IMG/VR virus record: IMGVR_UViG_3300010158_000105
Coordinates: 1 to 47,856 of that record
DNA: 47,856 nucleotides
Source of the DNA: a virus
Strand: one strand, 5' to 3'
The position numbers and the translations under genes were made by a program. Positions within the stretch are counted from its first letter, which is position 1, and each line of letters begins with the position of its first letter. Of the stretch, positions 1 through 47,856 are shown in pieces. The notes under the pieces were generated by a model, which was given only the letters and a program-made list of their open reading frames with translations, ran no database searches and was not told the origin of the DNA.

Positions 1-559
1 CGCAGTTACGAACTAATGAGGTTAATGCTTTTGGCTTACGGCCCATATCCCCCTTCATGTCACCAGCTTGGAACTGATTAATGTCGGTAGGGGTAAGCAA
101 CATACCCAATGAGTCTATGACAAATAGGACCTTAGGACGTTCTGCCATTTCTTTGTACTCTTTCATGAACTCGTGAATGGTTTTAGCCACATCATCGATC
201 ATTGCCATGTTGAGTTTAAGAAGTTTGTCTTCGGCGGTGTCTACACCAAGTGCGTGTAGCCATTTTTCATCCAGCGCATTTTCAGTATCAATCAAGATAA
301 CATAAATGCCCTGTGCTTGTGCGTTGCGTACTAGATTACCTGAACAGATAAAGCTCTTACCTGCACCACTTTCTCCAGCAAACACAGTAACCTTACCCAA
401 AGGAATACCTTTGTTAAAATCACCGCTGATTAGGTAGTTAAGTGTAAAGTTGCCTGTACTAACCCAATCTGTAGGATCGTTAAATCCCACGCCAAGTCCG
501 TCGATAGACTTGGTCAAAGTTTTTCTAAATTTTGATAAGTCGAATGCTTTAGTAGCCAT
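1..559 (-). CDS. uvsX: UvsX recombinase (RecA-like), 3' part cut by window edge
   Basis: This is the N-terminal 186 codons of a T4 UvsX-type strand-exchange protein, which coats single-stranded DNA and drives homologous pairing in recombination-dependent replication. The start is the ATG at 557-559, whose protein begins MATKAFDLSKF. A Walker A box (GESGAGKS) lies at about residues 62-69 and a Walker B-like strand (VLFVIDSLG) about 90 residues later, in the usual RecA order. The C-terminal half lies beyond base 1. It follows the small 69-aa ORF after a two-base gap and gp32 further upstream, a recombination/replication grouping that fits T4-like phages. Identification is strong; only completeness is limited. 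Confidence 0.93.
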   Translation of the reverse strand, partial: MATKAFDLSKFRKTLTKSIDGLGVGFNDPTDWVSTGNFTLNYLISGDFNKGIPLGKVTVFAGESGAGKSFICSGNLVRNAQAQGIYVILIDTENALDEKWLHALGVDTAEDKLLKLNMAMIDDVAKTIHEFMKEYKEMAERPKVLFVIDSLGMLLTPTDINQFQAGDMKGDMGRKPKALTSLVRNC

Positions 560-561
560 AA

Positions 562-771
562 TTATTCACCCTTTGGTAGTTTCTTTGGACTTACAACAAT
601 GTCAGTACGACCAATTGCTATAAGCCAAGTGTTTAGTCTGTTAATTATAACAGAATCATCCTTGGGGTTGTCAAATCTAACATCAATGTCTGCTACTGTG
701 TCGCCTGTCTGATCTTCTCTGCTGTTAAAACTCAGAGAGAAGTTCTCATTAATTTTTTGTACTCTTGCCAT
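562..771 (-). CDS. Small conserved-context protein between gp32 and uvsX, function unknown
   Basis: A 69-aa ORF starts MARVQKINENF and is rich in charged and polar residues, with no membrane segment, signal peptide or motif I recognise. Its TAA ends two bases before the uvsX ATG, and it sits 70 bases downstream of gp32, so it is probably co-transcribed and co-translated with uvsX. The sequence just ahead of its ATG (AGGAGAATAATAATG on the minus strand) is a good ribosome binding site, which supports it being real. A role in recombination or replication is only a guess from position. Confidence 0.7.
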   Translation of the reverse strand: MARVQKINENFSLSFNSREDQTGDTVADIDVRFDNPKDDSVIINRLNTWLIAIGRTDIVVSPKKLPKGE

Positions 772-841
772 TATTATTCTCCTAATAGATGTGAGAACCA
801 GGGCGTATGACTAAGTCACAGAGGCCCAAGCCGTGTTTTTT

Positions 842-1819
842 TTACTTCTGACGATTGCGAATCATTGCCAAGATGTCTTGGGCACGTGAGTCACCACCGC
901 CACTTGCTTCAGCCGCTGATGCTGGAGCAGGAGTAGCTTTTGCTACTGGAGCAGGAGCATCTTCGTCATCGTGTGATGCCGCTGGAGCTGCCTTAGGAGT
1001 TGATGTTTTTTGTGGATCACCAGTGTTTTGGCTCATGCCAGCTGGTTTGAAATATTGACCCCAACGTTCCATATCGTATGGATCGCCATCGACTGACGCT
1101 TCGAACATCTCCTTCATAACCTTTAGCTCAACATCAGTTGGCTTCTTAGGTAGGAAGTCGTTCAAATTAAACAAACCATGAGTCTTAATAGCGGCTTGTT
1201 CTTCATCACTCAATGGACGCTCACGACGACCCCATGATGAAGTTGAGTAATCAGCGTAACCGCCTTTTGAACCTTTCTTCATACGATAGTCAATACCGTG
1301 TACATAGTCTGTTGGCAAGTCTTCCAACTCTGGATCAACCAATGCCGCACGGATTGATGTAAAGATCTGAGGACCAATAATAAATCTACGGATTGGGTTT
1401 GTTGCTGTTTCTTTTTCTTTTAGCCCGTCTTCGACAACGAAACCTTGGAAAATATAACTACGTTTCTTCCAATACTTACGACCCATATCTTCTAATGCCG
1501 GGTCTTTAAACCACGCACGTACTTCAGATAAGATCGGGCAAGTATCGCCATACATTTCAACGCATGGTACTTGAACGATAGTTTGTTTGCTTTCTGATTC
1601 ACCTTTGATCCCAGCGAATGGCAATTTGATCATTGCACGTTCAACCCAGAAAAATGTGTTATCGGCGTTACCATCTGGTAAGAATCGCAGTACGGATTCG
1701 TCGCCTTCTTTTAAATTCCAGAACGCATAAATGGAATTGTCTCCACCTGTTCTGTTATTGTCTGATCCTTTATTTTCGGATGCCTTAAGTTTTGCTCTAA
1801 TTTCTGCCAAAGTTGCCAT
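842..1819 (-). CDS. 32: gp32-type single-stranded DNA-binding protein
   Basis: A 325-aa protein with the T4 gp32 layout: a short basic N-terminal arm (MATLAEIRAKLKASENKG) that in T4 mediates cooperative binding, a central OB-type core with aromatic and basic residues to about residue 250, and an acidic, Ala/Pro-rich C-terminal tail ending in RAQDILAMIRNRQK. T4 gp32 binds zinc through one His and three Cys; here the matching segment (VPCVEMYGDTCPIL) keeps only two cysteines and the last CxxC position is Leu, so the zinc site is probably lost or altered. A strong ribosome site (AAGGAG) precedes the ATG at 1817-1819. It heads the run gp32, 69-aa ORF, uvsX. Confidence 0.9.
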   Translation of the reverse strand: MATLAEIRAKLKASENKGSDNNRTGGDNSIYAFWNLKEGDESVLRFLPDGNADNTFFWVERAMIKLPFAGIKGESESKQTIVQVPCVEMYGDTCPILSEVRAWFKDPALEDMGRKYWKKRSYIFQGFVVEDGLKEKETATNPIRRFIIGPQIFTSIRAALVDPELEDLPTDYVHGIDYRMKKGSKGGYADYSTSSWGRRERPLSDEEQAAIKTHGLFNLNDFLPKKPTDVELKVMKEMFEASVDGDPYDMERWGQYFKPAGMSQNTGDPQKTSTPKAAPAASHDDEDAPAPVAKATPAPASAAEASGGGDSRAQDILAMIRNRQK

Positions 1820-1893
1820 AATAGTTCTCCTTTATATATGCCTTTGTTTACTGCTCTTTTTGCCTAATATTGCTTTAAGATCTACTTAAAGCA

Positions 1894-1925
1894 AAAAGCG
1901 CATACAAGTAATTGTACACGCTTTT
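1894..1925 (-). terminator. Rho-independent terminator downstream of the 1977-3002 gene
   Basis: Read on the minus strand, AAAAGCG pairs with CGCTTTT and the stem continues through TGTACAA/TTGTATG with two G-T pairs, about 14 pairs around a TTAC loop, followed by a run of T. It separates the PG-binding gene unit from gp32. Confidence 0.75.
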
Positions 1926-1976
1926 ATTTAGTATAGCAAGAGAAATCTTGCTTTAAATGTGGTATTTTTATGCCAA

Positions 1977-3002
1977 TTATCTTAGCCCGGCGATAGTTAA
2001 CATCTTGTCCAAAAGTACTTTATCCGAACGACTCATAGTTTCTTGTAATGGTGCGCCAGTCTTTGGATCATACTTTCCACCATATTGTTTTGCCCATTCT
2101 GCTTGCTCTTTTCGGTTTATTGGAGCAGGCGGAACATTGCCCGATGCGGCCGGTGCCGCTGGGGGTGTCGCAGTTACTGGTTTTGGTCCTTGGCCTGATG
2201 CGGCGGCTGCTTTGGCAGCTTTTTCTTCAGCTTGTTTTGCTAAGAACGCTTGATTCTGTGCTTGATATTCTGCTTGTCGTTGATTACGTTTGTCTGTTAA
2301 ACTTCCAACAGCAACTTCTTTTCCAGATTGAGTTTTATATACTTCTTGCCCGTCTGCTCGGGTAGTTGTTGGAGCACCGGTTGGAGTCATAGTATTTGCT
2401 CGCTGTGCTTCGATATTGCTTCGCGCTTGTTGCGCAGAAATCATGTCTGGTGTAATTTCTGCCGGAGCAACTCCACCACGTTGAATAATTGCGGAGGCAG
2501 TTTTATCATTAGTTACTGGCTGACCAGTCTTCGCATCTTTAACAGGATTACCGTTAATGTCTAATCCGTATTGCTTCATTGCCGCTTGAGTCTGCGGGCC
2601 CATAATTCCGTCAGCTTTAATCTTTGCTCCCAGGCCAATTAATTTGTTTTGTAATGTTAATACTTTAGAATCCGATGGAGCAGGTGTCTTAGGAGGGGTT
2701 ACTGCTGGCGGAGTTGGATTAGCCGCTTGTTGCGGAGCAGGTGTTTCGGCAGGTGCCGCTACAGGAGCATGTGCCGCTACAGGAGCAGGTGCCGCTACAG
2801 GAGCAGGTTGAGCAACTGGTTTGCCGCCGTTCGGTGCGCGAGCTAAAATATATTTGTCAGTTGGATCAGCGCCACCTAACCATTTTTTATCCTCTGGACT
2901 CATAGTATCCCATGCTGCCGCATGTGGAGTTCCGGCTGGCCAAGGATTAGTTACTCCATCGGCTTCTTTAATTATATTAATATATTCACGCAACGATTTC
3001 AT
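1977..3002 (-). CDS. Peptidoglycan-binding-domain protein with possible capsid-targeting N-terminus (paralogue 1)
   Basis: A 341-aa protein. Residues 1-14 (MKSLREYINIIKEA) resemble the capsid-targeting peptides of T4 internal proteins and contain IKE|A, matching the T4 gp21 protease rule (Leu/Ile-x-Glu before Ala/Gly). Residues ~20-60 carry a block ending WLGGADPTDKYILARAP that recurs in the next gene. A Pro/Ala repeat linker (~60-110) precedes a PG_binding_1-like domain at ~112-145 (LQNKLIGLGAKIKADGIMGP). The tail is Gln/Ala-rich and ends with a short helix like the paralogue's. No lytic catalytic domain is visible, so wall binding, or a capsid-packaged role, is inferred. The neighbour at 3004 lies one base away, suggesting a tandem duplication. 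Confidence 0.7.
   Translation of the reverse strand: MKSLREYINIIKEADGVTNPWPAGTPHAAAWDTMSPEDKKWLGGADPTDKYILARAPNGGKPVAQPAPVAAPAPVAAHAPVAAPAETPAPQQAANPTPPAVTPPKTPAPSDSKVLTLQNKLIGLGAKIKADGIMGPQTQAAMKQYGLDINGNPVKDAKTGQPVTNDKTASAIIQRGGVAPAEITPDMISAQQARSNIEAQRANTMTPTGAPTTTRADGQEVYKTQSGKEVAVGSLTDKRNQRQAEYQAQNQAFLAKQAEEKAAKAAAASGQGPKPVTATPPAAPAASGNVPPAPINRKEQAEWAKQYGGKYDPKTGAPLQETMSRSDKVLLDKMLTIAGLR
2748..2822. repeat. Short tandem repeat coding Pro/Ala linker
   Basis: About four imperfect copies of an 18-base unit (ggtgccgctacaggagca) encode a repeated APVAAP-type linker in the peptidoglycan-binding protein. Likely to vary in copy number by slippage. Confidence 0.75.
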
Positions 3003-3003
3003 A

Positions 3004-3897
3004 TTAACCTCTTGCTAACTGTACAATACGTGCTAATGCTTGATCTTCATTGTAAGTTACAGATTCCATTGCTCCGGTGTAATCTCCCATAGCGTTATAT
3101 GATCCGCTAACTGAAGCAGGAGCAGGTTTACCGCCTTGACCAAATTGTTTCATAGCCGCTTGTGTTGCTGGTCCCATGACACCGTCAGCTTTAATTTTTG
3201 CGCCTTTGGCAATTAAATCTTGTTGAATCTTTTGTACCGCTGGATCAGACTTAGCTGGAATTCTAGGCTTTGCCGCTTGTTGAGTGACCGGTGCCGCTGC
3301 AGTTTGAGGAGTAACAGGAAGCCCATTTTCTGGATTGATCATTTGTCCAGTTTTAGGATCTTTCATAGCTATCATTTGTCCTGTAGCAGGATCAACACCG
3401 TTGGCTCTTAACTTAGCATCTTGTGCGTTAACGGCATTAGCTGGATTTAATGGATCAGTAGTGTCTACTGGTGCCGCCGCAGGTGCTGGTGCCGCCGCAG
3501 GTGCCGCCGCAGGTGCTGGTGCCGCCGCAGGTGCCGCCGCCGGCTTTTTGCCGAATCCTAATGATCCTAGAAAGCCGCCATTGCTCGGAGCACGAGCTAA
3601 AATAATTTTATCTGTAGGATCAGCACCGCCTAGCCATTTTTGGTCTTCTGGGCTCAATTTTGCCCAAGCGGCTTCTTTAGCAGGATCTTTGCCAGCCCAT
3701 GGATTAGCAGGCCCTGCTGGTGCTGGTGCTGGTGCTGGTGCAGCAATAGGACGTAATTTATTAGTGCCGTTATCATCGTACCATTCTTGTCCAGCTGGTG
3801 GTGTTGGTGCTCCCAGCCCTACAGGTGCACCCAGTGTGTTTCCTGCCTCATTAACCATATCAATATATTTTCTTAATAATCCGTTGAATTGTGACAT
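3004..3897 (-). CDS. Peptidoglycan-binding-domain protein with possible capsid-targeting N-terminus (paralogue 2)
   Basis: A 297-aa protein built like the one at 1977-3002. An amphipathic N-terminus (YIDMVNEAGN) has a near match to the T4 prohead protease site (VNE|A). A block ending WLGGADPTDKIILARAP is shared with the paralogue, followed by a long Ala/Pro repeat linker. A PG_binding_1-like domain lies at ~218-252 (IQQDLIAKGAKIKADGVMGP), then a short C-terminal helix. No catalytic domain is present. A ribosome site (AAGGATAAC) precedes the ATG. The T4-like gene context suggests a virion protein delivered from the capsid or placed at the tail, but the sequence does not decide which. Confidence 0.7.
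   Translation of the reverse strand: MSQFNGLLRKYIDMVNEAGNTLGAPVGLGAPTPPAGQEWYDDNGTNKLRPIAAPAPAPAPAGPANPWAGKDPAKEAAWAKLSPEDQKWLGGADPTDKIILARAPSNGGFLGSLGFGKKPAAAPAAAPAPAAAPAAAPAPAAAPVDTTDPLNPANAVNAQDAKLRANGVDPATGQMIAMKDPKTGQMINPENGLPVTPQTAAAPVTQQAAKPRIPAKSDPAVQKIQQDLIAKGAKIKADGVMGPATQAAMKQFGQGGKPAPASVSGSYNAMGDYTGAMESVTYNEDQALARIVQLARG
3466..3545. repeat. GC-rich tandem repeat coding Ala/Pro tract
   Basis: Alternating gccgccgcaggt and gctggt units, about 80 bases, encode a long AAPAPAAAP-type linker. A second shorter run of ggtgct units lies at about 3718-3742 in the same gene. Confidence 0.75.
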
Positions 3898-3913
3898 ATT
3901 CGTTATCCTTTTT

Positions 3914-3922
3914 TTATTTATT
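3914..3922 (-). promoter_or_regulatory. Late-promoter-like element upstream of 3004-3897 gene
   Basis: Minus-strand AATAAATAA, 17 bases before the start codon and followed by a ribosome site. It resembles the T4 late promoter TATAAATA. Confidence 0.4.
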
Positions 3923-6590
3923 AGTTTTTGGGCATCAACGACATGATATGTTTCATCATATCTTGTGGGTTAAACTGACCGCTGTTACCTGGCAGTTGTA
4001 CATTCTGGTTAGGAACTTGCCCTTGAAGCCCCTGGAATATACCGCCAATACCTTTTTGTATTTGTTGACCCATCTTGTCCGGGTCATTCAGGGTATCTAC
4101 ACCAAATTCTTGATCACCAATTTTTAATTTTGCGTTTTGAAACTGTTTCATTAGTTGTTGCAGTTTATCAAACTGTTCAGCATCCATGTTGCCAGAACTA
4201 GACGATGTGCTAGTAACATTTGCGCCAGGAGTTGCTTTCATTTGATTAAACATCGAATTAACATCACCGCCCATACCTTTCATCATATTAGAAAAATCTG
4301 GACCCTCTTCGTCAACTGTACGATCATTATGCGAAACACCGGCTAGTCGTAAAATAGCATGTTGCTCATGGTCAGCATTGCCTGCGCCCGGATCTTTCAT
4401 GTCAATGAACTTTAATACTTTTCCTAATTCATCTTCTGCGACATCACCAAATGCGCCATCTTCAGCCGCTTTCTTTAATTTGATCTTAATACGCATTGCG
4501 CCCAACGGAAATGCTCCAGATTCTTTATCATAGAATCCGCTAATAAATTTGATCATTTCTTCAGTGCCATTTACTTCTGGTTCTAATCCAAACTCTGTAG
4601 GATCCATGCCGCACTCTTTGATTGCGTCATGTAATTTGATTTCTCTTGGACCCAAATCCATAGTGTGGTCGCCTGTAGCACCTTTGCTGATTGCCTTATG
4701 GATTAGTGCTTTCAAACGATCTTTTTCACCGCCAGGCTTCATTGGCTTTTTAAATGTGTTCTTTGGAGCATCGTGCGGAGTATGCTTGTGCCACGGTGCG
4801 TCATCTTCTTCACCTTCGGCAATCGGTGCCGCTGGCACTTCTGGGGGTAACGGTTCTGCTGGAGCACCTGCTGGTGGCGCAACTGGTGGCACTTCTGGCA
4901 CAGGTTCTGGCGGAACCGCAGGTGCTGGTGCTGGTGTTGGAGCAGCCGCAGGTGCTGGTGTTGGAGCAACATCTGCTCCGCCTACTTCGCCGCTGTCGCC
5001 ACCAAAATCAATTAGACCGTTTTGTAAAATTTCAGCAAGCTCTTCGTTATCCTGAGCTAATTCTGTTAACATAACTTCAATAGTAGTTGTTACATCTTTA
5101 TCAGTGCTGTCTTTTGTAATTTGTTTTAGTTCTTCAATTTTAGCAATAAACGCAGGTAAAGGAATTAGTTTAGTTAATTCTTCTAGATTAATACCAGCAA
5201 CACCTGGGGTTAGTTTATCAGCGGAAAATATTTGATTTACTTTTTTTAGGTTAGCCTGCTTAACATCTGGATTATGGTCAAAGATTCCTTGACCGTATTC
5301 ATCTTGATCATCTTCGGTTACAATCGAATCCATAAAAGATTCAAATGCCAGTTCTGGATCTAAACTTTCATACATGTCAAACTCGTCTGCTCCAGGGATC
5401 TTTTTACCTGTTTCTATTTCATGTTGTTTGGCCGCATGTCTAGCTGACTTGCCTGCTTTTGCAGCAGAATCTTCATCAGGCTCGTCACTGTTAAAATGAT
5501 CATCGTGACGTTTTTTATGTTCTTTGTAACGCTGATGCCAATCTGTTTTTATTGCCGCCTCAGTTCTAAATGATTCATCAACTAGGTCTTCGGCATTAAG
5601 TTCTAATACTGGTAATTCTGATTCATCAACAAATTTATAAATGTATGGGAACACTGCTTTTAAATCTTCGTTAAATGTACGAATAGTCAACCGATCGATT
5701 AGATCATTACTAATCTCTTCCGGGATCATTAATTCTTCTTGTTCTTCAAATGATTCTACAAATGATTCGTAGTATGCTGGACGCTGTAATTTATGAATTG
5801 TTTCTTTAATTTGGTCAATGCGATCTAATACACGATCAGTTACATTGCCCATTGCTTCGCTTACTTGTGCTTGACGATTAACATAACCTTTAAATTTGCG
5901 TAGACTTGCTAGTTCTTCTGATAAACTGCTGATGTGTTTGCCAATGCTATCATAAGGAGTACCGCCGTGCTTGATATGTTCTGCTAGAGCACGAGCACCA
6001 TTCAAATGTTTGTAAGGATAACGAAAGCGTTCGCCTTGAGCATTTTCAATATAAATGCTGTCAATGTGCATTGTGCGGCCGGCAGCTAAATCTAAATTAA
6101 CTGGTTGACTATGTTTAACAACTAGTCTTGCTTCACCTAGGTCTTGATAGCTCATGCGAGCATTACCATACATCTTATTTTCCATTATAGGTGCTTGTGG
6201 CATAACTGGTTCTTCCTTGGGCTTTGATTGATAATGGTAGTCACGCTTGTCTAAGCTGTCCTTACCTATGTTTTGTTCATCATATTTTAATAGACGTTTC
6301 TTGGCAAATATTCTAAGACCTTTTAAAAATTCACCGCAACGTGGGTGTTTTTTATCCACTAAATCACCGGCAAGTTGTACTACGATACCGTCATCTTCAT
6401 CGAGTGTAATTGTAATAGTGCCTAATGACTCGCCATCTTCCTTGTATTCAAATTCAAAGAATCGACCTTGGTTCATTTCTTTTTTTCTAGTGATAACGTC
6501 CCCGGATTCGTTTCCAACTTGTATGTTAGGAAAGCGGGTTTGTATCTTACCGTAGAGGTCAAGCGCAATTTTGTCTAAATTAGATTCCAT
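3921..6590 (-). CDS. Large acidic protein of unknown function next to terminase
   Basis: About 889 aa from the ATG at 6588-6590 (MESNLDKIALDLYG). An upstream in-frame ATG at 6618-6620 inside the terminase gene is possible, but the nearer start has a late-promoter-like GATAAATAT directly ahead of it. The N-terminal ~110 residues look like a compact alpha/beta domain. Residues ~140-300 are helical and charged, ~390-500 very acidic, ~545-610 a Pro/Ala/Glu linker, and the C-terminus is Gln/Met-rich (GIGGIFQGLQGQVPNQN). I recognise no catalytic motif. Its place between gp17 and two putative virion proteins suggests a virion or head-assembly role, by context only. Confidence 0.65.
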   Translation of the reverse strand: MESNLDKIALDLYGKIQTRFPNIQVGNESGDVITRKKEMNQGRFFEFEYKEDGESLGTITITLDEDDGIVVQLAGDLVDKKHPRCGEFLKGLRIFAKKRLLKYDEQNIGKDSLDKRDYHYQSKPKEEPVMPQAPIMENKMYGNARMSYQDLGEARLVVKHSQPVNLDLAAGRTMHIDSIYIENAQGERFRYPYKHLNGARALAEHIKHGGTPYDSIGKHISSLSEELASLRKFKGYVNRQAQVSEAMGNVTDRVLDRIDQIKETIHKLQRPAYYESFVESFEEQEELMIPEEISNDLIDRLTIRTFNEDLKAVFPYIYKFVDESELPVLELNAEDLVDESFRTEAAIKTDWHQRYKEHKKRHDDHFNSDEPDEDSAAKAGKSARHAAKQHEIETGKKIPGADEFDMYESLDPELAFESFMDSIVTEDDQDEYGQGIFDHNPDVKQANLKKVNQIFSADKLTPGVAGINLEELTKLIPLPAFIAKIEELKQITKDSTDKDVTTTIEVMLTELAQDNEELAEILQNGLIDFGGDSGEVGGADVAPTPAPAAAPTPAPAPAVPPEPVPEVPPVAPPAGAPAEPLPPEVPAAPIAEGEEDDAPWHKHTPHDAPKNTFKKPMKPGGEKDRLKALIHKAISKGATGDHTMDLGPREIKLHDAIKECGMDPTEFGLEPEVNGTEEMIKFISGFYDKESGAFPLGAMRIKIKLKKAAEDGAFGDVAEDELGKVLKFIDMKDPGAGNADHEQHAILRLAGVSHNDRTVDEEGPDFSNMMKGMGGDVNSMFNQMKATPGANVTSTSSSSGNMDAEQFDKLQQLMKQFQNAKLKIGDQEFGVDTLNDPDKMGQQIQKGIGGIFQGLQGQVPNQNVQLPGNSGQFNPQDMMKHIMSLMPKN
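4917..4972. repeat. Tandem repeat coding Pro/Ala/Thr linker
   Basis: Repeated gcaggtgctggtgttggagca-like units encode an APTPAPA linker within the 899-aa protein. Confidence 0.6.
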
Positions 6591-6593
6591 AGT

Positions 6594-6602
6594 ATATTTA
6601 TC
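6594..6602 (-). promoter_or_regulatory. Late-promoter-like GATAAATAT abutting a start codon
   Basis: Minus-strand GATAAATAT lies three bases before the ATG at 6590 and overlaps the terminase stop region. If used like a T4 late promoter it would give an mRNA with almost no leader. Confidence 0.4.
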
Positions 6603-8196
6603 AGATGTTTGAGGAAACAAATATGGGCAAGGGTGCTTGCCAGTCTTCGTCTAATGAGGATTCTATGGCAAGTTTAGCAAATACCGCAGGATCCCAATCT
6701 GCTAGTACTACAGTCATACGTACAATTAATAATAACGCTGACACTAAATCGTCGTGTTGTCCAGTTTTTGCTTTATAGGTCACACCCGCTGCAATAAACG
6801 TTTTAAGTTCACTTAGCAAGGCTTTACTGTTAATCTTCATTTGATCTTGTTCAATAAAGTATTTTAATCGACTACATGCTGATATTTTACTGCCATGTGT
6901 AGTGTTAAATCCCTTACGGAATTTACGTACATGTCCTTTTTTAACTGGCTCGCTAAGGAATAATCCTGGAAATGTGTCTTCGCCTAGGTTAGCAATTACC
7001 ACTAGTGCGGCTTCACCTAAGGTGTTGTTTTCTACACTCCAGTAGATGCTGTTGGAGTAATCTTGGCTTATTTCGTCCTGGATATATCTAATTACATCTC
7101 TAAAGATTTTAACTTGATCTTGTATAATAGTTAAATTATGTTGCCACTCTGCGCACTGTACCATACTGGGCAATTCAAATACTTGTATACCAGCGTAGTC
7201 GCCGCCTGTACCTAAACTGGGATCTAACCCTACCAAGTAGGTGTTTCCCGGTGTTGGCTTTTTATACCAACGCACTTGTCCCATTTTAAATTGAGGCTCT
7301 TTGCCTGTCATTTCTGCTAGCTTGATACTGTTGATCAGCGTTTCATCAAATACCAAAAACTCACAACCGTATTCTCGACGGAAACGTTCTTCGCCGATGC
7401 GACCCATCTCAACAGATTTCCATTTCTCGTCTCTATCAGGATGTTCGTGCCACTCTGCTCTGAATCCGTGAAAACCGTTGCGACCCAGATTGTCTTCTCG
7501 CTCACTACCAAACTCGTCAAACAGGTCCTGTGACTCTTTCCAAATGTTGGCAAATGTATCTTCGTCACTGTTGGGCGTACTTGTGATAATCGCACGTCCA
7601 CCAGTTGCTAGTGTCGGGGATATTGAAGTCCAAAACTCAGTGGCGATATTTGGTTGAACGAATGCAAACTCATCGCAATACAGTAGGGAAATTGACATAC
7701 CACGACCAGTGTTGCCAGTTGTAGTAGCCGATACAATTCTTGATCCATTATCAAACTCCATTGACCCTTTGTTATAGTTTACAACACCGCTACGAATATA
7801 ATCAGGGCATAATTCATATCCGTATCTAATACGCTGCATAATTTCCTGTGAGCCTGTGTATTTGTGTGCAGCAACTAGAATAGTTTGATCCGGGTGAAAC
7901 ATAGCATACCATAACAAGTATGCCGACGCACATGTAGTCTTGCCACTTTGGCGTGGCAGCATGTTTACATTGAATCGAAAGTCATGATAACTGTGTAGCA
8001 ACCCTTCTTGATACTCGTATGGTTGAAACAACATCTTGCCTTTGACAGGATGTTGTATGTAAAAGAAATGTTTAGCAAAATATAAGTAACCAGTTTTAGG
8101 GTCAGCACAGGCAAGCAGATGTTTAATCTGCTCTTCTGAGAAGCGTTCAGTGGTATGCGCTTTTTTGGTTAATACGCCGTCAAGTGATTTTGCCAT
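6601..8196 (-). CDS. 17: Terminase large subunit (gp17), DNA-packaging ATPase/nuclease
   Basis: A 531-aa protein with the two-domain terminase plan. ATPase: a Q-like region (FQPYEYQ) near residue 58, Walker A PRQSGKTT at 81-88, Walker B LLYCDEF at about 171-177, and a coupling motif TSTPN soon after. Nuclease: an RNase H-type fold with GLDPSLGTGGDYAG, later SVENNTLGEAAL and a final DDLVSALLL aspartate pair. It pumps DNA into proheads and cuts concatemers. Length is close to T4 gp17 (610) and typical of marine relatives. The start at 8196 follows a terminator and a TGTAAATAA element. Confidence 0.95.
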   Translation of the reverse strand: MAKSLDGVLTKKAHTTERFSEEQIKHLLACADPKTGYLYFAKHFFYIQHPVKGKMLFQPYEYQEGLLHSYHDFRFNVNMLPRQSGKTTCASAYLLWYAMFHPDQTILVAAHKYTGSQEIMQRIRYGYELCPDYIRSGVVNYNKGSMEFDNGSRIVSATTTGNTGRGMSISLLYCDEFAFVQPNIATEFWTSISPTLATGGRAIITSTPNSDEDTFANIWKESQDLFDEFGSEREDNLGRNGFHGFRAEWHEHPDRDEKWKSVEMGRIGEERFRREYGCEFLVFDETLINSIKLAEMTGKEPQFKMGQVRWYKKPTPGNTYLVGLDPSLGTGGDYAGIQVFELPSMVQCAEWQHNLTIIQDQVKIFRDVIRYIQDEISQDYSNSIYWSVENNTLGEAALVVIANLGEDTFPGLFLSEPVKKGHVRKFRKGFNTTHGSKISACSRLKYFIEQDQMKINSKALLSELKTFIAAGVTYKAKTGQHDDLVSALLLIVRMTVVLADWDPAVFAKLAIESSLDEDWQAPLPIFVSSNI

Positions 8197-8200
8197 ATGC

Positions 8201-8209
8201 TTATTTACA
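8201..8209 (-). promoter_or_regulatory. Late-promoter-like element upstream of gp17
   Basis: Minus-strand TGTAAATAA, four bases before the gp17 ATG and just after the terminator hairpin. A weak match to the T4 late consensus. Confidence 0.35.
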
Positions 8210-8213
8210 TAAA

Positions 8214-8237
8214 AAAAGCACCCCTAAGAGTGCTTTT
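8214..8237 (-). terminator. Rho-independent terminator between the 8259-8756 gene and gp17
   Basis: Minus-strand AAAAGCACTC pairs with GGGTGCTTTT around a TTAG loop and is followed by more T residues. It ends transcripts coming from gp16 and the two small genes, so gp17 needs its own promoter or readthrough. Confidence 0.8.
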
Positions 8238-8258
8238 GATACTGCTGACGAAATTATA

Positions 8259-8756
8259 TTAACGACCCTTAACGTGCTCGTAATGTGCGGCTAGTTGTTT
8301 AACTAGGCTCTCTGAAACACCCATTGGATTTCCACCGCCATTAACTTTCTCAGCTTCGCCACCCTTGCTGTGCATGTCATCACCTGTTGGTAATACTGAA
8401 TTAATATTTAATGTGGTTTCGTCCGGATTTGTAGTAGCTGAACCAAACCCGCCATCATTTACATCTTCTTCGTATGATTCTTCTTCTGGTTCGCCGATCA
8501 AAATATCAGTTTCGCTGCTATGTCCGTGTTGTGGCTCATGCTCTGGACCGTCTTGGATATCTTTAAGAACATTTAATAAATCACGGATTCCACCGGCGCC
8601 ACTGCCGTTCATACTAACATTCATAGTTACTGAATCGCTTTGCTTAGGAGCTTCGTGCCCCATTCCGCCCAACGGCATAATTCCCATTCCGCCACATTCA
8701 TCAACTTTGCCTTCGTCGATTGATTTTATCTTTGTTAATAAGTCTTGAAAGTTCAT
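8259..8756 (-). CDS. Small acidic protein, possible capsid-targeted internal protein
   Basis: About 165 aa when started at the ATG at 8754-8756, which has an AAAAGGAAAA ribosome site and lies one base after the upstream stop; an ATG 42 bases further upstream lies within the neighbouring gene and is less likely. The N-terminus MNFQDLLTKIKSIDEGK contains IDE|G, an exact match to the T4 prohead protease rule, in the position where T4 internal proteins are trimmed. The rest is acidic and low-complexity (PEEESYEEDVNDGG) with no known domain. Function unknown; a core or internal head protein is inferred. Confidence 0.65.
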   Translation of the reverse strand: MNFQDLLTKIKSIDEGKVDECGGMGIMPLGGMGHEAPKQSDSVTMNVSMNGSGAGGIRDLLNVLKDIQDGPEHEPQHGHSSETDILIGEPEEESYEEDVNDGGFGSATTNPDETTLNINSVLPTGDDMHSKGGEAEKVNGGGNPMGVSESLVKQLAAHYEHVKGR

Positions 8757-8757
8757 A

Positions 8758-9369
8758 TTATTTTCCTTTTCTTGGATCTGGATTTGAAACCTTACCAAGC
8801 GGACTCTTAGCAGATATTTTTATTTTTTCTGCTTTGACAATTTTTTCACTCGGGGCTTTCTTTGCTAAAATCTTTTCATTAACACCCTTGTATTGTGTTA
8901 ATTTTTTTGTATGTGAGCCTAACTCTCTAAGCAAGCTCATTACTTGTTTGTCGCCAACTAACGATTGTCCATCTACTTCTTCAAGTGGTTTTTCTAAAAG
9001 TGCGTCACCTGAAAGATCATCATGTTCGTGGTTAAGAGCAAGCTCTTCTTCTTCTTTCAAACTACGTACACGAATATTTGCTGGAACAATTTTTAACTTG
9101 TTAGCAACTGCTTCTCTAACTGCTACAGTATTTGTTGGATAACTTACTGTTACATCAAAAATAGTTACACCAACGTTTTCTAATTTTGGAAAGTCAACTT
9201 GTTTTTCTGTAATAGGGGTAGTTTTGCCATCTGAGCAGGATTCAACTTTATATTGTGCTAACGCTTCTTTAATAGTTGCGGCACAATCTTTAGGGCAATC
9301 GCCCGCGATTTTAATCTTAAATTCGTAAACTTGTTTGCTTTCGATGACGTATTGTTTAAATGATTTCAT
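8758..9369 (-). CDS. Small protein with MKSFKQYVIES-type N-terminus, unknown function
   Basis: A 203-aa protein. The N-terminus MKSFKQYVIESK resembles the MKTYQEFIAE-type leader of T4 internal proteins, though the scissile site match is imperfect (VIE|S). Residues ~15-105 look like a ferredoxin-like alpha/beta domain (YEFKIKIAGDCPKDC followed by a second strand pair VTIFDVTVSYP). The C-terminal half is Lys- and Glu-rich and probably disordered, ending KVSNPDPRKGK. A TGGGATTAC region and an AATAAATAC late-like element precede the ATG. I do not recognise the family; a DNA-binding internal head protein would fit the basic tail. Confidence 0.65.
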   Translation of the reverse strand: MKSFKQYVIESKQVYEFKIKIAGDCPKDCAATIKEALAQYKVESCSDGKTTPITEKQVDFPKLENVGVTIFDVTVSYPTNTVAVREAVANKLKIVPANIRVRSLKEEEELALNHEHDDLSGDALLEKPLEEVDGQSLVGDKQVMSLLRELGSHTKKLTQYKGVNEKILAKKAPSEKIVKAEKIKISAKSPLGKVSNPDPRKGK

Positions 9370-9386
9370 TGTGTAATCCCAGTATT

Positions 9387-9395
9387 GTATTTATT
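9387..9395 (-). promoter_or_regulatory. Late-promoter-like element upstream of 8758-9369 gene
   Basis: Minus-strand AATAAATAC, overlapping the gp16 stop codon and about 18 bases before the next ATG. Confidence 0.4.
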
Positions 9396-9876
9396 TCATA
9401 TTCTTTAATCTTTCGATCAAACTGTTGCGATCTGCTACAATAAAGCCATCACCTTGGATATTAACACTATTGTCTTCTTGATTAGCATCTTGATCAAGTT
9501 TAGCTTTCTTTAGCTGTAGTTCAATCATCTTGAGTTTTTTGTCTATTTTTGCGGCTTTAGCGTCAATAGCGTTCTTAAGCATACCGCCTGCTACTTCAAA
9601 AATACGACCACTATAACGTGCTTCGACGTTCATACCTAGATCCATTAGGTCGTCGTAGGCATCAGTGGCACGTTGCGCTAGTGCGTCAAATTCTGAATCA
9701 GCGGCATCACCTAGTCCTTTGACTGCGGGCAAGCTAGCTGAAATTTTGTCAAATTCTTCCATGCTACGTAAAAATGTATCAGGTTTTTCGTTGGCAGCTT
9801 TTTGCTTCTTTTTTTCTTCTGCCTTGATAAGTTCTTTACTTGCAGGCAGATTCAAAAGTTCTTCAAGTTTTTTCAT
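9391..9876 (-). CDS. 16: Terminase small subunit (gp16-like)
   Basis: A 161-aa, highly helical protein. Residues ~65-130 form long amphipathic helices (YDDLMDLGMNVEARYSGRIF, then Lys-rich coiled coil). The C-terminal segment SVNIQGDGFIVADRNSLIERL parallels the 'N-I-Q/F-x-G-S/R-x-x-L' end of T4 gp16. T4 gp16 forms rings that recognise viral DNA and stimulate gp17. Family resemblance rests on size, helical plan, this tail and location near gp17; sequence identity to T4 is low. The start is preceded by GATAAGTATT. Confidence 0.75.
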   Translation of the reverse strand: MKKLEELLNLPASKELIKAEEKKKQKAANEKPDTFLRSMEEFDKISASLPAVKGLGDAADSEFDALAQRATDAYDDLMDLGMNVEARYSGRIFEVAGGMLKNAIDAKAAKIDKKLKMIELQLKKAKLDQDANQEDNSVNIQGDGFIVADRNSLIERLKNMK

Positions 9877-9879
9877 ACT

Positions 9880-9889
9880 AATACTTATC
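9880..9889 (-). promoter_or_regulatory. GATAAGTATT element abutting gp16 start
   Basis: Minus-strand GATAAGTATT lies three bases before the gp16 ATG. The identical ten bases precede the next gene upstream at 10807-10816, so it is a repeated signal, perhaps a late-promoter variant. Confidence 0.4.
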
Positions 9890-9891
9890 AG

Positions 9892-10803
9892 TTAAGGCCG
9901 TTCGTCAGGTTCAAAAATCTGTATATCTTTAAGTTTAGTTCCGCTCTTATATTGTGAGGTCCAAATATATCCGTCTATTAATCCTAATTTTTTACAAAAC
10001 TCTGAATTAAACACACCGTCTATTCTTAATGTAAATTTATTTTCGCTTTCAGTATCTACACCGTGATTATCAGCGGCATTAAATGTATACACTGGGCAAT
10101 TATAATAGATTTTTTCTTTCTTTATCTCATCGTATACAAAAGCAGGCCTGTTTTTAGTAAATTGAATTGAAATATGATGCATCTTACTAGGTAATAATCC
10201 ACTATCTCGGTGTATACAAACTGGATTGTTTTTAGAATTTTCAAAAATTACAATTCTTCCTATCTCATCAAAAATGTTCCACGATTTAATCCAATTGTCA
10301 AGCAATGGAGTGTTTTCAATCCTTTCTCCGTTAGACTGAATTTTTGTAAAGTCAACAGCTCCCGATGCATTTCTAGAATTAAGATTTGGCCTCATAATAA
10401 ACGTCATATTATTCCAACTAGGCTTTGCTAAACCAGTATTGTATACATAAGAGGTTATTTCTATATTTGTTTTTAAAGAAGCTCTAATATTTTCGGGAAT
10501 GTATTGTTCAGCTCTCCATACATAGTAAGTTAAATATTTTTGATTGTTAATATCTTCAGGCACGTATGTGCTGTTATATGCATGATGAGATACTTTAGGA
10601 TTTTTTATAATTTGTAATAGCTCTTGTTCAACGTCTCTAGCTTGAGTAGAGTCAACGTTAATAATATCAGAGAGATCAAAAAACGGATTTCCGCCTGTAC
10701 CCATGCCAAGGATTCCAACTTCGTACCATTTAATAATCTTATATTGGAATTCTGGATTGATTTGTTTAAAACACAATATGGATGAGCGATCTTGATGTGG
10801 CAT
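9892..10803 (-). CDS. Putative 2OG/Fe(II)-dependent hydroxylase (aspartyl-hydroxylase-like)
   Basis: A 303-aa protein with no clear N-terminal match. Its C-terminal half has the spacing of a double-stranded beta-helix oxygenase: an HRD triad (VCIHRDSG, HxD), then MHHISIQF, then FNAADNHGVD as the distal metal-binding His, then FTLRIDG supplying the 2-oxoglutarate-binding Arg. This order resembles the aspartyl/asparaginyl beta-hydroxylase family (PF05118 type). Substrate unknown. It lies between gp16 and gp4 on the same strand, and three other 2OG-type genes occur in the window. Assignment is by motif only. Confidence 0.6.
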   Translation of the reverse strand: MPHQDRSSILCFKQINPEFQYKIIKWYEVGILGMGTGGNPFFDLSDIINVDSTQARDVEQELLQIIKNPKVSHHAYNSTYVPEDINNQKYLTYYVWRAEQYIPENIRASLKTNIEITSYVYNTGLAKPSWNNMTFIMRPNLNSRNASGAVDFTKIQSNGERIENTPLLDNWIKSWNIFDEIGRIVIFENSKNNPVCIHRDSGLLPSKMHHISIQFTKNRPAFVYDEIKKEKIYYNCPVYTFNAADNHGVDTESENKFTLRIDGVFNSEFCKKLGLIDGYIWTSQYKSGTKLKDIQIFEPDERP

Positions 10804-10806
10804 AAC

Positions 10807-10816
10807 AATACTTATC
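10807..10816 (-). promoter_or_regulatory. GATAAGTATT element abutting start of 9892-10803 gene
   Basis: Minus-strand GATAAGTATT, three bases before the ATG, identical to the element before gp16. Confidence 0.4.
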
Positions 10817-10818
10817 GA

Positions 10819-11250
10819 TTAAGTCTGTTGAAATAAATCATTTTCATTGACAATGCGGAACTTTATACCCTGTTGTCTACACCACATTGTGGCCGCGGCC
10901 CACTTGGCTTGATTCTTGACAAACTGTGCTTGATTGTATTTGTTTTTGCCCACACGCTCGATCAGCGTCTGGCTTGCAGGCTTAATTTCAATAAGTTCTA
11001 CAATCATACGATTTTTCTTGTCTACATACTGTATGAAGAAATCTGGAACGTATACTGTACTGCGACCAGTTAGCGGATCTCTGTAGGGTATTTGTATTGC
11101 TTCACTTGCCCATTTTTGTACACTTTCGTTAGTGTCACAAAATCGCATGAAACTCCATTCCCAACTACTGCGGTATACGGGTGTTTTAAGTCCGACATAT
11201 TTGCCGGGGTTAGTCATAGTAAACTTACCACGTGCGAATTTGCTAGCCAT
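10819..11250 (-). CDS. 4: Head completion protein gp4 (nuclease-fold)
   Basis: A 143-aa protein close in size to T4 gp4 (about 150). It has the conserved block YRSSWEWSFMRFCD and a PD-(D/E)xK nuclease arrangement: VPDFFIQY followed by VELIEIKP. In T4, gp4 acts after packaging to complete heads and allow tail joining, and the fold is that of TnsA-like nucleases. It sits two bases after the adjacent conserved structural gene and precedes the oxygenase-like gene in transcription order. Confidence 0.88.
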   Translation of the reverse strand: MASKFARGKFTMTNPGKYVGLKTPVYRSSWEWSFMRFCDTNESVQKWASEAIQIPYRDPLTGRSTVYVPDFFIQYVDKKNRMIVELIEIKPASQTLIERVGKNKYNQAQFVKNQAKWAAATMWCRQQGIKFRIVNENDLFQQT

Positions 11251-11251
11251 G

Positions 11252-11620
11252 TTATACTAGAATGTTGCGTGATTCGTAGTTGTTGGCCAATGGAGCGATT
11301 CTATAACCTAAGAGGCTAATTTTTTCTCTATATGTGTTTAACACCTGCGCCACTACTTGACTTAATTGTATTTCATTAAGTTTTTTCAATGTATCGACTA
11401 ATTCAAACACGTTGATATTATCTGCTCTTGCTTGATTTAACAACACAATGCTAGTGCTTCTTGCGCTGTCAGAATCGAACCCATGCTTTAAAAAAAACCC
11501 AACTACTGTGTCAATTTGATTGCTTGGAAAACTTATTTGATTTTGAAAAAATTTATCAAAAAATTGACGTACTTCAACCCCACTATCTCCGGCTGTTTGT
11601 GCTGGTAAATTTATTGCCAT
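11252..11620 (-). CDS. Conserved T4-like marine phage structural protein, role unknown
   Basis: A 122-aa, largely helical protein (FDKFFQNQISFPSNQIDTVV, then DNINVFELVDTLKKL). From memory, a protein with this pattern sits near gp4/gp54 in T4-like cyanophages and is labelled a virion structural protein. It has no signal peptide or membrane segment. It lies one base from gp4 and gp54 on either side, so it is almost certainly co-expressed with tail and head completion genes. The precise role is unknown. Confidence 0.7.
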   Translation of the reverse strand: MAINLPAQTAGDSGVEVRQFFDKFFQNQISFPSNQIDTVVGFFLKHGFDSDSARSTSIVLLNQARADNINVFELVDTLKKLNEIQLSQVVAQVLNTYREKISLLGYRIAPLANNYESRNILV

Positions 11621-11621
11621 A

Positions 11622-12617
11622 TTATAATCCTAAAACAACTTTTGTTGCTTGTACAGTATTACTAACAGCGTTTGCCACTGGAAACGCAATGCCCTGTATT
11701 CCGCTGACTCCTTGTTGTACTGTGTTTAGCAAACTACCTGCTGAATTAGGAGTAGATGGAGCAGGTATATTTTGTGAGTTCTGATAACCGTTGATAGTGG
11801 TGGTTAAATTATTGACAAACGATTGCGCATTGCCTTGGACATTTACATTAGATACAAAACTTGGACTTGCCGTTGATTGCGCACCGCCGCTGAGTGGGCT
11901 CGGCGATTGGTCGTAGTGTTCCGATCCAAACCCCGGAGGATCGTCAGGTGTCACCTTACCATTACCGTATACTACTGCTTCAAACATAATTGTTGCGGCG
12001 TTATCGTGAGCAGTGGCTTCGGTTGAACTCAACGGACCGTGATTCCAACTGGCTATAATTGGATTTTGTAACGTATAGCTGACATATTCATGACGTGCCA
12101 TCTGATATATTGTTATTGAATTAAAAAACGGCAATGTACTACCGTTGTCAAAACCGTATGGTGTTTTAATATAATTAAAATTCTTAGTAGCAGTTCTACC
12201 ATAAGCACCTGCTGTTTGTGCTGATATGCTGTCAGCAAAATAATATGTGTAATAGTTTTGCCACAGTTGATTAATTAATCCCATATTATCGTCGTGGAAT
12301 TTAATATTTGCTGTGGTATACTTATGACCAGTTACCACGTTCTTTTTCCTATTATACTGATTAAGTGTTTCTGTAGTGATAGTAAAATTAGGAAGATCTA
12401 CACTTTTAACCAACATGTTAATTTCATTTCTATGTCGTTGTACTAGATCAATACTTTTTAGTGCAGCTTCGTTAATACTAAACGATACGTGATATAAGAA
12501 TTTTGTTTTTGGTAGTAATCTAAATTGATCGTCGACAAACAATCGTGCGGCATGCTGATAATCTTTTAGATTAACATTAGAAGAACTGTTTAAATATTGA
12601 GTAGGTGTAAAGGCCAT
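11622..12617 (-). CDS. 54: Baseplate tail-tube initiator (gp54-like)
   Basis: A 331-aa protein with the tube-like fold expected of T4 gp54/gp19 relatives: FLYHVSFSIN near residue 40, a VKSVDLPNFTITTETLNQYN segment, GHKYTTANIKFHDD, then QLWQNYYTYYFADS. In T4, gp54 caps the baseplate and starts tube polymerisation. The C-terminal third is Gln/Ser/Thr-rich. It lies between the small structural gene and the gp19 terminator. gp48 is the alternative, but the residue pattern and adjacency to gp19 favour gp54. Confidence 0.8.
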   Translation of the reverse strand: MAFTPTQYLNSSSNVNLKDYQHAARLFVDDQFRLLPKTKFLYHVSFSINEAALKSIDLVQRHRNEINMLVKSVDLPNFTITTETLNQYNRKKNVVTGHKYTTANIKFHDDNMGLINQLWQNYYTYYFADSISAQTAGAYGRTATKNFNYIKTPYGFDNGSTLPFFNSITIYQMARHEYVSYTLQNPIIASWNHGPLSSTEATAHDNAATIMFEAVVYGNGKVTPDDPPGFGSEHYDQSPSPLSGGAQSTASPSFVSNVNVQGNAQSFVNNLTTTINGYQNSQNIPAPSTPNSAGSLLNTVQQGVSGIQGIAFPVANAVSNTVQATKVVLGL

Positions 12618-12620
12618 AAT

Positions 12621-12630
12621 AATATTTATT
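12621..12630 (-). promoter_or_regulatory. Late-promoter-like element abutting gp54
   Basis: Minus-strand AATAAATATT, three bases before the gp54 ATG and downstream of the gp19 terminator, so it could restart transcription. Confidence 0.45.
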
Positions 12631-12665
12631 TAAAAAATAAACTACGTAGTTAACTAATTGTCAAG

Positions 12666-12690
12666 AAAAAACCCACTAGGGTGGGTTTTT
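12666..12690 (-). terminator. Rho-independent terminator after gp19
   Basis: AAAAACCCAC pairs perfectly with GTGGGTTTTT around a four-base loop; T-runs on both strands would let it act in either direction. It follows the gp19 stop by a few bases and separates tube/sheath from gp54. Confidence 0.9.
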
Positions 12691-12697
12691 ATCTTAC

Positions 12698-13339
12698 TTA
12701 ACCGCCTAACTGACCACCACCACCGGTGATGTTTGTACTGCGAGTTTGTTTGAAGTTTGGTGTGCCTACTCCAGCACTAGCACCTATTTGAACACAGTTG
12801 TCTGGCTGGATTGTAATAGTAATTTCAGCTTGCGTTTGAACTGAATAGTCTAATGCGTCATAGTTTGCTGTTGTAACGTAGCAACCATAGCACTCCCAAG
12901 TTTCCAATGCTGTCGGAACTGAAGCGCCGTTGCCGCCGTCTAGCATTTCGATACGCATGGTAAACTTATAGTCACCACCGGAAGCTGCACTGCTTTGCTC
13001 ATAGAAGTCAAACTGCTTTTGTAACTGCTCGCCGACCAACTTGCTAACAGCACCAGTCACGTCATCACGTAATTTGATTGCCATAGTAGACCATACCGGC
13101 TTACCAGCATAGTTAATCTTTGAGTTGTACACTTCCATTGTTTGGTTAGCAAACGTAACAGTTGGTCTAACTGCTGTTGCTACTTGTTTTGTAAGTTCTG
13201 TAGTACCAGCAGACACGCCAAAGTTTTCAAACTGAATTCTGAAACGATATTTTAGTTTTGGCATCAGCATACCTTGTGAGGCAGCTGATTGTCCTGATGC
13301 TAGTGGAACTGTAAATCTTGATAATGATGCGATTGACAT
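12698..13339 (-). CDS. 19: Tail tube protein gp19
   Basis: A 213-aa protein. The tube-fold pattern is clear: YRFRIQFENFG near residue 30, VRPTVTFANQTMEVYNSKIN, then WSTMAIKLRDDVTGAV, and a late AEITITIQPDNC strand. It polymerises into the inner conduit of the contractile tail. T4 gp19 is 163 aa; the extra length is mainly an Ala/Gly N-terminus and a Gly-rich C-terminal end. It sits 20 bases downstream of gp18, as in T4, and has its own strong terminator, as expected for a highly expressed late gene. Confidence 0.9.
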   Translation of the reverse strand: MSIASLSRFTVPLASGQSAASQGMLMPKLKYRFRIQFENFGVSAGTTELTKQVATAVRPTVTFANQTMEVYNSKINYAGKPVWSTMAIKLRDDVTGAVSKLVGEQLQKQFDFYEQSSAASGGDYKFTMRIEMLDGGNGASVPTALETWECYGCYVTTANYDALDYSVQTQAEITITIQPDNCVQIGASAGVGTPNFKQTRSTNITGGGGQLGG

Positions 13340-13359
13340 ATTTTTATGCTCCGTTTATA

Positions 13360-16300
13360 TTAACCTAGACCCTTGATCTCGCCAGTATTCTTCAAGCGTA
13401 ATGGAATGTAAATAAATTCCACTGCTTTGACTGGTTCGATAGCAACGTCTAGATATAGTTCACTACGATCAATTCTAGCCGGAGTGTTATTACTTGTGTC
13501 ACACACTACTAGGTAGTCGTATAGTGCACGTTGTCCTACTAATTCTAGTAATAGACTTTCTGCTGCACCCTTAATTTCATTACGTGTAATTGTATCGTTT
13601 GGTTCAAATACATATGGTTTCGCCAACTGAGCAAACTGTCTACGTAGATAAATTACCAAACGTGCCACATTAATACGATCTAAACTACTTGCGTTTTTAG
13701 CACGAGTATATTGACCATAGTTGACTAAGCCTGTACCTGTAATAAATGTTAACGGATTAACTTTAATGCTTGCTAATGTATCACGTTGACCGTTATTTAA
13801 TGCCACTGATTGGAACTCGCCTTCGCCGGTAATGTAACCAACTGCTGTTGCGTTAGTAATGCCACCTCGACGTGTACCAGCTGGAGCGAACCATGGATAT
13901 GAAACATTATCGCTAAGAGCAATGGTACGTAACATCATGTGACTTGGTGGAACAACTACGTTGTTGCCAATGTTGTCACTGGTATAACCCCATGGATAGA
14001 AGAAGCCTAAATACTCGTCGCTTGATACAAGACCTTTTTCGTTGTCTTCTAATGCGCCGTTAACGTTGTTACCCCAGTTACTTAGTGTTGTAGCGTCTGG
14101 GTGTAAACGAGCAGGAGTATCAGCTACAACAAATGCTGTTAGTCCACGATCGTAGTTTAAGCTAACCATTTCGCCTACCAGCTCAGAATAACCTGGGCAA
14201 GCAATTAAGTTAAACACACGTGATTCTTCATCACGGATTTGTTGGTTAGCATTTACAAGAGCTTGTAACGCTTGAATAACAACTTTACGTTGTGCCTTGC
14301 GACCAAATGTTCCAGAACCATCTTCTTGGTTACCAGCTTCACTTACCCAACGATGTGGATAGTACTCACTCATTGACGGATCGCCAATTTGACGATGGTT
14401 GTCAGCTTCGACATTGATATAGTCACGTACAAAACGCTTAACGTTAAATCCTGAACGACGTAAGTTCCATAGCAACATACCTTTTGGATATAATGCTGGA
14501 TCTGGAGCATCTGGATCTAAGAAATCATATGTTAATAGTTTAGCAATTGAATCTGGTTCAACATCATCACCTGCTCCTGACCAACGTGCGTCGTGGAATA
14601 AAATTCCTGATTCTGAACTCTGATCTGAATTGTCAACTAACACCCATTTTTTAGTTACATAGTTAAATTTATAAATCTTTGGAAAGTTTTCTAAATCACT
14701 AGTGTCAACCCAAAGATCACCGTTACTTAATGCTGTGCCGTCACTTTGTACAGTTGGGCGTGTTGCGCTAACAATCGGACCAGCTGGATCAGTTGCGTCA
14801 CCGCCTGGAGCAGTTTGATTGTAATTTAAGTAACCGACCCAATGTGTTCCGTTATGAACCATCATATCAACTTCGTCGATCATTGAGTTGTACCATAATT
14901 TTCCATCAGCAGGGATAGTTGACGGAGCGGTCGCACTTGCGTTAGCAAAACCAATACGTGAACCAGCTCCGCCGATAACAGTTGACGACCATAAACTTGC
15001 TAGATACTTAGTATCATCTGTAGGATCGCTTGGATCTCTCCAAAGGTTACGTGTTGCTAAACCAGCATTGTCTGGACTAGAATGATAAGCTGTAAAGATG
15101 TGTGATAATTCAGCACCAGTTTCACTGCTGTCAACGATTCTAAAGTCTCCGCCCTGTTTGTGACTAATTGTAACTTTACCAGTTACTGCGTCATATTCAG
15201 CGTTGATATTAATCAATCCCGAACTACCAATCTGTGCCACTAATTCTTCAGCGTCAGCAGAGCCAGCTGTTGGCCCTAATGCTACAAAATAGATAGTAGC
15301 CGGACTACTTAATGTTGCTGAACCTGTTAAACTTTCTGAGATAACAAATGATACATCTCTGCCGGCAGTAAATGGGCTAGTTGACATATTCACAGACTGG
15401 ATAGTTGTTGCGCCAACACCGGCACGATAGAATAATTTGAAGTTAGCTAGTTGTGGGCCAGTATGATTCATGCCGCCTTCGTCTGTATTATACTGTACGT
15501 AGATTGTTTTTAAAGGCAAGTTAATGCCGCCGCCTGCTGAATCTAAACTGGCCAATGCAGCATGATTGTTTGCGTATAAAGGCGCTGCCTTTTCAATCCA
15601 AGCACCAGATGCTGAATTATAATTCTTAACTCTCCAACGTGCTCCGTTATTTGGTTCAGTTGTTTTGATCCAAATTGAACCAGTTGGACGTGGTGTCGAG
15701 TCGAATGTTTTGTATTGTGGAACACTTGTGTGTGGCGCAATAGTTAACTTTGGAGGAGCATAGTAACCTGCTGTTAAGCCTAATGCTGATAGGCCAGCAG
15801 TGCCGCCCTGTGCTTCTATATGGATAGTTGTGCTATCACTATATAGTGCTAACTTTCCATTGACATTTTCAGCACTGATACCAAGCACGCCTAATGGAGC
15901 ACTTGCGTTGATGGCTGTAATTAAACCAGCTAAGTTAACCGGATCATCAAATACATTAGTGTTAATTTTGATAGACTTACCAACACCTAATGTTGGTAGA
16001 GCTTGTGTACCAGTCACTGCTGGCCAACTTGCTACCCAGTCTGAGCTACCAACTTCTACCCATAAACCAAAAGAATTTTTAAAGTATACAGTATTTACGG
16101 TAGTAGTTGCGTCAATTGCGTAGTCGCCAACGTAGCCAATACTAGCACGTGGTGCGCTACCTGCGCCGTCTGATAATTTGCTTACTGATGTGATAACAGT
16201 TGGATATTTAATTGTAAATGTCTGGCCGCCAGTTGTTCTTGCGCTGGCGCTATTCCATTCAAAAATACCGTATTGTGTCGATGCTGTGTCGAACCAGTAT

Positions 16301-16704
16301 GTGTTGTCTTCTGGCTCACCTAGCGGAGCATCAGCTAATGCATCTAGTTGATTCAAGTCAATATTAGCACGTACCACATACGCACGATTGCTTACACCTA
16401 GGTAACTGTATGCCGCTTGTAAACCATATTCGTTCTGTTCGCCAGCATGAATAGGGTTGTTGTTAGCATCAGTTTTAAACACAGGTGTACCAAATGTGTC
16501 TGCTAAATCTTTCTGACTTGTTAGTAGATAAACTTGGCCAGCGTTAGCGGCAAGTGTACCTCCAGCGATTCCGGTTGCTGATCCGTTTTGCTTGCTTTCA
16601 GCAGAGGCAACGATAATTAAAGGTGTTGTACCTGGTGCGGCAGGTGTATAGAAGCTTTCGTCTATTACGGTAACTGCTACGCCTGGTGAACTTAGTTGAG
16701 CCAT
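13360..16704 (-). CDS. 18: Tail sheath protein gp18 (enlarged)
   Basis: A 1114-aa contractile sheath protein. The N-terminus MAQLSSPGVAVTVIDESFY and the C-terminal domain (VFNLIACPGYSELVGEMVSL, then PWFAPAGTRRGGI, and NVARLVIYLRRQF near the end) are characteristic of the phage sheath family. T4 gp18 is 659 aa, so this protein carries roughly 450 extra residues, mostly in the middle (~130-700), with repeated short domains such as GSIWIKTTEPNNGARW and GDLWVDTSDLENFPK. These inserts probably form outward-facing decoration. A GGAGATC ribosome site precedes the ATG, with CTAAATAC about 33 bases upstream. Confidence 0.93.
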   Translation of the reverse strand: MAQLSSPGVAVTVIDESFYTPAAPGTTPLIIVASAESKQNGSATGIAGGTLAANAGQVYLLTSQKDLADTFGTPVFKTDANNNPIHAGEQNEYGLQAAYSYLGVSNRAYVVRANIDLNQLDALADAPLGEPEDNTYWFDTASTQYGIFEWNSASARTTGGQTFTIKYPTVITSVSKLSDGAGSAPRASIGYVGDYAIDATTTVNTVYFKNSFGLWVEVGSSDWVASWPAVTGTQALPTLGVGKSIKINTNVFDDPVNLAGLITAINASAPLGVLGISAENVNGKLALYSDSTTIHIEAQGGTAGLSALGLTAGYYAPPKLTIAPHTSVPQYKTFDSTPRPTGSIWIKTTEPNNGARWRVKNYNSASGAWIEKAAPLYANNHAALASLDSAGGGINLPLKTIYVQYNTDEGGMNHTGPQLANFKLFYRAGVGATTIQSVNMSTSPFTAGRDVSFVISESLTGSATLSSPATIYFVALGPTAGSADAEELVAQIGSSGLININAEYDAVTGKVTISHKQGGDFRIVDSSETGAELSHIFTAYHSSPDNAGLATRNLWRDPSDPTDDTKYLASLWSSTVIGGAGSRIGFANASATAPSTIPADGKLWYNSMIDEVDMMVHNGTHWVGYLNYNQTAPGGDATDPAGPIVSATRPTVQSDGTALSNGDLWVDTSDLENFPKIYKFNYVTKKWVLVDNSDQSSESGILFHDARWSGAGDDVEPDSIAKLLTYDFLDPDAPDPALYPKGMLLWNLRRSGFNVKRFVRDYINVEADNHRQIGDPSMSEYYPHRWVSEAGNQEDGSGTFGRKAQRKVVIQALQALVNANQQIRDEESRVFNLIACPGYSELVGEMVSLNYDRGLTAFVVADTPARLHPDATTLSNWGNNVNGALEDNEKGLVSSDEYLGFFYPWGYTSDNIGNNVVVPPSHMMLRTIALSDNVSYPWFAPAGTRRGGITNATAVGYITGEGEFQSVALNNGQRDTLASIKVNPLTFITGTGLVNYGQYTRAKNASSLDRINVARLVIYLRRQFAQLAKPYVFEPNDTITRNEIKGAAESLLLELVGQRALYDYLVVCDTSNNTPARIDRSELYLDVAIEPVKAVEFIYIPLRLKNTGEIKGLG

Positions 16705-16736
16705 TTTGTGATCTCCAATGAATACTATTTCTAATT

Positions 16737-16744
16737 GTATTTAG
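16737..16744 (-). promoter_or_regulatory. Late-promoter-like element upstream of gp18
   Basis: Minus-strand CTAAATAC, 33 bases before the gp18 ATG, with a ribosome site between. Confidence 0.45.
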
Positions 16745-16809
16745 TGGATTTTGGCTTTTTGTATATGATATACAGTCTAGAAAAGGTTCTAAAAAGGCTT
16801 AAATAAAAT

Positions 16810-17136
16810 ATGAGACCATTGTGTGACTGCGGACTACGACCTGTTGCTGTTAACTACTATAAATTAGGTAAACCTTATTATAGAAGCCAGTGTGGTGCTT
16901 GCTCGCGAGGAGTTAAATTACCCAGATGGTTTACATCCGGATATCGACCTAAATCATCCTGTGACAAATGCGGATTTAAGAGTTCGCATAAAGAAGTATT
17001 TGCGGTATTCCATGTAGACGGCGATTTAAATAACTGTAGGCCTACAAACTTAAAAACAATATGTGCTAATTGTCAGCGGATATTACACAAAGAAGGTATT
17101 AAGTGGAAACAAGGTGATTTGATACCAGATCTTTAA
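16810..17136 (+). CDS. Small HNH-like zinc-finger protein
   Basis: A 108-aa protein with paired cysteines: CDC near residue 5, CGAC at ~28-31, CDKCG at ~51, and a HVDGDLNNCRPTNLKTICAN block ending CANC. The last part has the His...Asn...Asn-Leu...CxxC order of HNH nucleases with a zinc ribbon. A near-identical plan is common in T4-like marine phages beside sheath or neck genes, so this is probably a conserved phage protein rather than a recent homing endonuclease. It is on the opposite strand to its neighbours, and its 3' end overlaps gp1 by 38 bases. Nuclease activity is untested. Confidence 0.75.
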   Translation: MRPLCDCGLRPVAVNYYKLGKPYYRSQCGACSRGVKLPRWFTSGYRPKSSCDKCGFKSSHKEVFAVFHVDGDLNNCRPTNLKTICANCQRILHKEGIKWKQGDLIPDL

Positions 17137-17731
17137 CTTGCTCAAATAAATCATCGATAGTAGTATCATTAGGAATCACTACGTCAAATTTGGTTCCGCA
17201 CCACGCTGTTTCGCTAGCATGAATAGCAAATCTATCCAGATATCGTCGCTGAGAAATATCACCAGCATTTACTGCCACAGCATGATCGTACCATGCTGGA
17301 TCTTCACCGCGTTTCACACGAACAACAATACCGCCGGCATCTTTAATTGATTTAATTTCGTTAGGAAAACGGCAGTCGCTGATAACAATATCGTCAGTAC
17401 TAGTACGTAGTTTGTTTTCTAAACTGGCAATCCACATGTCATCGTGAAACCCATTACGACAAACTTCTGTACCCCAATACTGTAATACCCATCGTGGAGT
17501 TAGATTAGGCATGTTGAGTCGTTCTGCCCACCACGGATCTACTTGTTCGCGCCATTCTCGGGCTGATTTAGTGCGCCCTTCTAGCATGGTTCGATCCCAA
17601 CCAAATACATGCGCCACTGCATCTTTTAAACTATTGGCAAAACTTTCTCGTCTAAAACCATGGAAATTTGTAAGATAATCGGCAATAGTATCTTTGCCGG
17701 AACCAATAAAACCGCACACACCTATAATCAT
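17099..17731 (-). CDS. 1: Deoxynucleoside monophosphate kinase (gp1)
   Basis: A 210-aa P-loop kinase that phosphorylates dNMPs for phage DNA synthesis. The P-loop GFIGSGKD is at residues 7-14. A LEGRTKSAREWREQVDPWW segment and PRWVLQYWGTEVCR form the substrate-binding region typical of the T4 gp1 family, and IVISDCRFPNE gives the second nucleotide/metal site. T4 gp1 is 241 aa. The ATG sits beside a small hairpin (17733-17754) that encloses the AGGGG ribosome site. The gene overlaps the convergent HNH-like ORF. Confidence 0.88.
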   Translation of the reverse strand: MIIGVCGFIGSGKDTIADYLTNFHGFRRESFANSLKDAVAHVFGWDRTMLEGRTKSAREWREQVDPWWAERLNMPNLTPRWVLQYWGTEVCRNGFHDDMWIASLENKLRTSTDDIVISDCRFPNEIKSIKDAGGIVVRVKRGEDPAWYDHAVAVNAGDISQRRYLDRFAIHASETAWCGTKFDVVIPNDTTIDDLFEQVKDLVSNHLVST

Positions 17732-17732
17732 A

Positions 17733-17754
17733 TAGCACCCCTAATATAGTGCTA
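17733..17754 (-). promoter_or_regulatory. Small hairpin over the gp1 ribosome site
   Basis: TAGCAC pairs with GTGCTA around a ten-base loop, and the gp1 AGGGG ribosome site lies at the loop/stem edge. No T-run follows, so it is not a terminator; it could modulate translation. Confidence 0.35.
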
Positions 17755-17790
17755 GTATATAACAGTTTTATTACAAGGTCAAATTATTTG

Positions 17791-18561
17791 TTAGCCAATA
17801 ATGAATGTCATCGGGGTACCGCCTGACACTAGTTCTGCTAATTCTTTATCTAAGTTAGTCAGTTCTTCTTTGCCGGCAGACAGTAATGCCGCACCATTTA
17901 ATGTGATGCCTCCGGATCCGGGGCCAGCAATAGATCCAAACTTAGAGCGTGCTTCTCCAAGCATTAGTTTACAAACTGCTAGAGTATAATCATATAACCA
18001 TTGTTTGGCGTATATGTCTTGTAGTAGGATATAGTCTGGGCGATAGTTGTGTGTGCGCAACAGGATCTGTTCACCTTGAGCAAATGGGCGTTGGAGGATT
18101 GTTAGAGTATGGCTAGTCGGTTTCCATTTAAATTCAATGTAACTACCAAACATTCGACCTACTAATTTTTGATATCCGGCAAACATTTCGTATGTTGCTA
18201 ACCCGCCCATCATACTGCCGCTCATTAAATAGGTGTTAGTGTAGGCCAAGTTGAATGGTTCGAACAATGTTCCACCTGCGCCTAACCCGCTACGTGAGCC
18301 AATTGCTCTACGAAATACGCTTTGTACTTCAATAATTTCATCAGGTAAACGATACTCGTTTTGGTCCTGAATTAGTTCTAAAAAACTATAACTTTCTTCT
18401 ACACTATTACTACTACGTTGTCTAAAGCGATTAATAGCACGATTTAGTGCTGTTTCGTAATGTTTAGGATCTAGCTCTACTTCAACCATGCCGTCGCCTA
18501 GCATGTCGCGCACGTAGTCAAATACCTTATTTCGTTCAATTAAAGATGTAGAATCAGACAT
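17791..18561 (-). CDS. 13: Neck protein gp13
   Basis: A 256-aa head-completion protein. The start VFDYVRDMLGDGMVEVELDP, an alternating helix DPKHYETALNRAINRFRQRS, and NEYRLPDEIIEVQSVFRR match the gp13 plan, and the C-terminus GGITLNGAALLSAGKEELTN parallels T4 gp13's 'PGGVTIDGQRLIEEA'. With gp14 it forms the collar that seals the packaged head and accepts the tail. It is divergent from gp14 across only 40 bases, unlike T4, where both are on one strand. Confidence 0.9.
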   Translation of the reverse strand: MSDSTSLIERNKVFDYVRDMLGDGMVEVELDPKHYETALNRAINRFRQRSSNSVEESYSFLELIQDQNEYRLPDEIIEVQSVFRRAIGSRSGLGAGGTLFEPFNLAYTNTYLMSGSMMGGLATYEMFAGYQKLVGRMFGSYIEFKWKPTSHTLTILQRPFAQGEQILLRTHNYRPDYILLQDIYAKQWLYDYTLAVCKLMLGEARSKFGSIAGPGSGGITLNGAALLSAGKEELTNLDKELAELVSGGTPMTFIIG

Positions 18562-18575
18562 ATTAGTTCTCCACT

Positions 18576-18584
18576 CATATTTAG
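18576..18584 (-). promoter_or_regulatory. Late-promoter-like element for gp13
   Basis: Minus-strand CTAAATATG, 14 bases before the gp13 ATG, with a GTGGAGAAC ribosome site between. It is part of a 40-base divergent control region. Confidence 0.45.
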
Positions 18585-18589
18585 CTAAC

Positions 18590-18598
18590 GATAAATAT
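18590..18598 (+). promoter_or_regulatory. Late-promoter-like element for gp14
   Basis: Plus-strand GATAAATAT, three bases before the gp14 ATG; back-to-back with the gp13 element. Confidence 0.45.
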
Positions 18599-18601
18599 CA
18601 T

Positions 18602-20062
18602 ATGCCACGCTTATCCCTATACAAGCCCGAACGAGGGCAAGACTACAAGTTTATAGATCGCCAGATTTCTGAGATGTTTCAGGTAGGAGCAACTGATGTT
18701 TACCTACACAAATATATTGGTTCTAATACTAGCGAAGCTAATGCTACGGCTGATCAGCCGCATTATGCCACCACGGCTGTAACTAACATACAGGATCTAC
18801 TGTTTTTAGAAAACAGAGATCGCAAGTATGATTCAGAAATCTACAGAATTCGCGGTTTATACAATGTACAAAATATTGATTTTAATTTAAGTCAATTTGG
18901 ATTGTTTATAGATAATGACACATTGTTTATGACTGTACATATTAACGATTTTATCAAATACATTGGACGCAAACCTATTAGTGGTGATGTAATGGAGATG
19001 CCGCATTTACGTGATCAGTTTGCGTTAAATGATTTTGAAGTAGGACTGCCGCGCTACTATGTCATTGAAGATGTGGGCCGTGCTAGTGAAGGTTTTAGTA
19101 GTACTTGGTATCCACATTTATATCGTTTAAAACTTAGAAAAGTTACAGACAATCAACAATTTGCTGATATCTTTAACAAACCTGTAGTTGATGCCAACGG
19201 TGATCCGTTATTAGATGCCGGTGGAAACCCGACTGGGCAAACGCTACGCGATTTGTTGAGTACCCATAACAAAGAATTAGCAGTTAACGACATTGTAGTG
19301 GCTCAAGCAGAAGCAGATGCTCCTAAGAGTGGATATGAAACTAGACAATTTTATACGCTAGCAGTTGATAATTTAGGCAAACCTATTTTAAATACTGCTG
19401 ACGTAACTAGTCTTGATGCTAGTAACACTACTGTCACCGCACAAGAAAGTAATGCTAGACCAGTTAGAACAGGTTACACTGGATACTTAGTAGGTGACGG
19501 TTTTCCAGTTAACGGATACGATTTTGGACACGGCATTCAATTCCCAGAAAGCGCACAACAAGATGATTTCTTTTTGCGTACTGATTTTTTACCTAACAGG
19601 CTATTTAGATACGAACAAAATCGTTGGATTAAAGTTGAAGATGCAGTTCGCATGACAATGACTAACAATAATGCACGTCAAACATTAAAAACTAGCTTTA
19701 TTAATAATGCTGACGCAATTTATAATCAACAAGTTGCTGTTGATGCTGTTAGCCTAACCGAAGGATCTCATATAATTAATACGACTATAAATTATATTGA
19801 AGCGCCATATATAATGATTAAACAGTCCATTACAGAAATTGGATTTACTATAGCTGACTATCCTGATCAAGTATTAATTTCTAGTTATCTAGTAGACTCA
19901 GTTGCCAAGGTTAGAATCACATTACCATTGACTAATTTATTAGATCCAACTACGCAACAGACAATTCCATATACAGAAGTATGGCAAGTTGGACTGTACA
20001 ATAATAAAGAAGAAGTAAGACAGAGTTTATCAAAGGCTCTTAGACCAAAGGCGGATTTATAA
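18602..20062 (+). CDS. 14: Neck protein gp14
   Basis: A 486-aa protein. The N-terminal part (FIDRQISEMFQVGATDVYLH, then IQDLLFLENRDRKYD) and the strand-rich segment IDFNLSQFGLFIDNDTLFM match T4-like gp14; T4 gp14 is 256 aa, so this form is longer, with an extra C-terminal region (~340-486) that ends VWQVGLYNNKEEVRQSLSKA. It joins gp13 in the neck complex. The stop TAA overlaps the ATG at 20062 (TAATG), which implies translational coupling to gp15. Confidence 0.85.
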   Translation: MPRLSLYKPERGQDYKFIDRQISEMFQVGATDVYLHKYIGSNTSEANATADQPHYATTAVTNIQDLLFLENRDRKYDSEIYRIRGLYNVQNIDFNLSQFGLFIDNDTLFMTVHINDFIKYIGRKPISGDVMEMPHLRDQFALNDFEVGLPRYYVIEDVGRASEGFSSTWYPHLYRLKLRKVTDNQQFADIFNKPVVDANGDPLLDAGGNPTGQTLRDLLSTHNKELAVNDIVVAQAEADAPKSGYETRQFYTLAVDNLGKPILNTADVTSLDASNTTVTAQESNARPVRTGYTGYLVGDGFPVNGYDFGHGIQFPESAQQDDFFLRTDFLPNRLFRYEQNRWIKVEDAVRMTMTNNNARQTLKTSFINNADAIYNQQVAVDAVSLTEGSHIINTTINYIEAPYIMIKQSITEIGFTIADYPDQVLISSYLVDSVAKVRITLPLTNLLDPTTQQTIPYTEVWQVGLYNNKEEVRQSLSKALRPKADL

Positions 20063-21588
20063 TGAAGCAATATATTTTGGAGGCTTCGGTTTAACACCGT
20101 TGTATCATTATTCTTCACTTTTATGACGGACAAATCCGTAGATATCTAACACAGACAATTCGTGTGCTAAGTAATTTTAGTGTAAAATACGGGGACGGTA
20201 CTCTTGTGCGTATTCCAGTAATGTACGGCGATGCTGACAAACAAGTAGCTAACATTTTACGTCAAAATTCAGAAAACGTAGTTAATTCTACGCCACGTAT
20301 TAGCGTATATATTTCAGCTTTAGATATTGACCGAGCAAGATTAAGTGATAGCACGTTTGTTGGTAAGTTACATTTTAGAGAACGCGATATTGACCAAGAA
20401 ACTTATACTGTAGGCCAAGGTAAAAATTATACTGTTGAACGTATGATGCCTACTCCGTTTAAACTAACAATGAAATGTGACATCTGGTCAGCTAACGCAG
20501 ATCAAAAATTACAAATACTTGAACAGCTACTTGTATTGTTTAATCCAAGTTTAGAATTACAAACTACTGATAACTATATTGACTGGACTAGCTTAACAGT
20601 TTTAGAACTTGCCAGTATGTCATGGAGTAGCAGATCAGTACCTATTGGTACGCAAGATGCTCCTATAGATATTGCTACACTGACATTAGATACTCCAATA
20701 TGGATTAGTCCTCCAGCTAAGGTCAAACATCTTGGGGTCATTACTAGTGTAGTTACTAGTTTTTATCAGGATAGCACTACAGATTCTGGTGGGTATATTG
20801 AAGGGCTTGGTATTGATTTAGGCGGCGACACTACTACATTAAATAGTGAACTTACTAAAGATACCGTGACAATTAGCAATTATCATATACAAGTTTATAA
20901 TAGCCAAGCACTGTTAATGGGCAAAAACGAAAATGCTGTCCCAAGAGAGCCAACGCTAGATATACCAATAAGACAAGGCGTTGGTCTAATATGGGATGAG
21001 CTGTTTAGCCAGCATCCTGGTATGTATAAAGCGGGTTCAAGCAGAATATTTTTAAACCAACCTACAGGATCTCCAGTCATTGGCACTATTGCTATAAGTG
21101 TAGTAGACCCTACAATACTACAAATTAACTGGGATCCGGATACATATCCTAAAGATGACTTGTTGACGGAAAATATTTTTAATGGTTACCAAAGTGTTAG
21201 AACCGGTAGCCCAGGTACATTTGATGCCATTATTGATCCAACTACTAAAGGACCAAGGGGTTCAGGCTTAGTTGATCCAACCACGGGCGTATCGGCACTT
21301 GGTGCTGGTACACGATATTTGCTGGTTGAGGACATAGGAGCAACTGTTAATGCCGACGGCCCGGATGCTTGGAAAAATAATGATGGAACAGATTTTACAG
21401 CCCACGCTAATGATATTATAGAGTGGAATGGCACAACTTGGCACATTATATTTGACGCTCAAGAAACAGGTCAACATCTTCTTCAAACAAATATATATAC
21501 TGGCATACAGTACGTGTGGAATAACGTACAGTGGGCAAAGTCATTTGAAGGTGATTACAGAGTTGGCCAATGGAGAATAGAACTTTAA
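20062..21588 (+). CDS. 15: Tail terminator gp15 with an apparent double frameshift near its start
   Basis: The intact part is a 474-codon frame (20164-21588, GTG first) matching the tail completion/sheath stabiliser gp15: a core of SVKYGDGTLVRIPVMYGD, VNSTPRISVYISALDI and PTPFKLTMKCDIW, followed by an unusual ~280-residue extension. The expected start is ATG 20062, overlapping the gp14 stop, but that frame stops at 20092-20094. Between about 20076 and 20130 the homologous peptide (FGGFGLTPLYHYSSL) reads in the -1 frame, then returns to YDGQIRRYLTQTIRVL, equivalent to T4 gp15's FYNSSFRRYATLM. Two TTTT runs (20076-20079 and 20119-20122) mark the switch points. Either two compensating base errors or genuine recoding; see findings. 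Confidence 0.8.
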
Positions 21589-22025
21589 AAGATCGTATTG
21601 TTTGTAGCGGAGCATTGTTCTACGCTAAATCAACACGCCGAGTTCTATTGTTACAAAAGGCCCAAGGCAAACATGCCGGAACCTGGGGATTAGTGGGCGG
21701 GACCAATCTAATAGATGAAAACCCGTGGCAAGGACTCCAGCGTGAAATCAAAGAAGAAATTGGCACTCTGCCTAAAATTTTAAAAACAATTCCATTAGAA
21801 ACATTTGTATCAAACGACAAAGTGTTTAATTTCCACACGTACTTGTGTGTAATAGAAAATGAGTTTATTCCTATTCTAAGTGACGAACATATTGCGTGGG
21901 GATGGTCAACTATTGATCATTCGCCTAAACCCTTACATCAAGGGCTTCGTAACAGCTTCAACAGTAAGACAATCCGTAATAAATTACAGACTGTCTTTGA
22001 CCTAGTTGATATAATAACGCCTTAA
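21570..22025 (+). CDS. Nudix hydrolase
   Basis: A 151-aa protein with a perfect Nudix box for the core residues: GTNLIDENPWQGLQREIKEE followed by IG (Gx5Ex7REUxEExGU). Preceding strands (CSGALFYAKSTRRVLLLQKA) and WGLVGG are typical of MutT/NUDT-like folds. The enzyme cleaves a nucleoside diphosphate linked to another moiety; the substrate cannot be read from this sequence (T4 NudE acts on ADP-ribose and Ap3A-type compounds). Its start overlaps the gp15 end by 19 bases, so it is coupled to gp15. Its stop codon shares the TTAA with the convergent giant gene. Confidence 0.88.
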   Translation: MENRTLKDRIVCSGALFYAKSTRRVLLLQKAQGKHAGTWGLVGGTNLIDENPWQGLQREIKEEIGTLPKILKTIPLETFVSNDKVFNFHTYLCVIENEFIPILSDEHIAWGWSTIDHSPKPLHQGLRNSFNSKTIRNKLQTVFDLVDIITP

Positions 22026-25000
22026 GCCTGCGCTTCACCCCAACGAATAATAACGTTCGTAGAAATAGCAGTGCCTGACGTTTTATAAACGTTAATTGCT
22101 AGTACGTCTGGGCCGTTTGGATATGTTCCTCTACCGCCCAATGTAGTGTTGGTCAATTCTTTCAACTCACTTAAATCTAAACTACCAATTTGTCCAGGAG
22201 CCGCAATAAACGAAAATACAGTTTCACCTGGTTGTGCGTATGGCGGTAAACCAAATTGGAACGTAATAGTAGTTGCCGAACCAATTGAAATAATCGATGA
22301 CTGTGTGAAGTTAACACGATAATACGCAGTGCCAGCAAACGATGATAACAAGCTAATGCTAGCAATCTTTGTTCCCGATGGAAACTTTGTCGGGTCAACA
22401 ATTTCAGTACCAGTAGTTGCGCCATATGTTGTTGTTAATGTTTCCCATGAAGCTTGTGTAAAGTATAAGAACGATGTGTTAGTACTAATAACCGCTGGTG
22501 TAAACGCCACTGTTGCGTTTGCTGATATTGCGCTGGTAGCGGCCTTACTTAATAACAGTGTATAATAAGCAATAAATGTAAATGTTACAGATGCGCCAGG
22601 TGCTTGCGTTGCTAACAAGCTAGTGTTAAATGTAACAGTATAATAGTTAATACCGGCAAAAGTTCTTAATGCGCTAATTGTTTGTATCTGTGTTCCAACA
22701 GTAAATTTACCAGTATCATTTACAGTATTAGTAACAACTGCCGAACCAATCGGTAATGCCGCCCACGATGCTTGTGTAAAATTTAGTGAAATTGCGCCTG
22801 CTGTGGCAGCGCCAGTAGCTGAGAAAGTTACAATCGCTAGTGCGTTGTTATTTACAACGTTTCCTGTTGCGTTACCATTATAATTGATTACGGTAGATAC
22901 GGTGAACGTTACAGTATTTGTTGCACATGCTGTAACAGTCCACGTACCGGCAGCTTGGGGAACGTTTGCGTTTGTCACCGTAATACTATCTCCAATGCTG
23001 TATGGCGCATAAGTTTGCACTACGTTAAAATATATAGTAACTGAAGTACTGTTAGATGCTTGTAGATAATACGTCGGTAAACTTGAAGTAACAGGATTGT
23101 GAGCTACAGTTGATACTGCGCTAGTTGTAATTGTATAATAGCTTTGTCCAGCCGCTACCGCAGGACCAGCAACGTTAGATACCGTTGTACCAGCAGGGAA
23201 ATCAGCACTATATATACTAGAACCAACTCCACCATTTAATGCTGTCCACGATGCTTGAGTAAAGTATAGTGTATTTGAGGTAGCTGTAGTTTTAAAGAAC
23301 GGGCTTGGAGGTATAGTTGCGGTACCGGTAATTAATCCTAATGTTGTAGCAACTGGAGTTGGGTTTGAGTTAATTGTTGATACAGTGGTACCTGCTGGAT
23401 ATTTAGTTTCAGACGCTGCCACACTAAAACCGGTGGATGCCCCTAAACTGTCCCAACTTGCTTTAGTTACGTACAATATACTTGAGCCCGATGATTGCGC
23501 AAACAACGCATTATTTGGCACAGTTGCGTTACCAGTTAAGGCAGCGGTAGTAGTGGCTGTTGATGTAGTTACACTTGCGCCACCGGCCCATGATACAGAA
23601 CCTCCTGGTGCTACTTGCGCAAAGGATGGCTGTCCACCTGCTGAACTACCAGATAATCCCGACCATGAAATTGCGCTTGGATCAATTGGATAGTTTTGCG
23701 GGTTCAGTACACCTTCAACCACTAGGCCGCCAGTGCCCGTGTCTGAAGTAACCTCAATACCTTTTAGTAATAATTGCGCACGATTAATAAGTTCTCTATC
23801 ACCTAAATCTCCGATAATAGCGTTTGAAACACTAGGAGCAAGACGGATTAAGAATGCTGTTTGTTTAGTTGTTGATACTTGAATACCAGTAGACGCATAG
23901 TTAAACAGGTATCCGCGATCTTCGTCAAATAGGCCGTCTGTTAACATAGCAGACCCCCAGTGACTAATAATAGGACTGATAGTATTACTTACTAAAATTA
24001 CACCCGTATTAAATTCATGAGTAGTTGCGCTACCAGCCCTAAATGTACGCTGGGCGCCACCAACAAAGTTTACCATTGGGGCTCCGCGAGTACAACCAGT
24101 TAGGGTGTTTCCACTCTTTCCACTAAACGCAATTAATTCATTATCAATATAAACTATACCTGCTTCGGCTGGAAAACTGCTAGCATCTGTTAATGTTAGT
24201 GTAGTTTGTGTGGCAGATATTGAGTTTGCTAGTTTACTTTTTCCGCTTTCATTAATAACTTCATAACGGACTGGCATATTTCCAGAACGCATATATGCTT
24301 CAGTATTAACGTTACTATTACGTATTCTATGGAAGAAAATAAAGTTACCGTCGGACCCTCTTAACATAAAGTCAATAAATCCAACAGCGTACCATGACCA
24401 TTGCATACCGATCATCTGCATCTTTGTAAGATCAACATTATATCCACTAGGACCAGTTCCGTCTAATCGATCAAGGTTAAATGCACTTTGTGGAATTATA
24501 AACTCTTGTACTAAACATGCTTTGGCTTGAACCGCATTTGATGCTCCTCTATAATCCGGAGTTACTGTCATAGTAGTGTTGCTGGTTACCGTCGTTACTA
24601 CATGAGTCATACCCTTGATAGTAATTCGATCTCCTGCTTTAATCTGATCCCTAAAACGTGTGTTTGACCCAGTTACTAAATTGGTATCTTTTTGTACATT
24701 AACAGTTCCGCTCAACTGGAATGTACTGGTCCTACGACCAACAGCAAAATTTTGCCCGTCGTATTGGAAAAATAATCCGTTTTGATCATCAAACGTACCA
24801 GCACGTACTGTTGCGCCATGCCATTTTAATACTGATATAGTTACGTTAGTAGTTAGGATTGCTGTTGTATTTGCTAAGACCGTAGATGCTTGTACTTTTA
24901 ATACTCGTTCGTTGATAATATCAGTTATAGTATATGTACCATTATATCCTTTAGTTTCAACACCGTCAATTCTAATTTGGCCGCCAACTTGACAACCGTG

Positions 25001-28000
25001 GTCTACATCGTCAGTGGTTACAGTAATAAATGACCCAATATTAGTACCATCAGCGGTTAGTGCTTGTAAGTTATAGCTTGGCGCAAATAATGCTCCAGTA
25101 CAATAGTTAATTCCCTTACCAGATTGGTAACGAATATATTTCTTACTCATACGTATTGCTTGTACGCCGTGTTGCGGACCGCCTGTTCCTAATTGTACTC
25201 CGCCGTCGTACGGTCTATGAATAAAGTAGCTATCCGGGCGAGCATACACGATTCCTTGTAAAGCAGTCCCAGTGTCAATAGTACCCACGGCTCTAGCAGT
25301 ATAACGTAATGTAGTTAACGATGGGACTGATTCTACATAGAACGGTCCTTTGGCTAGAGCATGATTAGTGCCGCCACTAGTGATATCAATCAGCATGTTT
25401 GAGCCGGGTACTAGCCCATGTGGACTAGCAAATGCTACTTGTAAAATAGCAATAGCTGCAGTGGCAATTGAAGTGCCGTCTGGTATTGAAGCTGTAGTAA
25501 CGTCACTCAATGATACTGCTGACCAAAAGTCAATACTTGCGCCTAGTGCTGAAGTACCACTACTTGACACTCCAGTTATATCACCAGATAAGCCTGTGCT
25601 AGTGACTGTGATGGTTAAATCGTTAGCAGTAGTTGTTCCGCCAAAATTTGTTCCTATAATTTTAATTACATCGTTGGTACTATAATTGCCGCCCGTCAAA
25701 TTAGGAACAACGGTAATATATGATCCGCCGCTACGTGTTACATCAAATGATGCTCCGGTACCGGTTGTTATTTTTGTACCGGTTAGTGCTGTAAATGTAG
25801 TGTCATTGGTGCCCGGTGCGCCAGCTGTATTAAATGTTAAAATATTGCCGCCACCGCTGGTTGCTGAAGTAACAGTAATTGTTAAGTTGTTTACTACATC
25901 AACACCGCCTAATGTGCTGCCTAAAAATGTTAGTGTGTCACCAAATAGATAATTATTACCTGACGCTACTATAGTTGCTACATAGCTGCCTGCGCTGGTT
26001 GCTATATTAAAGGTTGCGCCAGCACCTATACCGTTAGTAGATGACTGTGATCGGGTGGTGTATGATCGTTCTCCAATTACACTAGTTCCGTACAGAATTA
26101 ATACGGCTGTTATTGTTCCCCCACCGTTGACTGATACTACTTTTATGACTAAATCGTTTGTTGGTGTTGCGCCACCTAACTGATCGCCACTAATTTTTAT
26201 TTTAGTGTTGGCTACATAACTTGTTCCACCACTTACAATTTGTAAATTAGCGTATAGGCCATCGGTTCTATCCACGCTAAATGTTGCGCTTGTGCCGCCT
26301 GGCGTTACGTTAGTACCTGAAATATTTGTGTAAGTTTGTGTACTTCCTGAACGAGCAGTAGTTACTGGTTGAGTTAAATTAATATCTGAACCCGAAATGC
26401 TACTTACAAAAATAGCAGTACCAGATCCGTTATCAATAGCCATCCCTTCTAAAATTCCAGTCGGGTCACTTACATTTACTACAGTATCGCCAATATTAAC
26501 TGGTAACCCAACGTTAGCTGTAAGCACCAATCCACCTGACCCAACGGTGCCTGACACCTGGGTACCTGGGTTAATGCCGGTACCGGTAATAGGAGCGCCT
26601 AATGCTGGCAATATTCCAGTAACCGCAAGTTGATCAGTGTTTATAGCGGTAATAAATTTTGTAGTGAACGATCCAATAACACCGTTACTTACTACAGAGA
26701 ACGTTGGAGTACCAATGCTTGCTCCGGTATAGAATGCGCCTTTGCGTAACTGAGTATATGTTGTAGCTAGTACTTGTCCATTACTAGTGCCTACTTTAGC
26801 AGTAGCGTAGTATTGAAAGCTAGTCGCTGACGTTACATTAATAATAATAAATGTTCCTTCAGCACGGTTAAATCCTGTTATAGTATTGGCCAATGATCTA
26901 ATAGTAATTGGTCCACCTGCAAGAAACCCGTGCGCACCTTGGGTCGTAACAGTTATCAACGATTCACCAACACCACCAGTGCCGGCACTAGCGTCTGTCG
27001 TTACACTAATTACTGCGGTGTCAGATCCGGGAATTTCGTATACCGATGGATACCCACGGGAAATACCAATTGCCTGCCACTTGGTTGGTTGTAGTCCGTA
27101 TTCAAAGTCAGCGTCAAGCATCGATTGCGGTGCTGCAACACGCATACGTTCAATAGCATCAGTACCGTAATCGTACGGGCGAACTCGTTGTTCTTTTGCT
27201 TCTGTGAATATTTGTATATCGTCACTAACTGATGCTGTTGAAGTATCGGCTTCAAGTGTAATAGTAGTTACATAATCAGCTGTATTTCTATATGCTGGGA
27301 AATCATCGTCATACGGATCACCTACTCCACTATTACCGGTAGAGTCATATGAAATTGTTGCTCCAGCTGATGAGTCAGCAAAATTATATAAAATTGTGTT
27401 ACTAGTTGAATTAGTAATTAGTAGTAATTGATTTAATGTGTACTTACCTTGTAGTTTAATAGTTGTTGGACCGTTAACTAATGTTGGGAGGCTTGTTAGA
27501 CCGTTAGTTAAAACTGATATAAAACTGGTTGACAGTGAAGTTATTCTTGCTGTTGAAGCAGGCTCGTATGTAACACCTGATAATATAATTCTTGGTTGGT
27601 TTACTTGAAGTGGAGAATATACTGCTTGTGGTAAAATAGTATTATTAATAAGATCGCGAATAAATGTTTGCGCAGTAATTTCAGGCTTGCGGTCGCCGCC
27701 TAGTTGCGGAATATCACCATGCCAAAATTTACTAGCAATAAATCTAGTTCTTGCGTTGCCACCGTAACGTAGGTCATTCAAATATGCTTCAATTACGTAT
27801 CCAATATCTCTAAAACATTTTGTTGAGTCAAATACATATCCAGCATAATTTTTTACTGAGTAAGTAGTTGCTGGAAGGGTTGATAGACCGCCTGGGATCA
27901 CTGCGGTAATGATTGCGCCAAGGGCAGTAATTAGTGTAGTTACTCCTGCTTCAGATGCTGTGCCGCTAACATTTTGTGTGCTAGTAACTGGACTCTGCTG

Positions 28001-28507
28001 ACTTACGTATAAAACTTTTGGTAAAATATAATTATTAATTAAATTTATAATCTGAGCGAACCCAAGTATTTCTTGAGTGGGGCTTATTAATTGCGCAACG
28101 CCGCCTTGCCAAAAGTTTTTAGCAATGTCAATAGTCTTTTCATTGCCACCGTATCTAATATCGTATATATAGGCATCAATTAACAAACCAGTATCACGTC
28201 TACATGACGCTGTACTGTATGTGTATCCGTACCAAGTACTACCAATTGCTGCAGCTGATACTTGTGCAGCTACCCACGCAATAATTTCATCTATTATAAA
28301 TGCTTTATTATTTGTTAATAATGTAACGGCATTAGGTTTTAAGTTTGAAGCATTATCTAAAGCAATGTTGGCATTAATATATGCCACTGCTTCATTTTTA
28401 ATAAATGTTTCGTTTGCTTCAATTAAAGAATACGCATTTGGATAGGCGTTACTATTACTTGAAACGCCCGGTAAAAAAACGTAATTTGCTATTCTTTGCT
28501 TTGCCAT
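22022..28507 (-). CDS. Giant fibre/baseplate-type virion structural protein (2161 aa)
   Basis: Begins MAKQRIANYVFLPGVSSNSN. Near the N-terminus are two copies of a CxRDxGY-type block (CRRDTGLLIDAYIYDIRYGG and CFRDIGYVIEAYLNDLRYGG). Then come beta-rich repeats, including three tandem GxY...GGxxY...NDLxIxV units and four LYFTQASW-type units. The C-terminus SLDLSELKELTNTTLGGRG ... VIIRWGEAQA is an ending I know from large virion structural proteins of T4-like marine phages. The likely site is the baseplate or long fibre; the N-terminal domains suggest multimeric attachment. The ATG is preceded by GGAGAT and CATAAATA. It ends convergently with the Nudix gene at TTAA. Confidence 0.82.
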   Translation of the reverse strand: MAKQRIANYVFLPGVSSNSNAYPNAYSLIEANETFIKNEAVAYINANIALDNASNLKPNAVTLLTNNKAFIIDEIIAWVAAQVSAAAIGSTWYGYTYSTASCRRDTGLLIDAYIYDIRYGGNEKTIDIAKNFWQGGVAQLISPTQEILGFAQIINLINNYILPKVLYVSQQSPVTSTQNVSGTASEAGVTTLITALGAIITAVIPGGLSTLPATTYSVKNYAGYVFDSTKCFRDIGYVIEAYLNDLRYGGNARTRFIASKFWHGDIPQLGGDRKPEITAQTFIRDLINNTILPQAVYSPLQVNQPRIILSGVTYEPASTARITSLSTSFISVLTNGLTSLPTLVNGPTTIKLQGKYTLNQLLLITNSTSNTILYNFADSSAGATISYDSTGNSGVGDPYDDDFPAYRNTADYVTTITLEADTSTASVSDDIQIFTEAKEQRVRPYDYGTDAIERMRVAAPQSMLDADFEYGLQPTKWQAIGISRGYPSVYEIPGSDTAVISVTTDASAGTGGVGESLITVTTQGAHGFLAGGPITIRSLANTITGFNRAEGTFIIINVTSATSFQYYATAKVGTSNGQVLATTYTQLRKGAFYTGASIGTPTFSVVSNGVIGSFTTKFITAINTDQLAVTGILPALGAPITGTGINPGTQVSGTVGSGGLVLTANVGLPVNIGDTVVNVSDPTGILEGMAIDNGSGTAIFVSSISGSDINLTQPVTTARSGSTQTYTNISGTNVTPGGTSATFSVDRTDGLYANLQIVSGGTSYVANTKIKISGDQLGGATPTNDLVIKVVSVNGGGTITAVLILYGTSVIGERSYTTRSQSSTNGIGAGATFNIATSAGSYVATIVASGNNYLFGDTLTFLGSTLGGVDVVNNLTITVTSATSGGGNILTFNTAGAPGTNDTTFTALTGTKITTGTGASFDVTRSGGSYITVVPNLTGGNYSTNDVIKIIGTNFGGTTTANDLTITVTSTGLSGDITGVSSSGTSALGASIDFWSAVSLSDVTTASIPDGTSIATAAIAILQVAFASPHGLVPGSNMLIDITSGGTNHALAKGPFYVESVPSLTTLRYTARAVGTIDTGTALQGIVYARPDSYFIHRPYDGGVQLGTGGPQHGVQAIRMSKKYIRYQSGKGINYCTGALFAPSYNLQALTADGTNIGSFITVTTDDVDHGCQVGGQIRIDGVETKGYNGTYTITDIINERVLKVQASTVLANTTAILTTNVTISVLKWHGATVRAGTFDDQNGLFFQYDGQNFAVGRRTSTFQLSGTVNVQKDTNLVTGSNTRFRDQIKAGDRITIKGMTHVVTTVTSNTTMTVTPDYRGASNAVQAKACLVQEFIIPQSAFNLDRLDGTGPSGYNVDLTKMQMIGMQWSWYAVGFIDFMLRGSDGNFIFFHRIRNSNVNTEAYMRSGNMPVRYEVINESGKSKLANSISATQTTLTLTDASSFPAEAGIVYIDNELIAFSGKSGNTLTGCTRGAPMVNFVGGAQRTFRAGSATTHEFNTGVILVSNTISPIISHWGSAMLTDGLFDEDRGYLFNYASTGIQVSTTKQTAFLIRLAPSVSNAIIGDLGDRELINRAQLLLKGIEVTSDTGTGGLVVEGVLNPQNYPIDPSAISWSGLSGSSAGGQPSFAQVAPGGSVSWAGGASVTTSTATTTAALTGNATVPNNALFAQSSGSSILYVTKASWDSLGASTGFSVAASETKYPAGTTVSTINSNPTPVATTLGLITGTATIPPSPFFKTTATSNTLYFTQASWTALNGGVGSSIYSADFPAGTTVSNVAGPAVAAGQSYYTITTSAVSTVAHNPVTSSLPTYYLQASNSTSVTIYFNVVQTYAPYSIGDSITVTNANVPQAAGTWTVTACATNTVTFTVSTVINYNGNATGNVVNNNALAIVTFSATGAATAGAISLNFTQASWAALPIGSAVVTNTVNDTGKFTVGTQIQTISALRTFAGINYYTVTFNTSLLATQAPGASVTFTFIAYYTLLLSKAATSAISANATVAFTPAVISTNTSFLYFTQASWETLTTTYGATTGTEIVDPTKFPSGTKIASISLLSSFAGTAYYRVNFTQSSIISIGSATTITFQFGLPPYAQPGETVFSFIAAPGQIGSLDLSELKELTNTTLGGRGTYPNGPDVLAINVYKTSGTAISTNVIIRWGEAQA
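22250..23600 (-). repeat. Four tandem LYFTQASW-type protein repeats
   Basis: Within the 2161-aa protein, units containing LYVTKASWDSL, LYFTQASWTAL, LNFTQASWAAL and LYFTQASWETL recur, each followed by a (F/Y)PxGTxxxxI segment and a Tyr-rich strand. Probably one beta-domain duplicated four times. Confidence 0.7.
25600..26265 (-). repeat. Three tandem GxY-GG-NDLxIxV protein repeats
   Basis: Units beginning GLYANLQIVSGGTSY, GSYVATIVASGNNY and GSYITVVPNLTGGNY each continue to (D/N)xIxIxGxxxGG and end ND/NNLTITV. One related unit (NDITITVTL) lies in the other giant protein at about 43560-43720. Confidence 0.75.
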
Positions 28508-28524
28508 TTATATCTCCAGTCTTA

Positions 28525-28532
28525 TATTTATG
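28525..28532 (-). promoter_or_regulatory. Late-promoter-like element upstream of the 2161-aa gene
   Basis: Minus-strand CATAAATA, 17 bases before the ATG with a TGGAGAT ribosome site between. It overlaps the stop of the preceding gene. Confidence 0.45.
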
Positions 28533-28965
28533 AGAGTGCTACTGCTAAAGCCGCGGCGTACGATTTAACGTTTATATTGCCGATGTATATATTAGTACTG
28601 GCTGTTAATGTGTTGAATGTTGCGTCACCGGGGGTAGTACCACCAATGTTCACGTTGTTAATTGTGCCAACTGTGCCGGATGTAATTGCTATTGCTCCGG
28701 TGGTTGATACTGTAATAGTTGCTGCAGAAATTGATACTGTTCCACTACTACTAACAGTTAACCCGGTTAATGTTCCCAAGGTTTGTAAACTACTATTAAC
28801 AACAGTACTTCCAAGAGTTGTTGTGCTTAATGCTTGTAATCCGTTAAATGACAATCCGTTTGTAGTATCAATGCCGTTGGCAATTAACGCACCGGTTGAG
28901 TCGACGCTAAATCCAGGACTTCTAAACCCTGCCGTTGAGGTTAATTGTTTTTGTATTACGCTCAT
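28528..28965 (-). CDS. Small fibre-like structural protein
   Basis: A 145-aa protein with strongly repetitive Ser/Thr/Gly/Val strands (TVSISAATITVSTTGAIAIT), the pattern of trimeric beta-helical fibre shafts. It begins MSVIQKQLTSTAGFRSPGFS and ends with INVKSYAAALAVALS. It carries no catalytic motif. It lies between the 322-aa fibre protein and the giant protein on the same strand and likely contributes to the fibre or its attachment. Confidence 0.7.
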   Translation of the reverse strand: MSVIQKQLTSTAGFRSPGFSVDSTGALIANGIDTTNGLSFNGLQALSTTTLGSTVVNSSLQTLGTLTGLTVSSSGTVSISAATITVSTTGAIAITSGTVGTINNVNIGGTTPGDATFNTLTASTNIYIGNINVKSYAAALAVALS

Positions 28966-28990
28966 GATTGTTCCAGGTTACAACGATAGC

Positions 28991-29000
28991 TATATTTATT
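28991..29000 (-). promoter_or_regulatory. Late-promoter-like element upstream of 28528-28965 gene
   Basis: Minus-strand AATAAATATA, 25 bases before the ATG. Confidence 0.4.
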
Positions 29001-29020
29001 TGGTGTCATTACGTATAACC

Positions 29021-29989
29021 TTACGATTCTTGTTTAAGGTAAGTTATTGTTACCGTAATTTGCTGGCTACTACCGCTGTTATTAGTAATTCTTAAATACA
29101 TATTAGTATTCACGGGATTTTCTGCATTAAATCCGATAACAGCAGGTGTAAAATAAGTTGTGGTTGCTGTAGTTGATATTGATTCAGCTATTACACCGCT
29201 TCCAGGAGTTGGATCCGTTGTGATTGCTCGACTACTATCGCTACTATATGCTAATGCGCTTGAATAAATTGAAACCCACGCACCAGCGGTAACTTGAATA
29301 CTGTACAGTGCGTAGCCTTTAGCCGCTGTTACCGCGGCGCCAGTAACTTCCTGAGATGCTAATGTTCCTGTAGTTACAACCGCAGTAGTCCTACTGCTTG
29401 CGCTTGAAGTAGAAGAAATTACGCCGTTACTAATAGTAATAGTAGTCCCGTCAACTTTAACTCCACCGAGCGTACTTCCGCTACCTGTTCCTGCTATTGG
29501 TAATGTATACGTTACTCCGCCAGAGCCACCACCTTCAGTGTTGCCGCCCGCGCCGCCGGTATCTCCTGGGCCAGTGGACGCAATAGTCGCCGGCGTTAAC
29601 GGATTAATAGCTTCGCCATAGAACACAAGTTTTGTAACTTTTACACCTGTAAACATTACATCAGTTGGTGATGCTTTTAATGTGAATATGCTGTTGGTTA
29701 CAGACGCATCTAATATTATTAGTTCGTCATCAATGCTTGTTCGACCGTAAATAGTATAACTTGCTTGATCCGGTCTGGCCACTACATTTACATGCATTAC
29801 TTCTTTTTTGTTAGAGTCGTGCTCTATAGTGAGCAAATATGTAGCTGTTGAAAACTCACCTACATACCAACTGTCAATTATTGTGTTTGGGTATACTTTT
29901 ACCCACGGTCCTGCATAGGAAAAATTAGTTCCGTTTATTAATTTTAGGGTCTTGTTTAGCCCCTTTAAGAAAAAATTCGCAATATTCAT
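29021..29989 (-). CDS. Tail-fibre-like protein (322 aa)
   Basis: Residues 1-130 form a compact beta-rich domain (FSYAGPWVKVYPNTIIDSWY, then MHVNVVARPDQASYTIYGR) that I associate with marine phage fibre N-termini. A Gly-rich hinge follows at about 145-160 (GGAGGNTEGGGSGG). The remainder is a Thr/Ser-rich shaft ending in a globular strand pair (MYLRITNNSGSSQQITVTI). It lies downstream of the two oxygenase-like genes and upstream of the smaller fibre gene. The adhesin role is inferred. Confidence 0.7.
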   Translation of the reverse strand: MNIANFFLKGLNKTLKLINGTNFSYAGPWVKVYPNTIIDSWYVGEFSTATYLLTIEHDSNKKEVMHVNVVARPDQASYTIYGRTSIDDELIILDASVTNSIFTLKASPTDVMFTGVKVTKLVFYGEAINPLTPATIASTGPGDTGGAGGNTEGGGSGGVTYTLPIAGTGSGSTLGGVKVDGTTITISNGVISSTSSASSRTTAVVTTGTLASQEVTGAAVTAAKGYALYSIQVTAGAWVSIYSSALAYSSDSSRAITTDPTPGSGVIAESISTTATTTYFTPAVIGFNAENPVNTNMYLRITNNSGSSQQITVTITYLKQES

Positions 29990-30003
29990 TATATGCCCTT
30001 TAC

Positions 30004-30012
30004 GTATTTAGC
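30004..30012 (-). promoter_or_regulatory. Late-promoter-like element upstream of 29021-29989 gene
   Basis: Minus-strand GCTAAATAC, 14 bases before the ATG, with an AAAGGGC ribosome site between. Confidence 0.45.
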
Positions 30013-30035
30013 TGACTTAACAGAGCAAGTCTAAG

Positions 30036-30611
30036 CTATTCTCTGTAGGCAAGACCTTGAATATTGCCCGCTACTACCACTCTAGTACCAGTCGATTCCT
30101 GGGTAGGCACCATATGATTCAACCACGCAGGGAATATAATACCGTATCCAGTGCGTGGTTGGTAACAGTAATACGGCGGGTCCGGAAATACTAGCGGAGC
30201 AGATGATTCGTTGGCTGCTACATAATAGACAAAACTGAATAGATCTGGATGGTGTGAGTGGGTTATTGAATGTTGCCCTTTAGAGTACGATACTGCCCAA
30301 CACGCAGTTATTTTAGTGTTTAATGTCATACGAGCATTGTCTAAATACCATTGTTGTACAATAGATTCTGCTCTACTAGCAATTGTGCGGAAAGATGTGT
30401 AATCTCGATGCATACACCAATCAGTCATTTGTGCCTGTACTCGTAAAGTGCTGCCTTGTTTATCACCTTGATATTGAGCAATATTTAAAACATCTTGGTG
30501 AATAATTTTACGTTGATGAACTGGCAGATTATCTAAGGAAAATTCCCATAGTTTTATTGGCACTGTTAAATCTACTAAAATTTCGTTTACAATAGGAGTA
30601 GTCATAATCAT
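30036..30611 (-). CDS. 2OG-Fe(II) oxygenase-like protein A (tandem copy)
   Basis: A 191-aa protein paralogous to the upstream gene. The core has the 2OG-FeII_Oxy_5-like pattern: HSHHPDLFSFVYYV (metal-binding His region and strand), YGIIFPAWLNHMV (distal His), and TRVVVAGNI (2OG-binding Arg). The fold hydroxylates a protein or small molecule using iron and 2-oxoglutarate; substrate unknown. Its start overlaps the upstream gene's TGA, so the pair is translationally coupled. An ATG two codons in is an alternative start. Confidence 0.78.
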   Translation of the reverse strand: MIMTTPIVNEILVDLTVPIKLWEFSLDNLPVHQRKIIHQDVLNIAQYQGDKQGSTLRVQAQMTDWCMHRDYTSFRTIASRAESIVQQWYLDNARMTLNTKITACWAVSYSKGQHSITHSHHPDLFSFVYYVAANESSAPLVFPDPPYYCYQPRTGYGIIFPAWLNHMVPTQESTGTRVVVAGNIQGLAYRE

Positions 30612-31183
30612 TCTTGTAAGGCAGTGCCTTCTATGTTACCAGCAACAACTATTCTTGGTGCTATAGAGTTATGAGGTAATACTTGATGAGTTAACCAACC
30701 AGGAAAAATAACCCCATATCCCTGTCTTGGTTGGTAGGAGTATCCAGGGTATCCTGGAAACAATAATGGTGTAGTGTTTTCATCAACTTGAACATAGTAC
30801 GAAAACGCAAACAAGTCTGGACTGTGTTCATGCGGAATAGTTTGTTGTCCTATCTCGTAACTAGCATACCAACATGCTGTGAGGTTAGTAAGTAAGGTCA
30901 TTCGGGCATTCATCATGAACCATTCTTGTATTACTGCTTCAGCTCGATCTGATATTTTTCGAAAGATTGGATATTCTCTGTGCATACACCATTGACTCAT
31001 AGTAGTAGTTCGATCAGCTCGAGTTTTTTCAGGATCTCTATGACAATGCCCTTGTTTAACAATATCTAGGATTGAACTATGAATATCATTTTGAACATCT
31101 TTGCCGAGATGCTCAAGAGAAAACTCCCATATTCGAATTGGAACTTTTAGTTCAATGTTAATCTCAGTTACTATTGGTTGCAT
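30608..31183 (-). CDS. 2OG-Fe(II) oxygenase-like protein B (tandem copy)
   Basis: A 191-aa protein that aligns end to end with protein A: N-terminal VPIRIWEFSLEHL (A has VPIKLWEFSLDNL), metal region HEHSPDLFAFSYYV, distal YGVIFPGWLTHQV and Arg-strand PRIVVAGNIEG. The pair is a clear tandem duplication that has diverged at many positions. It is first in its unit and divergent from the plus-strand tailoring cluster across 92 bases. The ATG follows GCATAAGTAG closely. Confidence 0.78.
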   Translation of the reverse strand: MQPIVTEINIELKVPIRIWEFSLEHLGKDVQNDIHSSILDIVKQGHCHRDPEKTRADRTTTMSQWCMHREYPIFRKISDRAEAVIQEWFMMNARMTLLTNLTACWYASYEIGQQTIPHEHSPDLFAFSYYVQVDENTTPLLFPGYPGYSYQPRQGYGVIFPGWLTHQVLPHNSIAPRIVVAGNIEGTALQE

Positions 31184-31187
31184 TAAA

Positions 31188-31197
31188 CTACTTATGC
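31188..31197 (-). promoter_or_regulatory. Late-promoter-like variant abutting oxygenase B
   Basis: Minus-strand GCATAAGTAG, four bases before the ATG; similar to GATAAGTATT before gp16 and its neighbour. Confidence 0.3.
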
Positions 31198-31263
31198 AGG
31201 AATACCCTAGGCATTACGCATTATGGACTGTAGTCACATCTGTCTAATTTTAAGACACAAAAA

Positions 31264-31274
31264 TTTAAATATAG
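31264..31274 (+). promoter_or_regulatory. A/T-rich late-like element before the plus-strand cluster
   Basis: TTTAAATATAG directly before the ATG of the first plus-strand cluster gene, with no ribosome site visible. The 92-base divergent gap otherwise shows nothing recognisable. Confidence 0.3.
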
Positions 31275-31275
31275 A

Positions 31276-31884
31276 ATGAAAAATCACACAACTAGTGAAT
31301 GGTCTACACATTTTTATGTTGGGCAAGTAACTGCGCATGAACAAATAGTAACTAGTTTGACCCCATTTTTAAACGACGCTACTAATTTTGGAAACCCTTG
31401 GATATACTCAAATTGTAAGTCTACATGCCAGCAACACTCTAATTCATTAATCCCGTGGAACGTGTTTTATCAAGCAATACAACCAAACATTCAAGAGTAT
31501 CTTAAAAGTCTAGAACCGTTATGTGAATATAAAATCCATAGTAACGAAGTTTGGATGAATCTATACGACCAAGGTGAGTACCAAGAAATACATGATCATG
31601 CTTTTCCTAACAGATCGTTTTCGTGTGCGTATATGTTAGAGCTACCTCAAGAGGAAAATTGTGGAGGTCAGTTAATTTTTGAAAATCCAAATTTTTCAAT
31701 AGTACAAGCTACAGGTATAAACAGAATTTTTAATGCGTTCAGTCAAGGAAAGTTTATACCAAACATACAAGAAGGCACATTGGTAATTTTTCCAAGTTGG
31801 GCCTCGCATTATGTTTTACCCAACAAAAGCACGTCGCGCAGGATTACAATTAGTGCCAACTTTAGTATTGAAGGTGCGTACTAA
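31276..31884 (+). CDS. 2OG-Fe(II) oxygenase-like protein C
   Basis: A 202-aa protein with the same fold signature as A and B but a different sequence: YQEIHDHAFPNRSFSCAYML (HxH region), GTLVIFPSWASHYVLPN (distal His) and SRRITISANFS (2OG Arg). It belongs to the phage '2OG-FeII_Oxy_5'-like group. It lies on the plus strand at the head of the glycosyltransferase-to-halogenase run, with a 70-base gap before the next gene, so it may be part of the same pathway. Substrate unknown. Confidence 0.75.
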   Translation: MKNHTTSEWSTHFYVGQVTAHEQIVTSLTPFLNDATNFGNPWIYSNCKSTCQQHSNSLIPWNVFYQAIQPNIQEYLKSLEPLCEYKIHSNEVWMNLYDQGEYQEIHDHAFPNRSFSCAYMLELPQEENCGGQLIFENPNFSIVQATGINRIFNAFSQGKFIPNIQEGTLVIFPSWASHYVLPNKSTSRRITISANFSIEGAY

Positions 31885-31935
31885 AGGCTCAAAACTCTTG
31901 CTTCCTTATATAAAATATGCTAAATTATAGTGTAT

Positions 31936-31941
31936 TATAAT
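31936..31941 (+). promoter_or_regulatory. Possible -10 box upstream of the glycosyltransferase gene
   Basis: TATAAT, 14 bases before the ATG at 31955, in an A/T-rich gap. No convincing -35 is visible at 17 bases. A ribosome site (ATAGGAC) follows. A late-like GCTAAATTATAG also lies at about 31919-31930. Confidence 0.3.
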
Positions 31942-31954
31942 TATAGGACAACTT

Positions 31955-32962
31955 ATGACTCAAAGACATAAAGCATTTTTTATCAACGGTGGCGCCGGCA
32001 GAGTAGTCTGTTCAATCCCTGCATTGGAAAAATACGCTGAAGAAAATGGCAATGATTTTATCATTGTATGTGAGGGCGGGACTGATTTTTATAAAGGTCA
32101 TCCACTATTACATGCCAGAGCATACGACCACTGGCATAAAAACTTATTTGAAGACAAACTAATTAACATGGATTTAGTAACTCCTGAGCCATATCGTGTT
32201 TGGGAATACTTTAATCAAAAGTGCTCATTAGCACAGGCATTTGATATTCTTATTAACGATAAAGGTATTAGAGATTTACCTAAACCTACTATTCGGTTGT
32301 CAAACGAAGAGCTGTTTGGCGGGTTCAATGTTATCAAAGAAGTTAAAGAAAAAACTAAAAAAGATAAGATTATTGTGGTACAACCGTTTGGTCGAGGTGT
32401 TCGAGCTGAAAATAACTCAATCTTTGATCCGTCTGGCCGTAGCTTTGAGGGTGTTCATACTATCAATATTATTAGAAAACTTCAAAAGAACTTTGGCGTT
32501 ATTTTAATGAGTGAAGTTGGCATTGATTTCCAACAACACGGTTGTAAAGATCTCGTAGCTCATCCACAAAATGTTAGTTTACGTCAATGGGCTGGCATTA
32601 TTGCTGGCGCAGATTATTTCTTAGGGTGTGATTCTGTGGGGCAACATATGGCATATTCCTTGGATATACCTGCTACAGTAGTTGTAGGTTCAACATTTAG
32701 TATTAATGTGTCGTATCCAACTGCTGAAAAGTTTGATGTATTAGATATGGGCGGTACTGTTCGTAAATATAGTCCTATTAGAATTACTATGGACGAAGTG
32801 GCAGATCGCGGTAATGACGGGATTATGGCAATGAATGATAAGATTGAAGATGCTATTATTGCGTCAGTAAACAAGGGTGTTGCTAAATTCAAAAGACCTA
32901 GCCAGACCACTGAGCCCTTGATGATCACCGCTACTGCTCCAATATCTTGCTCGGCAACATAA
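31955..32962 (+). CDS. GT9-like (heptosyltransferase-type) glycosyltransferase
   Basis: A 335-aa protein with a GT-B feel. The N-terminal block FFINGGAGRVVCSIPALEKY corresponds to the start of ADP-heptose:LPS heptosyltransferases, which bind the acceptor. A middle strand IIVVQPFGRGVR opens the donor domain. A C-terminal ADYFLGCDSVGQHMAYSLDI followed by IPATVVVGST matches the nucleotide-sugar binding end of GT9. It would transfer a sugar to a glycan or other acceptor in the host cytoplasm. The 3' neighbour starts after three bases. Sugar and acceptor are unknown. Confidence 0.78.
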   Translation: MTQRHKAFFINGGAGRVVCSIPALEKYAEENGNDFIIVCEGGTDFYKGHPLLHARAYDHWHKNLFEDKLINMDLVTPEPYRVWEYFNQKCSLAQAFDILINDKGIRDLPKPTIRLSNEELFGGFNVIKEVKEKTKKDKIIVVQPFGRGVRAENNSIFDPSGRSFEGVHTINIIRKLQKNFGVILMSEVGIDFQQHGCKDLVAHPQNVSLRQWAGIIAGADYFLGCDSVGQHMAYSLDIPATVVVGSTFSINVSYPTAEKFDVLDMGGTVRKYSPIRITMDEVADRGNDGIMAMNDKIEDAIIASVNKGVAKFKRPSQTTEPLMITATAPISCSAT

Positions 32963-32965
32963 TTT

Positions 32966-33886
32966 ATGAAAAGACTTTTTACCTTTGGATGTAGTTATAC
33001 TAGTTACTCATGGCCTACTTGGGCTGATTTAATTAGTATAAATTTTGACTCTAGCAAAAACTGGGGGTTATCGGGCATTGGAAATCGAGCAATCGCAGAG
33101 CGAGTTGCCGAAGCAAATATTCGATACGGGTTTACTGAAGAAGATACTGTTATAGTACAATGGAGCAGTCACTTACGTCATGACTTTTTCCATATGCATA
33201 GTTTACCAGAACGAATTAGTCACTGGAAAACTAGCGGTAGTGTGTTTAATTACATTAACGAAAAGCTATACGGTAAAAAATGGATTGAAACATTTTTCTT
33301 TGAGCCAGCATATTTTATGCATACCTTAAATCACATAACACTTACACAAGGATTATTAAAATCCACAGGTTGTAAGTGGTATATGACCAGTATTGGCGAC
33401 ATTAGAAATATGGGCACTGACTTGCGGACTAATTCTGGTATTGGAGAGCATACTGATTTAGTAAGACCGTATGAATTAGGCATTGATAAAGTAGCCTGGA
33501 CTAAAATTCCAGAACTTGCGGTATACGATAAACCAATTTGGCAAGATCATGCCGAGCACTGGTTAGCACCTATGGAACTAGTGGCTAAACAAACTCCAGA
33601 GTTAACTTACGATTTTGTCGATACTGTACTTAAAAATAAAAGATTTTTAGATACGCATCCAAGTGTGGCTCAACATCTAATATGGGTTAAGCAAGAGCTG
33701 ACTGATAAGTTACAGCTATCAGATGAAACTATCGCAATTTGTGATGAACTAGCAGAGGCAATAAAGCACGTTCACGCTAAGTTTAATTTTAATAAACAAT
33801 CGTTTGAACTTATGTTAGCAAAACGCACTAATTTTCCAGTATCAGCAAAAAAATTAAATTGGCCGTTTCCAATGGAAGGCTTTTAA
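32966..33886 (+). CDS. SGNH-hydrolase-like protein
   Basis: A 306-aa protein. FTFGCSYTSY near residue 5 has the nucleophile Ser of SGNH block I, GLSGIGNRAIAERV fits block II, and VIVQWSSHLR sits where block III would be (usual Asn not obvious). Near the end DTHPSVAQHLIW matches block V (DxxH-type, Asp and His of the triad). SGNH enzymes are esterases or acyl transferases on glycans and lipids. It has no signal peptide, so it acts in the cytoplasm. Start spacing implies co-translation with the glycosyltransferase. Confidence 0.65.
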   Translation: MKRLFTFGCSYTSYSWPTWADLISINFDSSKNWGLSGIGNRAIAERVAEANIRYGFTEEDTVIVQWSSHLRHDFFHMHSLPERISHWKTSGSVFNYINEKLYGKKWIETFFFEPAYFMHTLNHITLTQGLLKSTGCKWYMTSIGDIRNMGTDLRTNSGIGEHTDLVRPYELGIDKVAWTKIPELAVYDKPIWQDHAEHWLAPMELVAKQTPELTYDFVDTVLKNKRFLDTHPSVAQHLIWVKQELTDKLQLSDETIAICDELAEAIKHVHAKFNFNKQSFELMLAKRTNFPVSAKKLNWPFPMEGF

Positions 33887-33894
33887 GGATATAT

Positions 33895-35700
33895 ATGGAT
33901 GAAATTAAAAAAGATGTATGGATTGCTGCACTAGCACGTGGCCATAATAGCAGTGTGTGTTTACTAAAGAATGGCGAAATAGTATTCAGCATTGAAGAAG
34001 AAAGATTAAGTCGTCACAAATACGACGGCGGCCCATTTGCCGCTATGCTAAAAATATTAGACTATACAGATCGTTTAGATTATTTGGTTATTGCGCATAC
34101 TCAAAATTTACGCGAAACTGCTGGTAGGATTGACTTTTCTGGAGATGACGTATACACTGGACTAGCAAGGAAACTCGGGCTAATCCGTCGAAATGAAAAT
34201 CCAACCGATCATCCCCAAGTGGTTGACTTTAGTCATATTCACCATAAGTTACATGCCGCCTGTGCATTTTATCGATCTGGATTTGAGGAAGCTGTGGCTC
34301 TAATTGTTGACGGTGCTGGTACATTTATCCCCTTGTCCATTAACAATGAGACTGTAACTGGTTGGGAAACTGAAAGCATCTATAATTGTTCATATCCTGC
34401 TACATTTAAAACAATGTACAAACATATTGGCGTTAGGGGCCCAAATGCCGGAGCACTGATTAAAGAGTTTGACAGTAGTATGTACGATGAACCATTTTGT
34501 AGTCATGAGGCACTAATTACTGATCGTGCCGGCATTACTAAAGTGTACGAAGCAGTTACCCAATACTGCGGTTGGAGTGGCATTGAAGCCGGAAAAACTA
34601 TGGGGTTATTCCCATACGGAAAAGCCAATGATGCTATTCCTCCATTATTTGACACATCCACTGTGGCGCCATTAGCTAACAGAAATATTGTTATTCCTAC
34701 ATACCCAAATGGTGCTGTTATTAACGGAATGTTATTTGAATATCTTAATAATAGCGATATATACCAAAAGGATATGACCTATTTAGACAATCGAAGAGAT
34801 CTTGCGTATGCGTGTCAAATACAAACCCAAGAACAAGTACTACGTTTGATTCGCAAATCGGTAGCAATGACTGGTCAGAAAAAGGTAGTAATTAGCGGCG
34901 GATATGGATTAAACTGCGTAGCAAATTATTATTACTTAGATCAATTACGTAATGAAGGTATTGAACTGTATATTGAACCTATTAGCAACGACGCCGGAAC
35001 TGCTATCGGTGCCGCTCTAATGTTTTATAAAGGCATGGAAGATCATGTTAATGTTGATTATTCTAAAGACGGACTGTATCTTGGATTTAAATATGATTAT
35101 TCTGTAGATGACGTTACTCGTATTGCAGCAAAATATGATGTTGAGGTAACAGATGCGTCAAACGATGATGTTGTTGAGCTATTATTGAACAAGAATATCG
35201 TTACATTATATCAAGGCCGTAGTGAAAATGGCCCACGTGCGCTAGGAAATAGATCAATATTGTTTAACCCAACATACGAAGACGGTAAAGACTTTGTTAA
35301 TGAAGTTAAGCACCGTGAATACTTCCGACCGTTTGCTGGAACAATTCTCCAAGAGCATGTACATGATTGGTTTGATCTACGAGGCATGGATGATAGTCCG
35401 CATATGATGTATGCTGTAAACTGCCAGCCCGGTGTAGAAGAAAAAATTCCAGCAATTATTCATATTGACGGAACATGTCGTATACAAACTGTTACAGAAG
35501 AACAGAATAAACATTACTATGATTTGATTAAAGCATTCCATAGCAAGACAGGTGTGCCAATTTTGTTTAATACTAGTTTTAATCTAGGTGGTGATCCGTT
35601 AGTTGAAACCCTTGATGATGCTATTCACACATTACAACAAAGTAGAATTGAATACTTGTATTTGCCAGAGTTAGGCAAACTATTAAAAGTAGCTAACTAA
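33895..35700 (+). CDS. Carbamoyltransferase (NodU/CmcH family)
   Basis: About 601 aa from the ATG at 33895, which has an AAGGATAT ribosome site and gives the family N-terminus (WIAALARGHNSSVCLLKNGE, then IEEERLSRHKYDGG). An upstream ATG at 33859 lies inside the previous gene and is rejected. The ASKHA-type kinase-like domain (HIHHKLHAACAFYRSGFEEA, LIVDGAGT) is followed by VISGGYGLNCVANYYY and GRSENGPRALGNRSI, then PFAGTILQEH and FNTSFNLGGDPLVET, all hallmarks of this O-carbamoyltransferase group, which uses carbamoyl phosphate and ATP. It is likely to carbamoylate a sugar or other hydroxyl. Its TAA overlaps the halogenase ATG. Confidence 0.9.
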   Translation: MDEIKKDVWIAALARGHNSSVCLLKNGEIVFSIEEERLSRHKYDGGPFAAMLKILDYTDRLDYLVIAHTQNLRETAGRIDFSGDDVYTGLARKLGLIRRNENPTDHPQVVDFSHIHHKLHAACAFYRSGFEEAVALIVDGAGTFIPLSINNETVTGWETESIYNCSYPATFKTMYKHIGVRGPNAGALIKEFDSSMYDEPFCSHEALITDRAGITKVYEAVTQYCGWSGIEAGKTMGLFPYGKANDAIPPLFDTSTVAPLANRNIVIPTYPNGAVINGMLFEYLNNSDIYQKDMTYLDNRRDLAYACQIQTQEQVLRLIRKSVAMTGQKKVVISGGYGLNCVANYYYLDQLRNEGIELYIEPISNDAGTAIGAALMFYKGMEDHVNVDYSKDGLYLGFKYDYSVDDVTRIAAKYDVEVTDASNDDVVELLLNKNIVTLYQGRSENGPRALGNRSILFNPTYEDGKDFVNEVKHREYFRPFAGTILQEHVHDWFDLRGMDDSPHMMYAVNCQPGVEEKIPAIIHIDGTCRIQTVTEEQNKHYYDLIKAFHSKTGVPILFNTSFNLGGDPLVETLDDAIHTLQQSRIEYLYLPELGKLLKVAN

Positions 35701-37199
35701 TGCGTATAGTTATAGTTGGTGGCGGTACTGCTGGATGGCTTACTGCCATTATAGGGTTAGCTATTGCGCCAGAACATACTTACACAGTTTTAGAAAGTAC
35801 TAAACTTGGTATTATTGGTGTGGGAGAATCTACTACAGGATTCTTTACAGATTTGTTTCAAGACGATCTGTGTAGTATGGGTGTAGATCATGATGATTTT
35901 ATGATTAAAACTGGTGCTACCTGTAAGCTAGGCATACATCATCGAGGGTGGGGGAAAGATCCTAAACAAAGTTATCTCGCTCCACTAGACGGGTCGTCTA
36001 CTCAATTTGATTCTCATGATAGTGCTTTTGAATTTGCGTTAAAGCAGTTGCCCGTTGAAGATCTAATTACCATAAGTCACACCGGGTTTCTTATGAAACA
36101 CGGGCTTAGTAATATGGATCGCACTGGTAAATTTACTCGTCACGGTCACGCACTTCATGTTGATGGTACATTAACCGGGCAATACTTTAAAAAGCATTGT
36201 TTACAAAAAGAAAATTGCCATTATGTAGATAATGAACTAGTCTCAATTAATATAGGCGAGGACTCTTTAATCTCAAGTATACAACTAGCCGACGGTAGTC
36301 AGTTAGAAGGTGATTTGTTTATTGATTGTACAGGATTTTCAAGACTATTAATCAAAGCTATGGGCGCAAAATGGCTTAGTTATAAGCCGTGGTTACCGAC
36401 AGATCGGGGTATGCCGTTTTTAGAGAAGTATACCGAAGATGAATTACCAGAAGCATGGACTACTGCTCGTGCTCAGAACAATGGGTGGATGTGGACCACT
36501 CCGTTACTAGATAGAAAGGGTAACGGATATGTCTATAGCAGTGATCATGTAACTGACGAACAAGCGCAAGATGATATAGAGATAGCATTAGGTCGCAAAA
36601 TAAATCCTGTCAAAATAGTTAAATTTGATGCCGGTCGACAAGATCAAGCCTGGATTGGCAATTGTATCAGTATTGGACTTAGTAGTAGTTTTTTAGAACC
36701 TCTAGAAGCAACTAGTATACATACATCTATTGTTCAAATTAAAATGCTATTTAAAGAATACATTTGTGCTACTAAGGAGCAAACTCTAAATCCTGGTATT
36801 ATTAAAACTTATAATCAGCGATGGGGTAAACAAATCGACGATCTCAAAGACTTCTTGGTAATGCACTATCAAGGCGGTAGAACTGACACTGAGTTTTGGA
36901 GATATATCACTAGTGGGGCAACTCAAACTGAATTAGTTAAAACGCTGATGGATATGGCCCGTGTTAGAACACCATCGTATAATGATTTCCCAAGATATTG
37001 GGGAGTAGCTGGTTGGAGTTTATATTCGTGGGTTATGTCAGGACTAGGATTGTTTGATAATGTACCTACTTGTAATGATCCCGAATGGTTGTTTGATCAA
37101 GAAATTTCATATTTAGAACTTCAACAACACATGACCCGATTGTATGGAAATAATTTAACACATGCTGAGTATATAAATTTTATACGATCTAAACGTTAA
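35700..37199 (+). CDS. Flavin-dependent halogenase (tryptophan halogenase family)
   Basis: A 499-aa protein. FAD-binding GGGTAGW is at residues 7-13 (GxGxxG-like) and GVGESTTG at about 40-47. ATCKLGIHHRGW holds a Lys (K76) at the place of the catalytic Lys79 of PrnA/RebH. GWMWTTPL at about 262-269 matches the family WxWxIP box except that Thr replaces Ile. The fold oxidises halide through hypohalous acid and a Lys-haloamine. Cyanophages carry relatives, one shown in the literature to iodinate (VirX1). It overlaps the carbamoyltransferase by one base. No flavin reductase is seen in the window. Confidence 0.9.
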   Translation: MRIVIVGGGTAGWLTAIIGLAIAPEHTYTVLESTKLGIIGVGESTTGFFTDLFQDDLCSMGVDHDDFMIKTGATCKLGIHHRGWGKDPKQSYLAPLDGSSTQFDSHDSAFEFALKQLPVEDLITISHTGFLMKHGLSNMDRTGKFTRHGHALHVDGTLTGQYFKKHCLQKENCHYVDNELVSINIGEDSLISSIQLADGSQLEGDLFIDCTGFSRLLIKAMGAKWLSYKPWLPTDRGMPFLEKYTEDELPEAWTTARAQNNGWMWTTPLLDRKGNGYVYSSDHVTDEQAQDDIEIALGRKINPVKIVKFDAGRQDQAWIGNCISIGLSSSFLEPLEATSIHTSIVQIKMLFKEYICATKEQTLNPGIIKTYNQRWGKQIDDLKDFLVMHYQGGRTDTEFWRYITSGATQTELVKTLMDMARVRTPSYNDFPRYWGVAGWSLYSWVMSGLGLFDNVPTCNDPEWLFDQEISYLELQQHMTRLYGNNLTHAEYINFIRSKR

Positions 37200-37212
37200 T
37201 AATTTATTTAAT

Positions 37213-37240
37213 AAAAAAGCCCCTTAACTGGGGCTTTTTT
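37213..37240. terminator. Bidirectional terminator between convergent operons
   Basis: AAAAAAGCCCC pairs perfectly with GGGGCTTTTTT around TTAACT. T-runs on both strands serve the plus-strand halogenase operon and the converging minus-strand chaperone gene, whose stop begins in the stem's last base. Confidence 0.93.
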
Positions 37241-37896
37241 TATTGAGTACCGTCTGGTTTTGGATATGGCTGTAGTTTCCAAGGATCAGTTGTCGGAGTT
37301 TCTCCGCTATGTGCGGCGCCGTGAACTTGTGGAATATCTCTTAATTTCTGTCGAAATTCTTCCCAGGCAGTTCTTAATGATTCTGGTATATCCGAAACTA
37401 CTCTATCATCACTCATTGCTAGTTCAGCGTTACGACCTTTTCGAAATAGTTCCCAAGTAATATGAGGTTTTTTCCAAGGATACGGTTTTACTAGTTGTTC
37501 AGTTGTTGGATTGTATTGTATTTCCGTTGCTTCGTATGTATGATCCGGGACTGGATTCAATGGTCGGCGGTATACTGTTCCGTCTGGAAGCTCTTCTTCA
37601 TATTGCGGAAGTGCTTGATGATCAGTAGGATCATCTGCCCCGACTAAACAACACAATAATGGATCGGTTTCACAATCAATCATCAGCTTGTATTGATCTA
37701 ATGGTGTTGGATATATGTCGCCGTCTTCTTCTTTAGTCTTGAAGTGACAATTTATTAAGTTGGTTTCTTTATCAATAAAAATCCAAATTTTATCAGGTCC
37801 ACTATATGTCCATTCTGCTGTTTTACCTAGATCATTTGTTTCATACAAATAATCATCGGCTATATCGTATGTAAAAGTTTTTGTTATTTTTGCCAT
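37240..37896 (-). CDS. Tail-fibre assembly chaperone-like protein (APC-like), copy 1
   Basis: A 218-aa protein. The N-terminus KITKTFTYDIADDYLYETND and TYSGPDKIWIFID are shared with the copy at 39439. The C-terminal block WELFRKGRNAELAMSDDRVV followed by WEEFRQKLRDIPQ matches the pattern of phage tail assembly chaperones (PF16778-like 'W..lR..R...L..sD' then 'W..YRq.LRdiP'). It likely folds or trims an adjacent fibre protein. It lies directly downstream (5 bases) of the Cys-rich protein at 37901. Confidence 0.72.
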   Translation of the reverse strand: MAKITKTFTYDIADDYLYETNDLGKTAEWTYSGPDKIWIFIDKETNLINCHFKTKEEDGDIYPTPLDQYKLMIDCETDPLLCCLVGADDPTDHQALPQYEEELPDGTVYRRPLNPVPDHTYEATEIQYNPTTEQLVKPYPWKKPHITWELFRKGRNAELAMSDDRVVSDIPESLRTAWEEFRQKLRDIPQVHGAAHSGETPTTDPWKLQPYPKPDGTQ

Positions 37897-37900
37897 AATT

Positions 37901-38656
37901 TTAACCGTATGTAATCGAAACTAAACCGTTGCCGCCGTGCATTCCTGGCCAGCAACTTCCATCATATGCTTGGGCACTTGTACCGCCACCGCCTGGGAAT
38001 ACTGAGCAAGGAAACCAAGCAGTACAGCCGCCGGTGTTGCCAAGATTCATACAACCACCAGGACCGTATTGTGGGCCTGACACTGTTCCCGCTGCCGTTG
38101 GGGCATGTTGTTGTCCATATTGTTGACACCATGTACTTGATGTATATGTTGATTGTCCGCCATGAATACAAATATCACCACCGTATGCGCAACAGCAATA
38201 AGGGTTTGCTGTTGAACAAGTATAGCAACTTAAATATAACCAGCATGTTGTATTACCATAATGTCCGCCACTGGCACATAAATTACTTGTACCATAACCG
38301 TTTACATAGCTAGTACATCCAGCACAACCAATACAACTACATGCTGCCGTAGTAGTACTGCCAGCACAGATAGTATATTGACAACCCGCCAATGTTGTGC
38401 TACATACTGTTTTATTAACGTATGCTCCGCTTCCGCCTGGCCATCCTTGCATACAACAACAAGCGCCAGCACCTCCGCCACCACCACCCCATATTTCAAA
38501 TAATACCCATGTTGAGCCAGCAGGCACAGACCATAAACAACATTGTCCGCCATTTGCCGGAGTGTTTACGTTAGTGTTATATATTAACAGTTCTCTTGGA
38601 TAGTTAGTTGACGCTTGTACCGGAATTGAATATAATAAAGTTCTTAAATCTGACAT
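37901..38656 (-). CDS. Cys/Gly-rich adhesin-like protein 1
   Basis: A 251-aa protein with 25 Cys, about 10%, and very high Gly. It opens MSDLRTLLYSIPVQAS, then CCLWSVPAGSTWVLFEIWGG leading into a GGGGGGAGACCCMQ tract. The end GGNGLVSITYG is the usual finish of glycine-rich phage adhesin domains. Cys are spread along the chain, often in pairs or triples. No catalytic residues are seen. It is likely a fibre tip or surface protein; metal binding or disulphide-locking are possibilities. Cassette neighbours are a paralogue and chaperone-like genes. Confidence 0.72.
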   Translation of the reverse strand: MSDLRTLLYSIPVQASTNYPRELLIYNTNVNTPANGGQCCLWSVPAGSTWVLFEIWGGGGGGAGACCCMQGWPGGSGAYVNKTVCSTTLAGCQYTICAGSTTTAACSCIGCAGCTSYVNGYGTSNLCASGGHYGNTTCWLYLSCYTCSTANPYCCCAYGGDICIHGGQSTYTSSTWCQQYGQQHAPTAAGTVSGPQYGPGGCMNLGNTGGCTAWFPCSVFPGGGGTSAQAYDGSCWPGMHGGNGLVSITYG

Positions 38657-38669
38657 GAATGTTCCTGTT

Positions 38670-39434
38670 TTATTTGTATGTTACAACAACCATACCGCCG
38701 GAACCCCAACCACCCCAACAGCAAGGACCATTGTACGACATGGCGCCGCCGCCGCCGCCACCCGGAAATTGGTTTGCGTTACCTTCAGATGCCGCACAGC
38801 CCATCCAATATTCACCGCAATGAGTTCTTGAAATTCTAGCGCCTGCGCCAATTACTGGACCGCCTGGAACCATATGCCAAGCATCAAATCCGCACCATGA
38901 TGCGTGAGCTGATCCCATAAGTCCGCAAATGGCAAAATCAGCGTTGCAGGTTGATCCGCAAATATGTGAAGGACAATGGAAACAACTAGCAATAGCCCAC
39001 CAACATGATGAATCGCCACCTGCACCACCGCTAGCACATAAACATAATGCGTCTGGTGTTGCGCTGGCATTACATGCATACGACGGGAATCCGTTAGTAC
39101 CTCTACATGGCTGAGTACAGCAACCTGAGCCGCCTGCGCAAATAGTAAAAGTTTGGCCAGGAGTTACGCGAATAGTTCTGCGGGCGTATGATCCTGACCC
39201 GCCGCCACGACTTGGTTGCATACAGCAACATGCTCCGGGGCCGTCACCACCTCCGCCCCATACTTCAAACTTGGCCCAGACAGAGCCAGTTGGTACGGTC
39301 CACAAGCAACAACGTCCACCATCGCTAACGGCGTTACCTTGGTTACCGTTATAGACTGATAGTACACCAAACGCATTTGTTGGATATGTTAAGTTAAATC
39401 TAGTGTCTGGAAAAAGGGTTCTTAAATCTGACAT
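38670..39434 (-). CDS. Cys/Gly-rich adhesin-like protein 2
   Basis: A 254-aa paralogue of the 37901 protein. MSDLRTLFPDTRF start, CCLWTVPTGSVWAKFEVWGG and GPGACCCMQ repeat the same design, and it has 23 Cys. The middle differs widely (FTICAGGSGCCTQPC, LCASGGAGGDSSCWW), so the N-terminal and last-strand frame is conserved while the interior varies, as expected for a receptor-binding surface under selection. It ends GGMVVVTYK. It lies 13 bases upstream of the other copy, in the same strand and unit. Confidence 0.72.
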   Translation of the reverse strand: MSDLRTLFPDTRFNLTYPTNAFGVLSVYNGNQGNAVSDGGRCCLWTVPTGSVWAKFEVWGGGGDGPGACCCMQPSRGGGSGSYARRTIRVTPGQTFTICAGGSGCCTQPCRGTNGFPSYACNASATPDALCLCASGGAGGDSSCWWAIASCFHCPSHICGSTCNADFAICGLMGSAHASWCGFDAWHMVPGGPVIGAGARISRTHCGEYWMGCAASEGNANQFPGGGGGGAMSYNGPCCWGGWGSGGMVVVTYK

Positions 39435-39438
39435 AGGA

Positions 39439-40128
39439 TTATTCCGGAGTACGTGTACGTGGTATTAAATCTGCTCTAACAACGAACGGCTCGTCTGGAA
39501 AAATTACCTTCCATGGATCAACTCCAGCAAATGTTGTCGGAAGGTCTCTTAATTTTTGTCTATATTCTTCCCACGCAGGTTGTTGTTCTGGACTTGCAAG
39601 ACGTAATTGTCGATCACTTGCCATTAAACCAGCTGTCCTTGCTTTCCTTAACGTTTCCCAATCCATGTGTGGTTTTTTCCACGGGTAAGGTTTTACAAAT
39701 TGACCAGTTGTTGGATTGTATTCTATTTCAGTTAATTCGTAAGTATGATCAGGTGGAACATTTACAGGATGTCCGTATGTTGTGCCTTCTGGCAACTGTT
39801 CAACTGTCTGCGGCAAACTTCCGTAGTCTACTTCATTATGTACTATACTGATTAGCTCTGGATTAACATTTGCGTCAACTAACACTTTAGTCATGCCATT
39901 AGGCGTTGGAACGTCATGCCCGTTATCTTTCTCAGTATAGTGAAATCTACTAGATATTTTATTAGAATGATTATCAATAAAAATCCAAATTTTATCAGGA
40001 CCAGTATAAGTCCACTCGCATGTTTTCTTAAGTGCGTCAGTTTGATACAAGTACGTATCCGGTACTGGATATGTAAATGTTTTTGTAATTACAGTATTTG
40101 TTGGTAATTCAGGTGTATTATCAGACAT
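39439..40128 (-). CDS. Tail-fibre assembly chaperone-like protein (APC-like), copy 2
   Basis: A 229-aa paralogue of the 37240 protein: TKTFTYPVPDTYLYQTDAL, WTYTGPDKIWIFID, then EIEYNPTTGQFVKPYPWKKP (very close to copy 1), WETLRKARTAGLMASDRQL and WEEYRQKLRDLPTT. The two copies each follow a Cys-rich gene, which suggests they serve them. The C-terminal tail differs. No other domain is seen. Confidence 0.72.
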   Translation of the reverse strand: MSDNTPELPTNTVITKTFTYPVPDTYLYQTDALKKTCEWTYTGPDKIWIFIDNHSNKISSRFHYTEKDNGHDVPTPNGMTKVLVDANVNPELISIVHNEVDYGSLPQTVEQLPEGTTYGHPVNVPPDHTYELTEIEYNPTTGQFVKPYPWKKPHMDWETLRKARTAGLMASDRQLRLASPEQQPAWEEYRQKLRDLPTTFAGVDPWKVIFPDEPFVVRADLIPRTRTPE

Positions 40129-40147
40129 TGTTTCTCTTTCCTTATTT

Positions 40148-40927
40148 TTAACCGTATGTTATTAGTACTAGGCCGCCGGCACCCCAGCTGCCCCAACAGC
40201 ATCCACCGCCGCAAGCTGATGATGGAGTTCCCATACCTGCTGGCCATTTAGAGCCGTTCATTGCGTCACAACCCTGACGGGTGTTATTATTTGTACAGCG
40301 TTCTAATCCAGTTCTAGTTGACATTCCGTATTTAGGAGCGCCAGTTGCAGCAAACCATTGACTACTAAAGCAATAGTTTGAATCTTTTGCAGTGCCGCCG
40401 ATTGATGCGATACCAACATCAGGCAGTCTGCCGGACGCAGGAGCACATAAGTTACAACCAAAGTTTTGAGCACCGTTACAAATTCCAGTACACCCCCAGT
40501 AACCGTGCCAACAACCAACGCATCCAGTGTAGCCACCGCCTGCGCAAATTACCTGTTGACCGTTTGATCCACAATTGACCCAACTAGGAAACCCGCAAGT
40601 ACCGCAATGGCTTTGAGCACAACAGCCTGATCCAGCTGCACATGTACAGAAATAACATCCAGCTGTAACTGTAAGTGAAATCTTTGCGTAGTGGCCTGTC
40701 CCTGGTCCACAGCAACCTAGGCCTGAACAACAGCAAGCGCCACCACCATCACCACCGGCGCCCCATAATTCAAAACTTGCCCATGTGGTTCCAATAGGAA
40801 CAACCCAGCAACAGCAACAGCCGCCGTTTTGAACGCTACTGATGCTATTATGGTATATTGCTAGCTGTATTTGCTTATAGTTAGCCGACGGAATAACAAT
40901 TGGTAATAAGTCGCGTAATGATGACAT
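40148..40927 (-). CDS. Cys/Gly-rich adhesin-like protein 3
   Basis: A 259-aa paralogue with 30 Cys, the highest of the three. It begins MSSLRDLLPIVIPSANYKQI, with CCCCWVVPIGTTWASFELWG and GGGACCCSG near residue 60, and ends GAGGLVLITYG. Cys-Cys pairs and the ACCC triplet are shared with copies 1 and 2. The central region is different, again consistent with tip diversification. It is the first of the five-gene cassette in transcription order. Confidence 0.72.
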   Translation of the reverse strand: MSSLRDLLPIVIPSANYKQIQLAIYHNSISSVQNGGCCCCWVVPIGTTWASFELWGAGGDGGGACCCSGLGCCGPGTGHYAKISLTVTAGCYFCTCAAGSGCCAQSHCGTCGFPSWVNCGSNGQQVICAGGGYTGCVGCWHGYWGCTGICNGAQNFGCNLCAPASGRLPDVGIASIGGTAKDSNYCFSSQWFAATGAPKYGMSTRTGLERCTNNNTRQGCDAMNGSKWPAGMGTPSSACGGGCCWGSWGAGGLVLITYG

Positions 40928-40942
40928 TCGATTTTTCCGTTA

Positions 40943-41266
40943 TTATTTTAAGATGGTCCAGCCTAACGCAACGCTGTAACATAATGTAACACAAGCATTG
41001 TTAACGTTAATTGTTAAATCTTGTGCTAAGTTTTGAATGTTTGCTCCGTTTCTAGCAACGGTAATATTACTAGAACCCGAGTTGCCAGCTGCATCAATAA
41101 TCTGAACTGTATCGCCGTCAATGCATGATGTGTATACTGGTAGCGTAATAGTTTGCCCACCGGCTGTACATAAAATACGATCGTTAATTAACGCATTATA
41201 GTTTGATCCTGCATTAACCCTAGTAACTGATCCTGCAGTTCCAGTTGTTGTTATATATCTTCCCAT
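40943..41266 (-). CDS. Small fibre-tip-like structural protein (107 aa)
   Basis: Sequence pattern: NYNALINDRILCTAGGQTIT then LPVYTSCIDGDTVQIIDAAG, SSNITVARNGANIQ and a closing aromatic GWTILK. Such repeated Asn/Gly turns with alternating strands are those of short trimeric fibre ends in marine phages. It lacks a shaft, so it may be a separate capping subunit. A ribosome site (AAAGGAAC) and a GCATAAATAC element are upstream. Confidence 0.7.
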   Translation of the reverse strand: MGRYITTTGTAGSVTRVNAGSNYNALINDRILCTAGGQTITLPVYTSCIDGDTVQIIDAAGNSGSSNITVARNGANIQNLAQDLTINVNNACVTLCYSVALGWTILK

Positions 41267-41288
41267 TGTGAAAGTTCCTTTATCAGAT

Positions 41289-41298
41289 GTATTTATGC
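41289..41298 (-). promoter_or_regulatory. Late-promoter-like element before the Cys-rich cassette
   Basis: Minus-strand GCATAAATAC, 22 bases before the 41266 ATG, overlapping the end of the 41293-41619 gene. The closest match to the T4 late consensus TATAAATA seen ahead of this cassette. Confidence 0.5.
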
Positions 41299-41619
41299 CG
41301 TCGGCGTTTCGATTCCCACCGCTACAGCATTAACGGCGCCGGCGCTTGAGTATACTAAGAGGTTAAGACCAGTCTGCATAACTAAACCAGTTCTTTCAAG
41401 TACCCCTTTTGGTAAAATTTCAGTATCGTATTCGATATATTCGTCTGTTAGGGCAGTAGTACCTATTGATAATGCTACTCTAACTGTAATTGCCGAATTT
41501 GATCTATTACAAATTGACAGTGTAACAACCGCAAATGTTGTGCTAGGTACCGTATAAACCGGTAACGCCGACCAACCTGATGTTGTAAAGTTTGCTGTTC
41601 CTAATCTTCCTGTTGCCAT
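41293..41619 (-). CDS. Small virion-like structural protein (108 aa)
   Basis: A 108-aa beta-rich protein: RLGTANFTTSGWSALPVYTV, VVTLSICNRSNSAITVRVAL, EYIEYDTEILPKG and a closing aromatic LNLLVYSSAG. The pattern is that of small immunoglobulin-like accessory proteins of phage tails. Its neighbours are the giant fibre gene (12 bases away) and the small tip protein. Role unknown. Confidence 0.65.
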   Translation of the reverse strand: MATGRLGTANFTTSGWSALPVYTVPSTTFAVVTLSICNRSNSAITVRVALSIGTTALTDEYIEYDTEILPKGVLERTGLVMQTGLNLLVYSSAGAVNAVAVGIETPTA

Positions 41620-41631
41620 AATAATTCTCCG

Positions 41632-44600
41632 TTATCCTAGTAGTAAGAAATCCATTGCTAACGGTAAACCATTAATACCGCCAGTAAAATTCATTGTTGC
41701 TGTTACGTTAATCTGTACCCCAGTAGTAGTACTAATACTATTACCAGCAATATAGATAACACCTGCCGTTAGTGTATTTACATTCAATGCGCTTGAACCG
41801 CCGCCAATTTGGCTACTAATGTATGATTTAATAGCTTTTTGGGTAGGTACAATATTATCGCTGTTTGCGCTAAAATACTGATCTGTTGAGAAACTAGTAA
41901 TAGTTGCTCCAGTTCCGCCTAATGCTACTGAACCTAATGTTAGTGAGTTCAAACCAGCTAAGTTAAACGCATCAGCGTTAATACTTGCAACACCCGTTGC
42001 TTGTTGTACAGAGAACAATGTTCCTACTGTAAAGTTACCGTCTTGGTCAGTACTTGTGTAGAATACACGACCACCACCGTTGCCCACAGTCTGTTTAGTA
42101 GCATCTGCCGGTTGTGTTGGGATTCCTGGATAGTTAGTGGTAGTTACACCTCCAGTTCCGATGCTTAAGAAGTCATGTCCTGTTAAACGAACCTGACTAT
42201 ACTTAATACGCATAGTTGTTACAGTAGTATGCGCAGGAGCAGTAATTGCCGTAAATTGAGGACTTATTTGGAATCTTGCGGTATACGGGCTTTGACCACC
42301 GCCTGTGCCTACATAATTGCTCACAGCAACTAACTTATAGAATGTACTGTCGCCAGTGAATACAACATTTGATCCAGGAGTTGGACTACTTGTTAAGCCT
42401 GCTACGTTAACATAGTATCCTGTTTGGAACATGTCTGCGTATCCGTTACCAGTAATTGTTGAAAGAGCAGTTGCGTATTGTAATCCTCTATTAGTAAATG
42501 TTGGATTTGCTATTGCTCCTATGCCAACTCGAGTTGACCAAGTTGCTGTGCTAGTTTGGTTAGGGTCAGTAATTGTTATTGACGGAGTTGTACTGTATCC
42601 GCTTCCAGGCTCTATTAATCGAATTTCACTAATTGAATTTGCTGATACTTTTACTCTTGCTTGCGTTGTACATCCAGCAATAACACTGTTTGCTGCAGTT
42701 GTTGATGTTGTTAACGCAACCCATAAAGGTACACCACTTGGATTTCCAAACGCAACGGCTGGCCATGCTGCCGCAACTGTTAGAGTTCTTGAAGTCCAGT
42801 TTGCTCCATTTTCTGATGTTGCAGCAATTGTAGTTGATCCAGTAGCTGTGGCAAAGAATAATCCTTGACCGTAACGTACCTTAGTCCACGCTTGACTTGT
42901 TGGAGTACCGGCACTTGATTGTACCCATGTAATTCCGTCTTTTGAATATGCAGCAATTCTGCTTCCACTTGCGACCGCAACAAACACACCTTTACCAAAT
43001 GTAACACTTGACCATGTGGCTGTTGTCGGTAGTGCTCGTGTAGTCCAAGTTAATCCGTCTGCGCTACTTGCGGCTTGAGTACCACCACTAGCAACTGCGA
43101 CATATACGCCATTGCCATATGCAACTCCGGTCCACGTTGTGCTTGCTGGTAATGCTCCTGTAGCAGTCCAACTTACTCCAGTAGTTGAATACGCGGCAGC
43201 AGTACTTCCACTAGCCACTGCCATAAACACACCGTTTCCGTACGTGATTGCCGACCATGTAAAGTTGCCTAGTGCTGTACCTGTTCCGCCTGCGGTCCAC
43301 GCACTTGTTGGATCCGTAGTAAACGCATTTATATTATTACCTTGTGCTATTGCTACCCAACGACCTGCTCCTGAAGCTACCGCCGCCCATGTTGCGCTAG
43401 CACTTAACGCACCGCCGGCAGTCCATGTTGTACCATTAGTACTATATTGAGTAGTAGTGCCAGTATTGGCAATTGCTACGTAATATCCACCTGAACCAAT
43501 ACCAGTGTATGTAAAGTTTAAGATTGCTCCAACTGCCACTGCGCCAACTCCCACAGTAGCTACTAGTGTTACTGTAATTGTAATATCGTTAGTAGTGCTA
43601 GCGCCGCCGGCACTTGTTCCAGGAATTGTAAGAACATCACCAATTTTATAATTTGCGCCGCCACAGCCTGTCACTGCAGTATTAGTGGTTACAACATACG
43701 CAGTGCCGGTTCTAGCAATTGTAAATGTTGCAGCAGTTCCGCTACCACCAGTTGCTGCAACACCAGCATTTGATACACCGTTATAAGTTACTACAGTATC
43801 ACCATATACACAATCTGTCCAAGTTGCACTTGTAGATGTGCGAGACGATGCTGTATATGTTGGGCTTGTAAATAGTATTCTTGGTTCAATAATATATGAA
43901 GATGTTAAATCTAATGAACTAGATATCGCAGTTCCGGTAATTACATGATCCCATCCAACAGCATTTAAAATTAAACCGCTACTGCTAGAAGATGTTCCTA
44001 CTGCTACTGGAGTTGTTCCACCTGAGCCTGACGCTACACTAAATTGTGTTGAAGTTATTGTTGAACCAATTACATAATAAATGGTGTTTAGCGCAATTGT
44101 CGACATGCCGGTTAATAATGCGCCGGTTAATATCACTGGCATGTTAGCGTATAAAGATGATGTATCAGCTACTGTTAATAAACCTGAACCTGCCGCGGAT
44201 ATTGATAGTGGTGTAAAGCTTTCTTTAGCAACAATACCGGCTTTAGTACCGTTGTTATATGTAGTAAAATAACCTACTTGCCCAACACCAGATCCACCAG
44301 TAACTATAACACGCATGCCAACATACGCACCGGTAATACCCGAATCAGTTGCAGCAATAACAATACTAGTAGCAGTACCGCCCTGAGCAACGTTAGTTTG
44401 ACTTACATAGTTTGCTCCGTTAGATAACATTCTAGATTCAAATACCGCGTTATCTCTAAATTCATTTGCTATTGTAGTTACGCCATACCCAGTTCCACTG
44501 GTGCTGAATGTAGCAGAATTATACATTGATCCAGCATTGGTAAACTCCATACGATAAATTTGATTAGTGCTGTCTGTTAAAACTGTGCCTACTAATGCTT

Positions 44601-47600
44601 GATAGTATCTGTTATTCACTGTTGCTGTAATAGGCACTTCATATGTATCAACACCTTCAGCTAACGAACCATACGTACCGTATGAGTTATTACCATTAGT
44701 TGCTCGCATTTTACCGCCAAGCTCAGCTAGGTATCCAGCATATGAATAGTACGCAAACACAGATACTAACTCAGTTAATGATTGTGATCCGGTACACCAA
44801 ACACCAATACCATCACTTAAAATAGTGGTATAGTCGTTAGCAACAATAGATCTATTACCAGCACTGTGTAACGCACCGTCAATCTTCATACCAATACATC
44901 CAGTACCAAACATTGTTACGTTTTGAGTGTAAGGACTCTTTGGGGTAATCCATACGTTTTTATCGTTAGGACCGTAGCCTGGATCTAACGAACTGTATGC
45001 TCCGGCTGTTACTCGCTTAGTTCCGTAACTATTTGCTGCAGTTAGAGTTCCAGTTAATCCAGTTAATGTCATGTTACGTAGACCAGTACCGTTACGTAGA
45101 TAGAACATGTCTGATAATAAAGACCCAGTTACGGCATTTTTATATAAAGTAGTAGCACGTATTGACTTGTAGTTACCTAATAAGGCTATATCGTATACTA
45201 ACGCATCAACATAGTTTGCCATATCTCTCTTACATAACGTACTATTAAAACTATAAGTTACTGTAAATGATGTGCCAGATGTAGCTAACGCAAATACTGT
45301 TGCTGACCCTTGAACAGCAGTTAGTGTAAATGTGTTTGAAGCAGGTACTGCTAAAATATAGTAGACTGTTCCTGCTACAATATTTCCATAAGTTGCTGAG
45401 AATACTACAGGGTCACCTACAACAAAATTATGAGTGCTGCCAGTAGTTGCTCTGCTAGTTCCGGCATCAGTACTCACTACTGTGTTACTGTAAGTATAGC
45501 TTACCCAAGCAGTAGCTTCATTTGATAAAAATGTTGTGTTAGCACGTAAAACTTCGGCGCCTTTTATTGAAGTTACTACGTTATTATATGTTCCTGAGCC
45601 TGTAGTTTCAACAACATCGCCGATAGTAAATGATGTATTTCCGGTGTCGGCCGTTAGCGTTTTAAGAACACCACTACCGTATGTTTCTGTAATTGTAAAT
45701 GTTGTAGAGTTTGTGACTGTTACGATCCAATATTTTCGACCAGTAGCAAGTGTTCCAACTCCAGCAGTGGCAAAGGTGATTGGCATTCCGGACATCATTC
45801 CAGCAGTGCTAGGAACAGTAATATTGCCGCCTACAAATGTTTGAGTAGATACAGAAGTAAATGTTGTTGTGCCAGTAATTGATAAAATCATGTCATCAAT
45901 TGATGCGATCAATTGCGCAGAAGTATCGTATGCTGCAATTTTCTTAGCTTTATGGGCTATAAAATTTATTGCGCCACGTTCAGCAGTTGCTTGATTCGCA
46001 AGTACGTATTGAGCACTTGTTGTTGCTCTGTAATATGCCATTGCCGCTTTAACTGAATTGAAATTAGTACCAAACAATAGGTCGTAGCTAAACGCATCTA
46101 CAATATAGCCAGCATCTCTGTAACAAGTTGCTGTGGTAAAATTCAATGCTTGATAATATTTGCTAACCCAACTTACTGCGTCAGATTGAATTTCAGTTTT
46201 TGCTGTTTGTAATGCGTTGTAGGCATTTTGTAAAGGTGTACTAGCCAACGCAATTGCAGCAGTTGGTGTCAGCGTAGCCGGAGCGGCGCCGTTGGTAATC
46301 CAATCAATAACATCTTGAATACGTGCTTGAGCAAATGTTGCAGCTCCTGCTGAACCAGCCGTGCCTGAGGTAACTTGTGTTGGGTTTGCTCCAGTGACTG
46401 CTACAGGAGTTCCACTTGACGCAACAACCTGACTTAGGTTAACGGTCCATACTGAGCCAGAGCCTGATCCGCTTACATATCCAGTAATGTAAGTAACACC
46501 AGTCAACCCCGCCATTGTTAGAACATGTCCAACCATGATAGTTCCAGTAACTGCCGAACTGATAGTTAATGTAGTCCCACTGATGTAACCTGTTGTACTA
46601 AATGTAGTATTTGGAGAGTTAACTGTGGGCGTAGTCTTTAAAACAATATTTGATATCAGTGTTTTCAACGTTGTGTATGCAGAAAGTGTTGCTGTTTTTT
46701 CTGTAGAGGCAACAGTCAACGCACCGTTTGAATAGTACGCACTACCGGCAATTAATGTTTGAGTATTCCCGCCGTAGGTCATATCATACTGTATCGCATC
46801 TAACAAGTAACCAATATCACGCTGACATGATGCTACTGTAATTGCGTTATATACTGACAGATAGTTGTTAAACAAATACTGACTAATGTATGCTTTAATG
46901 TAGTAATAGTTTTGTACAATTTGTGCTTTGCCGTCGCCATATCCTGTTAAGAAGCTAGTATTGTAACCAGTTGGGTTTGTAAATGTAAACGCCGGCACCA
47001 CTGACAATGTGTTCTGAACAATAATATAGTTCATTAGCGATGCACTGGTTAAGATTGACGATACTGCTGCACTACTTCCAATTCCACTACTTTCAATGCC
47101 AGTAGTTATGTTTGTAATAATAGTTGATAGGTATGCTAACATTCCTAACTGAGCGGCTTTTTGTGCGCCAACTACTAGAGCAGCCTGCGCGGTATAATAA
47201 CTCATTGCAGCTTTAACTGAGCGGAAATTAGATCCAAACATTAAATCGTATGTTAGCGCATCTACAATATAACCAACGTCTCTAGAACAAGTCACTGTGT
47301 TGAATACTAATACCGGATAGTTTGATTGTACCCATGCTACTGCGCTCGCCTGTATTGAAGCTTTTCTTGCTTGAACATCTGCAGCGGCTGCTTGTAATCC
47401 TGAACTTACCCAAGAAGTGCTTGGCGCAAGGGTAGCAGGGGGTTCACCGGTATTAATTGTAGTGTATATATCTTGGATACGTGCTTGAGCAAATGCGGCG
47501 GCGCCTGCTGACCCTGGAGTGCCGCTTACATCTTGTGTTAACCCGGTAGTTTTAGTCCAACCGGCAGTATTACCTGTAGCAATATTATCAATAATATCTT

Positions 47601-47856
47601 TAATACGAGCTTGAACTGCTAATGCTTGTGTTTTTTCACCAGTTTCAACAAATGTACCGAATGTATAATAAGAACGTCCTGCTACAAGAGTTTCTAAGTT
47701 GCCGCCGTAAGTTAAATCATAACGAACCGCGTCAACAATATAACCAACATCACGTTCACATTTTGTTTGGCCAGTGCCACCGTATGTAAATCCAACAAAT
47801 GGAGCAATATTTCCTGCTATTTGAGCATTGATCCAAGCACTAACTTCTGATACTAA
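41632..47856 (-). CDS. Second giant fibre-type structural protein, 5' end beyond window
   Basis: The open frame runs without a stop from the right edge to 41632 (at least 2074 codons); a GTG at 47295 sits in mid-domain and is not the true start. It carries five CxRDxGY-type blocks (for example CERDVGYIVDAVRYDLTYGG near 47760). A stretch of six W-x-x-V-x-YG...SxDGxxW repeats at 42690-43494 looks like a beta-propeller. The C-terminus GRVFYTSTDQDGNFTVG, then FSTDQYFSANSDNIVPTQKA is an ending I know from marine T4-like structural proteins. Ser/Thr/Gly-rich strands fill the rest. It is likely a long fibre or baseplate appendage. Confidence 0.85.
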   Translation of the reverse strand, partial: LVSEVSAWINAQIAGNIAPFVGFTYGGTGQTKCERDVGYIVDAVRYDLTYGGNLETLVAGRSYYTFGTFVETGEKTQALAVQARIKDIIDNIATGNTAGWTKTTGLTQDVSGTPGSAGAAAFAQARIQDIYTTINTGEPPATLAPSTSWVSSGLQAAAADVQARKASIQASAVAWVQSNYPVLVFNTVTCSRDVGYIVDALTYDLMFGSNFRSVKAAMSYYTAQAALVVGAQKAAQLGMLAYLSTIITNITTGIESSGIGSSAAVSSILTSASLMNYIIVQNTLSVVPAFTFTNPTGYNTSFLTGYGDGKAQIVQNYYYIKAYISQYLFNNYLSVYNAITVASCQRDIGYLLDAIQYDMTYGGNTQTLIAGSAYYSNGALTVASTEKTATLSAYTTLKTLISNIVLKTTPTVNSPNTTFSTTGYISGTTLTISSAVTGTIMVGHVLTMAGLTGVTYITGYVSGSGSGSVWTVNLSQVVASSGTPVAVTGANPTQVTSGTAGSAGAATFAQARIQDVIDWITNGAAPATLTPTAAIALASTPLQNAYNALQTAKTEIQSDAVSWVSKYYQALNFTTATCYRDAGYIVDAFSYDLLFGTNFNSVKAAMAYYRATTSAQYVLANQATAERGAINFIAHKAKKIAAYDTSAQLIASIDDMILSITGTTTFTSVSTQTFVGGNITVPSTAGMMSGMPITFATAGVGTLATGRKYWIVTVTNSTTFTITETYGSGVLKTLTADTGNTSFTIGDVVETTGSGTYNNVVTSIKGAEVLRANTTFLSNEATAWVSYTYSNTVVSTDAGTSRATTGSTHNFVVGDPVVFSATYGNIVAGTVYYILAVPASNTFTLTAVQGSATVFALATSGTSFTVTYSFNSTLCKRDMANYVDALVYDIALLGNYKSIRATTLYKNAVTGSLLSDMFYLRNGTGLRNMTLTGLTGTLTAANSYGTKRVTAGAYSSLDPGYGPNDKNVWITPKSPYTQNVTMFGTGCIGMKIDGALHSAGNRSIVANDYTTILSDGIGVWCTGSQSLTELVSVFAYYSYAGYLAELGGKMRATNGNNSYGTYGSLAEGVDTYEVPITATVNNRYYQALVGTVLTDSTNQIYRMEFTNAGSMYNSATFSTSGTGYGVTTIANEFRDNAVFESRMLSNGANYVSQTNVAQGGTATSIVIAATDSGITGAYVGMRVIVTGGSGVGQVGYFTTYNNGTKAGIVAKESFTPLSISAAGSGLLTVADTSSLYANMPVILTGALLTGMSTIALNTIYYVIGSTITSTQFSVASGSGGTTPVAVGTSSSSSGLILNAVGWDHVITGTAISSSLDLTSSYIIEPRILFTSPTYTASSRTSTSATWTDCVYGDTVVTYNGVSNAGVAATGGSGTAATFTIARTGTAYVVTTNTAVTGCGGANYKIGDVLTIPGTSAGGASTTNDITITVTLVATVGVGAVAVGAILNFTYTGIGSGGYYVAIANTGTTTQYSTNGTTWTAGGALSASATWAAVASGAGRWVAIAQGNNINAFTTDPTSAWTAGGTGTALGNFTWSAITYGNGVFMAVASGSTAAAYSTTGVSWTATGALPASTTWTGVAYGNGVYVAVASGGTQAASSADGLTWTTRALPTTATWSSVTFGKGVFVAVASGSRIAAYSKDGITWVQSSAGTPTSQAWTKVRYGQGLFFATATGSTTIAATSENGANWTSRTLTVAAAWPAVAFGNPSGVPLWVALTTSTTAANSVIAGCTTQARVKVSANSISEIRLIEPGSGYSTTPSITITDPNQTSTATWSTRVGIGAIANPTFTNRGLQYATALSTITGNGYADMFQTGYYVNVAGLTSSPTPGSNVVFTGDSTFYKLVAVSNYVGTGGGQSPYTARFQISPQFTAITAPAHTTVTTMRIKYSQVRLTGHDFLSIGTGGVTTTNYPGIPTQPADATKQTVGNGGGRVFYTSTDQDGNFTVGTLFSVQQATGVASINADAFNLAGLNSLTLGSVALGGTGATITSFSTDQYFSANSDNIVPTQKAIKSYISSQIGGGSSALNVNTLTAGVIYIAGNSISTTTGVQINVTATMNFTGGINGLPLAMDFLLLG
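42690..43494 (-). repeat. Six-unit beta-propeller-like repeat in the giant fibre
   Basis: Six units of about 40-45 residues with Asp-box-like turns YSTNGTTW, FTTDPTSAW, YSTTGVSW, SSADGLTW, YSKDGITW and TSENGANW, each preceded by a strand such as GVFVAVASG. The spacing suits a propeller of sialidase or BNR type. Confidence 0.8.
44960..47762 (-). repeat. CxRDxGY modules in giant fibre (four plus one diverged)
   Basis: Blocks CERDVGYIVDAVRYD (near 47740), CSRDVGYIVDALTYD (near 47290), CQRDIGYLLDAIQYD (near 46820), CYRDAGYIVDAFSYD (near 46120) and CKRDMANYVDALVYD (near 45230) recur, each followed by (F/Y)GxN and a helix ending AxxYY. Two further copies are in the 2161-aa protein near 28200 and 27820. 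Confidence 0.8.

Follow-up and report, generated by a model that had tools for sequence, protein, structure and literature searches.

The window, the 47,856-nucleotide stretch of viral DNA analysed here, carries a cluster of five plus-strand open reading frames (ORFs; table 1). The first, for a 2OG-Fe(II) oxygenase, lies 70 bases 5' of the second, and the last four are separated by 3, 8 and -1 bases. This arrangement had been read from the letters before any search, together with the identities oxygenase, glycosyltransferase (GT), SGNH enzyme, carbamoyltransferase (CT) and halogenase; the ORF coordinates confirm the former, and Pfam, PHROG and predicted structures the latter. The CT frame has an ATG start and is nested in a longer TTG ORF. 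A strong bidirectional terminator had also been proposed beyond the halogenase. Its letters, AAAAAAGCCCC-TTAACT-GGGGCTTTTTTT, are read directly at approximately 37218-37240 and have a stable computed fold on both strands; a consensus terminator scanner did not call it. The T4 late promoter TATAAATA has zero matches within the window, so timing is not readable from promoters. Fibre genes had been expected on both flanks. Tail genes do follow on the right, but directly to the left, on the minus strand at 30036-31183, lie two further 2OG oxygenases. The overall gene order fits a T4-like host recognition cluster, a variable island of tail fibres and glycosyltransferases amid structural genes like that of pelagimyophages and cyanomyoviruses (PMC7029224); VrlC/gp14 borders were not identified. 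A cyanobacterial host was considered and rejected: psbA (PF00124) is absent from 12 large relatives, and the terminase is nearest to those of PA5oct-like jumbo Pseudomonas phages.

Table 1. Features of the plus-strand cluster and the adjoining genes, with positions in the window.
Feature	Position	Strand	Evidence
2OG-Fe(II) oxygenase, accessory	30036..30611	-	PF13759 5.5e-12
2OG-Fe(II) oxygenase, accessory	30608..31183	-	PF13759 5.2e-9
2OG-Fe(II) oxygenase, lineage-specific accessory	31276..31884	+	PF13759 1.2e-16, phrog_81
GT9-type glycosyltransferase (phrog_8954), module core	31955..32962	+	PHROG 3.3e-152, PF01075 in relatives, predicted structure
SGNH-fold hydrolase or acyltransferase	32966..33886	+	predicted structure, conservation, 55/66 relatives
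NodU/TobZ-type O-carbamoyltransferase, module core	33895..35700	+	PF16861 3.6e-58, PF02543 5e-26, PDB relatives, conservation, 66/66 relatives
flavin-dependent (Trp-type) halogenase, lineage-specific accessory	35700..37199	+	PF04820 7.7e-89, motifs
bidirectional intrinsic terminator	37218..37240 (approx.)		sequence and fold
tail (fibre) assembly chaperone-like protein	37240..37896	-	PF16778, phrog_4912; adjoins GT or CT in relatives
Cys/Gly-rich tail adhesin 1, proposed substrate	37901..38656	-	10% Cys, 18% Gly; phrog_4205, PF21722
Cys/Gly-rich tail adhesin 2, proposed substrate	38670..39434	-	9.1% Cys
tail (fibre) assembly chaperone-like protein	39439..40128	-	PF16778, phrog_4912
Cys/Gly-rich tail adhesin 3, proposed substrate	40148..40927	-	11.6% Cys; phrog_4205
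large tail fibre, adhesin operon start	41632..47295	-	phrog_9851 4.1e-63

The CT has GdmN and TobZ among its PDB relatives. Both of its domains retain catalytic and metal-site residues, and H17, H116, H120, D139, D366 and the GPRALGNR motif are invariant. Sequence searches of the PDB with the GT and the SGNH protein gave nothing useful, so that fold comparison was needed for these two. The SGNH gene has zero matches in Pfam. Judged from its model (pLDDT 87.6), which Foldseek matches to 1deo (5e-5), TesA, PatB and OatA, the product has an SGNH esterase-like fold. Ser10 and His231 are invariant in 48 sequences; GCS stands where GDS is canonical, and an invariant GxGN-like motif plus QW where GxND is canonical. 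The window GT alone matches PF01075 weakly (E 0.26), and 19 of 26 relatives match that family, the best at 3.5e-6. Its AlphaFold model (pLDDT 82.5) has structural matches to GT9 enzymes, TibC, WaaC and WaaF, with 3tov at 5.6e-10, and by this model the protein is a GT-B fold of the WaaC/TibC heptosyltransferase type. In the halogenase, GxGxxG, the catalytic lysine (ATCKLG), WxWxxP and FLEPLEAT can be aligned with 6frl and Trp 5-halogenase; the third of these motifs is WMWTTP, with Thr where WxWxIP has Ile. VirX1, the halogenase of cyanophage Syn10 (6qgm), for which the available text of PMC8407142 names no native substrate, is likewise flavin-dependent and from a T4-like phage, but the window enzyme gives better alignments with 6frl and Trp 5-halogenase.

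The original prediction took the five genes as a unit and proposed that their co-occurrence be checked across phage genomes. Among the 66 IMG/VR relatives with enough sequence, the CT is present in 66 and the SGNH gene in 55 (missing in 11), and the window-type halogenase and the window-type 2OG oxygenase are each found in none. On this gene content GT-(SGNH)-CT is a conserved module in which the SGNH gene is often present, and the halogenase and 2OG genes are accessories of the window's lineage, outside the module. Most phages having both a halogenase and a CT hold them 20-65 kb apart. A halogenase does sit inside the GT-CT cassette of S-SSM7, S-SSM6a and L105, so halogenase recruitment has recurred. 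A single natural-product or glycan-tailoring pathway, with a small, halogenated and carbamoylated product, is accordingly very improbable. The short gaps between the last four genes and the halogenases in the cassettes of S-SSM7 and L105 would suit it, but it is rejected because the relatives are without the halogenase and the window-type 2OG gene, and scaffold-making genes are absent nearby. Scattered occurrence in relatives had itself been named as evidence against a shared pathway, and for these two accessories that is the pattern found. A small-molecule target, one of three originally offered, is unsupported because the constant neighbours of the module are tail-adhesin genes and not further genes of biosynthesis; a virion glycan, also among the three, fits the tail linkage.

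This tail locus is the partner that the original prediction overlooked. Its three small tail proteins contain 9-12% cysteine. Tail genes adjoin the GT in 80/80 loci when the search starts from the GT, and a search from the adhesins finds the GT in 71/71 loci with room and the CT in every locus that extends more than 4.1 kb past the adhesins; these counts are not independent, because most of the IMG/VR loci are relatives of one another and many contigs turn up in the searches from either side. Of 48 distant GT loci, 44 have a Cys-rich protein upstream and one has such a protein downstream. The CT is missing at some loci; distant loci that have it show a Cys-rich neighbour in 36/37. These neighbours are unrelated proteins, forming 40 BLAST clusters. 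Among 50,697 phage records, relatives of the Cys/Gly-rich adhesins occur only in GT-CT genomes (S-CAM1, S-SSM7, S-SSM6a, Sf-FS3, P-SSM2 and P-SSM5) and in like single-cell contigs. ORFs of at least 150 aa with at least 8% cysteine are found solely by the GT in S-CAM1, P-SSM2, an IMG/VR record and the window, and four GT-less relatives have none. Every beta-roll-fibre record with room carries the GT; an apparent fibre without GT in this family was discarded when a whole-record search put the GT 9-14 kb further downstream. A Cys-poor, Gly-rich control query returned too few records for a contrast. Very distant GTs, in Aeromonas phage HJ05 and Vibrio phage D505, adjoin tail proteins with Cys-dense stretches, the overall cysteine content of these neighbours being only 4.1% and 2.3%, respectively. 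An IMG/VR scan with the Vibrio and Aeromonas GT queries gave zero relatives. Cellular relatives found in a genome-collection search are marine MAG contigs, mostly bearing the same phage tail genes. The GT-CT cassette and Cys-rich tail proteins thus show strict reciprocal linkage.

The GT-SGNH-CT block runs against the tail genes in 20/66 loci and with them in 46/66, its neighbours being the same either way. An invertible DNA switch was considered for the block and rejected, the window being without long flanking inverted repeats.

The distribution of the cysteines bears on what the linkage means. About half of those in the adhesin family occupy conserved columns, so disulfides or metal sites would fit too, and CC/CCC motifs are frequent. 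Tail islands are, moreover, hot spots of gene exchange (PMC7029224). The adhesins might then be stabilised by disulfides or metal, with the GT-CT cassette a hitch-hiker in a variable host-range island. We regard this as rather improbable: hitch-hiking would not yield nearly 100% reciprocal linkage across distant phages, nor an upstream-only link to 40 clusters of Cys-rich proteins, and the number of cysteines is odd in 12 of 23 adhesins. In the beta-roll fibres, cysteines are confined to variable repeat positions, and the collagen-like stalks are Cys-free.

The reading that we consider probable is that the GT-SGNH-CT cassette glycosylates and carbamoylates tail adhesins of the same phage, with cysteine sulfur as a possible site; on the genomic evidence these adhesins are its most likely target. 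Late in infection, the GT would move a sugar onto the Cys/Gly-rich adhesins of the adjacent operon. The sugar is probably heptose, from a nucleotide-activated donor whose synthesis would fall to the host or, for some cyanophages, to neighbouring phage genes; heptose-pathway genes come after GT-CT in several phages, including cyanophages. The CT and the SGNH enzyme would afterwards modify the sugar's hydroxyl groups. Attachment would most likely be S-linked, to the dense and probably exposed adhesin cysteines, with Ser/Thr/Tyr of the same adhesins as the fallback. The halogenase and three 2OG oxygenases gained by the window's lineage probably act on the same locus, perhaps by Tyr/Trp halogenation and hydroxylation.

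Known heptosyltransferases offer a partial parallel. The phage GT resembles the TibC/Aah autotransporter heptosyltransferases (PMC4358343) in its GT9-like GT-B fold and in having its gene beside that of an adhesin. TibC/Aah act on repeat-rich adhesins; for the phage GT the likeness is one of adjacency, and its activity is putative. TibC-type enzymes are defined by an N-terminal beta-barrel and an iron-finger Cys4 (PMC4358343). The phage protein is shorter (335 aa) and its predicted Rossmann beta1 begins at residue 6, with no clear room for such a barrel; no conserved Cys4 set is found among GT relatives. It also differs from TibC/Aah in being without the catalytic Asp110, in having Cys-rich neighbours and in having CT and SGNH partners. 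With WaaC/WaaF it shares the fold and the C-terminal nucleotide-sugar site, but it is paired genetically with tail adhesins rather than with LPS genes, and the position of the catalytic Asp (WaaC D13) is Arg in 181/182 relatives, a correspondence placed by motif spacing because the profile alignment spanned the C-terminal domain alone. This replacement could mean that GT activity is altered or lost; it is compatible with a thiol acceptor. We put forward, tentatively and at somewhat less than even chance, a phage-wide protein S-glycosylation, in which this Asp-to-Arg GT9 acts on closely packed, exposed cysteines in tail adhesins that are otherwise unrelated, including Gly-rich tips and beta-roll fibres, and O-carbamoylation follows.

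Related genes have been interpreted differently. In the available text of Sullivan et al. 2010 (PMC3037559), a cyanophage cluster, T4-GC 302-308, with a 'Nol-like carbamoyltransferase' occupies the same tail location. GC 302 and GC 303 of P-SSM2 and S-SSM7 are homologues of the GT and CT; GC 302 is there called hypothetical, GC 304, 305, 307 and 308 are read as LPS genes, possibly 'stuffer', and the link to Cys-rich adhesins is not drawn in that text. Such 'LPS' sugar genes of large cyanophages suit a cassette that places carbamoylated heptose on LPS or another surface glycan of the host late in infection, blocking superinfection or the binding of progeny to debris. GT9 enzymes are classically LPS heptosyltransferases, and the glycosyltransferases of the pelagimyophage and cyanomyovirus cluster have been assigned to host-surface change (PMC7029224). 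The window instead has a fixed module tied to specific adhesins. Host-surface modification does not predict a cassette so constantly paired with Cys-rich tail proteins from many unrelated families; in most relatives the GT and CT lie near tail genes and on their strand, and heptose is reported absent from cyanobacterial LPS (PMC4515613). We judge it unlikely, though less so than the other alternatives to the modification of tail adhesins.

Glycosyltransferases and carbamoyltransferases of phage tail islands are usually taken to modify host LPS or to be stuffer DNA. Their strict pairing with Cys-rich adhesins suggests instead a chemical decoration by phages of the proteins with which they bind receptors; this would matter for adsorption, host range and the prediction of tail-tip structure. 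If S-glycosylation is real, the receptor-binding proteins of these phages would carry a glycan coat anchored on cysteines. The puzzle raised in 2010 by the 'LPS genes' that co-occur in large cyanophages becomes directly testable by mass spectrometry of cultured phages.

The five plus-strand genes are present in the window with the spacing originally claimed, and encode a 2OG-Fe(II) oxygenase, a glycosyltransferase (GT), an SGNH-fold protein, a NodU/TobZ-type O-carbamoyltransferase (CT) and a flavin-dependent halogenase. The cluster is followed by a stem-loop able to stop transcription on either strand, and two additional 2OG oxygenases lie directly to its left on the opposite strand. The virus record (47.9 kb) carries contractile tail genes (sheath and tube) and a tail-fibre operon; its terminase is nearest to those of PA5oct-like jumbo Pseudomonas phages. 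The tail sheath (13360–16704; phrog_10581) has 1,113 aa and is far longer than a T4-type sheath.

Cassette genes and neighbouring Gly-rich tail proteins (9–12% cysteine) to their right
Feature	Position	Strand
2OG-Fe(II) oxygenase	31276-31884	plus
GT	31955-32962	plus
SGNH	32966-33886	plus
CT	33895-35700	plus
Halogenase	35700-37199	plus
Tail protein (adhesin)	37901-38656	minus
Tail protein (adhesin)	38670-39434	minus
Tail protein (adhesin)	40148-40927	minus

The original prediction treated the five genes as one tailoring set, a view that co-occurrence in relatives does not bear out. An IMG/VR scan with the window GT yielded 80 loci, and gene content was counted in the 66 whose downstream sequence reaches at least 4.5 kb. 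CT is found in 66/66, and 55 have SGNH, 16 of these in two copies; the window-type halogenase and window-type 2OG gene each occur in 0/66. A halogenase of this kind was seen beside the module only in L005, a near-identical contig. Elsewhere the halogenase mostly lies 20–65 kb from CT, exceptions being S-SSM7, S-SSM6a and contig L105, where it sits inside the GT–CT cassette. Further accessory genes at the site are a methyltransferase, a carbon–nitrogen hydrolase, a HAD phosphatase and more 2OG proteins. Because CT and SGNH are kept, the halogenase and 2OG genes are not, and accessories differ among loci, the unit is GT–(SGNH)–CT with varying additions. In 46 loci it shares its strand with the tail genes; in 20 it lies on the other strand, as it does in the window. 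In some relatives the GT–SGNH–CT block (window 31955–35700 and homologous loci) is inverted in place, its neighbours staying the same. The carbon–nitrogen hydrolase (PF00795) adjoins GT in ten loci (L081:13597-14454 and nine more) and is possibly another tailoring enzyme. The tail-fibre locus L095:5645-16549 holds a 41% identical halogenase accompanied by several 2OG-like genes and lacks GT, CT and any Cys-rich protein, which suggests a separate halogenase–2OG association with tails.

The constant neighbours of the module are tail proteins. All 80 GT loci adjoin tail genes homologous to those beside the window cassette. A reverse search from the adhesins alone gave 78 IMG/VR loci; many of these contigs are also in the GT scan, and the search therefore checks the linkage from the other side and is not an independent sample. 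GT is present in 71 of the 78, the remaining seven stopping within 1.4 kb of the last adhesin, and CT in 66, the five loci with GT and lacking CT likewise ending early. Across 50,697 annotated phage records, all matches to three adhesin queries fall in GT–CT phages except one contig of the single-cell virus AG-345-E02, whose sister contig has GT–CT.

What the GT neighbours have in common is cysteine, not fold. For a second GT clade (80 loci; 48 with at least 6 kb upstream counted), a Cys-rich protein (150 aa or longer, Cys above 4%, no more than 8 kb away) lies upstream in 44/48 loci versus downstream in one; where CT is adjacent, 36/37 have one on one side or the other. The 318 Cys-rich proteins gathered fall into 40 BLAST clusters. 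Single-cell phages with GTs 39–40% identical to that of the window have different Cys-rich neighbours, GT–CT of S-CAM3 also adjoins Cys-rich proteins, and in Aeromonas phage HJ05 and Vibrio phage D505 (GTs 25–26% identical) GT is adjoined by tail proteins with Cys-dense stretches. Whole-genome counts of ORFs with at least 8% Cys found only two or three, beside GT, in S-CAM1, P-SSM2, IMG/VR record G001 and the window, and none in the GT-less genomes P-RSM4, Syn1, HTVC008M and S-CAM8.

Some partners are giant beta-roll fibres of up to about 3,600 aa (L360–L381, e.g. L360:8001-15131), with Cys confined to the beta-roll repeats. In 259 such repeats, Cys occupies variable positions 6, 7, 10, 11, 16 and 17 (7–19% each) and positions 13 and 14 (1–3%); it is absent from positions 1, 2 and 12, all open to Cys in the search pattern, and from the collagen-like stalks of the same fibres. 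Apparent beta-roll fibres without GT were rejected as a class when whole-record searches located GT 9–14 kb downstream; the three records without GT stop at the fibre or shortly past it. Cys residues of the Gly-rich adhesins divide about evenly between conserved columns and other positions, and 12/23 adhesins have an odd count. Such a mixture is compatible with disulfides but does not resemble a design built on them alone.

The predicted GT model (pLDDT 82.5) matches GT9 structure 3tov, the protein heptosyltransferase TibC and the LPS synthesis enzymes WaaC and WaaF. In S-SSM7, Sf-FS3, S-CAM1, S-CAM3 and P-SSM2, GT–CT is followed by nucleotide-heptose-pathway-like genes (cytidylyltransferase-like, PfkB kinase, annotated phosphoheptose isomerase, cupin, epimerase). 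From this fold match and gene run, the sugar moved is likely heptose. The cupin SSSM7_131 (L001:19015-19416), annotated as cysteine dioxygenase, has only generic cupin domains in Pfam and, since it follows GT–CT cassettes, is more likely sugar-acting. Also in S-SSM7, SSSM7_124 (L001:14607-15161), annotated as DNA endonuclease V, matches 2OG-FeII_Oxy_3 (5.1e-9), and the identically named phrog_274 also matches a window 2OG gene; the label is likely a propagated misannotation. The catalytic and metal residues of CT are intact, as are Ser and His of the SGNH protein. Gly12-Asp13 is common to E. coli WaaC, WaaF and WaaU, and the TibC counterpart of Asp13, Asp110, is a candidate base (PMC4358343). 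In 181/182 phage GTs, by contrast, this position is Arg, as placed by motif spacing (GGAGR...P), the profile alignment spanning the C-terminal domain only.

The rival explanation, modification of host LPS, is the published reading of GTs in such islands (PMC7029224; compare PMC3037559), yet pairing with Cys-rich proteins does not follow from it, and PMC4515613 reports cyanobacterial LPS without heptose. The best-supported reading is that GT glycosylates the adjacent adhesins, CT and SGNH then tailoring the sugar; the glycan may be S-linked to their cysteines. We infer the tail proteins as target more firmly than sulfur as linkage. The cassette components are already known, GT–CT homologues having appeared in a 2010 list as T4-GC 302/303 (PMC3037559). 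A limited literature search found neither the link of GT–CT to Cys-rich adhesins nor the Asp-to-Arg change, and nothing relevant on S-glycosylation and phage tail proteins. S-linkage, if true, would account both for Cys density as the trait common to unrelated partners and for the acceptor-activating Asp being possibly dispensable.
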